NCBI RefSeq assembly: GCF_004124325.1
Contig: NZ_QBDT01000001.1
Coordinates: 558,001 to 622,000 of the forward strand
DNA length: 64,000 nucleotides
From: Streptomyces sp. L2
GTDB taxonomy: Bacteria; Actinomycetota; Actinomycetes; Streptomycetales; Streptomycetaceae
Direction of reading: 5' to 3'
A program made the translations under genes and the position numbers. The stretch's first letter is position 1, and each line of letters starts with the position of its first letter. A model generated the notes under the pieces. That model searched no databases, was not told where the DNA came from, and was given only the letters and a program-made list of their open reading frames with translations. Shown here in pieces: positions 1 through 64,000 of this stretch.

Positions 1-240
1 ATCGCGGCGGCGCAGGACGACTGGCGCGAGGTGCTGGTCGCCGCGGTGCGGCAGGGGGTGCCGACGCCGGGGTTCGCTGCGGCGCTGGCGTACTACGACG
101 CGTTGCGGGCGGAACGGTTGCCTGCGGCGCTTACGCAGGGGCAGCGGGACTTCTTTGGGGCGCACACGTATCGGAGGGTGGACCGGGAGGGGTCGTTCCA
201 CACGCTGTGGGGCGGGGAGCGGGGGGAGGTTTCGGCGTAG
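1..240 (+). CDS. gnd: 6-phosphogluconate dehydrogenase, C-terminal end (partial)
   Basis: Only the last 79 codons are in the window; the reading frame is open from base 1. The tail fits the C-terminal helical domain of the decarboxylating 6-phosphogluconate dehydrogenase of the pentose phosphate pathway: a segment containing GVPTPGFAAALAYYD, then QRDFFGAHTYRRVDREGSFHTLW is the conserved end where the Y-x-R and H residues contribute to the substrate site of the partner subunit. The gene ends with TAG and is followed by a repeat-rich, gene-poor stretch. The call rests on the conserved C-terminal block alone, so the isozyme type cannot be judged. Confidence 0.88.
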   Translation: MAAAQDDWREVLVAAVRQGVPTPGFAAALAYYDALRAERLPAALTQGQRDFFGAHTYRRVDREGSFHTLWGGERGEVSA

Positions 241-330
241 GGCCGGTCCGGTCGGCTTCCCGTTCCGGGGGGGGTGAGTCGCCCAAGGGGGCGTGGGGTG
301 CGGTTGCTGCGCGGGTGCGGGTGATTGGTG

Positions 331-585
331 GCTTGTCGCGCAGTTCCCCGCGCCCCTTTGGGGCGTGCGGTTTGGGGGCGCGTGGCCGTTGACTGTGGCT
401 TGGCGCGCGGTTCCCCGCGCCCCTTTGGGGGGTGCGGTTTGGGGGCGCGTGGCCGTTGACTGTGGCTTGGCGCGCGGTTCCCCGCGCCCCTTTGGGGGGT
501 GCGGATTGGGGGCGCGTGGCCGTTGACTGTGGCTTCGCACGCAGTTCCCCCGCGCCCCTTTGCGGGGTGCGGATTGGGGGCGGAG
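331..585. repeat. 67-bp tandem repeat with hairpin core
   Basis: About 3.7 copies of a 67-bp unit. The marker TTCCCCGCGCCCC begins at 344, 411, 478 and, with one extra C, 545, giving exact 67-bp spacing. Each unit holds CGCCCCTTTGGGG, which can fold into a short GC hairpin. The core resembles a dispersed GC-rich element common between Streptomyces genes. Bases 241-330 before it and 586-588 after it hold nothing else I recognise; the array may add terminator function after gnd. Confidence 0.85.
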
Positions 586-588
586 TTG

Positions 589-873
589 TCAGGTGAGGGG
601 TGGGCCCGGTTCTGGGGTGGGGGTTGGGTCCGGGTTTGGGGGGACCGGGGCCGGGCCTGGGGGGCCGGGGTGTGGTGGGGCCGGCGGGGGTGTGGGGTCC
701 GGGCCCGGTGCGGGTGGGGTCGGGGGTGGGGTGGGGTCTGGGCCCGGCGCGGGTGGGGTGGGTTCCGGGCCGGGGGCGGGGGGTGGGACCGGGGACGGAT
801 AGGGGTCCGGTGGGGTGGGGGCGGGGCCCGGGGTCGGGCCCGGGGGGACGGGGTCGGGGTACGGGTTGGTCAT
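589..873 (-). CDS. Small proline-rich protein
   Basis: A 94-residue product starting MTNPYPDPVPPGP and made almost only of Pro, Gly, Thr, Asp and Ala in PxP-type steps, such as APGPDPTPPP repeated. I chose the ATG at 873 because GGAGGA lies 5-6 nt upstream; the longer upstream frame has no ribosome site. No signal peptide, membrane segment or folded domain is visible, so the protein is probably disordered. It lies downstream of the racemase gene on the same strand, 122 nt away. The coding DNA is extremely G-rich on the plus strand, which may cause sequencing and replication trouble. Function unknown; it could be a non-functional low-complexity frame, but the ribosome site argues for translation. 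Confidence 0.6.
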   Translation of the reverse strand: MTNPYPDPVPPGPTPGPAPTPPDPYPSPVPPPAPGPEPTPPAPGPDPTPPPTPPAPGPDPTPPPAPPHPGPPGPAPVPPNPDPTPTPEPGPPLT

Positions 874-995
874 GGTGTCCTCCGGCCGGTCGCTGGACGG
901 TTCTGGACGTCGCCTCTGGACTATTCCCCCGCCTACCCGTGGCCCGCGCGGCCACTCACCCGACGGCGGCACGGCGCGGGGCCAGGTGGCCGTGC

Positions 996-1658
996 TCAGT
1001 GGCCGGAAACCGCCGCCAGGGCGGCGGCGGTCAGGCCGGGGCGTGGGCTGGAGAGCAAGGGGACCGTGGTGGCCGTGAGCCGCTGGGCCGGGGCCATGGA
1101 CGCCTGGGCGAGGACGATCACGTCGGTTTCGGTGCCGGTGAGCGCGTCGGCCGCGGCGGCCACGTGGCGGGCGTAGGCCTCGGTGTCACCGGAGGCGAAA
1201 TGGCGCCAGGCGCCGTCGACCAGCCGGGTGCGGACCGACACGGGCCGGGCCGCACGTGCCGCCTCCTCCTCGATCAGGTCGACCGTGGGGCGCAGCGTGG
1301 CGGCAACGGTGGCGAGGACGGTGACGCGCGGGCCGGCGGCGACGGCGGCGGCCGCCATGGGCCGATCGACGCGCAGGACCGGTACGGCCGCGCGGGTACC
1401 GAGGGCCTCGGCCGCGCCGCCGATCGTGGAGCAGGTGCAGAGCACCGCGTGCGCGCCGGTGGCGACGGCCCGGTCGAGGGCGGCCCGCACGTCGTCGGTC
1501 ACGGCGTCGACGCCGTGCCGCCCGGCCCGCTCCAGCAGGTCTTCGTCCACCAGGTGGCGCAGGCGCAGCCCGGGGTGGTCGCTGTCGCGCAGGGCGTCGA
1601 AGACGGGGATGTGGGCGGGCGAGGTGTGCAGCAGGGCGAGCGTCGCCCGGGAGGCCAT
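996..1658 (-). CDS. Aspartate/glutamate racemase family protein
   Basis: A 220-residue protein of the Asp/Glu/hydantoin racemase fold. The N-terminal segment LALLHTSPAHIPVFDALR fits the first strand and loop; CTCSTIGG (about residue 71) holds the first catalytic-type Cys. The second half has a strand ending VIVLAQASMAP, where active racemases carry a second Cys; here the position reads Ala-Gln-Ala-Ser, so true two-base racemase chemistry is doubtful. The start codon overlaps the stop of the GNAT gene (TGATG), showing translational coupling. Substrate unknown. A dehydratase-like or regulatory role remains possible because of the missing second Cys. Confidence 0.72.
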   Translation of the reverse strand: MASRATLALLHTSPAHIPVFDALRDSDHPGLRLRHLVDEDLLERAGRHGVDAVTDDVRAALDRAVATGAHAVLCTCSTIGGAAEALGTRAAVPVLRVDRPMAAAAVAAGPRVTVLATVAATLRPTVDLIEEEAARAARPVSVRTRLVDGAWRHFASGDTEAYARHVAAAADALTGTETDVIVLAQASMAPAQRLTATTVPLLSSPRPGLTAAALAAVSGH

Positions 1659-2008
1659 CAGAACCGGCCGGGGTGCGCCGCCAGCCACTGCTTCGCGGCG
1701 TCGAGCAGGTCGGGGTCGGCCAGCGGGGCGACGTCGCGGTGGCGTTCGGCCCACTGGACGACGTACGGGCACAACGGGGCCACGGGGACGCCGGCGCGCT
1801 CGGCGAGGGCGTACAGCTCGCGGGCCAGGGAGCCGGCGATGCCCTGCCCCTCGTGGGCCGGCTCCACGATCGTGTGGACGGGGACCAGGGCGGGCGCGGG
1901 CGAGTCCAGCACGAAGTACTCGACACGGCCGACGACTTCGCCGTCGGCCACGGCCTCCAGGCGGCCCGCCGCCCGGTCGTCACGGATCTCGATGTCGCTC
2001 ACGGGCAC
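1658..2008 (-). CDS. GNAT family N-acetyltransferase (small, YjdJ-like)
   Basis: A 116-residue protein with the compact fold of small acetyltransferases. EYFVLDSPAPALVPVHTIVEPAHEGQGIAGSLARELYALAERAG contains the acetyl-CoA pyrophosphate loop in the form EGQGIAG, a variant of Q/RxxGxA. CPYVVQWAERHRD fits the C-terminal P-Y-V-x-x-[WY]-x-x-[RK]-H motif of the YjdJ group. Two GTG codons (2008 and 2002) follow AGGAG; the first is about 5 nt away and is preferred. It lies 26 nt after panD and overlaps the racemase start, so the three genes are likely co-transcribed. The acceptor is not known. Confidence 0.82.
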   Translation of the reverse strand: MPVSDIEIRDDRAAGRLEAVADGEVVGRVEYFVLDSPAPALVPVHTIVEPAHEGQGIAGSLARELYALAERAGVPVAPLCPYVVQWAERHRDVAPLADPDLLDAAKQWLAAHPGRF

Positions 2009-2034
2009 GCACGCTCCTGGTCCTCGTCCGGCGG

Positions 2035-2454
2035 TCAGGCCCCCACTGCCTGCGGGCTGCGCTCCTGATCCGAGCCGGGCACCGGCTCCGACGGGTCGGC
2101 GCCGAGGGCCACGATCCGGTTGTCACCGTCGACGTGCACCACCCGCGGCTTCAGCGCGCGGGCCTCGGCGTCGCTGACCTGAGCGTAGCTGATGATGATC
2201 ACCAGGTCGCCGGGGTGGACGAGGTGGGCCGCCGCCCCGTTGATCCCGATGACCCCGGACCCCCGCTCGCCCTCGATGACGTACGTCTCCAGCCGGGCGC
2301 CGTTGGTGATGTCGACGATGTGCACCAGCTCACCGGGCAGCAGATCGACGGCCTCCAGCAGCTCGGCGTCGATGGTCACCGATCCCACGTAGTGCAGGTC
2401 GGCCTGGGTGACGGTGGCGCGGTGGATCTTGGACTTGAACATGGTGCGCAGCAT
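2035..2454 (-). CDS. panD: Aspartate 1-decarboxylase
   Basis: PanD converts L-aspartate to beta-alanine for pantothenate and coenzyme A synthesis. The 139-residue proenzyme starts [20 protein letters not shown]. The self-cleavage site is YVGS at residues 22-25: cleavage between Gly24 and Ser25 yields the pyruvoyl group from Ser25. The family residues Lys9, Arg54-region and the [12 protein letters not shown] and NGAAAHL blocks are present. The C-terminal tail after GADPSEP is longer and more variable than in E. coli, as usual in actinomycetes. It is the first gene of a short leftward run with a GNAT and a racemase-like gene. Confidence 0.97.
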
Positions 2455-2564
2455 GTTGGACTCCCGAAAGACGGCTCCCTGCCCGCTTTGTGCAGGTCAA
2501 GGGCGCTCTCGACCTTACACCGAGCTCTCCGCCCGGTGTTGTGAGGAACATCGCTCCGGTCGGC

Positions 2565-2819
2565 TCAGCCGCCGCTCTTGCGCCTGAACGACCGCTGGCT
2601 CGCGGCCGGGCCGTGTGCCGCACGCACCTTCGACGCGTCCGGGCCGGCGGCGACATCGGCCGCGTCCGCCTGCGCACCGCGCTTGCGTGCCAGGGCTTCG
2701 CGGAACTTGCGCTTGAGGTCGTAGTTGCCGTCGCTGTCCGGCGCCAGGGGGGACGTCTCGCGGGCGGCGGCGGGCTCCGAACCTTCCTGAGCTTCCGTGG
2801 GTACGGACTCTGCGGTCAT
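2565..2819 (-). CDS. DUF5302 domain protein
   Basis: An 84-residue actinobacterial protein of unknown role. The N-terminal half is acidic and disordered (MTAESVPTEAQEG); the C-terminal half is basic, with DLKRKFREALARK and HGPAASQRSFRRKSGG, the signature block of DUF5302. The ATG at 2819 has AGGAGG 6 nt upstream. The basic C-terminus suggests nucleic-acid or ribosome association, but nothing direct shows it. It lies alone between panD and the DEAD-box helicase on the same strand, with about 110 nt on either side. Confidence 0.85.
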   Translation of the reverse strand: MTAESVPTEAQEGSEPAAARETSPLAPDSDGNYDLKRKFREALARKRGAQADAADVAAGPDASKVRAAHGPAASQRSFRRKSGG

Positions 2820-2933
2820 GGTGACCTCCTGGGTTCGGGGGGTTGGGGCACGCACAGCTTGTCATGGAGGGCGCGGTGCCGGGCGGAGGGTGGCGGCCCC
2901 GGGGGCGGAATTCACTGCCGGGGCGGCAGCCTC

Positions 2934-4349
2934 TCAGCCGTTGCGGCGCACGTGCGCGGCCTTGCGGGCCTCGGCGAGCCTGCGGGCCTCGCCGGCTTTC
3001 CGGGACTTCCCTCCGGCGCGGCGGGAGGGGTCCTTGGTGGTGCCGAGGCCGCGGAAGGGGGCGTTGGTGTTCTTGGCGCGGGGAACGGCGGGCGCGCTGT
3101 CGAGCGGGACGCCGGACGGGGCCTTCGCACCGGTGATCCGGCTCAGCTCCGCCTCGCCCGAGCGCACCTTGGTGACGGTCGGCTCGACGCCGGCCTCGGC
3201 CATCACGCGGCTCGTCTCGCGGCGCCGGCCCGCCACCACGAGCGTGACCACCCGGCCGGACTCACCGGCGCGGGCGGTGCGGCCGGCCCGGTGCACGTAA
3301 TCCTTGGGGTCGGTGGGCGGGTCGGCGTTGACCACGAGATCGAGGTCGTCGACGTGCAGGCCGCGGGCCGCGACATCGGTGGCCACCAGAGCGGTGATGT
3401 GGCCGTCCTTGAACTGCGCCAGGGTCCGTGTGCGCTGCGGCTGGGACTTGCCGCTGTGCAGGGCGCCGGCGTGCACACCGTTGGCCCGCAGGTGCCGGGT
3501 GAGCTGGTCGACGGCGTGCTTGGTGTCGAGGAACAGCAGTACGCGGCCGTCGCGGGCGGCGATCTCCGTGATGACGGCGTAGCGGTCGGGGCCGTGGACG
3601 ACCAGAACGTGGTGCTCCATCGTCGTGACCGTGCCCGCGGACGGGTCGACCGAGTGGACGACGGGGTCGTGGAGGTAGCCGCGGACCAGCTGATCGACGT
3701 CGCGGTCCAAGGTGGCGGAGAACAGCATCCGCTGACCATCGGGCCGCACCTGGTCGAGCACGTCGGTGACCTGCGGCAGGAATCCCATGTCGCACATCTG
3801 GTCGGCCTCGTCCAGCACGGTGGTCCTGACCCGTCCCAGACGGCAGGCGTTGCGTTCGATCAGGTCGTGCAGGCGCCCGGGGGTGGCGACGACCACCTCG
3901 GCGCCCTGGCGCAGCGCCGTGATCTGCCGGCCGATCGACATGCCGCCGACGACCGTGGTCATCCGCAGCCGCAGTGCCTCGGCGTACGGTGCCAGCGCCT
4001 GGGTGACCTGCTGGGCCAGTTCCCGGGTGGGTACGAGGATCAGGGCGAGGGGCTGCTTCGGTTCGGCGCGGTGCCCGGCCGTACGGGTCAGCAGCGGCAG
4101 GCCGAACGCGAGCGTCTTGCCCGATCCGGTGCGCCCGCGCCCCAGGACGTCGCGCCCCTTCAGTGCGTCGGGCAGGGTCGCGGCCTGGATGGGGAAGGGT
4201 TCGTGGACCCCGAGGGCGCTCAGCGTCCGCAGCACCTCCACCGGCAGTTCAAGGCCGGAGAAGGAGACGGCAGGGGGCGGCGCCGGGGTCGTGGCCACCG
4301 GCTGGGCGGGGACGCCGTGGGTGATGGCGGATTCGTCGGGGTGCTTCAT
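2934..4349 (-). CDS. DEAD-box RNA helicase (RhlE/CshA type)
   Basis: A 471-residue ATP-dependent RNA helicase. In order: Q motif FPIQ (52-55), Walker A RTGSGKT (73-79), PTRELA, TPGR, DEAD within VLDEADQMCDMGF, SAT, then ATDVAARGLHVDD and HRAGRTARAG (motifs V and VI). The C-terminal tail is basic and rich in Lys, Arg and Ala, a common RNA-binding extension. The ATG at 4349 follows GGAAGG. The 5' region up to about 4490 contains an AT-rich stretch that probably holds the promoter; a long leader would fit cold-shock type control, but this is inference. Likely role: remodelling of RNA in ribosome assembly or mRNA decay. Confidence 0.95.
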   Translation of the reverse strand: MKHPDESAITHGVPAQPVATTPAPPPAVSFSGLELPVEVLRTLSALGVHEPFPIQAATLPDALKGRDVLGRGRTGSGKTLAFGLPLLTRTAGHRAEPKQPLALILVPTRELAQQVTQALAPYAEALRLRMTTVVGGMSIGRQITALRQGAEVVVATPGRLHDLIERNACRLGRVRTTVLDEADQMCDMGFLPQVTDVLDQVRPDGQRMLFSATLDRDVDQLVRGYLHDPVVHSVDPSAGTVTTMEHHVLVVHGPDRYAVITEIAARDGRVLLFLDTKHAVDQLTRHLRANGVHAGALHSGKSQPQRTRTLAQFKDGHITALVATDVAARGLHVDDLDLVVNADPPTDPKDYVHRAGRTARAGESGRVVTLVVAGRRRETSRVMAEAGVEPTVTKVRSGEAELSRITGAKAPSGVPLDSAPAVPRAKNTNAPFRGLGTTKDPSRRAGGKSRKAGEARRLAEARKAAHVRRNG

Positions 4350-4572
4350 GAACAGCCTTCCGCGAGGGGGGCGTACCGAGGAAGGCCCGGCAGGATCGAA
4401 CAGCCCGCACACGCGCGGACCGATCAGGCGGAATCGCCCATCGCGACGACCACGCAAAAGCAGGACAATAACACAACGCGCTCACACGGGGCATGGCATC
4501 GCGTGGTGGGACCGGCGGCCCGCCCGGCTTCGATGACCGGGGCGGGCCCGGCTCAGCGGGAGTGGCATCTCC

Positions 4573-5757
4573 TCAGGCCTGGAGGTGGAGCCCGATCCGG
4601 ACGAACGCCTGGACCAGGGGGGCCGGGGGTACCGCGGGGGACATGACCTGTGAGCCGAAGTGGACGGCCACGAGGTCCAGGCCCGGTGAGACGAAGAGCC
4701 GCTGGCCGTGGATGCCGCTGGCCAGGTAGGAGTCGTAGGGGTCGTTCAGGACCCACCACAGGTCGTGGTAGGAGAGCGTGGCCGGTGAGGTGGGGGGTGC
4801 GGCCGGGAAGCGGACCCGGCGGGGGTAGCCGTCGGGTACGCCGGTGCTGATCGTGCCGGCCACTTCCGCCGGGATCACCTGCCGGTCCCCCACCGCCCCG
4901 CCGCAGCGCAGCATCTCGCCCAGTCGGGCCACATCGCGTGCTGTCGCGCTGAATCCTCCGCAGGCGGCTTCGACTCCGTCGGCGTCCAGGACGTAGTAGG
5001 CGTCCTCCTCCGCGCCGATCCCGGTCCACACGAGGTCGCTGAGGAGCGCGGACGTGGTCAGGCCCGTGACCCGGCGCAGGACTTCGGCCAGCGTCTCCAC
5101 GTTGCCGTTCTCGTAGCGGAACTCCGCTCCCGGGGCCCCGGTGGCGCGGGCGGTCAGCAGGTGTTCGCGGATGGTGTCCGGACCGCTGTAGCCGAACGGC
5201 CTCAACCGCGGGGCCACGACCGCGTGGTACCGCTGTGCCTCGATCGCCTTGTCGAAGGGGCGGCCCGCGTAGCTGACCCGGGTGCCCATGTGCAGCAGGT
5301 CCTGGACCCGCGCGTCGCCGAAGGCGGTTCCGGCCAGTTCGGGAACGTAGGCGGAAGCCGGGGCCGTACGGTCCAGGAGGCCCTGGTGGGCGAGGGTCGC
5401 CGCGACGAGTCCGAGGTAGGACTTGGCCGCCGAGGCGTTGAAGTGCGGGGTGTGCGCGTCGCCGCCCTGCGGGTAGCGCTCGTAGACGATCCGGCCGCGG
5501 TGCATCACCAGGAACGCGTCCGTCCGGGCCGCGGCGAACAGGTCCGCGAGCTTGAGCGGGCCCGCGTCGGTGGTGACGAGGTCGAGGGCGTCGAGGTCGG
5601 CCTCGTCGCGCGGCAGTGGGCGGGCATGAGCCGCGCCGCGCCACACCCGTCGCGTGGGGGAGAGCTCGCGGCCCTGGGACGTGAAGCGGCGGATCCAGGC
5701 GGGATCCGTGTAGCCGCGGGTCCACAGCAGGTCGCTCAGCGGGGCTGTCTCGGGCAT
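4573..5757 (-). CDS. Serine hydrolase of the beta-lactamase / 6-aminohexanoate-dimer hydrolase (NylB) type
   Basis: A 394-residue class C-like serine hydrolase. The nucleophile motif S-A-A-K (in NASAAKSYLG, near residue 109) matches SxxK; YENGN supplies the Y-x-N motif; GIHGQRLF near the C-terminus takes the place of the third (K/H-x-G) motif and, with PGLDLVAVHFGS, is typical of the NylB/EstB group rather than true beta-lactamases. No signal peptide is visible, so the enzyme is probably cytoplasmic. GAAGGAG lies just upstream of the ATG at 5757. Substrate is unknown: an amide or ester. It is divergent from the MFS gene across about 170 nt. Confidence 0.85.
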   Translation of the reverse strand: MPETAPLSDLLWTRGYTDPAWIRRFTSQGRELSPTRRVWRGAAHARPLPRDEADLDALDLVTTDAGPLKLADLFAAARTDAFLVMHRGRIVYERYPQGGDAHTPHFNASAAKSYLGLVAATLAHQGLLDRTAPASAYVPELAGTAFGDARVQDLLHMGTRVSYAGRPFDKAIEAQRYHAVVAPRLRPFGYSGPDTIREHLLTARATGAPGAEFRYENGNVETLAEVLRRVTGLTTSALLSDLVWTGIGAEEDAYYVLDADGVEAACGGFSATARDVARLGEMLRCGGAVGDRQVIPAEVAGTISTGVPDGYPRRVRFPAAPPTSPATLSYHDLWWVLNDPYDSYLASGIHGQRLFVSPGLDLVAVHFGSQVMSPAVPPAPLVQAFVRIGLHLQA

Positions 5758-5867
5758 GACTCACTCCTTCGCGGGCGCCGGGGGTTTCCGGGCGCGGGTC
5801 GTTCGAGGTCGTTCGAGGCGTTGACCTGGAGCGGTCGGGCGCCTAGGTTGCCACATCAGTCGATCGC

Positions 5868-5900
5868 TAACAGACAGCTTGTACGAGAACAGACTCTCAT
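5868..5900. promoter_or_regulatory. Candidate TetR operator upstream of the MFS gene
   Basis: The 12-mer CAGACAGCTTGT at 5871-5882 is the exact reverse complement of ACAAGCTGTCTG at 8428-8439, upstream of the acyl-CoA ligase. It is followed by a second partial motif ACAGACTCT. It lies about 50 nt upstream of the MFS start, where a repressor would act. The TetR gene lies between the two sites. Confidence 0.6.
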
Positions 5901-5930
5901 TTCAATACTCCAGAGCCGCAGGAGCGCCCG

Positions 5931-7568
5931 ATGGTCGAGCCGCAGCCCCGAACCGCCCCCCGCCCGGACACCGCCGGGCCGCCACCGGATCCTCGTGCCG
6001 GCCGTCGGCGCGCCTGGCCGGTCGCCGCGCTGATCGTGGCGTTCATGCTGGTCAACTACGCCGACAAGTCCGTCCTGGGACTCGCGGCCGTACCGGTCAT
6101 GGACGAGCTGCACATCAGCAACAGCACCTACGGCCTGATCTCCAGCTCCTTCGCCCTGCTGTTCAGCCTCTCCGGACTGCTCGTCGGGTTCGTCTCCGCG
6201 CGAGTCTCCTGCCGGGTCCTGCTGTTCGCGATGGCCGCGGTGTGGGCGGTGGCCCAGTTGCCCGTCGTCTTCGTGGCGTCCGTGCCGGCGCTCGTGGCCG
6301 GGCGGGTGCTGCTGGGCGCGGCCGAGGGGCCGGCCGCGTCGATGTCCATGCACGCGCTGTACAAGTGGTTCCCGGAGGACCGGCGGGGCCTGCCGTCGGC
6401 GCTGCAGATCAGTGGCGCCGCGCTGGGCACGCTGATCGCCGCGCCGGTCGTGACCTGGCTGATCGGCGCGTTCGGCTGGCGTTCGGCCTTCGCGGCCCTC
6501 GCCGTCACGAGCGCGGTGTGGAGCCTGCTGTGGTGGCGGACCGGGCACGACGGGCCGTACGGCCACGAACCCGCGCACCGCGCGCACCCCGCGCACGGCG
6601 CGGCATCGGACAACACGCCGGGCACCCGGCCGGGAACCGCGCCGGACGCGCATGCCGGCGCGTCGGACACCGGGCCGGGCACCGGGCCGGGCGCCGCCTC
6701 GTGTGCCGGGCCGGGCACCGCCTCGTGTGCCGGGCCGGGCACCGCCTCGGGTACCGGGCCGGGCACCGCCTCGGGTACCGGGCCGGGCACCGCCTCGGGT
6801 ACCGGGCCGGGCACCGCCTCGGGTACCGGGCCGGGCACCGAGCCGGGCACCGCCTCGGGTACCGGGCCGGGCACCGCCTCGGGTACCGGGCCGGGCACCG
6901 CCTCGGGTACCGACCCGGCGACCCGGCTGCCGTACCGCCGACTGCTGCTGAACGGCACGGTGCTGGGGAGCGTCGCGGGTGCGTTCGGCGCTTCCTGGGC
7001 CCTGGCCCTGAGCCAGGCCTGGCTGCCCGCCTACCTGCGCACTCAGCTCGGCATGTCACCGGGCGGGGCGGCGACGTTCATCAGCGGCGTCTCGGCGTTC
7101 AGCTTCGTGCTGCTGCTGACGGTGTCGCCGCTGGTCGACGCGCTCAAGCGGCGTGGGGTGTCGAGCCGTTGGTCGAGCGGCGCCCCGCAGGGAGTCGCGG
7201 TCACGGTCGCCGGGCTGGCGATGGCGGTCTTCCCCTTCGCCGACGCGCGTGCGCCGCTGCTGGCGCTGCTCGCCGTGGCGTTCGGCGCGCACGCCGTCGC
7301 CTTCCCGCTGCACTACATGACGACGGCCGCCGTCGTGCCGCCCGCGCAGCGCGGCGCGGTGTTCGGCATCGTCGCCGCGACCGGCACCCTCCCCGGGCTG
7401 ATCGCGCCGTACCTGACCGGCCGCCTGCTGGACTCCGCGCCCGCGCAGAGCACCGGATACACGCACGCGTTCCTGCTGTCGGCCGCCGTGATACTGGTCT
7501 GCGGGCTCGTCGCCCTGACCGCGATCCGGCCCGAGCGGGACGTACGGCGACTGGGCGCGATGGGCTGA
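5931..7568 (+). CDS. MFS transporter with a repeat-expanded central loop
   Basis: A 545-residue major facilitator with two six-helix halves. The first half starts around AWPVAALIVAFMLVNYADKSVLGLA, and the loop RVSCR after helix 2 fits the MFS A-motif position. The second half starts at LLLNGTVLGSVAGAFG. In place of the usual cytoplasmic loop it has about 130 residues rich in Gly, Pro, Thr and Ala, with about nine 8-residue repeats (ASGTGPGT type). The sequence resembles anion:cation symporters that take up organic acids. AGGAG lies 7 nt before the ATG. A candidate TetR operator lies upstream, so it is probably co-regulated with the acyl-CoA ligase/dehydrogenase pair and may import its substrate. 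Confidence 0.86.
   Translation: MVEPQPRTAPRPDTAGPPPDPRAGRRRAWPVAALIVAFMLVNYADKSVLGLAAVPVMDELHISNSTYGLISSSFALLFSLSGLLVGFVSARVSCRVLLFAMAAVWAVAQLPVVFVASVPALVAGRVLLGAAEGPAASMSMHALYKWFPEDRRGLPSALQISGAALGTLIAAPVVTWLIGAFGWRSAFAALAVTSAVWSLLWWRTGHDGPYGHEPAHRAHPAHGAASDNTPGTRPGTAPDAHAGASDTGPGTGPGAASCAGPGTASCAGPGTASGTGPGTASGTGPGTASGTGPGTASGTGPGTEPGTASGTGPGTASGTGPGTASGTDPATRLPYRRLLLNGTVLGSVAGAFGASWALALSQAWLPAYLRTQLGMSPGGAATFISGVSAFSFVLLLTVSPLVDALKRRGVSSRWSSGAPQGVAVTVAGLAMAVFPFADARAPLLALLAVAFGAHAVAFPLHYMTTAAVVPPAQRGAVFGIVAATGTLPGLIAPYLTGRLLDSAPAQSTGYTHAFLLSAAVILVCGLVALTAIRPERDVRRLGAMG
6669..6915 (+). repeat. In-frame 24-bp minisatellite inside the MFS gene
   Basis: About nine 24-bp units encoding ASGTGPGT (early copies ASCAGPGT), with one half unit (EPGT). 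All units are multiples of three, so copy-number change keeps the frame. There are no unique spacers, so this is not a CRISPR array. Confidence 0.93.
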
Positions 7569-7760
7569 ACCCGGGCGGGCGGGCACGGGGACTGGGCCGC
7601 CCGCTGAACCGGACGGGCGGGCACAGGGCTCAGACCGACGGCTGAACCGGGGGGTGCACGCGCAGCTCAGGCCGACGGCTGAACCGGGCGGGTGGGCGCG
7701 GGGCTCGGGCCGGCGCCTGAACCGGCCGCGTGGGCTCGTGTCTCAGACCGTCGGTTCGAA
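7562..7760. repeat. 38-bp tandem array between convergent stop codons
   Basis: The block GCTGAACC, which contains the MFS stop codon TGA at 7566, recurs with TGA at 7605, 7643, 7680 and 7718 (spacings 39, 38, 37, 38). The motif CTCAGACCG-CGG is repeated as well, and its last copy forms the 3' end of the TetR gene. The array thus fills the whole space between the two convergent genes. No clean terminator stem was seen. Confidence 0.85.
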
Positions 7761-8339
7761 GCCGCTGGCCCAGTAGCGGCCGCGCATCGCGAGGTCGAGG
7801 AGCATGCGCACGACCTCCTCGGCCGGCAGTGCCGGGGCGTCCTGCTCGACCCACCAGCGCAGCACCGCGACCTGCTCCCCCACCCACACCCGGGCCAGCA
7901 GCTCGGGGTCGATGCGCGGCTGGACGTCATTGCGTTCCGCACGGGCGCGGAACTCCTCGGCCGTGGCCCGCGCGCAGGCGTCCACGAACATCTGCAACGG
8001 CTTGCCGTCGCCCTCCCCGCGCAGCACGATCCGGTACAGGTCACGCTCCTCGCGCGCGTGCCGCAGCATCTCCAGGACCGGCTTGCCGGTGAAGCCGATC
8101 GCGTTGTCGGCGACCGCGGGCGCCAGGCGCTCGGACAGCTCGGCGAGCAGGTCCGCGGTCACGCGCGCGAACAGATCCTCCTTGTCCCGGAAGTGCGCGT
8201 AGAAGGTCGCGCGTGCCACGTCCGCGCGCTCGGTGATGTCCTCCACCGTCAGCGCCGTGAAGCCCCGCTCCAGGACCAGGGCCACCAGTGCCGCCCCCAG
8301 GGCCCGTCGTGAGCGTCTGGTCCGCCTGTCCTCCGCCAT
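7743..8339 (-). CDS. TetR/AcrR family transcriptional regulator
   Basis: A 198-residue repressor. The N-terminal 60 residues form a TetR-type HTH: LTVEDITERADVARATFYAHFRDKEDLF has the usual helix-turn-helix with F-Y-x-H-F at its end. The rest is a helical ligand/dimer domain with conserved Trp near RWWVEQD. The ATG at 8339 has GGAGGGG upstream. It is divergent from the acyl-CoA ligase gene and convergent with the MFS gene; an inverted repeat shared by both promoter regions suggests that it controls these genes and perhaps itself. The ligand is probably an acyl-CoA or the free acid, which is inference from the neighbours. Confidence 0.93.
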   Translation of the reverse strand: MAEDRRTRRSRRALGAALVALVLERGFTALTVEDITERADVARATFYAHFRDKEDLFARVTADLLAELSERLAPAVADNAIGFTGKPVLEMLRHAREERDLYRIVLRGEGDGKPLQMFVDACARATAEEFRARAERNDVQPRIDPELLARVWVGEQVAVLRWWVEQDAPALPAEEVVRMLLDLAMRGRYWASGFEPTV

Positions 8340-8403
8340 GCACCCCTCCTCGGTCGTCGCGCACGGCGGCCGTCGTACCGCGTGCGCGCTCAGTCTAGGA
8401 GAC

Positions 8404-8456
8404 TCTTGACAGGTCAGAAGTTAATGAACAAGCTGTCTGGAACTGAGCAGCTTGTA
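8404..8456. promoter_or_regulatory. TetR operator and promoter region of the acyl-CoA ligase operon
   Basis: ACAAGCTG (8428-8435) and CAGCTTGT (8448-8455) form a perfect inverted repeat with a 12-nt spacer. A TTGACA hexamer (8406-8411) lies just upstream and could be a -35 box, but no convincing -10 partner is seen. The left arm extends to ACAAGCTGTCTG, identical to the complement of 5871-5882. Confidence 0.65.
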
Positions 8457-8516
8457 AATCTACAGACGCTCTCCGGATCTCGCCGTCTTCCGACCTCGAC
8501 TACCGAGTAGGCCCTC

Positions 8517-10082
8517 ATGAACCTCGGCATCTATCTCTCCCGCAGCGCTCGCTACTGGCCCCGGGCCGCCGCCCTCGTCTGCGGGGACCGCTCCTGGACC
8601 TTCACCGACCTGGAGCGGGCGGCCAACCGCCTGGCCTCCGCCCTGATCGCCCGGGGCCTCGGTCCCGGCGACGCCGTGGCCTCCCTCGCCTGGAACCGCG
8701 GTGAGCTCGTGGAGGTCGAATTCGGCCTGTACAAGGCGGGGTTGACACGTGCGCCCATCAACGCCCGGCTCGGCCGCGGCGAGATCGAGCACATCCTGCG
8801 CTACGCCCCCGTACGCGTCCTCGTCCACGACGCCGCCCACCGGGAGGACGCCCTCGCCGCGATCGCCGCGGCCGGGACCGGCTGCCTGCCCGTCTGCCTC
8901 GACGACGCGCGCCCGGGCGAGGTCTCCTACGCGGACCTGCTGGCCGAGGGTGGCGAGACGCCCGTCCGCGTCGAGGTCGCCGCGGACGACCCCTGTGTCC
9001 TGAACTTCACCTCCGGCTCCACCGGCGCGCTCAAGGCCGCCGTGCAGACGGTCGGCAACCGCCTCGCCAACATGCGCAAGCAGCTGATGACCGACGAGTC
9101 CCGGCCCCGCCCCGGCACCCGCTACCTGGCCTGCGGCCCCATCACGCACGCCACCGGCATGGGCCTGCTGGCGGGGGTGTTCGGCGGCTCCACGACGTAC
9201 GTGCTGCCCACCTGGAGCCCCGAGGCCTTCCTGGAGACGGTCGCACGGGAGCGCATCACCGCGACCTTCCTCGTGCCGGCCATGCTGAACACCGTCCTCG
9301 CCCACCCCGGCGCCGCCGGCCACGACCTGTCCTCCCTGACGAGCGTGCGCATCGGCGGAGCGCCCGTCTCACCCCAGCGCCTGCGCGACGCCGTCGAGTT
9401 CTTCGGCCCGGTCGTCGCCCAGGGCTACGGCCTCGGCGAGACGACCAGCGTGGTCGCGGGACTGAGCAGCGAGGAGATCGCCGGGGCCGTGAAGGAGGAC
9501 CCGGAGCTGCTCCAGTCGTGCGGCCGGGCCTCCTACGACACCGAGATACGCGTCGTCGACGAGACGGGCCGGGAACTGGGTCCGCGCGAGGTCGGCGAGG
9601 TCATCGTGCGCGGCCCGGACTGCGTACGGGAGTACTGGCAGGAGCCGGAGTTGTCCGCGGAGACCTTCCGCGACGGCTGGGTGCACACCGGCGACCTGGC
9701 CTGGATGCGGGAGGACGGCTACCTCTTCCTGGTCGACCGCAAGAAGGACATGATCATCTCGGGCGGTTTCAACATCTACTGCACCGAGGTCGAGGCCGCC
9801 CTGTACGAGCACCCCGCCGTGCGGGAAGCCTGCGTGGTCGGCGTGCCCGACGAGCAGTGGGGCGAGGCCGTCAAGGCGGTCGTCGTCACCCACGACGGCA
9901 TGACCGCCACGACCCCCACGGCCGACGAGCTGATCGCCTTCTGCGCCGACCGGCTGGACCGCTTCAAGAAGCCCCGCTCGGTCGACTTCGTGCCCGAACT
10001 GCCCCACAACCGCAACGGCAAGCTCGACCGCAAGGCCGTACGCGAGCCGTTCTGGGCGGGCGCCGCCCGCCGCGTCAACTGA
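8517..10082 (+). CDS. AMP-dependent acyl-CoA synthetase/ligase
   Basis: A 521-residue ANL-superfamily enzyme that activates a carboxylic acid with ATP and joins it to CoA. The phosphate loop TSGSTG (165-170) is followed by ALK. YGLGETT is the A5 motif, the A7-A8 hinge block is YLFLVDRKKDMIISGGFNIY, and NRNGKLDRK at the C-terminus holds the catalytic Lys. Length and order match long- or medium-chain fatty acyl or aromatic acid CoA ligases. The ATG at 8517 has only a weak ribosome site. The acyl-CoA dehydrogenase gene follows after 24 nt, so the pair probably begins oxidation of one acid. The acid itself is not shown by the sequence. Confidence 0.92.
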   Translation: MNLGIYLSRSARYWPRAAALVCGDRSWTFTDLERAANRLASALIARGLGPGDAVASLAWNRGELVEVEFGLYKAGLTRAPINARLGRGEIEHILRYAPVRVLVHDAAHREDALAAIAAAGTGCLPVCLDDARPGEVSYADLLAEGGETPVRVEVAADDPCVLNFTSGSTGALKAAVQTVGNRLANMRKQLMTDESRPRPGTRYLACGPITHATGMGLLAGVFGGSTTYVLPTWSPEAFLETVARERITATFLVPAMLNTVLAHPGAAGHDLSSLTSVRIGGAPVSPQRLRDAVEFFGPVVAQGYGLGETTSVVAGLSSEEIAGAVKEDPELLQSCGRASYDTEIRVVDETGRELGPREVGEVIVRGPDCVREYWQEPELSAETFRDGWVHTGDLAWMREDGYLFLVDRKKDMIISGGFNIYCTEVEAALYEHPAVREACVVGVPDEQWGEAVKAVVVTHDGMTATTPTADELIAFCADRLDRFKKPRSVDFVPELPHNRNGKLDRKAVREPFWAGAARRVN

Positions 10083-10106
10083 CCCCGTCCCGTTCGGAGC
10101 ACCACC

Positions 10107-11312
10107 GTGACCTTCTCCCTCCGCCCCTCCTACGACGACCCGCGCACGGCCGAGCTGGTCGACCGCCTGCGCGACTACCTCGACGGCGAACTCGCCGACC
10201 ACGAGCGCGAACGCGGCCTCACGCACGCGAGCCGCCTCACCCGCGCCGACCTCGAACCGGTCTGGCGCCGCAGCCGCGAACTCGGCTTCTACGGCATCCA
10301 TCTGCCCGAGGAGTACGGCGGCCAGAACCTCACCTACACCCAACTCGCCGCCCTGAAGGAGGAGATCGGCGCCAGCGGGCGCGTCCTCGCGCACAGTGTG
10401 CTCGGCGACATGGGCGGCCCGCTGCGCGCGGGCGACATCCTCACGTACGCCACCGAGCACCAACTGGACACGTACCTGCTGCCGCTCGTCCGGGGCGAGC
10501 GGGCGTGCTGCTTCTCCCTCACCGAGACCGACGCCGGATCGGACGTCCGCTCGATGCGGACCGTGGCCGTACGCGACGCCGACGGAGACGGCGGCTACCG
10601 GCTGACCGGGCGCAAGGTGTTCTCCTCCGCCGGGCCCTTCGCCGACTTCGCGATCGTCGTCGCCCGCATGGCCGGGACCGGCGAACAGGAGGGCGACAAA
10701 CCGCGGTTCTCCGCCTTCCTCGTGGACCTGGACAGCCCCGGCTGCCGGGTCGAGGACGGGGCGACGCCGATGTCCGGCGAGCACATCGAGAGCGACATCG
10801 TCCTGGACGACTGCTTCGTCCCCGCCGCCAACCTCCTCGGCGAGGAGGGCAAGGGCATGCGCGTCGCGCTCGGCCGGGTGACCACCAACCGGCTCCTGCA
10901 CTGCCCCACCGTCCTCGGCGCCACCCGCCGCGCCCTCGCCCTCACTCTGGAACGCACCCGCACCCGGAAGGTGGCCGGCGGTCAGCCGCTGCTCATGCTC
11001 CAGGCCATCCAGCACAAGGTCGCCGACATGGCCACCGAGTTCTACGCCGCCCGCTCCATGACGTACGCCGCGCTGGCGGCCCTCGACGCGGGCCGCGAGG
11101 TGCCGGCCGAAGCCTTCATGTGCAAGCTGTTCGTCGCCGAGTCCGCCTTCCGCATCCTCGACGAGGCCGTGCAGATCCACGGCAAGGAGGGCCTGACCCA
11201 GGGGCACGAGATCGAGTACCTCTTCCGCAAGATCCGCATGTTCCGCATCCTGACCGGCACGTCCGAGATCCAGCGCAACGGCATCGCCAAACTCCTGGCC
11301 TTCAACCACTGA
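10107..11312 (+). CDS. Acyl-CoA dehydrogenase
   Basis: A 401-residue flavoprotein of the acyl-CoA dehydrogenase family. CCFSLTETDAGSDVRSM is the first signature, which contacts FAD and substrate; the C-terminal signature QIHGKEGLTQGHEIEYLFRKIR and GTSEIQRNGIAK close the domain. It would introduce the 2,3 double bond into the acyl-CoA made by the ligase upstream. The GTG start has GGAG 9 nt upstream. An 11-bp tandem repeat starts exactly at the stop codon. Catalytic base placement (Glu in the C-terminal region) was not resolved, so isovaleryl- versus short/medium-chain type is open. Confidence 0.93.
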   Translation: MTFSLRPSYDDPRTAELVDRLRDYLDGELADHERERGLTHASRLTRADLEPVWRRSRELGFYGIHLPEEYGGQNLTYTQLAALKEEIGASGRVLAHSVLGDMGGPLRAGDILTYATEHQLDTYLLPLVRGERACCFSLTETDAGSDVRSMRTVAVRDADGDGGYRLTGRKVFSSAGPFADFAIVVARMAGTGEQEGDKPRFSAFLVDLDSPGCRVEDGATPMSGEHIESDIVLDDCFVPAANLLGEEGKGMRVALGRVTTNRLLHCPTVLGATRRALALTLERTRTRKVAGGQPLLMLQAIQHKVADMATEFYAARSMTYAALAALDAGREVPAEAFMCKLFVAESAFRILDEAVQIHGKEGLTQGHEIEYLFRKIRMFRILTGTSEIQRNGIAKLLAFNH

Positions 11313-11370
11313 CCTACCACTGACCGGCCACCGACAGACCACTGACCGGCCACTGACCTTCGACCACCGA
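11302..11370. repeat. 11-bp tandem repeat anchored at a stop codon
   Basis: The stop context CCACTGACC recurs with TGA at 11310, 11321, 11343 and 11354, and with degenerate copies (CCACCGAC) between and after. It fills most of the space between two convergent genes. Confidence 0.8.
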
Positions 11371-11381
11371 CCCGGCTGGAC

Positions 11382-12389
11382 TCAGCGCGGGGCCGGTTCG
11401 GCCCACGGTGCGAGGGGAACGGATCCGACGCCGTGGCCGCTCGCGTCGAAGAGCCTGCCCATGCGCTTGGCCGTGCGCAGCGCGATCGTGCGGTCCTGGA
11501 CGAGTACGTCCGGGTGCCGGGCGGCGAGGTCGGCCTCCAGCCGGTGGACCTCCTCGGCCCTGCGCAGCCAGAGCGTGACGAGGAGGTTCTCCCGGGCCGC
11601 CGTGGTCGCGACGAAGCGCACGCTGGGGACGGCCGCCAAGTGACGGGCGACCGCCACCAGTTCAGGCGCCGGAACCCGCGCCCAGAGTGAGACGGTCACC
11701 GGGCGTTCGAAGAGCGGGCCCGCCACGTCGCAGCGCAGGGCCGCCTCTCCGCTGCCGAGCAGGCGTTCAGTCCGGCGGCGTGCGGTGGCGGCGCTGGTGC
11801 CCGCCGCCTGCCCGAGCTGATGCCAGGGCAGGCGGCCGTCCCGGCCCAGTCCGGTGAGCAGCCGCCGGTCCAGTTCCGTCAACGACCGCCCCGGCACTCC
11901 GCCGGGGCGGTCGGCGCGGCCGAGCGCGGCGGACTGGCCGGGGGCCAGCGCGTCGAGTCGCCAGCGGCTGGCCTCCGTGACGACGTCGGTCGCGATCGCC
12001 ACCGTGGAGCCGGTCACCCCGGGGAGGCGTTCGACGCGGTCGAGCAGGTAGCGGCCGAACGAGGCCAGATCCGCCGTGATGACCTCCACCAGCAGATCGT
12101 GGCTGCCCGCGGTGATCTCCACGGTGACGGCGGCCGGATCACCCGCGAGGGCCGCCGCCACCTCCTCGCGCGTGCCCGGAGCGCAGCGCAGACCGACGTA
12201 GGCCGTCAGCGCCACACAGTTCGGGCCGGGTACGGCCGTGACCCACGCCGACCCGGTGTCGGCGAGCCGTTCCCAGCGGCGGGCGGCCGTCGCGGGCGTG
12301 CACCCCAGCACCTCCCCCAACTCGGTCCAGGAGGCCCGCGGCCGGACCTGCAGCGCGTGCACCAGAGCCAGGTCCTCCTCGTCGATCAT
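11382..12389 (-). CDS. Lrp/AsnC family transcriptional regulator (two tandem HTH halves)
   Basis: A 335-residue protein with two AsnC-type units in a row. The first HTH is DLALVHALQVRPRASWTELGEVLGCTPATAARRWERL; the second is DRRLLTGLGRDGRLPWHQLGQAAGTSAATARRRTERL. Each is followed by an Lrp ligand-binding (RAM-like) segment. The start at 12389 follows GAAGGAA; a slightly longer frame begins at 12410 but lacks a ribosome site. It is divergent from the M20 amidohydrolase across 132 nt, so it probably senses an amino acid or derivative and controls the hydrolase/permease pair. Double-length AsnC proteins are frequent in actinomycetes. Confidence 0.9.
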   Translation of the reverse strand: MIDEEDLALVHALQVRPRASWTELGEVLGCTPATAARRWERLADTGSAWVTAVPGPNCVALTAYVGLRCAPGTREEVAAALAGDPAAVTVEITAGSHDLLVEVITADLASFGRYLLDRVERLPGVTGSTVAIATDVVTEASRWRLDALAPGQSAALGRADRPGGVPGRSLTELDRRLLTGLGRDGRLPWHQLGQAAGTSAATARRRTERLLGSGEAALRCDVAGPLFERPVTVSLWARVPAPELVAVARHLAAVPSVRFVATTAARENLLVTLWLRRAEEVHRLEADLAARHPDVLVQDRTIALRTAKRMGRLFDASGHGVGSVPLAPWAEPAPR

Positions 12390-12521
12390 GCTCGATTCCT
12401 TCGCTCTCACGACTGCAGATGTCTGATTCAGCCTATCCAGCCGCTCACTGTGACCGCTGCCGCATCATCGTCTGCGCCGACTGGGGCCGGTCGAACGGCC
12501 GAGGAACACCGGAGGGAAGCG

Positions 12522-13751
12522 ATGGACCTACGGGACGACGCGCGACGGATGTCCGAGTGGCTCACCCGGCTGCGCCGGGACGTGCACCGGGAACCGGAGA
12601 CCGGGCTGCACCTGCCCCGCACGCAGGAGAAGGTGCTCGGCGCCCTCGACGGGCTCCCGCTGACCATCACGCAGGGCAGGGCGCTGTCCTCCGTGACCGC
12701 CGTGCTGGAGGGCGGCCGCCCCGGACCGGTCGTCCTGCTGCGCGCGGACATGGACGCACTCCCCGTCACCGAGCAGGCGAGCGTGGACTACCGCTCGCGG
12801 ATCGACGGCCGGATGCACGCCTGCGGCCACGACCTGCACACCGCGATGCTGGCCGGCGCCGCGCACCTGCTCGCCGCGCGGCGGGAGCGGTGGGCCGGCC
12901 GGATCGTGCTGATGTTCCAGCCCGGCGAGGAAGGCCACGACGGCGCCCGGCACATGATCGAGGAGGGCCTGCTGGAGGCGGCCGGGGAGCGACCGCAGGC
13001 GGCGTACGCCCTGCATGTCAGTGCGCGCCACTGGCCCGGGGGACGGTTCGCCACGCGGCCGGGCCCGCTGATGGCCGCCTCCGACCGCCTCGCCGTCACC
13101 GTGCGCGGCATCGGCGGCCATGGTTCCGCCCCGAGCCACGCCCGCAATCCGATCCCCGCCGCCTGCGCCATGATCGGCGAACTCCCCGGCGCCCTGGCCC
13201 GGGTGGTGGATCCGCTGGAGCCCGCCGCCCTCAGCGTCGGCACTCTCCATTCCGGCACGGCCGCCAACATCATCCCGGAGACCGCGCGGTTCGAGGCGAC
13301 CGTCCGCACCTTCCGGCGGAGCACGGGCGAACGCCTCGCCGGTGAGCTGACCCGGCTGTGCCGGGGCGTCGCCGCCGCCCACGGCGTGGACGCCGAGGTC
13401 CGGTACGTCAACGAGTACCCGCCCACCGTCGCCGAGCCCGCCGAATCGGCCTTCGCCGCGGACGTGACCCGCGAACTCTTCGGCGCGGACCGCTACGAGG
13501 AGATGGCGCGTCCGCTCACCGCCTCGGAGGACTTCTCCCGGGTGCTGGAGGAGATCCCCGGCACCATCGTCCAGCTCGGCGCCACCCCGCCCGGCCGGGA
13601 CCATCACCACGCGCCCGGCAACCACTCCCCCCACGTCGAGTTCGACGACGGAGTCCTCGCCGACGGCGCTGCCCTGTACGCGGCCCTCGCCCTCCACCGC
13701 CTGGCCTTGGCACCAGCACCGGCAGCCGCACCGGCCCCGGCAGCCCCGTAG
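12522..13751 (+). CDS. M20 family amidohydrolase (hippurate / N-acyl-amino-acid hydrolase type)
   Basis: A 409-residue metal-dependent amidohydrolase of family M20D. RADMDALPVTEQ, MHACGHDLHTAML (Cys and His metal ligands), FQPGEEGHDGARHMIEEG (catalytic and metal Glu) and TASEDFS, followed by a C-terminal His-rich HHHAPGNHSPH, are all present. It would split an N-acyl amino acid or similar amide. The real start is the ATG at 12522 with GGAGGGA upstream; a much longer open frame upstream is the shadow of the AsnC gene. The last 15 residues are an Ala-Pro tail. A permease gene follows after 76 nt of short CCGATCCCACC-type repeats, suggesting uptake and hydrolysis of one compound. Confidence 0.92.
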   Translation: MDLRDDARRMSEWLTRLRRDVHREPETGLHLPRTQEKVLGALDGLPLTITQGRALSSVTAVLEGGRPGPVVLLRADMDALPVTEQASVDYRSRIDGRMHACGHDLHTAMLAGAAHLLAARRERWAGRIVLMFQPGEEGHDGARHMIEEGLLEAAGERPQAAYALHVSARHWPGGRFATRPGPLMAASDRLAVTVRGIGGHGSAPSHARNPIPAACAMIGELPGALARVVDPLEPAALSVGTLHSGTAANIIPETARFEATVRTFRRSTGERLAGELTRLCRGVAAAHGVDAEVRYVNEYPPTVAEPAESAFAADVTRELFGADRYEEMARPLTASEDFSRVLEEIPGTIVQLGATPPGRDHHHAPGNHSPHVEFDDGVLADGAALYAALALHRLALAPAPAAAPAPAAP

Positions 13752-13827
13752 CGCACGTCGTCCGATCCCAGCCGACCCCACCCGATCCCACCCGCTCCCG
13801 CCCGACAACCGAGGAAGGCCCCGCCCC

Positions 13828-15243
13828 ATGAGCGACAGCCCCCGGAGAAGCAGCACCCTCGAACAGCGCGCGATCGACCACGTCCCCGCCGGCGAACGCC
13901 ACGGCAAGCCCTGGCACCTGTTCACCCTCTGGTTCGCGAGCAACGTCCAGATCACCGGCCTGGTCAACGGCGCCCTCGCCGTCACCATCGGCCTCGACCT
14001 GCCCTGGGCGGTCTTCTCGATCCTGGTCGGCAATCTGGTCGGTGGCCTCTTCATGGCCTACCACTCCGTCCAGGGACCGCAGCTGGGCATCCCTCAGATG
14101 ATCCAGAGCCGGGCGCAGTTCGGCTTCTACGGCGCGATCCTGCCGGTCGCGATCGTGGTCGCCATGTACTTCGGCTTCGCCCTGGAGGGGGCGGTGGTCA
14201 ACGGCCACGCCGTCGCCGACTGGATCCACGTCCCCTACGCCGCGGGCGTGGTCCTCTCCAACCTGGCCACCCTCGCGGTGGCCGTGGTCGGCTACAAGCT
14301 GATCCACGCCGTCAGCAAGTACCTCTCCGTCGTCTCCGGCGTGGTCTTCCTCGCGCTCTTCGTCCAGCTGGCCCGGCACCTTCCCGCCCACTACCACGGC
14401 ACGTCGGTCAACGCCGGGACCGTGCTGCTCGCGATCTCCATCTTCGCGTCCTGGCAGATCACCTGGGCCCCGTACGTCTCCGACTACTCCCGCTACCTGC
14501 CCGAGTCCACCCCGGCGAAGGCCACCTTCTGGTGGACGTACCTCGGCGCGGCCGTCGGCGGCTCCTGGGTCATGGTGATCGGCGCGTTCGCGGCGGTCGT
14601 GGGCGGCGACTCGCTCGGCGACAACTCCATCGGCTTCCTGGCCCACCAGTTCCCCGCCATCTCCGGGCTGCTGGTCGCGGCGCTGGTCCTCGGCGGCATC
14701 CCCGGCTCCGCCCAGAGCCCCTACGGCGCCTTCCTCACCGCGCTCAGCGGCGTCTCCCCCACCGGCCGCGCCAAGGCGGCACCGCGCGCCCGCACCCTGT
14801 TCACCGTGGCGTTCACGGCCGTGACGACCGTGCTCGCGCTCCTGGCCGGCGCCCACACGATGGACCTCTTCCAGAACATCATCCTGATCCTGCTCTACCT
14901 GCTGATCCCGTGGACGGCGATCAATCTCACCGACTACTACCTGGTCCGCCACGGCGACTACGACGTGCAGGCGTTCTTCCGCAAGGACGGCCCGTACGGC
15001 CGCTGCGACACCGGAGCCGTGCTGATCTTCCTGCTCACCATCGCGGCCGAGATCCCCTTCATCAACAGCCCCGTCTACGAAGGCCCGCTGGCCAAGGCCC
15101 TGGGCGACGCGGACATCTCCTGGATCGTCGGCCTCGCCGTCGGCGCCGTCACCTACTACCTGCACGCCACCCACCGCCGCGCCGCCGACCGTTCCCTCAC
15201 CTCGGCCGCCCCGAGAACACCGGTCCGGCCGGGCCGGGGGTGA
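13828..15243 (+). CDS. NCS1 family nucleobase/allantoin-type permease
   Basis: A 471-residue integral membrane protein with about twelve hydrophobic helices. The N-terminal part WHLFTLWFASNVQITGLVNGALAVTIGLDLPWAVFSILVGNLVGGLFMAYHSVQGPQLGIPQM matches the purine/cytosine permease family, with the NxQ and GPQxGIPQM blocks that line the substrate site. The ATG at 13828 follows GAGGAAGG. Family members carry cytosine, purines, allantoin or hydantoins with a cation; which one is not decided here. Its position after an M20 amidohydrolase and a divergent AsnC regulator suggests import of a nitrogen source. Confidence 0.9.
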   Translation: MSDSPRRSSTLEQRAIDHVPAGERHGKPWHLFTLWFASNVQITGLVNGALAVTIGLDLPWAVFSILVGNLVGGLFMAYHSVQGPQLGIPQMIQSRAQFGFYGAILPVAIVVAMYFGFALEGAVVNGHAVADWIHVPYAAGVVLSNLATLAVAVVGYKLIHAVSKYLSVVSGVVFLALFVQLARHLPAHYHGTSVNAGTVLLAISIFASWQITWAPYVSDYSRYLPESTPAKATFWWTYLGAAVGGSWVMVIGAFAAVVGGDSLGDNSIGFLAHQFPAISGLLVAALVLGGIPGSAQSPYGAFLTALSGVSPTGRAKAAPRARTLFTVAFTAVTTVLALLAGAHTMDLFQNIILILLYLLIPWTAINLTDYYLVRHGDYDVQAFFRKDGPYGRCDTGAVLIFLLTIAAEIPFINSPVYEGPLAKALGDADISWIVGLAVGAVTYYLHATHRRAADRSLTSAAPRTPVRPGRG

Positions 15244-15288
15244 CCGGATACAGTGCGCGGAAGGGCAGTCCGGTCAGGGAGGGGAAAC

Positions 15289-16509
15289 GTGACCGACACC
15301 AGCGACATCCGGCCCGCCGAGGGTGAGGCGCCGGCGCCGCGGCGGAGCCTGCCGCACCGCTTGCTGCGCTACCTCCCCCTGGTCGCCCCCGTCCTGCTGT
15401 GGGCCGTGCCCTGCTGGGTCCTGCTGTACGGCGGCCAGCACTGGCCGCCGCCCGTCACACTGGCAGGCACCGCCCTGTTCGTCCTCGGCCTCGCCGGTAT
15501 GCCGCTCGCGATGACGCGCGGCCACGGCCGGCGCCAGCAGGACGGGGCGGCGATCATCGGTGACACGCTGCTGGGCGCCAGCTGGGTCCTGTTCACCTGG
15601 TCCGTCCTGCTCGGTGTCGTCCTGCGGCTCGCGCTGACCGCGGCCGGTGTCGGCCACGGCCAGGACCGGGCCCGGATCGTGACGTGGGCGGTCCTCGGCG
15701 TCACCGCCGTATTGCTCGCCTGGGGGTACGCCGAGGCCCGCCGCGTACCCCGCGTGCGCCGGCTCGACGTACGCCTCCCGCGCCTGGGCGCCGGACTGGA
15801 CGGCACCCGCGTCGTCCTGATCACCGACACCCACTACGGCCCGCTCGACCGGACCCGCTGGTCGGCGCGGGTGTGCGAGACGGTGAACACCCTGGAGGCC
15901 GACCTGGTCTGCCACACCGGCGACATCGCGGACGGCACGGCCGAACGCCGCCGCGCCCAGGCCCTGCCCCTGGGGACCGTGCGGGCCACCCGGGCCCGCG
16001 TGTACGTCACCGGCAACCACGAGTACTACAGCGAGGCCCAGGGCTGGGTCGACCTGATGGACGAGCTGGGCTGGGAGCCGCTGCGCAACCGCCACCTGCT
16101 GCTCGAACGCGGAGGCGACACCCTCGTGGTCGCCGGCGTGGACGACGTCACCGCCGAGTCCTCCGGCCTGGCGGGCCACCGCGCCCACCTCGCCGGCGCC
16201 CTCGACGGCGCCGACCCCGGCCTGCCCGTGCTGCTCCTGGCGCACCAGCCCAAGTTCGTCGACCGGGCGGCGGCCGCCGGCGTCGACCTCCAGCTGTCGG
16301 GCCACACCCACGGCGGCCAGATCTGGCCCTTCCACCACCTGGTCCGCCTCGACCAGCCCGCCCTGGCCGGCCTCAGCCGACACGGCGCCCGCACACTCCT
16401 CTACACCAGCCGCGGCACCGGCTTCTGGGGCCCGCCGTTCCGCGTCTTCGCCCCCAGCGAGATCACCCTCCTCGTCCTCCGCTCCCCGAACCGGCCGGCC
16501 TCGTCGTAG
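15289..16509 (+). CDS. Membrane-anchored metallophosphoesterase
   Basis: A 406-residue protein with an N-terminal membrane domain of about four helices (LLRYLPLVAPVLLWAVPCWVLLYGG onward) followed by a calcineurin-like phosphoesterase domain. The metal motifs are in order: DTHYG (D-x-H), HTGDIADG (GD), GNHEY (GNH[DE]), HQP, and LSGHTHGGQ (GHxH). This fits the YkuE-like family. I place the start at GTG 15289, after GGGAGGGG, not at an upstream ATG-like position. It begins 45 nt after the permease and may be co-transcribed. The substrate, perhaps a phospholipid or nucleotide, is unknown. Its last 109 bases overlap a convergent hypothetical frame. Confidence 0.9.
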   Translation: MTDTSDIRPAEGEAPAPRRSLPHRLLRYLPLVAPVLLWAVPCWVLLYGGQHWPPPVTLAGTALFVLGLAGMPLAMTRGHGRRQQDGAAIIGDTLLGASWVLFTWSVLLGVVLRLALTAAGVGHGQDRARIVTWAVLGVTAVLLAWGYAEARRVPRVRRLDVRLPRLGAGLDGTRVVLITDTHYGPLDRTRWSARVCETVNTLEADLVCHTGDIADGTAERRRAQALPLGTVRATRARVYVTGNHEYYSEAQGWVDLMDELGWEPLRNRHLLLERGGDTLVVAGVDDVTAESSGLAGHRAHLAGALDGADPGLPVLLLAHQPKFVDRAAAAGVDLQLSGHTHGGQIWPFHHLVRLDQPALAGLSRHGARTLLYTSRGTGFWGPPFRVFAPSEITLLVLRSPNRPASS

Positions 16510-16856
16510 GGCGTGTTGCCCTCGCCGACGCCGACGACGCCCCGACCGCCGGTGAATCGGAGCCGCGGCCTGGGTCCTCGATCGTCACCCTCGTCATCGC
16601 CTTCATACATGGGGCTCTCTATGGAGTCCCTCGCCCAGGCCCTCCATGCCTCGTCCGGATCACCACCCGCGGCCTCCAGACAGCCGTTGGGGTCGGCCAG
16701 ATCGTGATGGACGGCGGCAGAGGCGAAGCTCACGGCGTCAGGGGCGTTCGTACCGACGATGTCCGGGTCGATGCCCGCGTGAACAAGAAGGTCGGCGTCT
16801 TCGGGACTGCACTCCAGGTCGATGAATCGCGCTCTGGCCGCGTCGTTCACATCCAT
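16401..16856 (-). CDS. Hypothetical acidic protein, convergent overlap with phosphoesterase gene
   Basis: An uncertain 151-residue frame starting MDVNDAARARFIDLECSPED and containing an acidic middle (MYEGDDEGDDRG). The start at 16856 follows GGGGGA; a longer form from 16901 is possible. The first 100 residues look protein-like, with segments such as HAGIDPDIVGTNAPDAVSFASAAVHHDLA, and codon third positions are less biased than in the neighbours. The last 36 codons run antisense through the end of the phosphoesterase gene, so the true C-terminus or the integrity of the gene is doubtful. No family recognised. It may be a small recently acquired or decaying gene. Confidence 0.45.
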   Translation of the reverse strand: MDVNDAARARFIDLECSPEDADLLVHAGIDPDIVGTNAPDAVSFASAAVHHDLADPNGCLEAAGGDPDEAWRAWARDSIESPMYEGDDEGDDRGPRPRLRFTGGRGVVGVGEGNTPYDEAGRFGERRTRRVISLGAKTRNGGPQKPVPRLV

Positions 16857-17086
16857 GCCCAAGGTCCCCCAACTCCACTGACGGCGACGAGGCTGCTCCA
16901 TCGGCGGACGGACCGGGAGGCCCGTTCCCGGGGGCAACCTTGTCGAAGGGGCATCAAGATGCGTTGCCGTGCGCTAAGTTCACAACGATTCGTCGCCTGG
17001 ATCGAGGATCGTGCTGTCCATCGATGCCCGGCGGGCACAGCCCCTCGGTCCACTCGGGCCGGACATCACAGTTCAAGGAAGTGTGC

Positions 17087-19111
17087 GTGAGTGAGAACGG
17101 CTCCGGCGGAAGAGTCCAGCCGGCCTGCCCCGGTGACCCCGCCCGCATAGGCCCGTACCGGATCGTCGGGCGGCTCGGCTCGGGGGGCATGGGCACCGTC
17201 CATGCCGGAGTGACGTCCGACGGCATGCGCGTGGCGGTCAAGGTGGTCCATCCCGGGCAGGCGCAGGATCCCGAGTTCCGTGCGCGGTTCAGGCGGGAGG
17301 TGCACCTGTCCTCCCGGGTCACCGGGCCGCATCTCGTCCCGCTGCTCGCCGCCGATCCGGACGCGGGGACGCCGTGGCTGGCCACCGCCTACGTGCCGGG
17401 GCCGACGCTGAACCAGCACGTGGGCGCGCACGGGCCCCTCGACGAGGGAAGCCTGTTCGCGTTCGCCGCCGCGACGGCGCAGGCGCTGACCGCGATTCAC
17501 GCCGCGGGCGTGGTGCATCGCGACGTGAAGCCGCAGAACGTGCTCCTCACCCCGTCCGGGCCCCGACTGCTGGACTTCGGCATCGCCCACGCCGCCGACG
17601 GCACCAGCGTCACCCGGACCGGGGTGATGACCGGTACCCCCGGCTGGATCAGCCCCGAGCAGTACCGTCAGGGCACCGCGGGTCCGGCGGGCGACGTCTT
17701 CGCCTGGGGAGCGCTCGTGGCGTACGCGGCAACGGGCCGGCTGCCGTTCGGGACGGGCGCGCCCGACGTGGTGGCCTTCCGGGTGATGTCGGGCGAGGCC
17801 GATCTGGACGGCGTCCCCGCCGCCCTGCGCGCGATCGTGGAGAAGGCGCTGGCCCAGGAGCCAGGTGACCGCCCTTCCGCCGCCGAAGCCGCCCGTGAGT
17901 GCGCGGTCCGGCTGGCCTCCGAGGCGACCCAGGTGGGGGGCACCGCCCCGGGATCGGCGGCGCCGGCTGTGGACATGGTCGCCGCCGTGTGGAACGTCCC
18001 GGCCGGGGACGATCCTTCGTGGCAGTTGACCGCCGGCCCTAAGCAGCCGAGGAAGCGGCTGGTCGGCGGCCTCATTCTCGCTGCGGGCGTCATCGGCGGC
18101 CTGGCCGGAGGGGTGGCGGCGCTGTTGCCCGGGACGGGGAGCGGCCCGCACACGTCGGCGGCGGCCTCGGCCTCCGCGTCCGCCTCGTCCTCCTCCGCCG
18201 GTTCCGCGCGGCCGTCCGGGAAGACGGTGAACGGCGACGCGGCGGCGAAGCAGCAGACCCCGAGCGGCACCACCGCGACCGCGGAGAGCTGGAGCCTGGC
18301 CAGGGCCGCGCAGGGCGCTGGCGAGCACGACGTGGCGCGCGCGGTCCTGCACGACGAGGGGGTCGTAGGGCAGGAGTTGGGCGACGGCGTCGTCTTCTCC
18401 CCGGGGGCCGTGCGGTTCCACGAGGCCCGCCAGGAGGTCTACCTCTCCTACACGCTCAGTTCCGACGAGCAGGGCGCGATGTACGCGGAGACGGAGATCG
18501 CCAGGAACATGTGCCTGACGGCGCGGGACGTCGTCCTGCGTCTGCACCCGGATCTGCCGTACCGCCGGTACGTGATGGTACGGGAGGAGCCGGGTCAGGG
18601 TCCCGAGGTGACGTGGCAGGACGACTTCGTCACCAACTCCCGGTGCCACGTGGCCGCCGAGGACGGCACCGGGCAGGACCCGGACGGCAACGCGCAGGAC
18701 TGGGCGCCGGACGAGGACGGCCTCGGGCAGGCGATGATTCCCAGCACCGACGGCGACGAGATCCGGGTCGCCGACCGCCTCGCGCGGAAGACCATCCAGC
18801 GCAGCAACGCCATGCGCCAGACCCTCGGCACGGATCGCGTCCTCGGCAACGCGGAGATCAAAGTGGGTTTCGACCCCGGCAACGGGGTGATGTACGTCTG
18901 GTCCGACTACGCACCATGGGCAGCCGAGGGGAAGGCCGAGTCATGGGCGGCCATGGCCGCCGGTGAGGCGTGCCGGGCCCTCGTGGCTCAGCGGGAGAGC
19001 GCAGGCGACGCGTGGCCGTACTCCCGCTACGCCGTGGCGCAGATCGGCGGAAGCCACTACCTGATGATGCGCTGGGGCGACGCCACCACGCGGGCCGCCT
19101 GCCCTGCCTGA
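17087..19111 (+). CDS. Membrane Ser/Thr protein kinase with extracellular domain
   Basis: A 674-residue Hanks-type kinase. Kinase domain about residues 24-285: glycine loop GSGGMGTV (31-38), VAVKVV, HRDVKPQN (near 144), DFGIAH, and GTPGWISPEQ as activation/P+1 loop. A linker leads to one transmembrane helix (LVGGLILAAGVIGGLAGGVAALL, about 325-347), then a Ser/Ala-rich stretch and a roughly 280-residue outer domain with two Cys (NMCLTARD and NSRCH) and a third and fourth near the end. There are no PASTA repeats; I do not recognise the sensor domain. The GTG at 17087 follows AAGGAA. It precedes the defence island but has no visible operator shared with it. Confidence 0.92.
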   Translation: MSENGSGGRVQPACPGDPARIGPYRIVGRLGSGGMGTVHAGVTSDGMRVAVKVVHPGQAQDPEFRARFRREVHLSSRVTGPHLVPLLAADPDAGTPWLATAYVPGPTLNQHVGAHGPLDEGSLFAFAAATAQALTAIHAAGVVHRDVKPQNVLLTPSGPRLLDFGIAHAADGTSVTRTGVMTGTPGWISPEQYRQGTAGPAGDVFAWGALVAYAATGRLPFGTGAPDVVAFRVMSGEADLDGVPAALRAIVEKALAQEPGDRPSAAEAARECAVRLASEATQVGGTAPGSAAPAVDMVAAVWNVPAGDDPSWQLTAGPKQPRKRLVGGLILAAGVIGGLAGGVAALLPGTGSGPHTSAAASASASASSSSAGSARPSGKTVNGDAAAKQQTPSGTTATAESWSLARAAQGAGEHDVARAVLHDEGVVGQELGDGVVFSPGAVRFHEARQEVYLSYTLSSDEQGAMYAETEIARNMCLTARDVVLRLHPDLPYRRYVMVREEPGQGPEVTWQDDFVTNSRCHVAAEDGTGQDPDGNAQDWAPDEDGLGQAMIPSTDGDEIRVADRLARKTIQRSNAMRQTLGTDRVLGNAEIKVGFDPGNGVMYVWSDYAPWAAEGKAESWAAMAAGEACRALVAQRESAGDAWPYSRYAVAQIGGSHYLMMRWGDATTRAACPA

Positions 19112-19183
19112 GCACCCCGTGCGTCGCGAGCCGGGGCCCCCGACCTCCACACTCCCCCCACACAACGAGGGAACGCGCGCCCT

Positions 19184-19198
19184 GTGAACTCAGTCAAT
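19184..19198. promoter_or_regulatory. Island operator, site 1 (upstream of HTH-methylase 1)
   Basis: GTGAAC-TCA-GTCAAT lies about 95 nt before the methylase start. It differs by one arm base from the reversed site at 47446-47460 (GTGAAC-GTC-GTCAAC), which precedes the paralogous methylase. Confidence 0.6.
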
Positions 19199-19293
19199 GA
19201 GCGTAGTAGCCTCCCATGCCACACCGGCCACACGCCACACGGCCGCTGGGACGCCGACCCCAGCCCAGCCGCCCGCACCTCGGAGACTGTTCG

Positions 19294-21303
19294 ATGAGCA
19301 CCCCGGACGCCGTACCCGTCAGCCTGGCCGAGATCGCCCGGATCGCCGGCGTCGGACGCGCCGCCGTGAGCAACTGGCGCCGGCGCCACGACTCCTTCCC
19401 CAACCGGATCGGCGGCACCGACGTCAGTCCGCAGTTCTCCCTGACCGAGATCGAACAGTGGCTGCGCGACCACGGGAAGCTGACGGACATCGGCGGCAAG
19501 GAACTCCTCTGGCCACGCTTCGAACTGCTCGCAAGCCGGAACGAGTCGGGTCTTGCCGTCGCCGAGGCCGCCCGCCGTATGCGGACCGCCAGGGCGCGGA
19601 TCAGCCACCCCGAACTCTCCCCGCAGGCCCGCGCGCTGGTGGCCGAGGCGGGCAGGCTGGGGCGGGCGGAGGGGCCGCGCGACACCTTCGAGTTCCTGCT
19701 GCAACGGTGGCTGGAGACCCATGTCCGGCAGCTCAGCACCACGCCACCGCCCCTCGCCACGCTGATGGCCCGGATCGCCCTCGCCGTCCGCCTCGGACCA
19801 GGAGGTGACGGCCTGACCGTGCTGGATCCCGCGTGCGGCACCGGCCACCTGCTGGCAGCCGCCGCGCGGGAGTACGGCGGTCCGGGCCTCGAACTGCTGG
19901 GCTGCGAGCGGGATCCGGCGCCGGCCGCGCTGGCGTCCGCCCGGCTCGGCTTCGTCGCGGACGACCGCCCCGCCCGGGTGCGGATCGCCACCACCGACTC
20001 CCTGCGGGACGATCCGTTCAGCGGAACCAGGGCCGGCATCGCGCTGTGCAACCCGCCGTTCAACGAACGGGACTGGGGGTACGAGGAACTCGCCGCCGAC
20101 CGGCGGTGGAGCCATGGCCTGCCCCCGCGGACGGAGCCCGAACTGGCCTGGGTGCAGCACCTCCTGTCCCACCTGGAGCCCGGCGGTGCCGCCGTGGTCG
20201 TCCTGCCGCCGGCGGTCGCGTCCCGCAGGGCGGGCCGGCGGGTCCGTGGCTCGCTGCTGCGCACCGGAGCGCTGCGGGCGGTGGTGGCCCTGCCTCCGGG
20301 CAGTGCCCAACCCCACAGCGTGTCCCTGCAGTTGTGGGTGCTGCGCGCGGCGGCGGACGGCTCCGCCACCCCTCCCCCGGCCCAGGACGTGCTCCTGGTG
20401 GACGCCACGGGCTTCGCCCGGCCGGGAACGCGCGAGCCGAGCCCCGACTGGGACGCTCTCGGCACCTTCGTCCTCACCGCGCTGACGGTCCTCGACCAGC
20501 CCGGTCAGGAGCCGCCGGACAGCGCCGTACGGGTTCCCCTGCTCGACCTCCTGGACGACGAGGTGGACGTCACCCCGGGGCGCTACACCGCGTCGGCGTC
20601 CGAACCGTCGTCGAAGGAACTGGCCCAGAAGTGGGGCGTGTTCGGGTCACTGCTGACCGACCTGGCCGACCATGCACGGCATCTGTCCGCGCTCGGCACC
20701 GCGACCAGCACCGCGACCAGCACCGCGACCAGCACCCAGCAGACCACGACGACAGTGGGAGACCTGGTCAAGGCCGGCGCGCTGACGCTGCGCACAGGTC
20801 AGCAGCCCCCCGACGACAACGCGCCCGTCGGCGGGACCGCCGTACCCCTCCTCACCGTCGCCGACCTGCTGCTCGACGGCACGCCCAGCGGTCCGCCGGT
20901 CGAAGGCGACGGTCATGCCGTCGCCGAGGAGGGCGACGTGGTGGTCGCCGGAGTGAGCCGGGCGTTCCGGGCGTGGGTCCATGAAGGGCCGCCGGTGGCC
21001 CTGGGCCCCCAGCTCTACGCCTTGCGGGCGGACCCCGGGAAGCTGGACGCCCACTTCCTCGCCGGATGTCTGCGCGCACCGGCCAACGGACGCCAGGCCG
21101 GCACGCACGCCTCCAGTTCCTCGCGGGTCGACATCCGGCGTCTCCAGGTGCTCCAGCTGCCGTTGGAGCAGCAGGTGGCGTACGCAGAGACGTTCCGCCG
21201 CCTCGGCGCTTTCGAGACGCTGCTCACCGAGGCCGGCGGCTTGGGCAGGGAACTGGCGGGCGACTTCAACGACCGGCTCGCGGCAGGCGGGCTCGGCATC
21301 TGA
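19294..21303 (+). CDS. HTH-N6-adenine methylase-specificity fusion protein (island border 1)
   Basis: A 669-residue protein with three parts. Residues 7-35 are a DNA-binding HTH (SLAEIARIAGVGRAAVSNWRRR). The middle is a HsdM-like N6-adenine methylase: AdoMet motif LDPACGTG (177-184) and catalytic NPPF (253-256). The C-terminal third resembles a type I HsdS half: VAEEGDVVVAG, GPQLYALR, LQLPLEQQVAYAE. It contains a short ATST repeat (three 12-bp units, around 20700). The ATG at 19294 has GGAG upstream. It lies 131 nt before the kinase-helicase gene and could supply self-marking; the HTH plus a nearby inverted repeat suggests it also controls transcription. A paralogue lies at the far island edge. 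Confidence 0.88.
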   Translation: MSTPDAVPVSLAEIARIAGVGRAAVSNWRRRHDSFPNRIGGTDVSPQFSLTEIEQWLRDHGKLTDIGGKELLWPRFELLASRNESGLAVAEAARRMRTARARISHPELSPQARALVAEAGRLGRAEGPRDTFEFLLQRWLETHVRQLSTTPPPLATLMARIALAVRLGPGGDGLTVLDPACGTGHLLAAAAREYGGPGLELLGCERDPAPAALASARLGFVADDRPARVRIATTDSLRDDPFSGTRAGIALCNPPFNERDWGYEELAADRRWSHGLPPRTEPELAWVQHLLSHLEPGGAAVVVLPPAVASRRAGRRVRGSLLRTGALRAVVALPPGSAQPHSVSLQLWVLRAAADGSATPPPAQDVLLVDATGFARPGTREPSPDWDALGTFVLTALTVLDQPGQEPPDSAVRVPLLDLLDDEVDVTPGRYTASASEPSSKELAQKWGVFGSLLTDLADHARHLSALGTATSTATSTATSTQQTTTTVGDLVKAGALTLRTGQQPPDDNAPVGGTAVPLLTVADLLLDGTPSGPPVEGDGHAVAEEGDVVVAGVSRAFRAWVHEGPPVALGPQLYALRADPGKLDAHFLAGCLRAPANGRQAGTHASSSSRVDIRRLQVLQLPLEQQVAYAETFRRLGAFETLLTEAGGLGRELAGDFNDRLAAGGLGI

Positions 21304-21328
21304 CGCACCTACCGACAGAACCCACCCT

Positions 21329-21343
21329 GTTGACAACGTCAAC
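21329..21343. promoter_or_regulatory. Island operator, site 2 (upstream of kinase-helicase)
   Basis: GTTGAC-AAC-GTCAAC, perfect 6-bp arms, 92 nt before the kinase-helicase start. It contains TTGACA (21330-21335), a possible -35 box, so binding could block RNA polymerase. Confidence 0.7.
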
Positions 21344-21372
21344 ACACATGCACCATCGTCGTCAACGACCAA

Positions 21373-21399
21373 AGGTGTACTCTCCTGCGGGATACACCT
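21373..21399. promoter_or_regulatory. Inverted repeat in the kinase-helicase leader
   Basis: AGGTGTA (21373-21379) and TACACCT (21393-21399) are perfect 7-bp arms with 13 nt between, and an inner TCC-TGCG-GGA can pair as well. It lies 36 nt before the start codon, where it could be a second operator or an RNA hairpin. Confidence 0.5.
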
Positions 21400-21434
21400 A
21401 TCGTGCACAGGGCGGGCGAAATCGGGGAGGGGCC

Positions 21435-24400
21435 GTGAGCCGGGAGACGGTCGCGGGACGGTTCCGGATCACGGGGATCGTGGGGCGCGGGAACATGGGC
21501 GAGGTGCACCGCGCCGAGGACCTCCATGCCGCGCCGGACTCCCCGCACCGCGAGGTGGCGGTCAAGACGGTGCTGCGCGGCCGGACCGGGATCTCGGTCG
21601 ACACCTCGGGGTCCGGCAAGGAGGTCGACCGCTTCCGCCGCGAGGTGCGGATCATGCGGATGCTCTCCCAGGGGCACCCGAACCTCACCCTCCTCCTCGA
21701 CGGCGGCGTGGACGAGGCGCCGGACGGCGGCGCCGGTCTGCCCTATCTGGCGATGGAGCTGCTGGACGGCCATCCGCTCGCGGACCTCGTCGACGAGGAG
21801 CCGCAGCTCCCGGTCTCCTGGGCCGCCGCCATCGGGGCGCAGCTCGCCTCCGGACTCGCCGCCGCGCACACCGCGGGGGTCGTGCACCGCGATCTGAAGC
21901 CGGCGAATGTGATGCTCACCGGCGACGGCACGGCGAAGATCCTCGACTTCGGCATGGGCACGATCGTCGACGATCCCGACCAGACGCGGCTGACCAGCAC
22001 GGGCGTCAGCGTGGGCACGGCCCGCTACATGGCGCCGGAGCAGTTCCGCGCCGAGCGGGTCTCCGCCCCGGCCGACCTGTACGCGCTCGGCTGCATCCTG
22101 TACGAGATGCTGATCGGCCGGCCGCCGTTCTCCGCCCGGACCCCGTTCGAGCTGGCCGGGCAGCACCAGCACGAGCGTCCGCCCCGGCTGACCCTCGTCC
22201 GTCCGGACCTGCCGCCCGAACTGGTCCGGCTGGTGGACCGGCTGCTGGAGAAGGACGCCGAACTTCGGCCGGAGAACGCGGAGTTGGTACGGGAGGCGCT
22301 GGTCCCGCTCGCGCTCGCCCCGGACGGCACGGCCGCCCTGCTCGCCCCGCACTGGCAGGTGATGGACCCGGTGGCGCGGCTGCGCGCCCTGCTCCCGGAG
22401 CCCGCCCCCGCGGCCCCGGCGCCCGCACCGCGCCGGGAGCCGCGGCTGCCCGAGGCGATGGACGTCTTCGGCATCCACGCCGACCTGATCGGCGAGTACG
22501 CGAGCTTCACGCAGAGCGCGACGGTCATCCGGGACGCCCGGATCGCCGGCTTCGTCGAGGACGACCTGGCGGCGAAGTCGCAGTGGCCCGACCCGTGGCT
22601 GTCGCTGAACCCGTTCTTCGCCGACGGCGGCCAGGTCACCGACCTCGTGCGGGACGGCGTGCTGCACCCGAGGTGCGCGGAGATCTTCCAGGCCGGCAAG
22701 CGGGAGACCTCCCCGCGCCCGGACGGCCGCCCGCTCACCTTCCACCTGCACCAGCGGCAGGCGATCGAGGCCGCGCAGGCGGGCGACTCCTACGTGCTCA
22801 CCACCGGCACCGGTTCCGGCAAGTCGCTGTCGTACATCGTGCCGATCGTGGACCGGGTGCTGAAGGAGCGCGAGGCGGCCGGCCCGGACGCGGGCGGCCG
22901 GGTGCGCGCGATCGTCGTGTACCCGATGAACGCGCTGGCCAACTCGCAGCTCGGCGAGCTGGAGAAGTACCTGCGGCACGGTTTCGGGAAGGGCCGCGAG
23001 CCGGTCACGTTCGCCCGCTACACCGGCCAGGAGACCAGCGAGGAGCGGCGCGAGCTGCGCCGGAACCCGCCGGACATCCTGCTCACCAACTACGTGATGC
23101 TGGAGCTGATGCTGACCCGGCCGGACGACCGGTCCAGCCTGATCCGCATGGCGGAGGGGCTGCGGTTCCTCGTCTTCGACGAGCTGCACACCTACCGGGG
23201 CCGGCAGGGCGCGGACGTGGCGTTTCTGATCCGCCGGGTCCGGGAGGCCTGCCGGGCGTCGGCGGACCTGCAGTGCGTCGGCACGTCGGCGACCATGTCC
23301 ACGGAAGGGTCCTGGGAGGACCAGCGGCGCGAGGTGGCCAAGGTCGCCGGCCGGCTGTTCGGTACGACGGTGCTGCCGAAGCGGGTGATCGGCGAGACCC
23401 TGGTCCGGGCGACCGACGAGGTGCCCGAGTCGGTGCCGGAGGAGCGGCTGCGGGTGCCGGCGGCGCCCCGCTCGTACGAGGCGCTGACGAAGGACCCACT
23501 GGCCCGCTGGGTGGAGTCCCGGTTCGGTCTGGAGCGTGAGGCGGGCACGGGGCGGCTGCGCCGGCGCGCCCCGGAGACGGTCGAGGTGGCGGCGGCCGAG
23601 CTGGCCGATGCCTCCGGGGTGGCCGAGGAGAGCGTGCGGGAGGCGATCCGGACGACTCTGGAGGCGGGCGCGCAGGCCAAGCACCCGCTGACCGAGCGGC
23701 CCCTGTTCGCGTTCCGGCTGCACCAGTTCCTGTCCAAGGGCGACACCGTCTACACGACTCTTCAGGACCCGCTCACCCGGCCGCTCACCCGCACCTACCA
23801 GCTGGAGCAGCCGGACAGCGACGGCAAGCCGCTGTTCCCGCTGGCGTTCTGCCGAGAGTGCGGGCAGGAGTACCTGACGGTGTGGCGCACCGAGAAGAAC
23901 GGCGCGTTCCGGTACGAGCCGCGCCGCGACACCTCGGCGTCCGGGGGCCGCGAGGGCGAGGGCTATCTGTACCTGGGCATGCCCGGCCAGGACTACGAGT
24001 GGCCGGCCGATCCGCAGAAGGCCGTGGACGACCGGCGGCTGCCGGAGTCGTGGCTGGAGCCGGACACCCAGGGCGTGATGGCCGTCCGCAAGTCGTACCG
24101 GCCCCGCGTGCCCAAGCGGGTCGTGGTGGACGCGTACGGCGACGAGTCGGGCGGGGGTCCGGTGGCCGCGTACGGCGGTGGGTCGGGCGAGGGCCTGGTG
24201 CGCGCGTACGGCGGTGAGTCCGGCGAGGGCCTGGTGCGCGCGTACGGCGGTGAGTCCGGCGAGGGCCTGGTGCGCGCGTACGGCGGTGAGTCCGGCGAGG
24301 GCCTGGTGCGCGCGTACGGCGGTGAGTCCGGCGAGGGCCTGGTGGCCGCGTTCGTGCCCGCGCCGTTCCTGTTCTGCGTGCACTGCCAGGTCTCCTACGA

Positions 24401-27400
24401 GCAGACGCGCGGCCGGGACTTCGCCAAGCTGGCCACGCTGGACCAGGAGGGCCGCTCCTCGGCGACGTCGCTGATCTCGGCGTCGATCGTGAAGTCGCTG
24501 CGGGCGGTGCCCGAGGAGAGCCTGGGCAAGGAGGCGCGCAAGCTCCTCACGTTCGTCGACAACCGGCAGGACGCCTCCCTCCAGGCCGGGCACTTCAACG
24601 ACTTCGCTCAGGTGACGCAGTTGCGCGGCGCCCTGTACCAGGCGGCGGTGCGGGCCGGTGCGGAGGGCCTGCGCCACGACGACCTCGCCGAGGCCGTCAC
24701 CGAGGTGATGGGGCTCGCGCCGCGCGCGTACGCGTCGGGCACGGATCTGCCGCCGTCGCTGGAGCGGCGGGCCGCGAAGGCGTTCCGGGACGTGGTCGGG
24801 TACCGCCTGTACCGGGACCTGGAGCGCGGCTGGCGCATCACCATGCCGAACCTGGAGCAGACGGGGCTGCTGCGGATCGACTACGAGGACCTGGACTGGA
24901 TCGCCGCGCACGGCGAACGGTGGGCGGAGACGCACGCGGTGCTGCGCGACGCCGACCCGGCGCTGCGCGAGGAGGTCGCGCGTACGCTGCTGGACCACCT
25001 GCGGCGGGGTCTCGCCATCGACGTGCAGTACTTCCGGGACGACTTCGACACGTTGCAGCGGGCGAGCGAGGAGCGGCTGGCCGGTCCGTGGGTGCTGGGC
25101 GAGAGCGACCGGCCGGCGGTGGGCACCGCCTACCCGTACGGTTCGCGGCCGGGCATGGAGCGTTCGGCGCTGTTCCTGTCGGCGCGGGGCAAGTTCGGCA
25201 AGTACCTGCGGCGGAACATGCCCGAGCTGCGCGCGCCGGACGCGTCGCTGGAGGACGTGCAGAAGGTCATCGAGGATCTGCTGAGGGTGCTGCGCGACGC
25301 CGAGCTGGTGCGGGAGGTGGAGGCGGCCCCCGAGCGGTCCGGCCCGGCGTTCCGCCGGCGGCCGGCGGAGAAGCGCACCGGGTTCCGGGTGTCGGCGGCG
25401 TGCCTGGTCTGGCGGGCCGGGGACGGGGTGCGGGGCGCGGTCGACCCGCTGGCCCGCACCTACAGCAGCGGCGAGGGCCCGCGCGTCAACTCGTTCTTCC
25501 GCGACCTGTACCGCTCGGCGGCGGCCGAGCTGGCCGGCCTGTACGCGCGGGAGCACACCGCGCAGGTCACCCCGGAGGACCGGCTGGAGCGCGAGCGGCG
25601 GTTCCGTGCCGCCGAACTGCCGCTGCTGTACTGCTCGCCGACGATGGAGCTGGGCGTGGACATCTCCTCGCTCAACGCGGTGATGATGCGCAACGTGCCG
25701 CCGACCCCGGCGAACTACGCGCAGCGCTCGGGCCGGGCGGGCCGCTCCGGGCAGCCCGCGCTGGTGACGACGTACTGCGCGACGGGCAACAGCCACGACC
25801 AGTACTACTTCCGCCGCTCGCAGGACATGGTGGCGGGGCAGGTGGCCCCGCCGCGCCTGGACCTCGCCAACGAGGACCTGGTCCGCTCCCATCTCCAGGG
25901 CATCTGGCTGGCGGAGACCGGCATGAAGCTGGGCACCGCGATCCCGGACGTCGTCGACGTCGCCTACGACCCGGACGGCGGCGACCGCCCGGACCCGCGG
26001 ATGGCGTTGCCGCTGCTGCCCGGCATCCGCGACCTGTCCCTGGACGAGGACGCGCGCCGGCGTGCGGTGGCCGCCGCCCGAAGCGTCCTCGCGCCGCTGC
26101 TCACGGACTTCGAGGCGACCACCTGGTGGTACGACGAGTGGATCGAGGACCGGATCGCGCGGGCCCCCGCCGAGTTTGACGCCTCCTTCGACCGGTGGCG
26201 CGATCTGTTCCGGGCGGCTGTCCTCGACCAGTACGAGCAGAACAAGCGGGTCGTCGACCACACCCTGTCCCCCGGTGAGCAGGGCCGGGCGCGCACCCGC
26301 CGCCGGGAGGCGGAGACGCAGACGAACCTGCTGCTGAACCGCTCCGTGGACAGCAAGTCGGTGATGAGCGACTTCAATCCGTACCGCTATCTGGCGTCCG
26401 AGGGGTTCCTGCCGGGCTACAGCTTCCCCCGGCTGCCGCTGGCCGCGTACATCCCGCGCTCGGGCAACCGCCGCAACGCGGACGGGGATTACCTCCAGCG
26501 GCCGCGCTTCCTCGCGATCCGCGAGTTCGGTCCCGGCGCGCTGATCTACCACGAGGGCGCCCGCTACCAGGTCACGCGGGTGCAGTTGCCGCCGGACACC
26601 TCGGGCGATCTGGCGACGGCGGAGGCCAGGCGGTGCGACGGCTGCGGCTACCACCACGAGGTCAGGGCCGGCTCCGACCTGTGCGCGATGTGCGGTGAGA
26701 CGCTGACCGGGAAGCGCACCGGCCTCCTGCACCTGCACACCGTGTACACCACGCCGCGCGAGCGGATCTCCTCCGACGAGGAGGAGCGCCGCCGCGCCGG
26801 TTTCCGCCTGGAGGTGTCGTACGCCTTCCAGGACCACGGCGTCCGCAAGGGCCGCCTCACCTCGCACGTCGCGGACGACGGCGGGGCGCCGGTCCTCGAC
26901 CTGGACTACGGCGACTCGGCGACGGTCCGCATCACGAACCTGGGCCGGGTCCGCGACAAGGAGGGCGAGCCGGACGGCTACTGGCTGGACCTGGGTGACG
27001 GCCGCTGGCTCAACGACCGGGCCGCCGCGGACGCCATCGAGGGCACCGGTATGCCGGTGGTCGACGAGGACGGCAACGAGAAGCGGCGCAAGAAGCGGGT
27101 CCTGCCCTATGTGGAGGACCGGCGCAACATCCTCGTCGTCACCCTGGACGAGCCGCAGCCCGAGCCGGTCGCCCTGTCCTTCCTGTACGCGCTGGAGCGG
27201 GGCGTCGAGGCGGCGTTCGAGCTGGAGGACTCCGAGCTGACGGCGGAGCTGCTGCCGCCGGACGAGGGTCCGCGCCGCCGCATGCTGTTCACAGAGGCGG
27301 CCGAGGGCGGGGCCGGTGTGCTGCGCCGGATCCAGCACGACAAGGACGCCCTGGCCCGCGCGGCCCGCACCGCGCTGGACATCTGCCACTTCGACCCGGA

Positions 27401-27989
27401 CACCGGCGCGGACCTGGGCGGCCCGGCGGACGGCGAGAAGTGCGCCCGCGGCTGCTACGCCTGCCTGCTGACCTACGCCAACCAGACGCACCACCGCGAG
27501 CTGAGCCGGCACGCGGCGCTGCCGCTGCTGCTGCGGCTGGCCGGCGCCCGCACCGAGCCGGAGGACCGCGGCGAGTCCCGCAGCGAGCGGTTCCGCAGGC
27601 TCGCCCCGGCGGCCGAGGGTGCCGGCACCGCCGCCGGGCAGGCGGCCCCGGAGCAGTCGCCGACCCCGGTGGAGGCGGACCTGGCCGAACTGGTCGCCCG
27701 CGGTGATCTGCTGGGCTGGCTGCGGGCGAAGGGCTACCGCCCGCCGGACGAGGTCAAGGCCTTCGTCGCCGAGGCGGCGGCCTGCCCCGACCTGGTCTTC
27801 CGCCTGGACGGGGTGAGTCTCGCCGTGTTCGTCGACCTCCCCGGCCACCCCGCCGACTCCACGCGCGACACGGAGGCCGGCTACCGCCTGGAGGAGGCCG
27901 GCTGGGACGTCCTGCGCTTCCCCGCCGACGCGGACGCGGACTGGGACACCATCGTCGAGCACAACCGCGGCTATTTCGACGCCCGTTGA
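21435..27989 (+). CDS. Kinase-helicase-DUF1998 fusion protein, DISARM-like (DrmA+DrmB functions)
   Basis: A 2,184-residue multidomain protein. Residues about 8-280 are a Hanks Ser/Thr kinase: GRGNMGEV, VAVKTV, HRDLKPANV (HRD at 151-153), DFG. A Pro/Ala linker leads to an SF2 helicase: TGTGSGKS (457-464), DELH (582-585), GTSAT, and in the second RecA domain SPTMELGVDISSLN (near 1401) and QRSGRAGR (near 1430). A loop near 900-970 has six 12-residue repeats. Cys pairs C-x2-C at 1734/1737 and 1750/1753 may bind zinc. A DUF1998/MZB-type cluster has Cys2003, Cys2007 and Cys2010. The last 110 residues (FVDLP...GWDVLRFP) resemble a Vsr-like nuclease fold without clear catalytic residues. GTG 21435 follows GGGGAGGGG. 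Helicase plus DUF1998 next to a SNF2 helicase and methylase recalls DISARM; the fused kinase is the novelty. Confidence 0.85.
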   Translation: MSRETVAGRFRITGIVGRGNMGEVHRAEDLHAAPDSPHREVAVKTVLRGRTGISVDTSGSGKEVDRFRREVRIMRMLSQGHPNLTLLLDGGVDEAPDGGAGLPYLAMELLDGHPLADLVDEEPQLPVSWAAAIGAQLASGLAAAHTAGVVHRDLKPANVMLTGDGTAKILDFGMGTIVDDPDQTRLTSTGVSVGTARYMAPEQFRAERVSAPADLYALGCILYEMLIGRPPFSARTPFELAGQHQHERPPRLTLVRPDLPPELVRLVDRLLEKDAELRPENAELVREALVPLALAPDGTAALLAPHWQVMDPVARLRALLPEPAPAAPAPAPRREPRLPEAMDVFGIHADLIGEYASFTQSATVIRDARIAGFVEDDLAAKSQWPDPWLSLNPFFADGGQVTDLVRDGVLHPRCAEIFQAGKRETSPRPDGRPLTFHLHQRQAIEAAQAGDSYVLTTGTGSGKSLSYIVPIVDRVLKEREAAGPDAGGRVRAIVVYPMNALANSQLGELEKYLRHGFGKGREPVTFARYTGQETSEERRELRRNPPDILLTNYVMLELMLTRPDDRSSLIRMAEGLRFLVFDELHTYRGRQGADVAFLIRRVREACRASADLQCVGTSATMSTEGSWEDQRREVAKVAGRLFGTTVLPKRVIGETLVRATDEVPESVPEERLRVPAAPRSYEALTKDPLARWVESRFGLEREAGTGRLRRRAPETVEVAAAELADASGVAEESVREAIRTTLEAGAQAKHPLTERPLFAFRLHQFLSKGDTVYTTLQDPLTRPLTRTYQLEQPDSDGKPLFPLAFCRECGQEYLTVWRTEKNGAFRYEPRRDTSASGGREGEGYLYLGMPGQDYEWPADPQKAVDDRRLPESWLEPDTQGVMAVRKSYRPRVPKRVVVDAYGDESGGGPVAAYGGGSGEGLVRAYGGESGEGLVRAYGGESGEGLVRAYGGESGEGLVRAYGGESGEGLVAAFVPAPFLFCVHCQVSYEQTRGRDFAKLATLDQEGRSSATSLISASIVKSLRAVPEESLGKEARKLLTFVDNRQDASLQAGHFNDFAQVTQLRGALYQAAVRAGAEGLRHDDLAEAVTEVMGLAPRAYASGTDLPPSLERRAAKAFRDVVGYRLYRDLERGWRITMPNLEQTGLLRIDYEDLDWIAAHGERWAETHAVLRDADPALREEVARTLLDHLRRGLAIDVQYFRDDFDTLQRASEERLAGPWVLGESDRPAVGTAYPYGSRPGMERSALFLSARGKFGKYLRRNMPELRAPDASLEDVQKVIEDLLRVLRDAELVREVEAAPERSGPAFRRRPAEKRTGFRVSAACLVWRAGDGVRGAVDPLARTYSSGEGPRVNSFFRDLYRSAAAELAGLYAREHTAQVTPEDRLERERRFRAAELPLLYCSPTMELGVDISSLNAVMMRNVPPTPANYAQRSGRAGRSGQPALVTTYCATGNSHDQYYFRRSQDMVAGQVAPPRLDLANEDLVRSHLQGIWLAETGMKLGTAIPDVVDVAYDPDGGDRPDPRMALPLLPGIRDLSLDEDARRRAVAAARSVLAPLLTDFEATTWWYDEWIEDRIARAPAEFDASFDRWRDLFRAAVLDQYEQNKRVVDHTLSPGEQGRARTRRREAETQTNLLLNRSVDSKSVMSDFNPYRYLASEGFLPGYSFPRLPLAAYIPRSGNRRNADGDYLQRPRFLAIREFGPGALIYHEGARYQVTRVQLPPDTSGDLATAEARRCDGCGYHHEVRAGSDLCAMCGETLTGKRTGLLHLHTVYTTPRERISSDEEERRRAGFRLEVSYAFQDHGVRKGRLTSHVADDGGAPVLDLDYGDSATVRITNLGRVRDKEGEPDGYWLDLGDGRWLNDRAAADAIEGTGMPVVDEDGNEKRRKKRVLPYVEDRRNILVVTLDEPQPEPVALSFLYALERGVEAAFELEDSELTAELLPPDEGPRRRMLFTEAAEGGAGVLRRIQHDKDALARAARTALDICHFDPDTGADLGGPADGEKCARGCYACLLTYANQTHHRELSRHAALPLLLRLAGARTEPEDRGESRSERFRRLAPAAEGAGTAAGQAAPEQSPTPVEADLAELVARGDLLGWLRAKGYRPPDEVKAFVAEAAACPDLVFRLDGVSLAVFVDLPGHPADSTRDTEAGYRLEEAGWDVLRFPADADADWDTIVEHNRGYFDAR
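24132..24347 (+). repeat. In-frame 36-bp repeat in the kinase-helicase gene
   Basis: Six units of 36 bp start at 24132, 24168, 24204, 24240, 24276 and 24312. They encode AYGGESGEGLVR-type dodecapeptides; the central units are identical. The block lies in an insertion between the two helicase lobes, just before a C-x2-C motif (CVHC). Confidence 0.95.
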
Positions 27990-28060
27990 CCACACACGTC
28001 CCCCCAGCTCTCCCAACGCCCCGCCCACCGACGACTCGACCCGAGGAACCGATACATCCC

Positions 28061-31018
28061 ATGAGCCTCACGTACACGGCCGGTTCGCTCGTCGCCGCCC
28101 GCGGCCGGGAATGGGTGGTGCTGCCCGAGAGCGCCCCCGGCATGCTGGTGCTGCGCCCGCTGGGCGGGAGCGAGGACGACATCGCGGCCGTCTTCCCCTC
28201 GTTCGAGGAGGTGCGCCCCGCCGAGTTCGCCGCGCCGAGCCCCGACGACCTGGGCGACCAGCGCGCCGCCGGTCTGCTGCGCACCGCGCTGCGCATCGGG
28301 TTCCGCTCGGGCGCGGGCCCGTTCCGCTCGCTGGCGTCGATCGCCGTGGAGCCCCGCGCCTACCAGCTGGTGCCGCTGCTGATGGCGCTGCGGCAGCGCA
28401 CCGTACGGCTGCTGATCTCCGACGACGTCGGCATCGGCAAGACGGTCGAGGCGGGTCTGATCGCCAAGGAGCTGCTCGCGCAGGGCGAGGCGACCCGGTT
28501 GGGCGTGCTGTGCTCCCCGGCGCTGGCCGAGCAGTGGCAGGGTGAGCTGCGGGAGAAGTTCGGCATCGACGCCGAACTGGTCCTGGCCTCCACGGTGTCA
28601 CGTCTGGAGCGCGATCTGGAGCTGGGCCAGTCCCTGTTCGACAGGCACCCGTTCACGATCATCTCGACGGACTTCATCAAGTCGACCCGGCACCGCGAGG
28701 ACTTCGTCAAGCACTGCCCGGACCTGGTGATCGTCGACGAGGCGCACACCTGTGTGGCCGCCGACGACCCCGCGCAGGGCGGCGCGTCCTCCGCCGGCCA
28801 GCTCCGCTACGAGCTGCTGCGCAGGGTCTCCGCCGACGCCGACCGCCATCTGCTGCTGCTCACGGCGACCCCGCACTCCGGCAAGGAGTCCGCGTTCCGC
28901 AACCTCCTCGGCCTGGTGCGGCCCGAGCTGGCCACGCTGGACCTGGAGACGCCGGCCGGGCGGGCCAGGCTCGCCGAGCACTTCGTGGCCCGCAAACGCG
29001 CCGACGTCCGCGACTATCTGACCCGGGAGGACGGCCTCGCCGACGACTCCCTGGCCGAGCGGACCGCGTTCCCCTCCGACCGCTGGACGAAGGACGAGCC
29101 GTACAAGCTGACGCCCGCCTACCGGGCGCTGCTCGACGACGCCATCGCCTACGCCCGCGACCGCGTCGAGGCGGCCGGCGAGCAGGGCCGGCGGGAGGCC
29201 AGGGTCGCCTGGTGGTCGGTGATCGCGCTGCTGCGTTCCATGGTGTCCTCCCCGGCCGCCGCCGCGCAGACCCTGAAGACGCGCTCCGAGTCCGCCGCCG
29301 CCCGCACCGCGCACGAGGCGGACCTGCTCGGCGCCCCGGTGGCCGCCGACTCGGCCGACACCGACCGGCTGGAGGGCATGGACGTCGCGCCGGGCGCCGC
29401 CGAGTCGGAGGACGCGGGCGCCCGCCTGCTCGAACTCGCCGAGCGGGCCGGTCAGTTGACCGGACCCGCGGAGGACGCGAAGCTGAAGGCGCTGACCCGG
29501 CACCTGAAGCACCTGATCGCCGAGGGCTACCACCCGATCGTCTTCTGCCGCTACATCCCGACCGCCGAGTATCTCGCCGAGCAGCTCGACGGCAAGCTCG
29601 GCAAGAAGACGAAGATCGCCGCCGTGACGGGCACGCTCTCCCCGCAGCAGCGCCTGGAGCGCATCGAGCAGCTCGCCGTGGAGGCCGCGGAGGAGGGCGA
29701 CCCGGCCGTCCGCCGCGTCCTGATCGCCACCGACTGCCTCTCGGAGGGCGTGAACCTCCAGCACCACTTCGACGCCGTCGTCCACTACGACCTCGCCTGG
29801 AACCCGACCCGCCACGACCAGCGGGAGGGCCGGGTCGACCGCTACGGGCAGAAGCGCGACCAGGTCCGTGTCATCACCATGTATGGCGAGGACAACGGTA
29901 TCGACGGCAAGGTCCTGGAGGTGCTGTTCAAGAAGCACCGGCAGATCAAGAAGGACCTGGGCATCTCCGTCTCGGTGCCCGACGAGACCGCCTCCGGCGT
30001 GACCGACGCCGTGGTGGAGTGGCTGCTGCTGCACGGCCGGCAGGGCAGCCAGGAGAGCCTGTTCGAGATGGACGGGCACCAGGAGTCCCTGGACCGGATC
30101 GAGCGGGAGTGGAGTTCGGCGGCCGAGCGGGAGAAGACGTCCCGTTCCAAGTACGCGCAGCGGGCCATCCACCCGGAGGAGGTGGCCCGCGAGGTCGCCG
30201 CCGTACGGGCCGCGCTGGGCGGCGCGGACGAGGTCTGCGGCTTCGCCCTGGAGGCGCTGCGCGACCTGGACGCCCTGGTCCGCGACCCGCACGGCGGCGG
30301 CGACTTCACCGCGCGGGTCGGCGGCACCCCGGCCGGTCTGCGGGACGCGCTGGCAGCCGTCCTCGGCAACCGGCTGGTGGAGGAGGACCGCGAGATCCCG
30401 TTCCGCGCCACCCCTGCGATCGCGCGCGGCGAGGCCGCCCTGGTCCGCACCGACCCGGCGATCGGCGCCGTCGCGTCCTACGTCCTGGACTCGGCGCTGG
30501 ACGTGAACGCGCTCGGCCCCCGCCCGGCCCGCCGCTGCGGCGTGGTCACCACGGACGCGGTCACCACCCTCACCACGCTGCTCCTGGTCCGCTACCGCTT
30601 CCACCTCACCCTGCCGTCCCGCACCGGCGAGCGGCAGCTGGTCGCGGAGGACGCCCGCCTGCTCGCCTACGAGGGCCTGCCCGCGCGCGCCCGCTGGCTC
30701 GACGACGACTCGGCTACGGCGCTCCTCGCGGCCCGCGCCACCGCCAACACCCATGAGCTGGCCGCCCGCAGGGCCATCTCCCGCGCCCTGGACGGCCTGC
30801 CGGGCCTCGCCGACCATCTCACCGAGTACGGCACCCGCCTGGCCGCCGAACTCGACGCCTCGCACCGCAGGGTCCGCAAGGCCAACGAGGAGATCGTCCG
30901 CGGCCTGAAGGTCGTCCCGCAGGAACCGGCCGACGTCCTCGGCGTGTACGTGTACGTGCCGCCGCAGCCCGTCTCCCCCGCCGCGCCCGCCTCTACCGTG
31001 TCCGGAGCCGAAGCCTGA
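28061..31018 (+). CDS. drmD: SNF2/RapA-like helicase, DrmD-like
   Basis: A 985-residue SF2 translocase. N-terminal SLVAARGREWVVLPES and LRPLGGSEDD form the small beta domain typical of RapA/DrmD proteins. ATPase motifs: DDVGIGKT (121-128, Walker A), DEAH (226-229), LLTATPHSG (III), FCRYIPTAEYL (IV), ATDCLSEGVNLQ (V) and HDQREGRVDRYGQ (VI). The order and length match the DISARM helicase DrmD more than chromatin-type SNF2 proteins. The ATG at 28061 has GAGGA 11 nt upstream. Its stop overlaps the methylase start (TGATG), and it starts 71 nt after the kinase-helicase, so the three form an operon. Family known: dsDNA translocase acting with a methylase in defence; its partners here are inferred. 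Confidence 0.87.
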   Translation: MSLTYTAGSLVAARGREWVVLPESAPGMLVLRPLGGSEDDIAAVFPSFEEVRPAEFAAPSPDDLGDQRAAGLLRTALRIGFRSGAGPFRSLASIAVEPRAYQLVPLLMALRQRTVRLLISDDVGIGKTVEAGLIAKELLAQGEATRLGVLCSPALAEQWQGELREKFGIDAELVLASTVSRLERDLELGQSLFDRHPFTIISTDFIKSTRHREDFVKHCPDLVIVDEAHTCVAADDPAQGGASSAGQLRYELLRRVSADADRHLLLLTATPHSGKESAFRNLLGLVRPELATLDLETPAGRARLAEHFVARKRADVRDYLTREDGLADDSLAERTAFPSDRWTKDEPYKLTPAYRALLDDAIAYARDRVEAAGEQGRREARVAWWSVIALLRSMVSSPAAAAQTLKTRSESAAARTAHEADLLGAPVAADSADTDRLEGMDVAPGAAESEDAGARLLELAERAGQLTGPAEDAKLKALTRHLKHLIAEGYHPIVFCRYIPTAEYLAEQLDGKLGKKTKIAAVTGTLSPQQRLERIEQLAVEAAEEGDPAVRRVLIATDCLSEGVNLQHHFDAVVHYDLAWNPTRHDQREGRVDRYGQKRDQVRVITMYGEDNGIDGKVLEVLFKKHRQIKKDLGISVSVPDETASGVTDAVVEWLLLHGRQGSQESLFEMDGHQESLDRIEREWSSAAEREKTSRSKYAQRAIHPEEVAREVAAVRAALGGADEVCGFALEALRDLDALVRDPHGGGDFTARVGGTPAGLRDALAAVLGNRLVEEDREIPFRATPAIARGEAALVRTDPAIGAVASYVLDSALDVNALGPRPARRCGVVTTDAVTTLTTLLLVRYRFHLTLPSRTGERQLVAEDARLLAYEGLPARARWLDDDSATALLAARATANTHELAARRAISRALDGLPGLADHLTEYGTRLAAELDASHRRVRKANEEIVRGLKVVPQEPADVLGVYVYVPPQPVSPAAPASTVSGAEA

Positions 31019-34000
31019 TGTCCGCCGCCACCCGCACCGCCCTGGCCTTCACCGCCGTCACCACGGTCGGCGGACTGCTCCCCGCCGACATGCTGCTGCG
31101 CGTCGCCGAGGCCCGGAACCTGCCCGGCACCAAGTCCGCCGACTACGGCCTGCCCGCCTCCGTCCCCGTGCGCGACGAGGCCGAGCGCGCCTGGGAGTAC
31201 CTCAAGCCGCTCTGGCGCGACCTGCGCGCCGCCCTGCCCGCCGACCCGGTCACGGGCGCGCCCGCCGCCGACCCGACCGGCCGGGCCGGCACCGACTGGC
31301 TCGCCCAACTGTTCCGCAAGCTGGACTTCGGCGCGCTGACGGAGGTCGGCCCGGCGGGCGTCCCGGCCGACTCCGACCCGGAGAAGCGGTTCCCCGTCTC
31401 CCACCGGCACGGCCCCGCCCTGGTCCATCTCCTGCCCTGGAACCAGGAGCTGGACAAGCGTCCGGCGGCCGGCCAGGTCCCGGCCCAGTCCATGCTCCAG
31501 GACTGCCTCAACCGTACCGAGACCCACCTGTGGGCGGCCCTCACCAACGGCCGCCGCCTGCGCCTGCTGCGCGACTCGTCGTCCTTCGCGACGGCCGCCT
31601 ACGTCGACTTCGACCTCGAAGCCATCTTCGACGGCGAGCTGTTCAGCGAGTTCGTGCTGCTGTACTGCGTCCTGCACGCGTCCCGGTTCGCCGTCCCGGA
31701 GGGTACGGCTCCTTCCGGCTGCTGGCTGGAGAAGTGGCGCGCGGAAGCGGTCACGTCGGGTGCCCGCGCCCTGGACCAGCTCCGGCTGGGCGTGCAGAAC
31801 GCCCTCACCGTGCTCGGCACCGGCTTCCTGCGCCACCCGGACAACGCCCGGCTGCGCGAGGACGTCGACCCGAAGGCCCTCCGGGACGCTTTGCTACGCC
31901 TGGTGTACCGCTTGCTGTTCGTCTTCGTCGCCGAGGACCGCGACGCCCTTCTCAACCCGGGGGCCAGTGACCCGCAACGGCAGGCGTACGAACGGTACTT
32001 CTCCTCGGCGAGGCTGCGCGAGCGCGCCCGCCGCAGGCAGGGTACGGCCCACGGCGACCAGTACGAGGCACTGCGCATCGTCTTCGAGGCGCTCGGCCAG
32101 GAGGGCGGACGCACCGAGCTGGCCCTGCCCGGCCTCGGCGGCCTGTTCTCCCCCACGAAGGCCGACGCCCCGCTCGATGGCCTGAAGCTGTCCAACGAGT
32201 CCCTGCTCGCCGCCGTACGGCACCTCGCCCAGGTACGTGATCCTGGCGCGCGGCGCTGGCGTGCGGTGGACTACCGCCACTTGGACGCGGAGGAACTCGG
32301 CTCGGTCTACGAGTCCCTGCTGGAGCTGGAGCCGAAGCACTCTGCGACGGACCGTTCTTTCGAGTTGATTGAGGTGGCAGGCAACAGCCGCAAGACGACC
32401 GGCAGTTACTACACCCCCTCCTCCCTCATCGAGTGCCTGCTCGACACGACGCTCGACCCGGTGATCGACGACGCCGTCAAGCGCGGCGAACAGCGCGCGA
32501 CCCAGGCCGGCCGTCCCGACCCGGCCGACGACATCGTGAACGAGCTGCTGTCCCTCACGGTCTGCGACCCGGCCTGTGGTTCCGGGCACTTCCTCGTCGC
32601 CTCGGCCCGCCGCATCGCCAAGCGGGTGGCGTCGGTACGGGAGCACAACCCCGAGCCGACGGTCGACGCGGTACGGCACGCCCTGCACGAGGTCGTCGCG
32701 CGCTGCATCTACGGGGTCGACCTCAACCCGATGGCCGTGGAGCTGGCCAAGGTCTCCCTGTGGCTGGAGGCCCTTGAGCCCGGCAAGCCGCTCGGCTTCC
32801 TGGACGCCCACGTGAAGCACGGCAACGGGCTCATCGGCGCGACCCCGAAGCTGCTCGCGGAGGGCGTTCCCGACGACGCCTTCAAGCCGATCGAGGGGGA
32901 TGACAAGAAGTACGCGGCCGGGCTCGTCAAGCGGAACAAGGCCCAGCGGGGCGGCCAGGACGAGCTGCTGTTCGACGCGGATGCGTTGCCGGGTAACGAC
33001 GCCTATGCCGCCGAGCTGGCCCGCATCACGGCCGCCCCGGCTGACGTTCTGGAACAGGTGCGGGCTCAGGAGACCGCGTATCGGGCTTACGTCGAGTCCA
33101 CGGCGTACGTGCAGGATCTACATGCTGCTGATGCTTGGTGCGCGGCGTTTGTGTGGCCCAAGCGGGAGGGGGCTCCGGAAGCGCCGACTGACCAGGTTTT
33201 TCGTGCGCTGCGGGGGCGTGATCAGTCGGCGGTGCCGGATGCGACGCATGAGGAGATCTTGCGGCTTCGGGATCAGTACAGCTTCTTTCACTGGCATCTG
33301 GAGTTTCCGGAGGTGTTCGCTGTCCCGGAGTCCGGGGTTGGCGTTCAGCCGGGTACCGGGTGGGCTGGGGGGTTTGCTGCGGTGGTGGGGAATCCTCCGT
33401 GGGAGCGGGTCAAGCTCCAGGAGCAGGAGTTCTTTGCTCAGCGTTCGCCTGAGATCGCCGAGGCGAAGAACGCGGCGGCTCGCAAGAAGCTCATCGCTGC
33501 ACTGCGCGACGACCCGGATGGGGCACGCTTGTTCGCCGAGTTCGGGGATGCCAAGCGTCGAGCGGAGGGTGAGAGTCATTTCCTGCGCGTGAGCAACCGG
33601 TTCCCTCTGACGGGGCGGGGCGACATCAACACGTACGCGGTCTTCGCGGAGACGGACCGCACGCTCACGGGCTCGCGCGGCCGAACGGGCGTGATCGTCC
33701 CGACGGGGATCGCTACGGATGCGACGACACAGTTCTTCTTCAAGGACCTGGTCACCAAGGGGCACTTGGCCGCGCTCTACGGTTTCGAGAACGAGGAGAA
33801 GGTCTTCCCGGGCGTCCACCACAGCGTGAACTTCGCTTTGTTCTGCATGGCGGGCTCGGGCTCGCCCGACTCCCCGATCTCCATCGCCTTCCGTGTCCGC
33901 CAGGTGACGCAGATCGCCGAGCGCGCTTACGCCCTGACCGGCCGCGACATCCAGCTCCTCAACCCGAACACCGGGACATGCCCCGTTTTCCGCGACCGCC

Positions 34001-35136
34001 GCGACGCCGAGATCACCCTCGGTATCTATCGTCGCGTCCCGGTTCTGATTGAGGAGGCCAAGGGTGCGGCAGGCAACCCGTGGAGCATGACCTTCATGCG
34101 CATGTTTGACATGTCCAACGACTCCCATCTCTTCCGCCCCGCCGCCCAAAATGGCGAATCCTTCGAGGAGCTACTGAAGACGGGCTGGGAGCTGGACGGC
34201 AATGTCTTGGTGCGCGGTGAGGAGCGCCTATTGCCGCTGAATGAGGCGAAGATGCTGCACCACTACGATCATCGCTTCTCCACGTACGAGGGTGCGACCG
34301 AGAAACAGCTCGCTGTGGGCACGCTGCCCCGGCTGACGCTCGACCAGCAGCAGGACCCTGCCACGACGTCACTGCCCCGCTATTGGGTTCCCGAACGGGA
34401 TGTCTCTACTGGTGAGTTCGATAGGAACGGCGGAGAGGTCAAGATTCCCGGCGTGCGCAGCCGTCTGTCCGCCAAGGGGTGGGACCGGGACTGGCTGATG
34501 GGGTGGCGGGACATCTGCCGGGTCAGCGACGAGCGCACGATGATCGCATTCGTGTTTCCGCGCGTTGCAGCACCTGATGGCACCCTGCTCATGCTTCCTC
34601 AGGCCGGGCCAGTCGCGGGGCTCATGGCCTGCTTGTCTTCTTTCATCCTAGATTTCGCCACACGCCAAAAGAGCGGTGGTACCCACCTCAAGTTCTTCAC
34701 GACTTCTCAACTCCCCGTCATTACACCCGGGCAGATCACCCCCCACTCCGACTTTGTCACCTCGCGCCTCCTCGAACTCACCTACACGGCCCACGACATG
34801 GCCCCCTTCGCGCGCGACCTTGGTGACACCGGCGCACCATTCCGCTGGGACGAAACCCGCCGTGCCGTGATCCGCGCCGAGTTGGATGCCCTCTTCTTCC
34901 ACCTTTACGGGATCGACCGGGACGACACCGCGTACATCCTGGACACCTTCAACGTCACCCGGGACAAGGACATCAAGGCGCACGGCGAGTACCGCACCAA
35001 GACGCTGATCCTCGCCGAGTACGACCGTATGGCCGCCGCCGGCCTGACCCTGGAGACCCCGCTCACCGAGGGCGAGTCCGGCACCTACCGCTCCACCCTC
35101 ACCCCGCCCCCCGGTCAGGGCCCCCGCCACGACTGA
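31018..35136 (+). CDS. Large N6-adenine DNA methyltransferase (Eco57I/PglX/DrmMI type)
   Basis: A 1,372-residue methylase. About 450 residues of N-terminal helical domain precede the catalytic core: [10 protein letters not shown], then AdoMet motif [11 protein letters not shown] (Asp517), [21 protein letters not shown], and catalytic NPPW (792-795). The large C-terminal part with RYWVPERDV, then [18 protein letters not shown], is the target-recognition-like region of PglX/Eco57I enzymes. There is no nuclease motif, so it is a modification enzyme and not a type IIG nuclease. Its start overlaps the SNF2 gene stop by one base. From about 33.1 to 34.7 kb codon third positions shift towards T and A, unlike the rest of the gene, suggesting recombination of the recognition part. 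In DISARM the methylase marks host DNA. Confidence 0.9.
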
Positions 35137-35165
35137 CCCGCTCCTCATTCAAGAAGGCACCGCAC

Positions 35166-35678
35166 GTGGTACGCGTTAACCAGACCAGCAACTCCCGCTC
35201 GACCGTCGTCCTGAGTTCAGGGACGGACTGGGGTACGCGTGCCGCTGTGCAGCGGCGGAGCAGTGGGGCGGAGTCCCCCATACCCCGGCGGCAGCCGGCG
35301 AAGATCAAGGTGTTGCAGCAGACGATCGGCGTGGCACGCGCGGCGATCGCAGGCAAGCGCTGGCACCAGGCGCGCTACGCGCTCAGCCGGGCTCGGGCTC
35401 TCCTCAACGCGCTCCCCGCCGACGTGGCCGTACAGGAGCGCGAGCAGCTTTCGGCGCTCCGCAAGAAGTACGCGGCGCGGAACACGCCGGCCGGGCAGAA
35501 CGCCAGGAACTCGAAGGTCGCGCCCGCCAAGGGTACGGCCAAGAAGAAGCCCGCCCCGAAGAAGGCGGCGGAGAAGCCGAAGCCCGCGCCCGCGCGCGAA
35601 CTCGGTGACCGTCTCATCAACCGAGCAGCCCTCGGCTACACGGCCGCCGATGAGACGAAGCGTCCCCGGACGCGGTGA
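35166..35678 (+). CDS. Small basic protein at the end of the DISARM-like operon
   Basis: A 170-residue protein of unknown function. The N-terminal 45 residues are Ser/Arg rich; residues about 45-105 are helical (KIKVLQQTIGVARAAIAGKRWHQARYALSRARALLNAL, possible coiled coil); then a Lys/Ala/Pro tail (AKKKPAPKKAAEKPKPAP) like the tails of histone-like proteins; then a short conserved-looking end RLINRAALGYT. GTG 35166 follows AAGAAGG. It starts 29 nt after the methylase and is probably the last gene of the operon. It could hold DNA near the helicases, but that is inference; no family recognised. Confidence 0.7.
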   Translation: MVRVNQTSNSRSTVVLSSGTDWGTRAAVQRRSSGAESPIPRRQPAKIKVLQQTIGVARAAIAGKRWHQARYALSRARALLNALPADVAVQEREQLSALRKKYAARNTPAGQNARNSKVAPAKGTAKKKPAPKKAAEKPKPAPARELGDRLINRAALGYTAADETKRPRTR

Positions 35679-35724
35679 GGGTGTGCCATCCACCGCTCCG
35701 GCGGACGGCACACCCTCGAACCGC

Positions 35725-35916
35725 TCAGCACTCCGACGCGAACCGCACGAACTGCCCCCAGCCCTCGCGGCCCACCGCGAACGCCGGACGGCTCACGTCC
35801 TTGGAGTCCCGCACATGGACGGCCTGTTCGGCGATCGCGACCTCTACGCAGTCATCTCCCTCGCTGCCGCTGTAGCTCGACTTGAACCAGGACAGATCTG
35901 CCGTACCGCTAGTCAT
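35725..35916 (-). CDS. DUF397 domain protein
   Basis: A 63-residue protein with the full DUF397 pattern: LSWFKSSYSGSEGDDCVEVA, then VHVRDSKD and the closing WGQFVRFA. Such proteins always accompany DUF5753 HTH regulators in Streptomyces (the whiJ-type pairs) and are thought to antagonise them. Its start codon overlaps the stop of the HTH gene upstream by 4 nt (ATGA), so translation is coupled. Mechanism of the pair is not settled in the family. Confidence 0.95.
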   Translation of the reverse strand: MTSGTADLSWFKSSYSGSEGDDCVEVAIAEQAVHVRDSKDVSRPAFAVGREGWGQFVRFASEC

Positions 35917-36812
35917 AGCTCTCCTCGCAGTCGCTCCAGCAACGCCCTGGATTCCGTGGGGCTCAGGGCCTGCGACCGCAGTGTTTCATAGCGTTGACAG
36001 ATCACACTCACTTCTTTCGGGTCGGAGATCAGCCGCCCGTTCTTCTGGCCCTCGGAGTACCCCAGCCGCTGGCCCGACGGAGTCTCCAGAATTCGCACAG
36101 GCCCATCCAGGCACGGGTGCAGTCCTGCCTCCAACGGCACGACCTGGAACGTCACGTTGCGCGGGGCGGTCAGCTCCAGGACGTGGTCGTACAGTCCGCG
36201 CATCGCCTCCGCGTCACCGAACCGCCTTCGGAACACATGCTCCTCGACGATGAAGCTGAACGGCACTGTAGGCCGCTCTCGCATCATCGTCTGCCGTTCC
36301 ATTCGCGCGGTGAGCTGGGCCTCAAGCTCGTCATCCGTCCGGGGCGGGACCGTGCCCTCGAACACCGCCCGTGCATAGGCCCGTGACTGCAACAAGCCCG
36401 GAACCAGCCTGCACTCATACGTGCACAGGCTCACCGCCTCCCGCTCCAGCGCTGCCCACCGCCGGAACCAGGCCGCGAACCCCGCCTCACCCCGCGTGAG
36501 ATGACGGGACGCTTTCCGCAACGCACCCGTGTTGCCAAGCGGTTCCTCGGCTCGCTCCACGAACGCCTTGTCCGGCATCCGGCGGCCCAGCTCCACCGAT
36601 TCCACGGTGTGCTTGGAGTACCGTACCCACGCCCCGAGTTCCTCACGGCTCAGGCCCGCGTGCTCGCGGAGTGCCTGGACGACCGCGCCGAACGTCCGCA
36701 GACTGTCCGAGGGCTGCGGCTCCCGCTCCCACTCCCCTGCCGGAGCCGGCGTCGGTCCGGCGCCTCCCGCCACGCGCTCGACCTCGGCCGCGCCCCCGTC
36801 GACGATGTCCAT
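35913..36812 (-). CDS. HTH regulator with DUF5753 domain (WhiJ-like)
   Basis: A 299-residue XRE-type DNA-binding protein. Residues about 40-95 form the HTH: FGAVVQALREHAGLSREELGAWVRYSKHTVESVELGRRMP. The rest is the DUF5753 ligand-like domain: AFAAWFRRWAALEREAVSLCTYECRLVPGLLQ, and the closing YETLRSQALSPTESRALLERL. I place the start at ATG 36812 after GAGGGCGG; the open frame runs further upstream without a ribosome site. With the DUF397 gene downstream and the divergent ATPase-fold gene it makes the usual whiJ-like trio that influences development or antibiotic production. Here it sits inside a defence island. Confidence 0.92.
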   Translation of the reverse strand: MDIVDGGAAEVERVAGGAGPTPAPAGEWEREPQPSDSLRTFGAVVQALREHAGLSREELGAWVRYSKHTVESVELGRRMPDKAFVERAEEPLGNTGALRKASRHLTRGEAGFAAWFRRWAALEREAVSLCTYECRLVPGLLQSRAYARAVFEGTVPPRTDDELEAQLTARMERQTMMRERPTVPFSFIVEEHVFRRRFGDAEAMRGLYDHVLELTAPRNVTFQVVPLEAGLHPCLDGPVRILETPSGQRLGYSEGQKNGRLISDPKEVSVICQRYETLRSQALSPTESRALLERLRGEL

Positions 36813-37003
36813 CCGCCGCCCTCTTTCCGTGCTCAGCACTCGTGCTCGTACCCGGACCGACGACAGCTCCGCGCTGCCGTCGAGGTCACCACACAGCGTG
36901 ACGGAGTCGACGGCGTACTGTCCACCGATTGTGCCCGTACGCTCACACCGCGTACGGGGCACTTCCCTCGCACTCGCCCGTGCACGAGCGCCACCCTGGC
37001 CCC

Positions 37004-37480
37004 ATGAATCACGCGACTCCCCAAGTCGGTGCACAGGTGGGCACCTTCACGCAACTGCTGTCCTCGACGCGGCGCGGCGCCCGGCTCGCCCGGCTGCTGG
37101 GTGTGGCCGAGCTGCGCACCTGGGGCGTACCGGAGGCCCTCACCGAGCGTGCCGAACTGGTGGTCGCGGAGCTGGCCGCCAACGCCGTACTGCACGGCAG
37201 GGTGTCCGGCCGCTGCTTCCGGCTGACCCTTCGATTCGACCCAGCGGACGGCCGTCTCCGCGTCGAAGTGAGCGACGCCCGCGGAGATCTGCCCCCGCTG
37301 AGCCTTCCGTTGGACGACGACGCCGACACGCTCCGCACCGGCGGGCGCGGTCTGGCGCTCGTCGCCGCCCTCGCCGACCGCGTGGCCTGCGTCCCGTACC
37401 CGCCCAGCGGCAAGACCGTCCGGGCCGAACTGCTGCATGTCGCCGCCCACTTGGACCCGGCCGGCAAGACCTCGATGTGA
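37004..37480 (+). CDS. RsbW-like ATP-binding protein (HATPase_c_2)
   Basis: A 158-residue GHKL ATPase-fold protein of the anti-sigma-factor kinase type. The N box is ELVVAELAANAVLHG; the G1 box is VSDARGD and the G2 box GGRGLALVAALADRV. The start is ATG 37004 (MNHATPQVGAQ). Ribosome site is weak. These short proteins accompany DUF5753/DUF397 pairs, to which it is divergent here. Whether it phosphorylates an anti-anti-sigma factor cannot be told; no such partner is adjacent. Confidence 0.92.
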   Translation: MNHATPQVGAQVGTFTQLLSSTRRGARLARLLGVAELRTWGVPEALTERAELVVAELAANAVLHGRVSGRCFRLTLRFDPADGRLRVEVSDARGDLPPLSLPLDDDADTLRTGGRGLALVAALADRVACVPYPPSGKTVRAELLHVAAHLDPAGKTSM

Positions 37481-37520
37481 TCGGTCGACGTGGAGGCCCT
37501 ACCGGACGAGCGCACCCTCC

Positions 37521-38837
37521 CTACGCGGCCAGGGCGGGGAACACGACCACCGAGCCGTCCTTGTCGCGGGCCATCTCGATCGCCACGTCCGTCGCCCGGC
37601 CGTCGGCCGTGACGCCGTCGCCCAGCCGGTGCAGCCGGTGTGCCGCGCGCATCAGACGCTCGACCTCAGCGACCGTGAGGACGGGCCGCAATCCGCTCGG
37701 GCGGGTCAGTTCCAGTGCCGACAGGCGTACCAGCACACCGGTGATGCCCGCCTCCAGTTCGTCGATGCGCTGCTGGTCGCGCTGGAGGGCGCGGGTGAAG
37801 TGCTGGAACGGGTTGCCGGGTTCGGCCTGAGCGCGTTCCACGGCCTGGAGGACGACGACCCGCCGCATCAGGGCGATGGCCAGCGAGGCGAGTTCGAGGT
37901 GGGTTCGGAAGACACCGCCGTCGTCGTCGATGCCGGGAAACGGCTTGGTCAGCGTCGCGAGTTCGACGGCCTTGCCCTCGGGCAGTGCGTCGAGCGCGGC
38001 CTGCCATCGGCCGAGGCGAATACCGGCTTTGCCCAGTGCCTTGTCGAGGGCGTGCACCGCCGAGTCGAGTCCCAGCGAGACTCCGAGCTTGCCCTCGTCG
38101 AGCAGAATGGCCGTGGCCTTGTCGATGGCGGCACGGCAGCCGTTGAGTTCGCTCAGCTCGTCGTCGAGCTTGTCCTGCTTGAGCTCCTCCAGCAGCTCCG
38201 TGATGTGCTCGATGGCCTGCTCGCGCTTGCGGTCGGCGTGCGCGCTCACTCCCACGGCCACGGCCATGAGCACGAGCGGCGCGGCCACGGTCAGCGCAGC
38301 GCTACCGCCGACCGCGATACCCGCTGTGGCACCGGCTCCACCCGCAGCACCGGCCGCCCCCACCGCCGCCGTTCCACCGACCGGCACGAACGTCGCCTTA
38401 CCGGCGAACTTGCCCGCCGCGTCCACGAAATCACCGTAGAACCCGCCGCCCGCCTTCGGCACCAAAGGGCGCACGAGGCCCTTCCCGAGCTGGGTCGCAA
38501 CCTTCGCGGGCACCACAACGCGACACAGAATCTCACCGGAACCGGTAGCTCTGGCCGTCGTGAGGGAACTTCGCGACGCCTGCGTGATGAACTGCGACAA
38601 GTGCGTCGCCAAGGGACTCGCCGCGTCGAGCGGGATTCCCCGGCTCCGGTCGATCTTGTCGGGCAGGGGATGTACCTCCAGCGTGACGATCGGCTCGTCG
38701 GCCAGTGCGGCCAGCACCCCGCGCAGTTCGGCCAGGCGCTCGGCGGTCATCGACTCGCCTGCCGGCAGGACCGGCGCCCGGACGTCGGCGGTGGCCAGCG
38801 TCCACACGGGCACGGTCGTCTTGCGGTCGTCACTCAT
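37521..38837 (-). CDS. Hypothetical protein with glycine-rich membrane hairpin
   Basis: A 438-residue protein of no family I recognise. The first 130 residues are alpha/beta (VPVWTLATADVRAPVLPAGES, and LADEPIVTLEVHPLPDKID). A Gly/Ala-rich hydrophobic part (about 150-195) could cross a membrane or form a hairpin as in colicin- or glycine-zipper-like proteins (VGGTAAVGAAGAAGGAGATAG). The C-terminal 240 residues are helical (EELKQDKLDDELSELNGCRAAIDKA), probably coiled coil. ATG 38837 follows GGGGAGA. It lies 51 nt downstream of a broken SF1 helicase on the same strand, and could be the effector half of a damaged two-gene system. A membrane-acting effector is inference. Confidence 0.75.
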   Translation of the reverse strand: MSDDRKTTVPVWTLATADVRAPVLPAGESMTAERLAELRGVLAALADEPIVTLEVHPLPDKIDRSRGIPLDAASPLATHLSQFITQASRSSLTTARATGSGEILCRVVVPAKVATQLGKGLVRPLVPKAGGGFYGDFVDAAGKFAGKATFVPVGGTAAVGAAGAAGGAGATAGIAVGGSAALTVAAPLVLMAVAVGVSAHADRKREQAIEHITELLEELKQDKLDDELSELNGCRAAIDKATAILLDEGKLGVSLGLDSAVHALDKALGKAGIRLGRWQAALDALPEGKAVELATLTKPFPGIDDDGGVFRTHLELASLAIALMRRVVVLQAVERAQAEPGNPFQHFTRALQRDQQRIDELEAGITGVLVRLSALELTRPSGLRPVLTVAEVERLMRAAHRLHRLGDGVTADGRATDVAIEMARDKDGSVVVFPALAA

Positions 38838-38888
38838 TCTCTTCGTCTCCCCTTGTCTTCCCACCTGCTCCTGAATTCTGTCGTGCCG

Positions 38889-39592
38889 TCAGCGCGTCCG
38901 CACCCACCCCTCCAAACCCGTCAGGTGCCTGGGCGGCCGGCTTCCCCGCCAGCCCAGCACCAGCCGCTCCCTGGCACTGGTGATCATGACGTAGTAGGCC
39001 ATGCGGAGAGCCGCCTCCGTCGGGTCGGTGGCGGATTCGGACTCGGCGTCGGCGATGACGACGGTGTCGAAGTCGAGGCCCTTGGCGCTGGCGCGGTGGA
39101 CGACGACACCGGGGCGGGCGAGGTCGAGGTCGCGGTAGCGGCCCGCAGAGGCGGTGGAGCTGTAGAGCTGGGGCTCGCGGGCGAGGCCCGCGCGTTCCAG
39201 GCGCCGCATCAGGTCGGCCGCCATACGCAGGGAGTTGACGATGACGCCAACGCGGTCCTGCGGGTGCCGTGCCGCCAGGGTGGTGATGTCGTCGGCGAGG
39301 TCCTTGCCGTCGGCGTAGTGGCGGACCACGGGCAGGGAGCCGCTGCGGGAGGGAAGGCGGGGCGTGGCGGTGCCGCCGGTGCGGAAGTGTTCGGCGAGGG
39401 AGGCGAATCTCTCGGGTGTTGCGGTGGTTGCCCGCGATGTCGGCGCGGCTGGTGGAGCGGCCGAGGGTGCCGGTGATCTCGTCGAGGGTGGAGTTGGTGT
39501 CGGTGAGACGCTGGCACTCGTCGGCGAAGTCGGTAACGGAGGCGGCGGCCAGGCGGGCCGTCCGGTAGAACCCCGGGGCCCGGCGGGTTTGA
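38889..39592 (-). pseudogene. SF1 (UvrD-like) helicase remnant, truncated and frameshifted
   Basis: Read leftward, one frame gives FYRTARLAAASVTDFADECQRLTDTNST, similar to the QR..D loop, then NHRNTREI, a UvrD motif IV. At about 39410 the frame breaks: the continuation ASLAEHFRTGGTATPRLPSRSG is one frame away, followed by a sound C-terminal lobe (VGVIVNSLRMAADLM, VVHRASAKGLDFDTVVIADAES, YYVMITSARERLVLGW: motifs V and VI). The N-terminal half with Walker A is absent; 39593-39800 holds no convincing gene, only odd coding-like scraps. Loss of one base pair at the junction would rejoin the parts. It is therefore an inactive remnant, perhaps once the partner of the unknown protein downstream. Confidence 0.75.
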
Positions 39593-39803
39593 CGACGCAC
39601 GGCGGCGGGTTCCGGCACGGAGGTCGCGCACCTCTTCCTGCGCACGGGCTTCACGTGCAGTCCGACGGCAACTCCGCCTCGATCATGCGCCGTCTGGCCT
39701 CGGCCGTCGACTCCCCACCCATAGTGCCCCCCACCTGAGCGTCGAGCGCCCGGTGTTTCGGCGGTGAACCGGCCGGGCACATCCATCACATTACAGCGAG
39801 CGC

Positions 39804-39818
39804 GTTGACATCGTCAAC
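39804..39818. promoter_or_regulatory. Island operator, site 3 (mcrB promoter, distal)
   Basis: GTTGAC-ATC-GTCAAC, perfect 6-bp arms, 110 nt before mcrB. It includes TTGACA. Same arms as site 2 at 21329-21343. Confidence 0.7.
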
Positions 39819-39857
39819 AGACCAGGCACTCCTGTTTACTTGTTCGAGGAGGGTCCA

Positions 39858-39871
39858 TTGACGGCGTCAAC
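39858..39871. promoter_or_regulatory. Island operator, site 4 (mcrB promoter, proximal)
   Basis: TTGAC-GGC-GTCAA, 5-bp arms, 57 nt before mcrB. The centres of sites 3 and 4 are 53 nt apart, about five helical turns, which would suit looping or co-operative binding. Confidence 0.62.
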
Positions 39872-39927
39872 GGGTAAGGTGAGCGCGTCGCAGGCCCGCT
39901 CCCCCCTCCCCTCCAGGAAGGTCGCCC

Positions 39928-41781
39928 ATGCCGCAGCTCGACCGGCTTCCCGGCACACCCGAGTTCCGCATCAAGCTGCCCAAGGGCGGCGGCGAGGCCC
40001 GCGGGTACCTGCTCAAGGAGTTCGGCGGCAACGGCACGCACAAGTTCCTTCTGCTGAAGGGCTCTTCGGTGGCCGCCGAGGCGTGGCCGGGGCTCGGCGA
40101 CCACGCGCGCCGTACGCGTGCGGTACTGCGGGCGGACGGCGGCCTCGCCGACGCTCCCGCCGGTCCCGATACCTCCGCGGGTCCCGGCGCACCGTCGCAC
40201 TGGACGGCGGTCCGGGACATCGCATGCAACTCCTCCTCGGCCGCCGCCGCCCTGGTCTACGGCTACGACGCCTCCGGGCCGGAGTCCTGGCGCACCGCCG
40301 AGGGGCATCCACTCGCCGACTACCTGTCCACCGGCTGGCGCCCGCCACGCAAGGCCTGGCTGGTCCGCGGCTCCAACGTCTCGGGGCACAACCTGGTACG
40401 GCGGCTGTGGCTGGAGGAGGGGCTCGTCTCGCTCGCGGGCGCGCATCTGCCGCCCCTGGAGGAGGCCGAGCCCACCAAGAGCACGCTGCGCCGCTTCGTC
40501 GAGGAGGGGTACGAAGGGGCGGCCTCGTACCACCAGAAGCGGGGCCTCGTCGACGAACTGCACGCCTTCCTCACGCAGATGCGCGTCAATGACACGGTGG
40601 CCGCCATCGCCGACGGCCGGCTGTACGCCGGGCGGATCACCGGCGAGGCCGTGCGGACCGCGTCCCCGGGCGGGCTGTCCGACTTCCGGCGGTCCGTCGC
40701 CTGGTCACCGCACGGGCACCCGTACGAGGAACTGCCGGAGGAAGTACAGCAGAAGCTGTCCGTACAGCATGACGTCGTCGACCTGACCGGGGTCCTGGAG
40801 GCACTCGACGCGCTCACCGGGTTCGCCGGGTCCGCAGGGTTCGTCGAGGGCTCGGAGGCAGTGGCGGACGGCGGCACCGACGGCGAATCCACCGCCGTAC
40901 GGCCGGTGCAGCGGGAGCTGACCCTGCCGGACGTCACCGGCGAACTCGCCGCCGACCTCCTCGTCCACGACCGGGCCTGGCTGGAGGAGATACGGGAACT
41001 GCTTCTCGACGAGCGCCAGTTGGTGCTGTACGGGCCGCCGGGTACCGGCAAGACGTACCTGGCGATGAAGCTCGCCGAGTACTTCGGCGGCGGACCCGAG
41101 CAGGTCAAGATCGTGCAGTTCCATCCGTCGTACGCCTACGAGGACTTCTTCGAGGGCTTCCGGCCCGTGGAGGACCCCGAGACGCGGGAGGTGGCGTTCC
41201 GGCTGACGGCGGGCCCGCTCCGGGAACTCGCCGACCTCGCCTCCCGCGAGGGCAACCGGCACGTCCCACACTTCCTCGTCATCGACGAGATCAACCGCGC
41301 GAACCTGGCGAAGGTCTTCGGCGAGCTGTACTTCCTCCTGGAGTACCGGACGAAGTCCGTGCGCCTGACCTACTCGGGGGACGACTTCGCGCTCCCGCCC
41401 AGCCTGTTCGTGATCGGCACGATGAACACCGCCGACCGGTCCATCGCCCTGGTCGACGCGGCGATGCGGCGGCGCTTCGCGTTCGTGGAGCTGTCCCCGC
41501 GCACCGAGCCGACCGCCGGACTCCTCGCGCGCTGGCTGGCCCGCGAGGGCAAGGACCCGGAGCCGGCCAGGCTGCTGGACGCGCTCAACTCCCTCATCGG
41601 CGACGCCGACTTCGCGATCGGGCCGTCGTACCTGATGAAGCCCGGCGTGTACCGCGACGGCGGACTGGCCAGGACCTGGCGTACGAAGATCCTGCCGCTG
41701 CTGGAGGAGCACCACTACGGCGAGGGTCTGGACGTCCCCGCCCGCTACGGCCTCGACGCGCTGCGCGAGCGACTGCCGTGA
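39928..41781 (+). CDS. mcrB: McrB-like AAA+ ATPase with DUF4357-like N-terminus
   Basis: A 617-residue protein. Residues about 10-135 resemble DUF4357: FLLLKGSSVAAEAW, RTRAVLRADGG, then CNSSSAAAALVYGYDASGPESW. A second N-terminal block (150-290) is probably the DNA-recognition part. The McrB-type AAA+ motor has GPPGTGKT (near 369), HPSYAYEDFFEGFRP, IDEINRANLAKVFGELYFLLE (Walker B) and IGTMNTADRSIALVDAAMRRRF (sensor/arginine finger). McrB uses nucleotide hydrolysis to move McrC to modified DNA (type IV restriction). ATG 39928 follows AGGAAGG; two island operators lie upstream. Its last bases overlap mcrC (GTGA). The modification it reads is unknown; an N-terminus unlike E. coli McrB suggests a different target. 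Confidence 0.9.
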   Translation: MPQLDRLPGTPEFRIKLPKGGGEARGYLLKEFGGNGTHKFLLLKGSSVAAEAWPGLGDHARRTRAVLRADGGLADAPAGPDTSAGPGAPSHWTAVRDIACNSSSAAAALVYGYDASGPESWRTAEGHPLADYLSTGWRPPRKAWLVRGSNVSGHNLVRRLWLEEGLVSLAGAHLPPLEEAEPTKSTLRRFVEEGYEGAASYHQKRGLVDELHAFLTQMRVNDTVAAIADGRLYAGRITGEAVRTASPGGLSDFRRSVAWSPHGHPYEELPEEVQQKLSVQHDVVDLTGVLEALDALTGFAGSAGFVEGSEAVADGGTDGESTAVRPVQRELTLPDVTGELAADLLVHDRAWLEEIRELLLDERQLVLYGPPGTGKTYLAMKLAEYFGGGPEQVKIVQFHPSYAYEDFFEGFRPVEDPETREVAFRLTAGPLRELADLASREGNRHVPHFLVIDEINRANLAKVFGELYFLLEYRTKSVRLTYSGDDFALPPSLFVIGTMNTADRSIALVDAAMRRRFAFVELSPRTEPTAGLLARWLAREGKDPEPARLLDALNSLIGDADFAIGPSYLMKPGVYRDGGLARTWRTKILPLLEEHHYGEGLDVPARYGLDALRERLP

Positions 41782-43031
41782 CCACACTGGACGTGACGTT
41801 GCGCGAGTACGGGCCCGCCGTCTCCGTGCCGCTGGACGCCGCCGCGGGGCGGGCCCTGGCTGCCTCCGGTGTCCTGCGGAGCGCCACTCCCGACCCCGAG
41901 CGCGCCGGGCACTGGCTGCTGCGCGCGGGCAGCCGCGTCGGCGCCCTGCGCACGCCCGGCGGGCACGTCGTACGGATCATGCCCAAGACGCCCGTACGGC
42001 GGCTGTTCTTCCTCCTCGGCTTCAGCCTCGACCCGGCCCGCGCCTGGCGCGACGGCCGGGAGGGCACCGTGGACACCGGCGCGTACGACGACGTCGTGCC
42101 CGCGCTCGCGCACGCCGTGGAGCGCCAGGTGGACGCGGCGCTGCGGCAGGGCGTCCTCCAGGGCTACCGGGAGGTGCGGGAGTCCGCGCTCGTGGTGCGC
42201 GGGCGGCTGCGCGAGGCCGAGCAGATCCGGCGGCACTTCGGCCGGACGCCGCCCGCCGAGATCGCCTACGACGCGTACACCGCCGACACCGCCGAGAACC
42301 GCCTGCTGCGCGCCGCCACCGAGCGGCTGCTGCGGCTGCCGGGCGTGCCCGGACCCGTGCGGCGGCGCCTCGCCCACCAGCGGGTGCGGCTCGCGGACGC
42401 GGCCCCTCTCATACGCGGGCAGGAGCTGCCGCGCTGGCAGCCCTCGCGCCTGAACTCCCGCTACCAGCCCGCCCTGCGGCTCGCCGAGGCCGTTCTGCGC
42501 GGGACGTCTCCCGAGCACCGGCCGCCCGGCGCGGACCCGCTCGCCGTGGACGGGTTCCTGCTCGACATGAACCAGCTCTTCGAGGACTTCGTCGCGGTGG
42601 CCCTGCGGGAGGCCCTGCGAGAGCACGGCCTGACCGCACGCCTCCAGGACCCGCACCACCTCGACACCGCGGGCGACCTGCGCATCCGTCCGGACCTGGT
42701 CGTCCGCAGCGGTGACGGCCGCACGCCGGTCGCCGTCGTGGACGCCAAGTACAAGGTGGAGAAGGCCGACGGCGCCCCTCACGCCGACCTGTACCAGGCC
42801 CTCGCCTACGCCACCGTCCTCGGCCTGCGCGAGGCGCACCTGGTGTACGCGGCCGGGCAGCGGGCCGAGCGCTTCCACGAGGTGCGGGGAACGGCCGCCG
42901 CTCCGGGCGGCCGGGGCACGCGGCTGTACCGGCACAGCCTCGACCTGTCCCGGGACCCGGACCACCTGCTGGCCGCCGTCCGGCACATCGCCGGGCGGCT
43001 GACCGGAGATCGCCCGGCCCCCCGCTCATGA
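41778..43031 (+). CDS. mcrC: McrC-like nuclease subunit
   Basis: A 417-residue partner of McrB. The N-terminal 200 residues are the McrB-binding domain (TLREYGPAVSVPL, VRIMPKTPVRRLFFLLGF). The C-terminal part carries the PD-(D/E)xK nuclease: RIRPDLVV and then AVVDAKYK (D-x-K version), with VDGFLLDMNQLFEDFVAVALRE before it, the conserved McrC helix. GTG 41778 overlaps the mcrB stop by 4 nt. A 19-bp tandem repeat begins at its stop codon and fills the 68-nt gap to the helicase gene. Confidence 0.92.
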   Translation: MTTLDVTLREYGPAVSVPLDAAAGRALAASGVLRSATPDPERAGHWLLRAGSRVGALRTPGGHVVRIMPKTPVRRLFFLLGFSLDPARAWRDGREGTVDTGAYDDVVPALAHAVERQVDAALRQGVLQGYREVRESALVVRGRLREAEQIRRHFGRTPPAEIAYDAYTADTAENRLLRAATERLLRLPGVPGPVRRRLAHQRVRLADAAPLIRGQELPRWQPSRLNSRYQPALRLAEAVLRGTSPEHRPPGADPLAVDGFLLDMNQLFEDFVAVALREALREHGLTARLQDPHHLDTAGDLRIRPDLVVRSGDGRTPVAVVDAKYKVEKADGAPHADLYQALAYATVLGLREAHLVYAAGQRAERFHEVRGTAAAPGGRGTRLYRHSLDLSRDPDHLLAAVRHIAGRLTGDRPAPRS

Positions 43032-43082
43032 GAACCCGTCAGGCTCATGAAAGTCCGTCCGGCTCATGAAAACCCGTCAGGC
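43026..43082 (+). repeat. Three 19-bp repeats starting at the mcrC stop
   Basis: Three consecutive 19-bp units (43026, 43045, 43064), each TCATGA followed by AACCCGTCAGGC or a near copy. The first contains the mcrC stop TGA (43029-43031). Confidence 0.92.
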
Positions 43083-43099
43083 AGAGAGGAAGACACCGT

Positions 43100-45253
43100 A
43101 TGCCCCGGCTCGCCTTCACCCAGAGCTTCTGGGACGGCTACGACACCCTGGAAAAGCCGGTCCGGGCCGGGGTACGCAAGGCGATGGCCAAGTTCCAGGC
43201 CCTGAGCGCCGCCGACCTCAACGCGGACAAGGGACTGCACCTGGAGTCCGTCGAGAAGGCCCGTGACCCGCGGATGCGCACCATCCGCGTCACCGACTTC
43301 TGGCGGGGCGTCGTCCTCGCCCCCGACGACGGCAGCGATGTCTTCCTCCTGGTCAACGTCCTGCCGCACGACGACGCCTACACCTGGGCCGCGAAACGCC
43401 TGTACAGCGCGAACACCGCGACCCGCGCCCTGGAGGTACGTGACGCCGTCGCCCTGGACGAGCTGACACCGCTGTACGAGACGGCCGCGCGCACGGCACC
43501 CCGGCTGCTGTTCGCGGACGTCTCCGACGGCACGCTGCGCGAACTCGGCATCGACGACCAGGTGTTGCGCGCGGCACGGTCCCTGGCGGACAAGGCCCAG
43601 CTGGAGGCGTTCGCCACGCTGCTGCCGGAGGACCAGCTGGAGGTGCTCCAGTACCTCGCGGAGGGGTTCAGCCCCGAGGACGTCTACCGGGACGTCGTGG
43701 CCGTCCGCCGGCCCGCCGACGCGCCCGCCGAGCCGGTCGAGGACCTGGCCACGGTGATCGCCAACACGTCCGCGCGCATCCGCCTCGTCACCGGTCCGCA
43801 CGAGCTGGAGGAGGCGCTGGCGAAGCCGTTCGCGGCGTGGCGGGTGTTCCTGCACCCCTCGCAGCGGCGCGTCGCCTACCGCACCTCGTACGGCGGTCCC
43901 GTCCAGGTCACGGGCGGGCCGGGAACGGGCAAGACCGTGGCCGCGCTGCACCGGGTCAAGCACCTGCTCGGCCGCTCCACGGACGGCCGTGTCCTGCTGA
44001 CGACGTACACCAACGCGCTCGCCGCCGGACTGCGCGAGATGCTGGGCCTGCTCCTCGACGGGGACGAGGAGCTGCTGGCGCGGGTCGACGTGACGACGGT
44101 CGACGCGTTCGCCCACGGTGTCGTGCGCGCGCGGTCGGCGGCCGTGCCCAGGCCGCTCGGCGACCGGGAGCAGCGGCAGCTGTGGGAGAAGACGGTCAAG
44201 CAGCTCGAACTGCCCTTCAGCGCCCGGTTCCTGGCCCTGGAGTACCGGCACGTCGTCCTCGGCCAGAACCTGGGCGGCCTCGACGCCTACCTCGGCGCGA
44301 GCCGACGCGGCCGCGGCACCGGGCTCGGGCCCGCACGACGACGGGAGGTGTGGAGCGGCGTGGAGCGGTTCGAGCAGCTGCTGCGCGACCGCGGCGAGAC
44401 CACCCACCTGCGGACCTGTGCCCGCGCGGCGGAACTCCTCGCCGGCGCGCCCGCTCCGTACGCCCATGTCGTCGTGGACGAGGCGCAGGACCTGCACCCC
44501 GCGCAGTGGCGGGTGCTGCGGGCCGCCGTGGCGCCCGGTCCCGACGACCTGTTCCTCACCGGCGACCCGCACCAGCGGATCTACGACTCCCGGGTGTCGC
44601 TCGGCTCCCTGGGCATCGCCACGGCCGGCCGCAGCTTCCGGCTGCGCGTCAACTACCGCTCGACCGAGGAGATCCTGGCCTGGTCGGCGCGGCTCCTCGC
44701 GCCCGTCTCCGTCGACGCGCTCGACGGCGAGGGAACGGACTCGCTGGCCGGGTACCGCTCGCTGCTGCACGGGAGCCGCCCCCGGGCCCGGGGGTACGCG
44801 AGCCGGCAGGAGGAGACCGAGGCGCTGGTGGAGCGGGTGCGGGCGCTGCTCGCGGAGGGTCTCGCGCCGCACGAGGTCGGCGTGTGCGCACGCTTCAACC
44901 TCTCGCTGGACGCGGCGGAGGAGAAGCTGAGGGCCGCGGGCATCCCGGTGCTGCGGGTCAAGGGGCAGGCCGCGCAGGGCGTGGGGGTGGGCGCGGGCGT
45001 TGACGGGGTGCGGCTGGCGACGATGCACGCGATGAAGGGGCTTGAGTTCCGCGCGGTGTCCGTCCTCGGCGCCGGCGAGGGCTCGGTCCCGTTCACCCGT
45101 GAGATCACTCCGCGTGAGGCGGACCCGTTGCAGCACGACGCCGATCTGCTCCGCGAGCGCTGCCTGCTCTTCGTCGCCTGCACGCGGGCGCGCGAGGCAC
45201 TGAGCGTGACGTGGAGCGGAACACCGAGCCCGTTCCTGCCGGAGGGGGCCTGA
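43100..45253 (+). CDS. SF1 helicase with ParE/RelE-like N-terminal domain
   Basis: A 717-residue protein. Residues 1-100 look like a RelE/ParE toxin fold (LAFTQSFWDGYDTLEKPVRAGVRKAMAKFQ, MRTIRVTDFWRGVVLAP), a domain often fused to helicases of this type. The rest is a UvrD-like helicase: GGPGTGKT (272-279), VTTVDAFAH, VVDEAQDLHPAQW (DEAQD near 460), GDPHQRIYD, LRVNYRST (motif IV), LATMHAMKGLEFRAV (V) and FVACTRAREAL (VI). ATG 43100 follows AGAGGAAG. It lies 68 nt after mcrC and is probably the third gene of that operon; helping McrBC by unwinding or resecting DNA is inference. It may instead be a repair enzyme. Confidence 0.88.
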   Translation: MPRLAFTQSFWDGYDTLEKPVRAGVRKAMAKFQALSAADLNADKGLHLESVEKARDPRMRTIRVTDFWRGVVLAPDDGSDVFLLVNVLPHDDAYTWAAKRLYSANTATRALEVRDAVALDELTPLYETAARTAPRLLFADVSDGTLRELGIDDQVLRAARSLADKAQLEAFATLLPEDQLEVLQYLAEGFSPEDVYRDVVAVRRPADAPAEPVEDLATVIANTSARIRLVTGPHELEEALAKPFAAWRVFLHPSQRRVAYRTSYGGPVQVTGGPGTGKTVAALHRVKHLLGRSTDGRVLLTTYTNALAAGLREMLGLLLDGDEELLARVDVTTVDAFAHGVVRARSAAVPRPLGDREQRQLWEKTVKQLELPFSARFLALEYRHVVLGQNLGGLDAYLGASRRGRGTGLGPARRREVWSGVERFEQLLRDRGETTHLRTCARAAELLAGAPAPYAHVVVDEAQDLHPAQWRVLRAAVAPGPDDLFLTGDPHQRIYDSRVSLGSLGIATAGRSFRLRVNYRSTEEILAWSARLLAPVSVDALDGEGTDSLAGYRSLLHGSRPRARGYASRQEETEALVERVRALLAEGLAPHEVGVCARFNLSLDAAEEKLRAAGIPVLRVKGQAAQGVGVGAGVDGVRLATMHAMKGLEFRAVSVLGAGEGSVPFTREITPREADPLQHDADLLRERCLLFVACTRAREALSVTWSGTPSPFLPEGA

Positions 45254-45744
45254 CCGGCCGGGACACATGGGTCAGCCTGACCGGCTGGGATGCTGTCACC
45301 GGCCGGGACGGTCTGACCGGCCGGGACGGTCTCACCTGGCCGGGACCGCCTGACCGCGCGGGACGACATGGCCGGCCCGGACCACCTGGCCGCCCGGGGC
45401 GGTCGAACCGGCCAGGACCACCTGGCCGGCCGGGACGCCTGACCGGCCCGGGACCGCCTGGCCCCTTGGGACGGGCAGACGTCGCCGGACGACATGGCCG
45501 ACCCCGACCCCCTGACCGCCCGGGACGGCCGAACCGGCCAGGACCATCCGACCGCCCGGGACGCCTGACCAGCCAGGACCACCTGGCCGGCCGGGACGCC
45601 TGACCAGCCAGGAGCGCCTGGGCTCTTGGGACGGGCAGACGTCGCCGGACGACATGGCCGGCCCGGACCACCTGGCCGCCCGGGGCGGTCGAACCGGCCG
45701 GAGCCGCCTGACCGGTCGGGGCCGCCCAGTTGGTCGTGGGGCTC
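45254..45744. repeat. About 490 bp of degenerate GACCGGCCGGGACGG-type repeats
   Basis: Between the helicase stop and the end of methylase 2 there is no credible gene, only imperfect units of about 20 bp of the form TGACCGGCCGGGACGGTC; the first begins at the helicase stop codon. Longer copies are nested: GGACGACATGGCCGGCCCGG occurs at 45361 and again near 45650, and CTTGGGACGGGCAGACGTCG near 45466 and 45626. Long frames are open on both strands here only because stop codons are rare in the unit. Confidence 0.88.
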
Positions 45745-47400
45745 TCACTCGTGCGGGGCGAGGGCGCCCGTGGCCAGGCCGTCTCGGGCGGTTTCGGCGA
45801 GGCGCCGGCTCAGTTCGTCGGCCTTGCGCATGCCCTCCTCGAACGCGGTGAGGGCGCGGAAGGCGGATCCGTAGCGGCGCTGGTCGTCGATGCCCATGCG
45901 GGGGACACGGGAGCCCTTGCCGTCGAGGCGGTAGGTCCCGCTGGCGCTGGTGGACCGGCGGGCGTTGCCGGAGCTGCGCAGGAAGCCCCGCAGATAGTCG
46001 GTGTCGAGCTGATCGCTCGCCGACACCGGCTCCTGACCCTCGTAGGCGACGAGTCCGGCACGGGCGAGTTCCGCGACGCTGGTCGTGGCTGCGTCGAGCG
46101 AGCGCGGTCCGCCGCCCGCCACCAGCTCGGGCAGGAGCGCGGCGAGCCGGCGGATCTGCTCCTCCAGCTCCTCGCGCAGAGCGGCGTACTCGCCGGGATA
46201 GTCGCGGTGCCGGGACCGCAGGTGGCTGCCGGGGGTCAGGTCGACGGTGTCGTCCAGCAGCTCGATCAGGGGTACGTCGGCGACCTGGTCGTGCCGTGGC
46301 TCCAGGCTCCCCTCGGGACTGTTGCCGGTCAGGTCGACCATCCGCACCGAGTGGTTCGTGTCCGCGCCCGTCGTACTCTCGGGGCGACGCAGGCACCAGA
46401 GGTGGACGGGGAGGGCGTGCGAGGTCGCCGTACCCGGCGGCAGGGCCACCACCTGGCGCAGGATGCCCCGGCGCACCAGTTCCGAACGGATGCGGCGGCC
46501 CGCCCTGCGGTAGGCCGCCGACGCCGGCATGACCATGAGGACCTGGCCGCCGGTCCCGGTGTGCGCGTAGGCGTGCTGGAGCCAGGCGAGTTCCCCCTCC
46601 GCCTTGGACGGGACGCCGAGTTCCCAGCGCGAGTCGAGCAGCAGGTCCTCCCGCCCCCAGTCGGTCACTCCGGTCGGGGGGTCGCAGACGACCAGATCGG
46701 CCTTGAGGTCCGCCCAGGCGTCCGCCCGCAGGGAGTCCCCCGCCACGACCCGCACGCCGGACCGCCCCAGGACGTCGGCGCGGAGCTGCGCGAACCGGGC
46801 GCTGTCGGCGTCCGTCTCCTGCCCGTGGCACCGCGTCCCCGTGCCGGACGCGACGGACAGCAGCAGCACTCCGGTCCCGCAGGCGGGGTCGAGGACCGTG
46901 GCACCGTCGGCCGGCTCGGGAGCGAAGTGGCGGACTGCGCGCACGACGCGCTCGGCAGTCACCTGATCGGATCCCGCACGCCGGGCGGAGTCCATGAAAC
47001 GTTCCGTCAGACCGTTCACGAGCTCGACGGGATCCCCGGCCTGGACGAGTTCCCGCAGCCGCGTGGCGACGTCGTCCGGAAGCGCCGGACCGGATTCACC
47101 CGCCAGTACCGCGGCCACCGCCGCCAGACCGGCGACCATCTGCTCGCCGTACGCGGCCCGCATGCTCTGCCACAACTCGACCTCGGGCGACACCTCCTGG
47201 CCCTTGCGCTGCCTGTCCAGCCAGTCCTGGACCTCGGCGAGCGCGTAGAGCGGGCTGTTCGCGGCGCCTGCCGCGGGCGCGGGGAAGTCGTCGTAGCGCC
47301 GACGCCAGTTGGACACGGCCGCCCGCGTGACTCCGGCCAACCGAGCGATCTCGGAACCGGTGACCAGGGGGCCGACCGGAGAAGCGGCGTTGTCCGTCAT
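45745..47400 (-). CDS. HTH-N6-methylase-like protein with altered catalytic motif (island border 2)
   Basis: A 551-residue paralogue of the protein at 19.3 kb. HTH: SEIARLAGVTRAAVSNWRRRYDDFP (residues 16-40). Methylase fold: LDPACGTG (170-177) for AdoMet. The catalytic motif reads D-P-P-T (240-243) where the paralogue has NPPF; the aromatic fourth residue that normally stacks on the flipped base is missing. The C-terminal specificity-like part is about 110 residues shorter than in the paralogue but keeps its end (SAFRALTAFEEGMRKADEL). ATG 47400 has only a poor ribosome site. An island operator lies 46 nt upstream. It could be a weak or non-catalytic methylase working as a DNA-binding regulator. 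Confidence 0.85.
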   Translation of the reverse strand: MTDNAASPVGPLVTGSEIARLAGVTRAAVSNWRRRYDDFPAPAAGAANSPLYALAEVQDWLDRQRKGQEVSPEVELWQSMRAAYGEQMVAGLAAVAAVLAGESGPALPDDVATRLRELVQAGDPVELVNGLTERFMDSARRAGSDQVTAERVVRAVRHFAPEPADGATVLDPACGTGVLLLSVASGTGTRCHGQETDADSARFAQLRADVLGRSGVRVVAGDSLRADAWADLKADLVVCDPPTGVTDWGREDLLLDSRWELGVPSKAEGELAWLQHAYAHTGTGGQVLMVMPASAAYRRAGRRIRSELVRRGILRQVVALPPGTATSHALPVHLWCLRRPESTTGADTNHSVRMVDLTGNSPEGSLEPRHDQVADVPLIELLDDTVDLTPGSHLRSRHRDYPGEYAALREELEEQIRRLAALLPELVAGGGPRSLDAATTSVAELARAGLVAYEGQEPVSASDQLDTDYLRGFLRSSGNARRSTSASGTYRLDGKGSRVPRMGIDDQRRYGSAFRALTAFEEGMRKADELSRRLAETARDGLATGALAPHE

Positions 47401-47445
47401 GGGCCCAGCGTACACGCGGCGCTATTCACATTCAGGGGTCGATAC

Positions 47446-47460
47446 GTTGACGACGTTCAC
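47446..47460. promoter_or_regulatory. Island operator, site 5 (upstream of HTH-methylase 2)
   Basis: GTTGAC-GAC-GTTCAC; read on the minus strand GTGAAC-GTC-GTCAAC. It matches site 1 in the left arm exactly. It lies 46 nt upstream of the methylase 2 start. Confidence 0.6.
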
Positions 47461-47675
47461 AGTATCCGGGCAGGTCGTCCACGGTATGCACACAGGGAGC
47501 GTTGGGCGGGCGCTGCGCCTGTGAGCTGCCTCACCCGGCGGCGCCGGCCCGGGTGGGGAAACGCATGGTCGGCGCGTCTATTTTGCCGTCCGGGGCCGTC
47601 CGCGGCCGCTCGCTGGCCGGATACGTCAATAATCTGTCATTGCAGCCAGTGCGGCGGCCGATACAGGCTGTCACC

Positions 47676-48692
47676 GTGCTGGAGCGACGTGTTGTTGTGG
47701 TGGTGTACGCGGGGGCGATGGCCCTGGACATCACCGGACCGATTGAAGTGTTCGATACCGCGAACCGGCTCCTGGGGGCCTCGGGGACCCCCTACCGGAC
47801 CGACTTCGTCTCCGCCGACGCGCCGCTGGTGCGCACGAGTTCGGGGGTGGTGCTCGGTGCGTCGCCGCTGGAGGCGGGGGAAGGACCGATCGACACCCTG
47901 CTCGTGCCGGGTGGCTGGAGTCTCGACCGGGCGCTGCGGGACCAGGAGTTGGTCTCCTGGATCGGCCGGGCGGCGGCCCGGTCGCGCAGGGTCGCCTCCG
48001 TGTGCGGCGGATCCTTCCTGCTGGCCGAGGCGGGCCTCCTCGACGGCAGACGCGCCACCACGCACTGGGCGTACAGCGAGGCGATGGCGTGCCGCTATCC
48101 GCGCGTGACGGTGGACGCCGAACCGATCTTCGTGTGGGACGGCCCCTTCGTGACCTCGGCGGGCGTGTCGACGGGCATCGACATGGCGCTGGCGCTGGTG
48201 GAGGCCGACCACGGGGCGGCGCTCGCGCTGGAGACGGCGCGGTTCCTGGTGCTGTTCCTCAAACGGCACGGCGGGCAGTCGCAGTACAGCGCCGTCCTCG
48301 ACGCCCAGTTGGCCGACCATCCGCCGATCCGGGCGGCGCAGGAGTGGATCCTGGCCAACCTGGACAGCCCGCTGCCCGTGGCCGAGATCGCGCGGCAGGC
48401 CAATATGAGCCACCGCAACTTCGCCCGGGTCTTCCGGCGCGAGGTGGGCACGACACCCGGCCAGTACGTCGAGCGGACGCGTATCGCCCGCGCCCGCGAG
48501 CTCCTGGAGACCACCGACCTGACGATCGGCCAGATCGCCGGCCGCTGCGGGTTCCCCGCCACCGAGACGTTCTTCCGCTCCTTCGGGCGGACCCTGGGCC
48601 TCACCCCCAAGGAATACCGGCACCGGTTCCAGGTCATCACGCCGTCCGGTCTCATCGACCGGCACCACGAGAGGGAGTCGAGTCCCGCATGA
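47676..48692 (+). CDS. GlxA-type AraC family regulator
   Basis: A 338-residue regulator with an N-terminal DJ-1/PfpI-like domain (VVVVYAGAMALDITGPIEVFDTANRL, SVCGGSFLLAEAGLLDGRRATTHW with the nucleophile-elbow Cys) and a C-terminal AraC double HTH: PLPVAEIARQANMSHRNFARVFRREVGTTPGQYVERTRI and LTIGQIAGRCGFPATETFFRSFGRTLGLTPKEYR. The start is uncertain: GTG 47676 fits the domain edge, although its ribosome site is poor. A -10-like TAATCT lies at 47630. Its stop overlaps the ThDP gene start (ATGA), so it is the first gene of that operon and probably its regulator. Confidence 0.88.
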   Translation: MLERRVVVVVYAGAMALDITGPIEVFDTANRLLGASGTPYRTDFVSADAPLVRTSSGVVLGASPLEAGEGPIDTLLVPGGWSLDRALRDQELVSWIGRAAARSRRVASVCGGSFLLAEAGLLDGRRATTHWAYSEAMACRYPRVTVDAEPIFVWDGPFVTSAGVSTGIDMALALVEADHGAALALETARFLVLFLKRHGGQSQYSAVLDAQLADHPPIRAAQEWILANLDSPLPVAEIARQANMSHRNFARVFRREVGTTPGQYVERTRIARARELLETTDLTIGQIAGRCGFPATETFFRSFGRTLGLTPKEYRHRFQVITPSGLIDRHHERESSPA

Positions 48693-51061
48693 CCACCACG
48701 GCGGCGGAAGCGTCCGCAGCGCGATCGTTACGACTGGTCGACCACCTGGCCGGGGAACTCGCCAGGACCGGCGTCACCCACCTGTTCGGTGTCGGCGGCG
48801 CGAACATCGAGGACCTGTACGACGCCGTGCACCGCGGCGGCGCCGTGCGCGGCGTCGTCGCCAAGCATGAGTTCTCCGCCGTGACCATGGCCGACGGGTA
48901 CGCCCGGACCACCGGGCGCCTCGGCGTGGTCGCCGCCACCTCGGGGGGCGGGGCGATGAACCTCGTACCGGGTCTGGCGGAGGCGTACGCCTCCCGGGTG
49001 CCCGTCCTGGCCCTGGTGGGCCAGCCGCCGACCGGCCAGGAGGGGCAGGGCGCGTTCCAGGACTCCAGCGGCAAGGCCGGCTCCTTCGACGCGCGGGAGG
49101 TCTTCGCGCCGGTCTCCCGGTTCTGCGCGTGGGTAGACGAGCCGGACGCCTTCCCGGAGTTGCTCCACCGTGCGATCGCGGCGGCCGAGGCGGAGCCTCG
49201 CGGGCCGGCGGTGCTGTTGCTGCCGAAGGACGTGCAGCAGGCGTCGATTCGCTTGCCGGTTACCGGCGGACCGGGCTGGGCGGAGGGCGGACCGGACCTG
49301 GCCGAGGGCGGACCGGGACTGGCCGAGGGCGGGCTGGCCCGCGCGGAGGGCGGCCCAGCGCCGGCGGCGGGCGGTCCGGCCCCGGCGCAGGGCGTCCCAG
49401 CCCCAGCGTCGGACGGCCCGGCCCCGGCGCAGGGCGTCCCAGCCCCAGCGTCGGACGGCCCGGCCCCGGCGCAGGGCGTCCCAGCCCCAGCGTCGGACGG
49501 CCCGGCCCCGGCGCAGGGCGTCCCAGCCCCAGCGTCGGACGGCCCGGCCCCAGCGGACGGCGTCCCAGCCCCAGCGTCGGACGGCCCGGCCCCAGCGGAC
49601 GGCGTCCCAGCCCCAGCGTCGGACGGCCCGGCCCCAGCGCAGGGCGTCCCAGCCCCAGCGTCTGACGGCCCGGCCCCAGCGGACGGCGTCCCAGCCCCAG
49701 CGTCGGACGGCCCAGCCCCAGCGGACGGCGTCCCAGCCCCAGCGTCGGACGGCCCAGCCCCAGCGGACGGCGGCCCAGGGCCAGCCGAGGGCGGCCCCGC
49801 CTGGGCATCGGGCGGTCCGGCCCCGGCATCCACGGCCGCATCCGCGTCAGCGTCCGGGGCGGCCTCGGCGTCGGCATCCGCATCCACATCCACATGCGCA
49901 AGCGCATCCGCAGCCTCCCTCGACCCCGCCGCCGTAGCCGCCGTAGCGGACGCCCTGCGCGACGCCCGTCGTGTCCTCGTCGTCGCCGGGGAGGGGGTCG
50001 CCGCCGCCGACGCTCGCGGGGAACTCGCGGAACTGGTCCGGCGGTTGGGGGCGTGGGTCGCGGTCACGCCGGATGCCAAGGACGTCTTCGACAACCATGA
50101 TCCCCGGTTCGCGGGGGTGGCCGGGGTCATGGGGCACGCCAACGTGGAGGAGTGCCTGCGGCGGGCGGACCTGTGCCTGCTGGCCGGCACCCGGCTGCCG
50201 CTCCTCGCGCGCGGCGGCCTCGACCGGGCCCTGGCCGGCACCGACGTCGTGTCCCTCGGCCAGGAGCCGCCGTTCGTGGCGGCCACCGCACTCGGCGGGA
50301 ACCTGCGGGACGCGCTGCGCGCGGTGACCGCCCGCCTGCCCTCGCGGCCACGCCCCTGCCCGCCGCACTCCGGGCCGCGCCCCTCCCCCAGCCCGGGGCC
50401 GCCCGGCGGAGCCGGCGAGCGGACCGTCCCGCTGGCCCGGGCGGTCGCCGCCGTGGAGGCCGCGCTCCCCCAGGACGCGCACGTCTTCGTGGACGCCGGC
50501 AACGCCGGTGCCGCCGCGATCCACCGCCTCCCGGCACCGCGCCACGGCCGTTTCGTGGTGGCGACCGGTATGGGCGGCATGGGTTACACGTTCGGCGCCG
50601 GGATCGGGGCCGCGCTCGCCACCGGCCGGCGCACCTACGTCCTCGCCGGCGACGGTGCCTTCTTCATGCACGGGATGGAGGTGCACACGGCCGTCGAGTA
50701 CGACGCCCCCGTCACGTTCGTGATCTTCAACAACAACGCGCACGGCATGTGTGCCCTGCGCGAGGAGTACCTCCAGGGCGGCGTCCGCGACGACGACCTG
50801 TTCGCCCCGGCCGACATCGCCGCCGGGGTGGCCGCGGCCTTCCCGTCCCTGCGGGCCACGAACGCCGTCGACGCGGCGCACCTGCGCACGGCGCTGCTGC
50901 GCGGCAACGCGGGCGGCGGCCCGGCGTTCGTGGCGGTGACCTGCGACCCGCACGAGATCCCCCCGTTCCTCTCCTTCCAGTCCTTCACCACGAACCTTGA
51001 AGAAACGAACCTTGCAGAAAAGGAGAGTTCAGATGAGCGAGGAGTCGTCCACGTTGGCTGA
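48689..51061 (+). CDS. ThDP-dependent enzyme (acetolactate synthase-like) with repeat insertion; TTA codon
   Basis: A 790-residue thiamine-diphosphate enzyme. The PYR domain comes first (residues about 15-190, with the activating Glu in VAKHEFSAVTMADGYART); the PP domain carries GDGAFFMHGMEVHTAVEYDAP...NNN, the ThDP/Mg motif. Between PYR and central domains (about 192-413) is a long Ala/Pro/Gly/Asp insertion with nine 14-residue repeats; usual family length is about 550. Codon 14 (48728-48730) is TTA, the bldA-dependent Leu codon. ATG 48689 overlaps the AraC stop. It would decarboxylate a 2-oxo acid and may join the aldehyde unit to another substrate. With SRPBCC, KAS III-like and P450 genes downstream it looks like specialised metabolism. 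Confidence 0.87.
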   Translation: MTTTAAEASAARSLRLVDHLAGELARTGVTHLFGVGGANIEDLYDAVHRGGAVRGVVAKHEFSAVTMADGYARTTGRLGVVAATSGGGAMNLVPGLAEAYASRVPVLALVGQPPTGQEGQGAFQDSSGKAGSFDAREVFAPVSRFCAWVDEPDAFPELLHRAIAAAEAEPRGPAVLLLPKDVQQASIRLPVTGGPGWAEGGPDLAEGGPGLAEGGLARAEGGPAPAAGGPAPAQGVPAPASDGPAPAQGVPAPASDGPAPAQGVPAPASDGPAPAQGVPAPASDGPAPADGVPAPASDGPAPADGVPAPASDGPAPAQGVPAPASDGPAPADGVPAPASDGPAPADGVPAPASDGPAPADGGPGPAEGGPAWASGGPAPASTAASASASGAASASASASTSTCASASAASLDPAAVAAVADALRDARRVLVVAGEGVAAADARGELAELVRRLGAWVAVTPDAKDVFDNHDPRFAGVAGVMGHANVEECLRRADLCLLAGTRLPLLARGGLDRALAGTDVVSLGQEPPFVAATALGGNLRDALRAVTARLPSRPRPCPPHSGPRPSPSPGPPGGAGERTVPLARAVAAVEAALPQDAHVFVDAGNAGAAAIHRLPAPRHGRFVVATGMGGMGYTFGAGIGAALATGRRTYVLAGDGAFFMHGMEVHTAVEYDAPVTFVIFNNNAHGMCALREEYLQGGVRDDDLFAPADIAAGVAAAFPSLRATNAVDAAHLRTALLRGNAGGGPAFVAVTCDPHEIPPFLSFQSFTTNLEETNLAEKESSDERGVVHVG
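49391..49768 (+). repeat. Nine 42-bp in-frame repeats in the ThDP-enzyme gene
   Basis: Nine copies of 42 bp encode GVPAPASDGPAPAQ or GVPAPASDGPAPAD. Units differ mainly at the Q/D codon, which alternates irregularly. Flanking sequence is also Gly/Pro/Ala-rich and repeat-like. No unique spacers, so not CRISPR. Confidence 0.95.
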
Positions 51062-51698
51062 CACGCTGGCTGACATCCCCGGTCTGATCCGCATCGAGAA
51101 CGCCGGGAAGGAGGAACTGACCGCGCACTGCATGGAACTCACCCACGCGGTCTACCCCCACCACCAGGTCTACGGGCAGTACTGCACCATCCACGAGTAC
51201 GTCGACTGTCCCCCGGAGCAGGCCTACGACTATCTGCGCCAGGGCCATCACCTGGAGGAATGGACGTGCAGCCTGCGGGACTTCGCGCCCACCGGGACAC
51301 CGGGGCTGTGGGCCGGCCGTGACCGGCTGGAGGACGACACCGCCATCTACTGCGAGGTGGTCGCGAACCCCGAGGCCATGACCGTGGACTACCACTGCTC
51401 CTGGGACCAGGGCGACGAGCTGTGGATGATCTACCTGATGCGGGTCGTGCCGGCCGAACTCGTCCTGAACAAACCGGGTTCGGTGATCACCTGGACCAAT
51501 TGCCGGCACCCCTACTACGACGAGAACCCGCGCCCCGACCTGGCCCCCCGCCCGGACCGGCCCTGGGTGGGCGACTACTGGGACCTCTTCTACGCGGGCC
51601 ACACCGTGGAGATGCGCAACCTCAAGGCCATCCTGGAACACCGCCACGGGCGCGGACTGCCCGTCGGTACGGCTCCGGCGAGGACGGTGAGCCGGTGA
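51033..51698 (+). CDS. SRPBCC (START-like) domain protein
   Basis: A 221-residue protein that fits a polyketide cyclase/START-like SRPBCC fold: EYVDCPPEQAYDYLRQGHHLEEWTCSLRDF at the first strand and helix, GRDRLEDDTAIYCEVVANPEAMTVDYHCSW in the sheet, and the long C-terminal helix near GHTVEMRNLKAILEHRHG. ATG 51033 has AAAGGAGAG upstream, inside the end of the ThDP gene, giving a 29-nt overlap. Its stop overlaps the KAS III gene (GTGA). It probably binds or cyclises the small product passed between the ThDP enzyme and the KAS III-like enzyme. No catalytic residues can be named. Confidence 0.8.
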   Translation: MSEESSTLADTLADIPGLIRIENAGKEELTAHCMELTHAVYPHHQVYGQYCTIHEYVDCPPEQAYDYLRQGHHLEEWTCSLRDFAPTGTPGLWAGRDRLEDDTAIYCEVVANPEAMTVDYHCSWDQGDELWMIYLMRVVPAELVLNKPGSVITWTNCRHPYYDENPRPDLAPRPDRPWVGDYWDLFYAGHTVEMRNLKAILEHRHGRGLPVGTAPARTVSR

Positions 51699-52714
51699 CC
51701 ACGGTCAGCCTCACCGACGTAGCGAGCTACCTGCCCGGCGAACCGGTGCCCGCCGCGTACTACACGGAGTACCCCGGAGCCGAGGACAAGCTCCGTCACC
51801 ATCCCATGTTCAAGGTCCCACCGTCGCGGCACCACGTGGCGGCGGACGAGACGAACGCGGACATGGTCGAACGGGCGGTGCAGCCGCTGATCGAACGGCA
51901 CGGCCGGAAGGAGATCCAGGGCGTCGACGTGCTGCTGGTGCACAGCCAGTTGCCCGACCTGCCGTTCGTCGGCGCCGGAACCGAGGTGGCGCGCCGGCTC
52001 GGTCTGAACCCCGAGTGGCTCGTCGACGTGGCCAACGCGGGCTGCGCGTCGTTCGTTCAGATGGTGAAGCTGGCCCGGCAGATCCTCCTCTCCACCGACG
52101 CGCGGACCGCGCTGATCTGCAACGCGCAGAGCGCCGCCGGGCAGTGGTTCACCCAGTCCGAGGTGCGCAAGCTCGCCCAGGCGGCGATCCCGGGCGACGG
52201 GTGCGGCGTGGGGTTCGTGACGACGTCGGCCGAGTCGCCGGTGCTGGACGTGGAGACCCGGCACTTCGGGGCGTACGCCGGTGACATGACCGTGGCGGTC
52301 GACGACGGCCGCAAGTACTGGGAGCCCGGCGAGTCCCAGCTGCGGATCGGGTTCACCGACGCGAGTGTCGCCAAGGTGCTGGCGCGCGGGAACCGGCTCG
52401 TCCCCGAGGTGATCACGGACCTGTGCCGGCGGCTCGGCGTGGCGAGCACCGACATCGACGTCCTCATCACCAACCAGCCCAACCGCACCTTCCTGCGGAA
52501 CTGGCGCGAGGCGCTGCAACTGCCGGAGGAACGGCACCTCAACACCTTCGACGCGTACGGCAACCTGTTCGGGGCGGCGATACCGGTCACCCTGGACCGG
52601 GCGATCGCCTCGGGACAGGTGAAGGACGGCGACCTGGTCGTGCTGGGAGGGTTCGCTCACGCCGGCGACTTCGCAGGAGCCACCGCCGTACGCTGGCACG
52701 GGCGGCAGGCGTGA
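51695..52714 (+). CDS. Ketoacyl-ACP synthase III-like (FabH family) enzyme lacking the catalytic His
   Basis: A 339-residue thiolase-fold enzyme. The nucleophile is Cys117 in VANAGCASFVQM. The usual His in the HQAN box is replaced by Asn260 in ITNQPNRTF, while the third residue Asn290 in AYGNLFGAAIP is kept. A Cys-Asn-Asn set is not suited to the normal decarboxylative Claisen reaction, which points to acyl transfer or ester-forming activity, as in some specialised-metabolism KAS III proteins. GTG 51695 overlaps the SRPBCC stop by 4 nt. It follows ThDP and SRPBCC genes and precedes a P450. Donor and acceptor unknown. Confidence 0.85.
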   Translation: MTTVSLTDVASYLPGEPVPAAYYTEYPGAEDKLRHHPMFKVPPSRHHVAADETNADMVERAVQPLIERHGRKEIQGVDVLLVHSQLPDLPFVGAGTEVARRLGLNPEWLVDVANAGCASFVQMVKLARQILLSTDARTALICNAQSAAGQWFTQSEVRKLAQAAIPGDGCGVGFVTTSAESPVLDVETRHFGAYAGDMTVAVDDGRKYWEPGESQLRIGFTDASVAKVLARGNRLVPEVITDLCRRLGVASTDIDVLITNQPNRTFLRNWREALQLPEERHLNTFDAYGNLFGAAIPVTLDRAIASGQVKDGDLVVLGGFAHAGDFAGATAVRWHGRQA

Positions 52715-52951
52715 GCCGGGCCGGCTGACGGGAGCGCCGGGCCGGACGGCCGTAGGGCGGGTGACGCCGGGCCGGACGGCCGGGGGGCTGGCGTGGTGGC
52801 GCCGGGCCGGGGGGGCTGGCGTGGTGGCGCCGGGCCGGACGGCCTCAGCGCGGCGTGTGACGCAGGACTCAGTGCGACCGGGTATCACGGTAGGTGATCT
52901 TGGGCATGCATCGGCCGCATCGTCACCCCCACATGAGGAGCGCGAAGCGCC
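52715..52951. other. Intergenic repeats and a small inverted repeat before the P450
   Basis: Bases 52715-52855 consist of near copies of GCGCCGGGCCGGACGGCC and GGGGGGCTGGCGTGGTGG. At 52884-52898 ATCAC-GGTAG-GTGAT is a perfect 5-bp inverted repeat about 55 nt before the P450 start and may be an operator. No gene seen. Confidence 0.55.
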
Positions 52952-54364
52952 GTGACCGCCTCGTCCACGTTCACCCCCACGCCATCCGCGCCCGGTGGCC
53001 TCCCCCTCCTCGGGCACGCCCACCTGCTGGCCCGTTCCCCGCTCCCCTTCATCACCTCGCTGCGCCGGCACGGCAGCGTCGTACGCATCGGGATCGGCAC
53101 CACGCCCGCCTACGTGGTCACCGACCCGGCGCTCACCCGGCGCGTCCTCGTGACCGATGCCGCGCACTTCGCCAAGGGCGGCAAGATCATCGACGCGCTG
53201 CGGGTGTTCTTCGGCGACGGGCTCGCCACCGTCGCCGACGGTGACACCCACATGCGCAACCGCCGCCAGATGCAGCCCATGTTCAACAAGGCCCACATCG
53301 CCCGGCGCGGCGCCGCCATGATCGACCGGGTGGGGTCCCTCGTCGCCTCCTGGAAGGAGGGCGAGGCCCGCGACGTGTACGCCGACATGAACGACATCAC
53401 GCTCGCCGCGTTCCTGGTCGCCCTCTTCGGCACCGACCTGCCCGAGAACCTCCAGGGCGACTTCACCGCGCTCATGCCGGCCATCATGAAGGGGACCATC
53501 CGGCAGACGGTCCTGCCGTCCTGGATCACCCGCCTCCCGCTGCCGGCCAACCGCGCCCACGCGGAGCGGGTCGCACGGCTGCGCCACCTCATCGACCAGG
53601 CCATCGACCACCGCAGCAACACCCTGGACACCGGTGGAGCGGAAGAAGCGGGCTGCCCGCACGCGAAAGCGGCGCAGGAGCAGGAAGGACTGTTCGCCAC
53701 GCTGCTGACGGCCGTCGACCCCCTGTCGCGCCAGCAGTTGCAGGACGAGGCCATCACCCTGCTCACCGGCGCCATCGAGACGACCGGCACCACCCTGGCC
53801 TGGACGCTCTACGAGATCACCCGGCACCCCGGCATCGAGCAGCGGCTCCGCGAGGAACTCGACGCGGTCTGCGCCGAGCGGCCGCTGCGGTACGAGGACC
53901 TGGAGAAGATGCCGTACGCCAGACAGGTCCTGCAGGAGGCGATACGCAAGTACGGGCCGGCCTGGATGGTGACCCGCACCGCGACGGAGGACGTCGACCT
54001 GGGCGGCCACCGGATCCCGCGGGGCGCGGACGTCGTCTGGAGCCCCTATCTGCACCAGCACGACCCGGCGTACTTCCCCGACCCGGAGGTCTTCGACCCG
54101 GAGCGCTGGAGCCCCGGACGCGCGGGCGCCACGCGTGGCTCGTTCCTCGCCTTCGGGGACGGCCGCCGCAAGTGCATCGGGGAGAACTTCGCCTGGTCCG
54201 AGCTCCAGATCATCCTCGCGACGGTGCTGCGGACGTGGCCCCGGCTGGAACTGGCGTCCCGTCCGCCGGCCCCGCAGGCCGTCGTCACGGTGAAACCGGA
54301 CGTGATCCGCCTGGCCTACTACGGTTCGGGTCAGCGGGAGACCGGCGGCACACCGGGGAAGTGA
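52952..54364 (+). CDS. Cytochrome P450
   Basis: A 470-residue haem monooxygenase. The I-helix oxygen motif is GAIETTGTTLAW; ExxR lies in LQEAIRKYGPAW; the haem loop is FLAFGDGRRKCIGENFA, with Cys as axial ligand. The PERW motif in DPERWSPG is also present. Length and the Leu/Pro-rich N-terminus without a membrane anchor indicate a soluble bacterial enzyme needing a ferredoxin, none of which is adjacent. Overall character is closer to the CYP102/CYP4-like branch (PERW, long helix I) than to small CYP105 enzymes. GTG 52952 has GGAG about 12 nt upstream. It probably oxidises the product of the preceding operon. Confidence 0.92.
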   Translation: MTASSTFTPTPSAPGGLPLLGHAHLLARSPLPFITSLRRHGSVVRIGIGTTPAYVVTDPALTRRVLVTDAAHFAKGGKIIDALRVFFGDGLATVADGDTHMRNRRQMQPMFNKAHIARRGAAMIDRVGSLVASWKEGEARDVYADMNDITLAAFLVALFGTDLPENLQGDFTALMPAIMKGTIRQTVLPSWITRLPLPANRAHAERVARLRHLIDQAIDHRSNTLDTGGAEEAGCPHAKAAQEQEGLFATLLTAVDPLSRQQLQDEAITLLTGAIETTGTTLAWTLYEITRHPGIEQRLREELDAVCAERPLRYEDLEKMPYARQVLQEAIRKYGPAWMVTRTATEDVDLGGHRIPRGADVVWSPYLHQHDPAYFPDPEVFDPERWSPGRAGATRGSFLAFGDGRRKCIGENFAWSELQIILATVLRTWPRLELASRPPAPQAVVTVKPDVIRLAYYGSGQRETGGTPGK

Positions 54365-54422
54365 CGGTGTGGTTGACCCTCGACCTTGTCGAGGGCTCAG
54401 AGTTCCGGGTGTGGAGAGCGAG

Positions 54423-55505
54423 ATGCGCAGTATCGGGGAGATGGCCCGGGACAGCGGACTGGGCGTGAGCGCGCTGCGGTTCTACGACCGGGCCGGTGTG
54501 CTGGTCCCCGCCTGGGTGGACCCGGTCAGCGGCTACCGCTGGTACGAGCCGGGGCAGCTGGACGAGGCACGGGTGCTGGCCCGCCTGCGCCGGGCCGGCA
54601 TGCCCCTGGCGGACATCCGGCTGGTGCTGGCCGGCTGGGCCGGCCCGGACACGGACCTGGTGCGCGGGCTCCTCAAGGCGCACCTGCGCCGTCTCGAACG
54701 GGGCCTGACCGATGCCCGCGTCGAGTTCTCCGCACTCCGAGCCCTTCTCGACCACAGGGAGAACCCCATGACGTCGTCCCTCACCGCCGCCGCCCAGCTC
54801 GCGGTCCCCGCACAGGAGTTGGCCGCCGCGCTGGAGGCCGTGCGCTTCGCGGCCGGTACCGATCCGGAACTGCCCACGCTCGGCGGCATCCTGTTCGACA
54901 TCGACGGCGAGAGTCTGACCGTGGTGGCCACCGACCGCTACCGCATGGCTGTCGCCCAGGCCCCCGCCACCGGGCACGACGGACCCCGGGTGCAGGCCGT
55001 CGTACCGCTGCCCCTCGCCGACGCGATGCGGGCGCTGCTGCACGGGACCGAACCGGCGCGGCTCACCGTGGACGGCGACCGCGTCTCGCTGGAGTCCGGT
55101 GACCGCCAGGCGGCCGGGCAGCGCCTCGGCCACGACTTCCCCGACTACCGACGCCTGGTCCAGCTGCCGGAGGGCCGCCGGGCCCGCGTCGACACGGCGG
55201 CCTTCCGCGAGGCCCTGGTGACCGGACCGGTCCGCGGCGCCGAGACCCGTGAGCAGGACGGCGTGTCCTACGACGTCAGCGTGCTCGGCGTCACGGAGGA
55301 CGGCACCGTCTCGGTCCAGGCGGACGCCGCCGACACCCAGGACGCCATCGGCGTGAACCGCGACTTCCTCCTGGACGCCCTCACCTCCGCGTCCCGCGCC
55401 GAACTGATCCTCGAACTCGGCGCCCCCACGGCCCCCCTCGCCATCCGCCGCCCCGACGACGACCGCACCTTCTCCCTCCTGATGCCGGTCCGGCTGGAGG
55501 ACTAG
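54423..55505 (+). CDS. MerR-type regulator fused to a DNA polymerase III beta-clamp-like domain
   Basis: A 360-residue fusion. Residues 1-70 are a MerR winged HTH (SIGEMARDSGLGVSALRFYDRAGVLVPAWVDPVSGYRWYEPGQL), then a dimer helix to about 110. From about residue 118 the sequence follows the sliding clamp: LAVPAQELAAALEAVRFAAG, GGILFDIDGESLTVVATDRYRMAVAQAP (the DnaN T-D-x-Y-R block), DFPDYRRLVQLP, ending LLMPVRL. About 240 residues cover two of the three clamp domains. ATG 54423 follows GGAGAG. Clamp-like domains behind MerR heads occur in actinomycetes; whether the clamp binds DNA, polymerase or a ligand is unknown. It lies 58 nt after the P450. Confidence 0.88.
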   Translation: MRSIGEMARDSGLGVSALRFYDRAGVLVPAWVDPVSGYRWYEPGQLDEARVLARLRRAGMPLADIRLVLAGWAGPDTDLVRGLLKAHLRRLERGLTDARVEFSALRALLDHRENPMTSSLTAAAQLAVPAQELAAALEAVRFAAGTDPELPTLGGILFDIDGESLTVVATDRYRMAVAQAPATGHDGPRVQAVVPLPLADAMRALLHGTEPARLTVDGDRVSLESGDRQAAGQRLGHDFPDYRRLVQLPEGRRARVDTAAFREALVTGPVRGAETREQDGVSYDVSVLGVTEDGTVSVQADAADTQDAIGVNRDFLLDALTSASRAELILELGAPTAPLAIRRPDDDRTFSLLMPVRLED

Positions 55506-55517
55506 CTCCACCGGCGC

Positions 55518-55564
55518 GAACGGGCTCGCTCACGTCACCCGGGGTGGCGTGAGCGAGCCCGTTC
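55518..55564. terminator. Strong bidirectional terminator hairpin
   Basis: GAACGGGCTCGCTCACG and CGTGAGCGAGCCCGTTC form a perfect 17-bp stem around a 13-nt centre (CACC-CGG-GGTG can pair inside). It lies between the convergent MerR-clamp and GH92 genes and probably ends both transcripts. Confidence 0.93.
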
Positions 55565-55574
55565 CCTGTGCCGG

Positions 55575-58361
55575 TCAGGCCGGGGGCAGGGTCCAGTGTT
55601 GGGCTGTTGTGCCGTTGCAGGTGTAGATCTGGAGGCGGGTTCCTTCTGTGGTGGTGGACTGGGGGTCGTCGAGGCAGAGGCCGGAGTGGGGGTTGTGGAG
55701 GGAGCCGTCGGAGGCGGCTGTCCATTGCTGGGCGCCGGTGCCGTTGCAGGTGTAGAGCTGGACGAGGGTGCCGTTGGTGGTGCCGCTGTTGGAGACGTCG
55801 AGGCACTTGCCGAGGGTGCGCAGGGTGCCGTCGGCGGCGATCGTCCAGTCCTGGGCGTAGGTGCCGTTGCAGCCCCAGAGGCGGATCGCGGTGTGGTCGG
55901 CGGTGCCGGAGTCGGCGTCGTCGACGCAGAGGGCGGAGTTCACGCCGGCCGTGACCGGGCCGATGCGGGGCTTGGCCGGGGCGGAGGTGTCACCGGGGTA
56001 GGACGGCGGGGCGGCGGAGGCGGCGGTGGCCCAGTTGGTGTTGGGGCTGGTGCCGAGGGTGAAGCCGAGGGTGCCGCCGGAGGTGATCGCGGTGGTGGGG
56101 GCGTAGGCGTTGTTCCAGGCGGAGCCGTTGAACGTGGCGGACTGGACGTAGGGGGCGTTGTCGGCGGCGCCGTCGCCGTTGATCGTCAGCGTCTTGCCGG
56201 AGGGGAGGGTGATGACCGCCTGGGGGAAGAGGGGTGAGCCGAGGGCGAGGTCGGGGGTGCCGGGTGTCATCGGGTACATGCCCAGGGCGGACCAGACGTA
56301 CCAGGAACTCATCGCGCCCAGGTCGTCGTTGCCGTCGGCGAGGCCGGCCGGGGTGTTGGACCAGATGTGGTCCTGGATCGAGCGGACGGTCGCCTGGGTC
56401 TGGTAGGGGCGGCCGATGTAGTCGTACTCCCAGGGGAGTTCGATGCTGGGCTCGTTGCCGACCCAGGCGTAGCCGCGGTCGCCGGTGTAGCTGCGCAGCA
56501 CGGTGTCGAGGTAGTCGGCCATCGCGTCGTCGCCGCCCTTGGCGGTGGCGAGACCGGCCACGTCGAACGGCACCATGCCGGTGTAGATCCAGGAGTCGGC
56601 CTCCACCATGTCGGTGCCGCTGGTGGGGTCGAATCCACCCGTCCAACTGCCGTCGGCGTTACGGGGCTGGACGAAGCCGGAGGCGGGGTCGAGGACGTTG
56701 CGCCAGTCCTGGGCCCGGTGGGCGTACGTGCGCTGGCTGCCGGTGTCGCCCAGGGCGCCGGCGAAGGCGGAGAGGGCGAAGTCGGCGGTGTTGTACTCCA
56801 GGGTCGTGGCGACCGGGCCGTAGAAGTTGCAGCAGCCGTAGCTGCCGTTGTGCGGCATGTAGCCCGGGTCGTCCAGGTAGTTCAGGCCGGGGCGGTCGTT
56901 GTTGGTGGTGCTCGCCTGCTTCAGCAGGCCGGACAGGGCCTTGGCGGTGTCGAAGTCCCGTGCGCCGAAGGCGTGGTAGTCGGCGATGATCGACGCCGCC
57001 GGGTCGCCGACCATGACGTAGGACTCGCCGTTGTACTCGGACCACTTGGGGAAGATGCCGGTCTGGGTGTAGTCGTCCGTCATCGACTGGGCGGTGTCGG
57101 AGGCGACCTGTGGGCTGACCAGTGCTTCGAGTTGGGCCTGGGAGCGGTAGATGTCCCAGCCGGAGTAGTTGGCGTAGGCGGCGTGGTGGCCCTGGTCCAC
57201 GGTGTGGGTGCGGCCGTCGAAGCCGTAGTACTGGCCGTTGGTGTCGCTGATGACGTTCGGGTGCAGCAGCGAGTGGTAGAGCGAGGTGTAGAACAGGGTC
57301 TGCTGGTCCGCCCTGCCGCCGGCGATCCGCACCTTGCCGAGCACGGTGTTCCAGGCCGCGTGGGCCGCGTCGCGGACGTCCGCGAAGTTCCAGCCGGGGT
57401 TCTCGGCGGTGCGGTTGGCCGCCGCGTTCGCCACGGAGACGTAGGAGATGCCGACCTTGGCCTGGACGACCGGGTTGTCACTCGTGTCGAAGGTGACGTG
57501 CGCGTTCGACGCGGCTGAGGCGGCTGCCGTAGTGCCGGTGTCGTGTCCGGGTGCGGCGTCCGCCGCGTGTTTCGGCATCGAGCCGTGCAGGCGGGGCTTG
57601 TTCGGCTGGTCGGCGGCGTTCTTTCCGGCCAGGTCGGTGGCCGGCCGGCGCAGCGGCGTCGCGTCCGCGAGGGTGCTGCCGCTGGACGCGAAGGGCCGGT
57701 CGAAGACCATGTCGAAGTAGACGGTGTAGGTGTTGCCGGCGCCGCAGAACCGCCCGCTGGTGACCCGGCCGCTGACCTCCGTGTCGGAGACGACGTCGAA
57801 CTGGGTGCCGGAACCCCCGTTCTGGCTGCCCGTCAGCTTGAACAGCAGGTTGGCCTGGGTGGTCGAGGGGAAGGTGAAGCGGGCCATGCCGCTGTGCGTG
57901 GTCGTGGTGAGTTCGGTGGTCACCTTGTTGTCGAGGGCGACCTTGTAGGAGCCGGCCGTGGCGGACTCGTTCGCGTGCGAGAAGGAGTCCGTCGCCGTGT
58001 TGTTCACGCCGCCCACCGTCGGCAGCACGGGAACGTCACCGGCGGCGCCGCAGCCCGGCCCCGCGAGATGGGTGAGGCTGAATCCGGTGATCGAGGAGTC
58101 CTTGTACTCGTAGCCGCCGCCGGGCGGCCGCGACGAGGTGTCGGGGCTCCACTGCACCATGCCGAAGGGCACGTCCGCGCCGGGGAAGTCGTTGGCGTCG
58201 TTGGACGTGCCGAGGAAGGGGTTGACCAGGTCGGCCGGGGAGGTGACGAGCCGGGCCGGTCTCTCGGGCGCCGCCCAGGCGGCCGGGGCGGGTAACGCGT
58301 ACGCGCCTAGCAGGAGGGCGCCTGCGGCGGCGCCCAGAGCCGTGCGAAGGGGGTGGGGCAT
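55575..58361 (-). CDS. Secreted GH92 alpha-mannosidase with C-terminal ricin-type lectin domain; TTA codon
   Basis: A 928-residue exported enzyme. The N-terminus is a signal peptide (MPHPLRTALGAAAGALLLGAY, cleavage near PAAWA-AP). The GH92 catalytic region has VNPFLGTSNDANDFPGADVPFGMVQWSPDT, FSLTHLAGPGCGAAGD, and GNDDLGAMSSWYVWSALGMYP, family blocks for Ca-dependent exo-alpha-mannosidases. Residues about 808-928 are a beta-trefoil carbohydrate-binding domain with three QxW sites (QDW, QQW, QHW). Codon 23, in the signal peptide, is TTA. ATG 58361 has AGGAGG upstream. Two LacI-type palindromes lie in the promoter. It probably trims mannose from fungal or yeast glycans outside the cell. Confidence 0.94.
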   Translation of the reverse strand: MPHPLRTALGAAAGALLLGAYALPAPAAWAAPERPARLVTSPADLVNPFLGTSNDANDFPGADVPFGMVQWSPDTSSRPPGGGYEYKDSSITGFSLTHLAGPGCGAAGDVPVLPTVGGVNNTATDSFSHANESATAGSYKVALDNKVTTELTTTTHSGMARFTFPSTTQANLLFKLTGSQNGGSGTQFDVVSDTEVSGRVTSGRFCGAGNTYTVYFDMVFDRPFASSGSTLADATPLRRPATDLAGKNAADQPNKPRLHGSMPKHAADAAPGHDTGTTAAASAASNAHVTFDTSDNPVVQAKVGISYVSVANAAANRTAENPGWNFADVRDAAHAAWNTVLGKVRIAGGRADQQTLFYTSLYHSLLHPNVISDTNGQYYGFDGRTHTVDQGHHAAYANYSGWDIYRSQAQLEALVSPQVASDTAQSMTDDYTQTGIFPKWSEYNGESYVMVGDPAASIIADYHAFGARDFDTAKALSGLLKQASTTNNDRPGLNYLDDPGYMPHNGSYGCCNFYGPVATTLEYNTADFALSAFAGALGDTGSQRTYAHRAQDWRNVLDPASGFVQPRNADGSWTGGFDPTSGTDMVEADSWIYTGMVPFDVAGLATAKGGDDAMADYLDTVLRSYTGDRGYAWVGNEPSIELPWEYDYIGRPYQTQATVRSIQDHIWSNTPAGLADGNDDLGAMSSWYVWSALGMYPMTPGTPDLALGSPLFPQAVITLPSGKTLTINGDGAADNAPYVQSATFNGSAWNNAYAPTTAITSGGTLGFTLGTSPNTNWATAASAAPPSYPGDTSAPAKPRIGPVTAGVNSALCVDDADSGTADHTAIRLWGCNGTYAQDWTIAADGTLRTLGKCLDVSNSGTTNGTLVQLYTCNGTGAQQWTAASDGSLHNPHSGLCLDDPQSTTTEGTRLQIYTCNGTTAQHWTLPPA

Positions 58362-58403
58362 CGCGATCCGCCTCCTGAGGTCATTCGTGCGTCGAGGGCC
58401 TGG

Positions 58404-58450
58404 GTTGCCTGGGCCACGGCCACGGCCACGGCTGCGGCTGCGGCTGCGAC
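58404..58450. repeat. 6-bp repeat in the GH92 leader
   Basis: GGCCAC is repeated about four times and passes into three GGCTGC copies between the GH92 start and its operators. It lies in the probable untranslated leader; no coding role. Confidence 0.75.
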
Positions 58451-58470
58451 ACGGGGCGGCGAGGACTGCC

Positions 58471-58482
58471 GACAACGTTGTC
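58471..58482. promoter_or_regulatory. LacI-type operator 1 of the GH92 gene
   Basis: GACAACGTTGTC is a perfect 12-bp palindrome with the central CG of LacI/GalR-family operators, 110 nt upstream of the GH92 start. An identical copy lies 49 nt further upstream. The cognate repressor is not in the window. Confidence 0.85.
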
Positions 58483-58519
58483 TCCGAGCGGGCGTGACAG
58501 GTCACGGAGGGCTGCGCAT

Positions 58520-58531
58520 GACAACGTTGTC
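58520..58531. promoter_or_regulatory. LacI-type operator 2 of the GH92 gene
   Basis: Second exact copy of GACAACGTTGTC, 49 bp (start to start) from the first. Two equal copies suggest co-operative repression of the mannosidase, perhaps relieved by mannose-containing sugars. Confidence 0.85.
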
Positions 58532-58652
58532 CAACGCGAGGGTGGAGCAGCCGTACCGGATCGGCTCAAGTACGGTCGCAACATAGCCAGCGGGCGTGCT
58601 CACGTCAACAGGGTCGCCGAACCGCCCTCCCTGCCCCCGTCACATAAAAGCC

Positions 58653-58683
58653 ACTTGAGGGTTATTCAAGTAACGCTTATACA
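58653..58683 (+). promoter_or_regulatory. Candidate promoter/operator for the adenylate-forming enzyme operon
   Basis: ACTTGA-N7-TCAAGT (58653-58671) is a perfect 6-bp inverted repeat. TTGAGG (58656-58661) and TATACA (58678-58683), 16 nt apart, could be -35 and -10 boxes overlapping it. The leader to the first gene would be about 225 nt; bases 58690-58910 hold no gene I can support. Confidence 0.5.
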
Positions 58684-58915
58684 AGGCCATAAATGTGAGC
58701 ACCGTCTCTCCTTTCCGGGGGAACCCGAAGGCATTACAGCCCATCCCGGGCCGAAGCGCCTTACCGACACACCGAGTTGGCGCAACTCCGTCCCGAATGG
58801 TGAGATATTCTTCTGGTCCGGACGCCCACCCGCCCGGGGCGCTTCCGCGTAACCGTCTCTCACCCCCGTCGGCCCATTCCCGCGCCGACACTCCACGCCT
58901 TCGAGCAGGAAATTG

Positions 58916-60178
58916 ATGCCCGTTCAACCATTTACGGAGCTCATACGCTTCGTACGCGCCAACTCGCCTTTCTACCGTCAGCTCTACGCGCGTCTACCTG
59001 AGGAGGTGACGCACCTGACGGACCTCCCGCTGGTCCCGCAGACGGAGTTCTGGCGGGCCAATTCACCGCGTGACAACACCCTTCTGACCGCACCGCTGCA
59101 CGAGGCGGTCGTCTTCCGCAGCGGCGGCACCACCGGCGCCCCGAAGTTCTCGTATTACACCCGCACGGAATGGCGTGAATTCACCGCCGCGTTCGGCGCC
59201 GGACTCGTCGGCGCGGGGCTGCGTCCCGGCCACCGCGTGGCCGATCTGTTCTACGCCGGTGACCTGTACGCCAGTTTCAGCTTCGTCCTCGACTCGCTGC
59301 ACCGGTCACCGGTGGCCAATGTGCGCCTGCCGATTGGCGGAGCCGCGCCCTGGGAATCCACCGCCGCGACGCTGGAGGAGTTCCGCGCCGAGGTCGTCGC
59401 CGGCACCCCGACCACGCTGTGCGCGCTCGCCGAGCGCCTGACCTCCGCCGGCCGGACACTGCCGGACGTGGAGCTGCTGTTCTTCGGCGGCGAGTGCCTG
59501 TTCGGCGATCAACTGCCGCTACTGAAAGCCGCGTTCCCGAACGCCGAGGCTCGTTCGCTCGGCTACGCGAGCGTCGACGCGGGCCTGCTCGGCGAGGCCG
59601 TACCCGGCGGTGATCCCCGGGTGCACCGCGCGTTCACGCCGCACACGGTGGTGGAGATCCTCGGCGACGACACCGACCGGCCCGTCGAGGAGGACGGGGT
59701 CCCGGGGCGGCTCGTCGTGACCGACCTCCGCCGGCGGCTGATGCCGGTCATCCGCTACCCGGCAGGCGACCGGGCCGAGTGGGTGGACCGGGACGCGGGC
59801 GTCTTCCGCATCCTCGGCCGCGCCGAGGAAGGCGTACGGGTCGGCCCCGTCTCCCTCTACACGCAGGACGTCCACGACATCGTCACCGCCGTCGACACCG
59901 CCGGTGACGTGACCGGGCTGCAGCTCGTGGTGCGCCGGCTGTACGGCCGGGACGGCCTGACCCTGCGGCTCGCGGCCGGTGAACCCGGCGCCGGCCGGGC
60001 AGCGCTGGGGGACGCCGTGGTGACCGCGGTGGTCGCCCAGCGGCCGCTGTACGCGAGCGCCACGGCCGCCGGCCATGTGAACCCGCTCACCGTCGAATGG
60101 GTGCGGCACCAGGATCTCTCGGTCAACTCCCGTACCGGCAAGCTCATCCGCGTCGTCGACGAACGGCCGCACTCGTGA
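58916..60178 (+). CDS. PaaK-like adenylate-forming enzyme
   Basis: A 420-residue member of the phenylacetate-CoA ligase-like branch of adenylate-forming enzymes. The phosphate loop is RSGGTTGAPK; the central domain has LLFFGGECLFGDQLPLL and SLGYASVDAGLLG; the C-terminal lid carries RLMPVIRYPAGDRAEW and GRAEEGVRVG, ending VNSRTGKLIRV with a likely catalytic Lys. It would activate a carboxylic acid as AMP ester and pass it to CoA or to a protein thiol. ATG 58916 follows AGGAAA. Its stop overlaps the MFS start. Together with the LuxE-like protein three genes on, it may channel a fatty or aromatic acyl group. Confidence 0.85.
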   Translation: MPVQPFTELIRFVRANSPFYRQLYARLPEEVTHLTDLPLVPQTEFWRANSPRDNTLLTAPLHEAVVFRSGGTTGAPKFSYYTRTEWREFTAAFGAGLVGAGLRPGHRVADLFYAGDLYASFSFVLDSLHRSPVANVRLPIGGAAPWESTAATLEEFRAEVVAGTPTTLCALAERLTSAGRTLPDVELLFFGGECLFGDQLPLLKAAFPNAEARSLGYASVDAGLLGEAVPGGDPRVHRAFTPHTVVEILGDDTDRPVEEDGVPGRLVVTDLRRRLMPVIRYPAGDRAEWVDRDAGVFRILGRAEEGVRVGPVSLYTQDVHDIVTAVDTAGDVTGLQLVVRRLYGRDGLTLRLAAGEPGAGRAALGDAVVTAVVAQRPLYASATAAGHVNPLTVEWVRHQDLSVNSRTGKLIRVVDERPHS

Positions 60179-61704
60179 GCGGGACGCCGGCCCCTCGTGC
60201 ACGTCGGCTGCCTCTGGTGCTGCGCAATCCCTCCTTCGGCCGGGTCTGGGCGGGGCAGTTGCTCACCCAGGCGGCGAGCCGGATGTTCCAGGTCGGCGCG
60301 GTGTGGTGGCTCGTGGGCTTCGCCGGGGGCGCCCACCGCGGACTCGACTCGGGCCTGTTCCTCATGCTGAGCACGCTGCCCGCGGTCGCGCTGGCCCCCG
60401 TGGTGGCCCGGATCGTCGAACGCCGCCCGCACCGCGCGGTGCTGGCCTGCGCGGCGGCCGGAGCGGGTGCGGTGGCCGGGGCGGCGGCCCTCTGGACGTA
60501 CGCCGGGACCCTGCCGATGGCCGTCACCTACGGCGTGGGGCTCGCGCTGGCCGCCTGCCAGGCGGTGTTCGACCCCTGTCTGACGACGTCGGTTCCGGAG
60601 CTGGTCGAGGACGCCGACATCGAGTCGGCCACCGGCTTCGAGCTCTCCACCCAGTCGGTCGCCGGTCTCGCCGGCGGGCTGCTCGGCCCCCTCGCGGTCG
60701 ACGCCGGAGGACTGAGCGGCGTCGTCACCGGCTGCGCGGCCGGCTATCTGCTCGCCGCGCTGCTCGTCGTCTCGGCCCGCTTCCCGCGCGCCACGGTGCC
60801 GTGCCCGGGCGCGACCGGGGCGGCAGAGGTGACGGACCAGGGCCCGGCCTACGCCGACCCTGACCAGGCGGGACCGGCACGGGCGACCGACCGGCCCCCG
60901 ACGGACGCCGACACGGCCCAGGCGGGTGCGGGCCAGGCAAGTCCGGCCCAGGCAGGTCCGGCCCAGGCGGGTGCGGCCCACGCCGACCCGGCCCACGCGG
61001 GCCTGATCCACGCCGACCCGGCCCACGCGAACCTGACCCAGGCCGACCCGACCCACGTGGGCCCGACCCAGGCAGGCCCGGCGCGGCGTCCGTTGCGCCG
61101 GATTCTGGCGGAACTGCCGTTCATCCGGCGCGTCCTGGTGTGCTTCGCCGCCGCCAACGTCTTCACCACCGCCGTCTACGTCGTGATGCCGCTCTACACC
61201 CGTGGCGTCCTGCACTCCACCGGCTCGACCGTCGCCTCGCTGGAGGCGGCGCTCGGCGCGGGCACGCTGGTCGGGTCGTTCACCGGCGGCCGGCTGCCCG
61301 GGCGGCCGGTCACCGTCGGCAGCGTCTGCCTGCTGGTGATGGGCGCGGCCCTCGGCCTGCCCGGACTGGTCACCGGCCACGCGGTGGCGCTCGGTTCGCT
61401 CGCCGTGACCGGCTGGTGCGTCGGGGTCATCGGCGTCCGGTTCGTCGCGCTGTTCCAGCGGCTGGTGCCCGCCGCCGACAAGCCTGGCTTCTTCGCGGTC
61501 ATGCAGGCGCTGCTCGGGGCCACGTTCCCCGTCTCCTCCCTCGTCTTCGGCGCGCTCGGCGACCAGTTGACGGCCCGAACTCTCTGTCTGGTGCAGGGTG
61601 CCGGGCTGGTGCCGGTGGCGCTGGCCCTGTGGTGGCTGGGCGGCCGGGCCGCCGTCCGCGACCAGCCCGCGCTGACGGCAGCACCTTCGGGAGCGACGGC
61701 GTGA
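60175..61704 (+). CDS. MFS transporter with repeat-rich loop
   Basis: A 509-residue major facilitator similar to MFS-3/enterobactin-exporter-like carriers: NPSFGRVWAGQLLTQAASRMFQVGAVWWLVGFAG is the first helix pair, and the second half begins PFIRRVLVCFAAANVFTTAVYVVMPLYTRG. The loop between the halves (about residues 220-305) holds Ala/Asp/Gln/His/Pro repeats. GTG 60175 and the stop both overlap neighbours by 4 nt (GTGA), so the gene is in the middle of a tightly coupled operon. Likely an exporter for the operon's product. Confidence 0.88.
   Translation: MSGTPAPRARRLPLVLRNPSFGRVWAGQLLTQAASRMFQVGAVWWLVGFAGGAHRGLDSGLFLMLSTLPAVALAPVVARIVERRPHRAVLACAAAGAGAVAGAAALWTYAGTLPMAVTYGVGLALAACQAVFDPCLTTSVPELVEDADIESATGFELSTQSVAGLAGGLLGPLAVDAGGLSGVVTGCAAGYLLAALLVVSARFPRATVPCPGATGAAEVTDQGPAYADPDQAGPARATDRPPTDADTAQAGAGQASPAQAGPAQAGAAHADPAHAGLIHADPAHANLTQADPTHVGPTQAGPARRPLRRILAELPFIRRVLVCFAAANVFTTAVYVVMPLYTRGVLHSTGSTVASLEAALGAGTLVGSFTGGRLPGRPVTVGSVCLLVMGAALGLPGLVTGHAVALGSLAVTGWCVGVIGVRFVALFQRLVPAADKPGFFAVMQALLGATFPVSSLVFGALGDQLTARTLCLVQGAGLVPVALALWWLGGRAAVRDQPALTAAPSGATA
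60890..61085 (+). repeat. In-frame 15-/30-bp repeat in the MFS loop
   Basis: Degenerate pentapeptide units such as AQAGP, AHADP and THVGP; 15 and 30-bp periods; about 12 units. Shorter and less regular than the arrays at 6.7 and 49.4 kb. Confidence 0.82.
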
Positions 61705-62906
61705 GCGCGGACGTGTTCTTCTCCCCCGCGACCGTCCAGGACATCGCGGAACTGCGGCAGTTGTACTTCGAGGTGTACGGGCACCGCTATCCGGTGCCGC
61801 TGGGCAGCGATCCGGCGGTGATGCGGCGGCTGATGACCGACGGCACCGCGCACTGGCTCCTCGCCCGCACCGCCGAGGGCGCCCTGGCCGGTTCGGCCGT
61901 CGTGCAGACCGAGCCGGGCAGCCGCATCGGCAAGCTCGTCGGGCTCGCCGTGCACCCCGGCCGGCGCGGCGGCGGGCTGGCGTCCCGGCTGACCGGCGCG
62001 GTCTGCGAGGAGGCCTTCGCCGGTGGCCGGCTCGACTCGGTGTACGCCACCGTCCGCGTCGTCACCGAGGGCCCGCAGCACGTCGTCGTACGCAACGGCT
62101 TCCGGCCGCTGGGCCTGCTGCCCAACGCGGTCGAGGTCGACGGCTGCGAGACGCTCGCTCTGTTCGCCCGGTACGCCGACGGCGTGCTGGAGCGGCGGGA
62201 AGCCGTCGCGGCCGTACCGGAACGGCTGTCGCCGCTGCTGACCGCCGCGTCCACCGGTACCGGCACGGACACGGGAACGAACACCGGAGCCCCGACCGAC
62301 ACCGGCTCCCGCACCACGACGGGCATCAACTACGACGACACGATCCGGCTCCCGGACCGCCCCGCGCGGGTGCCCGCAACCGCCGATGCCGAGCCCATCG
62401 AGTTGATCGCCGCGCCCGCCTTCGTCCGCCGCCGCTTCCTGGAGCGCTTCCCCGGCCCCGGGGACCGCTTCTTCCCGCTGCACACGCCGAACGCCCTGCT
62501 CGTCGCCGCCGACGGCGGTTTCGAGGCGTACGCCGATCTCGATCCCGTGGCGGGAAACTGCGCGCTCGTCGCCGTACACCCGCGTCCGGCGGCGGTCAGC
62601 GGCGCGCTGGAGGCGCTGATGACGACGATCACCCGGGCCGGCGCGGACTACGCCGAGACGCTGCTGCCGCTGGCCGACACCGCGGCCCTCGAGGTGTTCC
62701 TCGCCTCCGGGTTCGTCCCCAGCGCGGTGTACCCGGCGATGCGCCGCATCGGCGACCGGCTCCACGACTACGTGGTGCTGTCCCGCACCAGCCGTCAGAT
62801 CGACTTCCGTACGACGGCCGTCAGCCCGCTGCTCCAGCCGTACCTCGGCGCCTATCTGAGCGCCTGGACCGCCACCTATCTGCCCCTTCCCGAGGTGTCC
62901 CGATGA
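61701..62906 (+). CDS. Two-domain GNAT-like protein
   Basis: A 401-residue protein. The first domain (about 1-170) is a GNAT acetyltransferase: GKLVGLAVHPGRRGGGLASRLTGAVCEEAFAGG has the acetyl-CoA loop RRGGGLAS. After a Thr/Gly linker with TGTDTGTNTGAPTDTG repeats, the second part (about 225-401) looks like a degenerate GNAT copy (CALVAVHPRPAAVSGALEALMTTI, LEVFLASGFVPSAVYPAM). GTG 61701 overlaps the MFS stop; the stop overlaps the LuxE-like start (ATGA). It may transfer an acyl group made by the flanking adenylating enzymes to an amine, which is inference from the gene order. Confidence 0.82.
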   Translation: MSADVFFSPATVQDIAELRQLYFEVYGHRYPVPLGSDPAVMRRLMTDGTAHWLLARTAEGALAGSAVVQTEPGSRIGKLVGLAVHPGRRGGGLASRLTGAVCEEAFAGGRLDSVYATVRVVTEGPQHVVVRNGFRPLGLLPNAVEVDGCETLALFARYADGVLERREAVAAVPERLSPLLTAASTGTGTDTGTNTGAPTDTGSRTTTGINYDDTIRLPDRPARVPATADAEPIELIAAPAFVRRRFLERFPGPGDRFFPLHTPNALLVAADGGFEAYADLDPVAGNCALVAVHPRPAAVSGALEALMTTITRAGADYAETLLPLADTAALEVFLASGFVPSAVYPAMRRIGDRLHDYVVLSRTSRQIDFRTTAVSPLLQPYLGAYLSAWTATYLPLPEVSR

Positions 62907-64000
62907 ACCCCCATCTCGCTCCCGTCGAGGTCCCCGACCCGGCGGCGCTCGGCCACGTCCAGCGGCTGTGCGACCTGACCGAGCCGTACGCGACCGGTGA
63001 CGGCGCCGACGCGCTGTTCGCCGCCGCCATGGCCGAGGCGCACGCCTGGCACGCCGCCCGCTCCCCCTTCTTCGCCGCCCTGCTCCAGGACCCGCCCGAG
63101 GTCCCGGCGCCCACGGTCGGCGCGGACGTGCGCGCCCCCCTGGTGCCGGCCGCGTTCTTCAAGCGGCACGAGGTGCTCTCCGTACCCCGCGAGGAGGTGT
63201 TCCTGCACCTCACCTCCTCGGGGACCACGGGCCAGAAGTCGCAGATGTTCTTCGACGAGTGGACCATCCGCTCGGCGCAGCGCATGGTGGCCCGGATCTT
63301 CGACCACTACGGCTGGATCACCCCCGACCGGCCCGTCAACTATCTGCTCTACAGCTACGAACCGGCGCCCTCGCTGAAGCTCGGCACCTCGTTCACCGAC
63401 AACTACCTGTGCGACTTCGCCCCGGCCCGGCACACCACGCACGCCCTGCGCCACACCGGCGGCGGCCACGAGTTCGACGTGCACGGGTGCATCGCGGCCC
63501 TCCAGCGGTACGCCGACGACGACGTGCCGGTGCGCATCCTGGGCTTCCCCGCCTTCCTGTACTTCACCCTGGAGCGGATGCGGGCCATGGGCCTGCCGCC
63601 GCTCAGCCTGCCCGAGGGTTCGCTGGTGGTCCTCGGCGGCGGCTGGAAGGGCCACGCCGACCGGCAGATCGGCAAGGACGCCTTCTACGCCGAGGTCGGC
63701 GACCGGCTCGGCATCCCCGGTGACCGGATCCGGGACACCTTCGGCTCCGTCGAGCACTGCGTGCCGTACGTCGAGTGCGGGCACCACCGGCTGCACGTGC
63801 CGGTGTGGTCACGGGCGGCGGTCCGGGACGTGGGCACGCTGCGCCCGCTGCCGTACGGGGAGCGCGGCTTCCTGCACCTGGTCAGCCCGTACATCACGTC
63901 CGTGCCGGCGCACAGCGTGGTGATGGGCGACCTCGCCTCCCTGCACCCGGGCGAGGAGTGTCCCTGCCCGCTGTCCACCGACTTCTTCACCGTGCACGGG
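62903..64000 (+). CDS. LuxE-like acyl-protein synthetase (partial at the window end)
   Basis: The first 366 codons of a gene that runs past base 64000. The product resembles LuxE-type acyl-protein synthetases, relatives of PaaK: LHLTSSGTTGQKSQMFFDEWTI contains the phosphate loop, PVRILGFPAFLYFTLERM and VVLGGGWKGHADRQIGK fit the LuxE core, and IRDTFGSVEHCVPYVEC a downstream block. LuxE activates a fatty acid as AMP ester, holds it on a Cys and hands it to the reductase LuxC, giving an aldehyde. ATG 62903 overlaps the GNAT stop. A LuxC-like reductase might follow outside the window. Confidence 0.85.
   Translation, partial: MNPHLAPVEVPDPAALGHVQRLCDLTEPYATGDGADALFAAAMAEAHAWHAARSPFFAALLQDPPEVPAPTVGADVRAPLVPAAFFKRHEVLSVPREEVFLHLTSSGTTGQKSQMFFDEWTIRSAQRMVARIFDHYGWITPDRPVNYLLYSYEPAPSLKLGTSFTDNYLCDFAPARHTTHALRHTGGGHEFDVHGCIAALQRYADDDVPVRILGFPAFLYFTLERMRAMGLPPLSLPEGSLVVLGGGWKGHADRQIGKDAFYAEVGDRLGIPGDRIRDTFGSVEHCVPYVECGHHRLHVPVWSRAAVRDVGTLRPLPYGERGFLHLVSPYITSVPAHSVVMGDLASLHPGEECPCPLSTDFFTVHG

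Follow-up and report, generated by a model that had tools for sequence, protein, structure and literature searches.

What kind of operon joins a Ser/Thr kinase to a DNA helicase in a single reading frame, and what might the kinase do there? The question is raised by a locus within a 64,000-nucleotide stretch of the genome of the soil bacterium Streptomyces sp. L2 (the window), which the original prediction had read as a DISARM-like system with parts akin to DrmA and DrmB. Our analysis favours a different reading, which we regard as probable but well short of certain: an ARMADA Type I operon in which the kinase is fused to the helicase and works as the phosphorylation switch proposed below.

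Gene order and domain anatomy

Five genes lie in sequence on the + strand. The first, hthM (19291–21303), encodes an N-terminal HTH and an HsdM-like N6-adenine methylase, as judged from Pfam, PADLOC and motifs, and ends 131 bases 5′ of the kinase–helicase frame. That frame (21435–27989, starting with GTG at 21435) encodes 2,184 amino acids, which domain profiles, motifs and trees identify as a fusion of a kinase to an ArmC-like YprA helicase of ARMADA Type I. An ArmA-like SNF2/RapA (BrxHII-like) helicase of 984 amino acids follows (28064–31018, ATG start), and then an ArmB-like, PglX/type IIG-like N6-adenine methylase of 1,372 amino acids (31018–35136), the frame of which shares one base with that of the SNF2 helicase. 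A small basic accessory protein (170 amino acids, pI 11.8; 35166–35678) completes the set. The genes are thus arranged as originally predicted: the HTH-methylase lies just upstream of the fusion, and the SNF2 helicase, the methylase coupled to it and the small basic protein come after.

Within the fusion, Pfam identifies a Ser/Thr kinase domain (residues 12–287; 21468–22295; Pkinase, 139 bits), a RecA1/DEAD domain (residues 439–622; 22749–23300), a RecA2/Helicase_C domain (residues 1368–1439; 25536–25751) and an MZB (DUF1998-type) zinc module (residues 1918–2011; 27186–27467; 37 bits, and 42.9 bits in a second search), which bears out the prediction that one frame holds the kinase, the SF2 helicase and the MZB/DUF1998 module together. 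The HRD (151–153), DFG (171–173) and Walker A (457–464) motifs were found where they had been predicted; the ATP lysine is K44, and the APE motif occupies residues 200–202 and the DELH motif of RecA1 residues 582–585. A 36-bp in-frame tandem repeat (24124–24351; 6.3 copies of AYGGESGEGLVR units) has a CxxC pair on either side, at 806 and at 981. Residues 616–776, the region after RecA1 in which a BrxA-like helical domain was sought, have a predicted structure with a pLDDT of 83, and a search of the PDB with this model for such a domain gave no useful match. The C terminus (27615–27983) is probably a Vsr-like PD-(D/E)xK nuclease, in line with the fold first proposed for it. Its D-D-H site is kept in the window copy, but of the 70 distinct fused loci 40 lack the nuclease histidine; cutting is therefore doubtful for many relatives.

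The fused frame is beyond chance: the kinase Pfam domain is present in 119 of 120 homologues (the best 120 of 7,982), and the kinase–helicase frame is seen again in dozens of genomes. Because many separate assemblies share this one frame, we reject a frame artefact or a misassembly.

Identity of the operon

ARMADA Type I is described as related to DISARM but distinct from it (Bell et al. 2025, PMC12458937). The locus has the Type I gene order of YprA helicase, BrxHII/RapA-like helicase and PglX-like methylase, and its helicase, of the Druantia/ARMADA lineage of the YprA family, carries DEAD, Helicase_C and MZB in one chain. The PADLOC listings of the six operon-side proteins contain no GajB-like ArmD, and the helicase falls outside the Type II clade. 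In the helicase tree, which contains no named reference sequences and for which the type labels were assigned in this analysis, five Type II-like rows split from 25 others, the side of the window helicase included (SH-aLRT 100). The best PDB match of the helicase part is a DEAD/DEAH helicase of 2,108 amino acids (9tu7), and YprA/MrfA (6znp) is matched at 86 bits.

The same data bear on whether the locus is instead a true class 1 DISARM, or a Dpd, variant. The partner proteins lend this some colour. The SNF2 helicase (Walker A GIGKT, DEAH), which matches RapA in the PDB, scores 276 bits with DrmD of PADLOC and 1642 bits with PDLC02853, a profile labelled DpdE; the methylase (DPACGSGHF, NPPW) scores 235 bits with DrmMI and 63.8 bits with Eco57I. 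The helicase points elsewhere: with the kinase removed, it scores 338 bits with DruE3 but 47.5 and 30.9 bits with DrmA, and DrmB is absent among the 23 families listed for it, so that the proposed correspondence to DrmA and DrmB does not hold. Moreover, DrmA and DrmB are separate proteins in DISARM, whereas here the MZB module lies within the helicase frame. DrmC, the lack of which had been noted from the start, does not figure in the PADLOC listings of these six proteins, and Pfam gave no PLD family for them either. Both NCBIfam DrmD models remain under their cut-offs (301 versus 610 bits, and 126 versus 950 bits); the SNF2 helicase is DrmD-like, as predicted, without reaching the curated threshold for DrmD. 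On the DrmA, DrmB, DrmC and DrmD comparisons together we reject DISARM membership, and a DISARM or Dpd variant seems to us highly improbable.

The fused kinase and its neighbours

The HRD, DFG and APE motifs and the ATP lysine show no variation in an alignment of 51 fused sequences, and the catalytic residues are likewise invariant in a second alignment of 36 rows. Among NCBIfam models the kinase matches a PknB-type model at 235 bits and PglW at 43 bits against a cut-off of 990, which rules out the PglW kinship that had been suggested for residues 1–290; Pgl-like phosphorylation control, as first inferred, may still be its function. The invariance also bears on a reading in which the kinase has no catalytic signalling role and only provides a dimerization platform, or draws off phage kinases or other anti-defence factors as a decoy or shield. 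That phage kinases inhibit DNA-targeting proteins (cited in PMC12904381) is consistent with such a role, but a non-catalytic function would not need catalytic residues to be invariant in 51 sequences, and we consider it improbable.

A gene for a further kinase, of 723 amino acids, lies upstream (16940–19111). It scores 85 bits with the fused kinase and 89 bits in the genome search and is distant from the fused kinase on the tree, leaving its membership of the system unsupported. Separately, one kinase from the window’s own genome clusters with the separate, unfused kinases described below.

The hthM product (DPACGTGHL, NPPF; C terminus weakly HsdS-like) scores 99.6 bits with Pfam N6_Mtase and, in PADLOC, 306 bits with MTase_I, 72.7 with mad2, 23 with mad1 (HTH part) and 16.9 with Specificity_I. 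It is matched at 6 of 50 fused loci besides the window, within upstream flanks of only about 3.5 kb, and its close homologues are mostly elsewhere: 15 of the 16 matches of at least 900 bits are on contigs without an ARMADA-I helicase match, several of them adjoining kinases in other islands. We therefore reject hthM as a constant component; it is an accessory gene. This distribution would fit a separate regulatory or restriction module, made up of the HTH-methylase and the kinase, that adjoins ARMADA or was captured by it. However, kinase and helicase share a frame at most ARMADA-I loci (see below) and the basic gene comes after armB, which makes such a module an improbable account. The small basic protein gene was found at 21 distinct fused loci, the window included, and at none of the kinase-less loci examined.

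Recurrence of the kinase in ARMADA loci

We identified 72 ARMADA-I loci in 67 of the 391 genomes of the order. Fusion-length frames with a kinase match ahead of the helicase match occur at 52 of the 72, and one additional, split locus also has the kinase match ahead; the expected recurrence in other actinomycetes was thus found, and the kinase–helicase fusion is no accident. In a sister helicase clade (SH-aLRT 99), the helicase is unfused and a separate kinase gene stands divergently next door (9 loci). This kinase family goes with the sister-clade loci, which account for 7 of 7 matches of at least 413 bits across the 391 genomes, the next best match scoring 260. A kinase is also linked to Streptomyces Type II-like operons, in which a kinase ORF directly precedes armA at each of the 11 loci that show this position; the Type II-like loci L162 and L164 have no clear armA before the helicase and no kinase in the fetched stretch. 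Among loci without a fused kinase, the fetched flanks, some of them short, contained no kinase at 12 of the 19 from the order sample, or at any of the 18 from the first genome scan. The kinase tree neither shows nor rejects a single recruitment for the fused and separate kinases (AU p 0.086). No carriage by phages was detected among 50,697 records at E 1e-40.

The presence of a kinase in many related operons of the order therefore points to phosphorylation as a control layer that has gone unrecognised. The main text of the 2025 description does not contain the word ‘kinase’ (PMC12458937).

Proposed role of the kinase

We found no experiments on the operon or its kinase in the literature. In the working that we propose, the ArmB methylase would mark or read host DNA, perhaps with help from the HTH-methylase, and the YprA helicase and its SNF2 partner ArmA would load on unmodified or single-stranded-DNA-containing invading DNA and translocate. 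The kinase may phosphorylate the helicase’s own linker, or its partners, and in this way set the timing of the activity of the complex. Where the nuclease site is intact, the Vsr-like domain would nick the DNA; where it is not, the helicase would stall replication and leave the DNA uncut. In keeping with this working, ARMADA Type II of E. coli requires ATPase motifs and the NPPW motif and does not act through abortive infection (PMC12458937). The most likely role of the kinase is that of a phosphorylation switch built into the helicase, and because the two are fused, the helicase itself is its most likely first substrate. The data establish the anatomy, the conservation of the kinase catalytic residues, the recurrence of the fusion and a repeated association of kinases with both ARMADA types; we infer that the window operon serves in defence and that the system phosphorylates its own parts, with either activation or restraint as the outcome.

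The kinase could also be the effector itself, the helicase sensing the invader and the kinase then phosphorylating host or phage proteins to bring about growth arrest. Stk2 is reportedly a kinase proposed to stop growth by phosphorylation. The top PADLOC kinase profiles for the fusion, PD-T4-6 and mad6, are defence-kinase families, although they are general Hanks-kinase profiles; the eroded nuclease site of many fused relatives would make another effector useful; and the kinase–kinase–phosphatase module KKP is described as defending through kinase toxicity (PMC11341870). Against this, PADLOC and Pfam showed no phosphatase in the six operon-side proteins, the separate kinases have frames of 323–399 residues and thus little space for a further domain, and E. 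coli ARMADA Type II, by the account in PMC12458937, does not involve abortive infection. We judge an effector kinase to be unlikely. The E. coli operon tested there comprises four genes and no kinase, so the kinase is not essential to ARMADA.

Extending the phosphorylation switch beyond this operon, we tentatively suggest that actinomycetes may devote a layer of their DNA-targeting immunity to Ser/Thr phosphorylation. Hanks kinases, in many cases together with an HTH-N6-methylase, would have been recruited to it again and again, and would tie the firing of helicase and nuclease to a phosphorylation decision. The kinase settings grouped in this suggestion are the fused Type I gene, the divergent neighbour of the sister clade, the gene ahead of armA in Type II-like operons, and places beside DrmD and pPIWI-RE islands. 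If actinomycete ARMADA needs its kinase, helicase-based DNA immunity would be under general control by phosphorylation in the bacteria that first yielded Pgl. The fusion provides a single protein in which that need can be tested by one catalytic mutation. Two database labels would also be corrected: the PADLOC name DpdE for the SNF2 partner, and the PADLOC DruE models that catch ARMADA helicases.

Comparison with known systems

The operon shares with class 1 DISARM an SNF2 helicase and a large N6-methylase, which are kin of DrmD and DrmMI, but has a DruE-type helicase, no separate DrmA or DrmB and no detected DrmC. Druantia pairs DruE with DruH or other Dru proteins, none of which appears in the PADLOC listings of the six proteins; although the helicase is closest to DruE3 by profile, its partners here are an SNF2 helicase and a methylase, and its C terminus is Vsr-like rather than PLD. 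As in BREX type 2 and Pgl, a kinase, a PglX-like methylase and a helicase meet in an actinomycete operon, but this kinase is PknB-like and fused to the helicase, and PglZ is not listed for any of the six proteins. MADS combines an HTH-bearing N6-methylase with a Ser/Thr kinase. The likeness to it comes from profile matches within the six proteins scanned (mad1 and mad2 for hthM, mad6 for the kinase), and the mad1 and mad2 scores of the methylase are weak. Scans of the six operon-side proteins and of ten others flanking them in the window showed nothing resembling a 7-deazaguanine DNA-modification (Dpd) gene.

Helicase, SNF2 protein and methylase are homologous to those of ARMADA Type II, and the Streptomyces Type II-like operons likewise have a kinase gene; Type II differs in its order (ArmA-ArmB-ArmC-ArmD), its separate kinase and its GajB-like UvrD helicase. 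With ARMADA Type I (PMC12458937) the operon has in common its gene order, helicase and MZB in one chain, a probable Vsr-type C terminus and the lack of a GajB-like fourth gene. Unlike Type I as published, it has an upstream HTH-methylase, a downstream small basic protein and, at the N terminus of its helicase, a Ser/Thr kinase.

The operon and its family

The operon lies in a window at 558–622 kb of a 7.78-Mb contig and consists of five co-directional forward-strand genes: hthM, which encodes an HTH and HsdM-like N6-adenine methylase (19291–21303), a kinase–helicase fusion (21435–27989), an SNF2 helicase (28064–31018), an N6-methylase (31018–35136) and a small basic protein (35166–35678), with successive gaps of 131, 74, −1 and 29 bases. 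Upstream of hthM, and separated from it by 179 bases, is a kinase gene (16940–19111). The single fusion frame contains Pkinase (139 bits), DEAD (91), Helicase_C (46) and MZB (37) Pfam domains, and the HRD (151–153), DFG and Walker A (457–464) motifs occupy the positions in the translated frame that the original prediction gave them. Because the frame stays open further upstream, we can only infer that the fusion starts at the GTG at 21435; kinase-bearing homologues (2,087–2,149 amino acids) match this start once a repeat of about 76 residues in the window's protein is discounted. This tandem repeat (24124–24351; in-frame 36-bp unit, 6.3 copies, 92% matches) lies between two CxxC pairs of the helicase gene, and the homologues are shorter than the fusion by about its length. 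Further defence-like genes are found nearby (39883–47421), encoding an AAA_5 ATPase, a UvrD-type helicase and a second N6-methylase with 35% identity to hthM across about 500 residues.

The original prediction of a DISARM-like locus, with a helicase part corresponding to DrmA and DrmB, did not hold. With the kinase removed, the fusion protein scored 338 bits against the defence profile DruE3 and 212–280 against six other DruE models, compared with 47.5 and 30.9 for DrmA, and DrmB was absent among the 23 families listed. The N6-methylase scored 235 bits against DrmMI. The SNF2 protein, the best PDB relatives of which are RapA, scored 276 bits against the PADLOC DrmD profile and 301 against the NCBIfam DrmD profile, below the cut-off of 610. 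ARMADA Type I is described, in the text available of a preprint of 15 September 2025 (PMC12458937), as generally comprising a YprA helicase followed by a BrxHII/RapA-like helicase and a PglX-like methylase, with the helicase and DUF1998 in a single chain that also has a C-terminal Vsr nuclease. As judged from its sequence, the operon fits this definition, with a probable Vsr-like C-terminus. PADLOC model PDLC02853, labelled DpdE, matches this ARMADA Type I SNF2 partner over its full length at 1642 bits, and therefore probably gives ARMADA genes the name Dpd.

Recurrence of the fusion

A kinase domain is present in 119 of the 120 homologues listed (the best 120 of 7,982). A genome scan with the window's SNF2 protein yielded 72 loci; with the window included, the helicase could be scored at 69, of which 51 have an in-frame kinase and 18 do not. 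Four loci (L013, L059, L067 and L070) were left out owing to contig-end cuts or a displaced helicase. Fused loci include Streptomyces, Wenjunlia, Actinacidiphila, Marinactinospora, Micromonospora and Pseudonocardia; kinase-less loci include Mycobacterium, Mycolicibacter, Lolliginicoccus, Mobilicoccus, Desulfosarcina and members of other phyla.

Among 391 genomes of the window's order, the helicase was found (E value of 1e-100 or better) in 67 genomes at 72 loci, with 52 frames of at least 2,113 amino acids, 18 of 1,754–1,846, one fragment and one split frame. A kinase-domain search of the 67 genomes gave a match ahead of the helicase at 53 loci in 52 genomes, namely all 52 long-frame loci plus the split one, and one additional weaker match elsewhere. 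The two counts are not independent, because some of these genomes were also in the first scan. The ATP lysine, HRDLKP, DFG and APEQF motifs are all invariant in 51 aligned fused sequences, and a second alignment of 36 sequences agrees on the invariant catalytic motifs.

The fused kinase was not recently copied from any other kinase in its genome, where the 28 other matches score 170 bits or less and the self-match 635. Several genomes (G129, G199, G420, G022 and G029) carry two ARMADA Type I loci each, either fused and kinase-less or both fused. Of 70 distinct helicases with a fused kinase, 40 lack the Vsr-like histidine, which is retained in all nine relatives with a separate kinase.

A separate kinase in the sister clade

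At nine kinase-less loci of the same genus, a divergent kinase frame of 323–399 residues adjoins the helicase. A quick helicase tree, in which several kinase-less rows have long branches, unites these loci in one clade (SH-aLRT 100) that is sister to the fused clade (99). The tree's label ‘none’ for L120 reflects only a split frame, as the kinase part of this locus is present. When the 391 genomes were searched with the separate kinase (E value of 1e-75, best five candidates of each scored), the seven matches of 413–697 bits all adjoined a kinase-less ARMADA helicase; the best score after these was 260. In the kinase tree the fused and separate groups are each solid (100/99), one kinase of the window's genome falls in the separate group (99/96), and a topology constraining the two groups together, as for a single recruitment, was not rejected (p = 0.086). 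No kinase was found in the fetched flanks of 12 of 19 kinase-less loci of the order sample (counting the fragment) or of any of the 18 of the first scan, some of which had short flanks.

Counting the window, the basic protein occurs at 21 distinct fused loci, and it was found at none of the kinase-less ARMADA loci examined. It is not strictly linked to the operon, because some of the 27 of 391 genomes that match it (E value of 1e-6 or better) have no ARMADA Type I helicase match. The protein (35166–35678) is conserved; its middle is rich in A, K and P, and its tail, also conserved, resembles DLGDRFINRAALGY.

Kinases beside HTH-methylases

Homologues of hthM (E value of 1e-100 or better) occur in 101 of the 391 genomes. 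Of the 16 matches of at least 900 bits, 15 are on contigs without an ARMADA Type I helicase match, and only the window's own is on a contig with one. A homologue lies within about 20 kb of the separate-kinase ARMADA in six of seven such genomes. In nine high-scoring loci hand-picked from the match list (L144–L149 and L152–L154), a kinase is the direct neighbour in four (L144, L145, L146 and L148), one open reading frame (ORF) away in L153 and absent in four. Five other loci (L141–L143, near ARMADA; L150 and L151, near a kinase) were excluded as a sample because they were chosen for a known neighbour. The kinase and HTH-methylase thus look like a travelling pair, on partial sampling.

In L144, L145, L146 and L148, hthM diverges from a pair of adjacent Ser/Thr kinase genes followed by an SNF2-type helicase gene, possibly a further kinase-armed defence island. 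The helicase ORFs after the kinases in these loci and L153 score 147–160 bits to the window's SNF2 protein; that of L144, the one of the five that was scanned, matches DrmD at 1416 bits. A more distant hthM paralogue adjoins a Ser/Thr kinase (L150, 7082–11930, and L151, 4680–9419, window genome 4.74 Mb), and the same pairing of matches appears in several other Streptomyces genomes. Genes of pPIWI-RE also occur near a Ser/Thr kinase, hthM and separate-kinase ARMADA Type I: in L142 the kinase lies between hthM and a PprDinG, PprRE and PprPDDEXK set, L077 also has PprDinG, and L141 and L166 have similar-sized ORFs in the same order, as judged by ORF size alone.

Kinases in Type II-like operons

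The window's genome has a second ARMADA, in Type II order, at 0.916–0.936 Mb (G000:C1 915.9–935.7 kb; L161 and L076), comprising an HTH-methylase, kinase, SNF2 helicase, large methylase, DruE-like helicase (2,255 amino acids) and GajB-like UvrD helicase. The first two genes, HTH-methylase and Ser/Thr kinase, overlap: the 388-residue kinase frame overlaps the methylase by four bases and is itself overlapped by the SNF2 frame. A search with the DruE-like helicase matched 19 of 147 genomes, and we inspected upstream DNA from the 18 others, one earlier locus and further stretches. A same-strand kinase ORF directly precedes armA in 11 of 11 loci in which this place is visible (L161, L165, L168, L169, L170, L172, L180 and L183–L186), which are not eleven independent events because the loci are homologous. 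Nine of the kinases show both HRD and DFG; the other two are truncated by the stretch end. The armA gene is at the stretch edge in L173 and L175 and not reached in L171, L174, L176–L179, L181 and L182. The differently arranged L162 and L164 lack a strong armA, and their fetched stretches show no kinase; L164 has only a weak, opposite-strand armA match (73 bits).

Possible role and relation to known systems

We propose that the in-cis kinase would be a switch that acts on the helicase. Such a role would fit better than that of a free toxin, since the kinase appears catalytically intact and its unfused counterparts are found repeatedly beside the same helicase. According to the available text on the Escherichia coli ARMADA Type II system, mutations of the ArmA or ArmC Walker motifs, the ArmD Walker A motif or the methylase NPPW motif abolish protection, and infected cells survive (PMC12458937). 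The closely related DruE, whose biochemistry has been published, is described as engaging 3′-tailed DNA and cleaving long DNA (PMC13192584, in the text available).

In the accessible text of the literature searched, which included PMC12839542, PMC13192584, PMC12904381 and PMC11341870, no kinase in ARMADA and no kinase–YprA fusion is described; some database entries do name both kinase and helicase domains (for example, the listed homologue P0078). The word ‘kinase’ appears zero times in the main text, as available, of the ARMADA Type I description (PMC12458937), whereas the window's operon has a kinase fused to its helicase.
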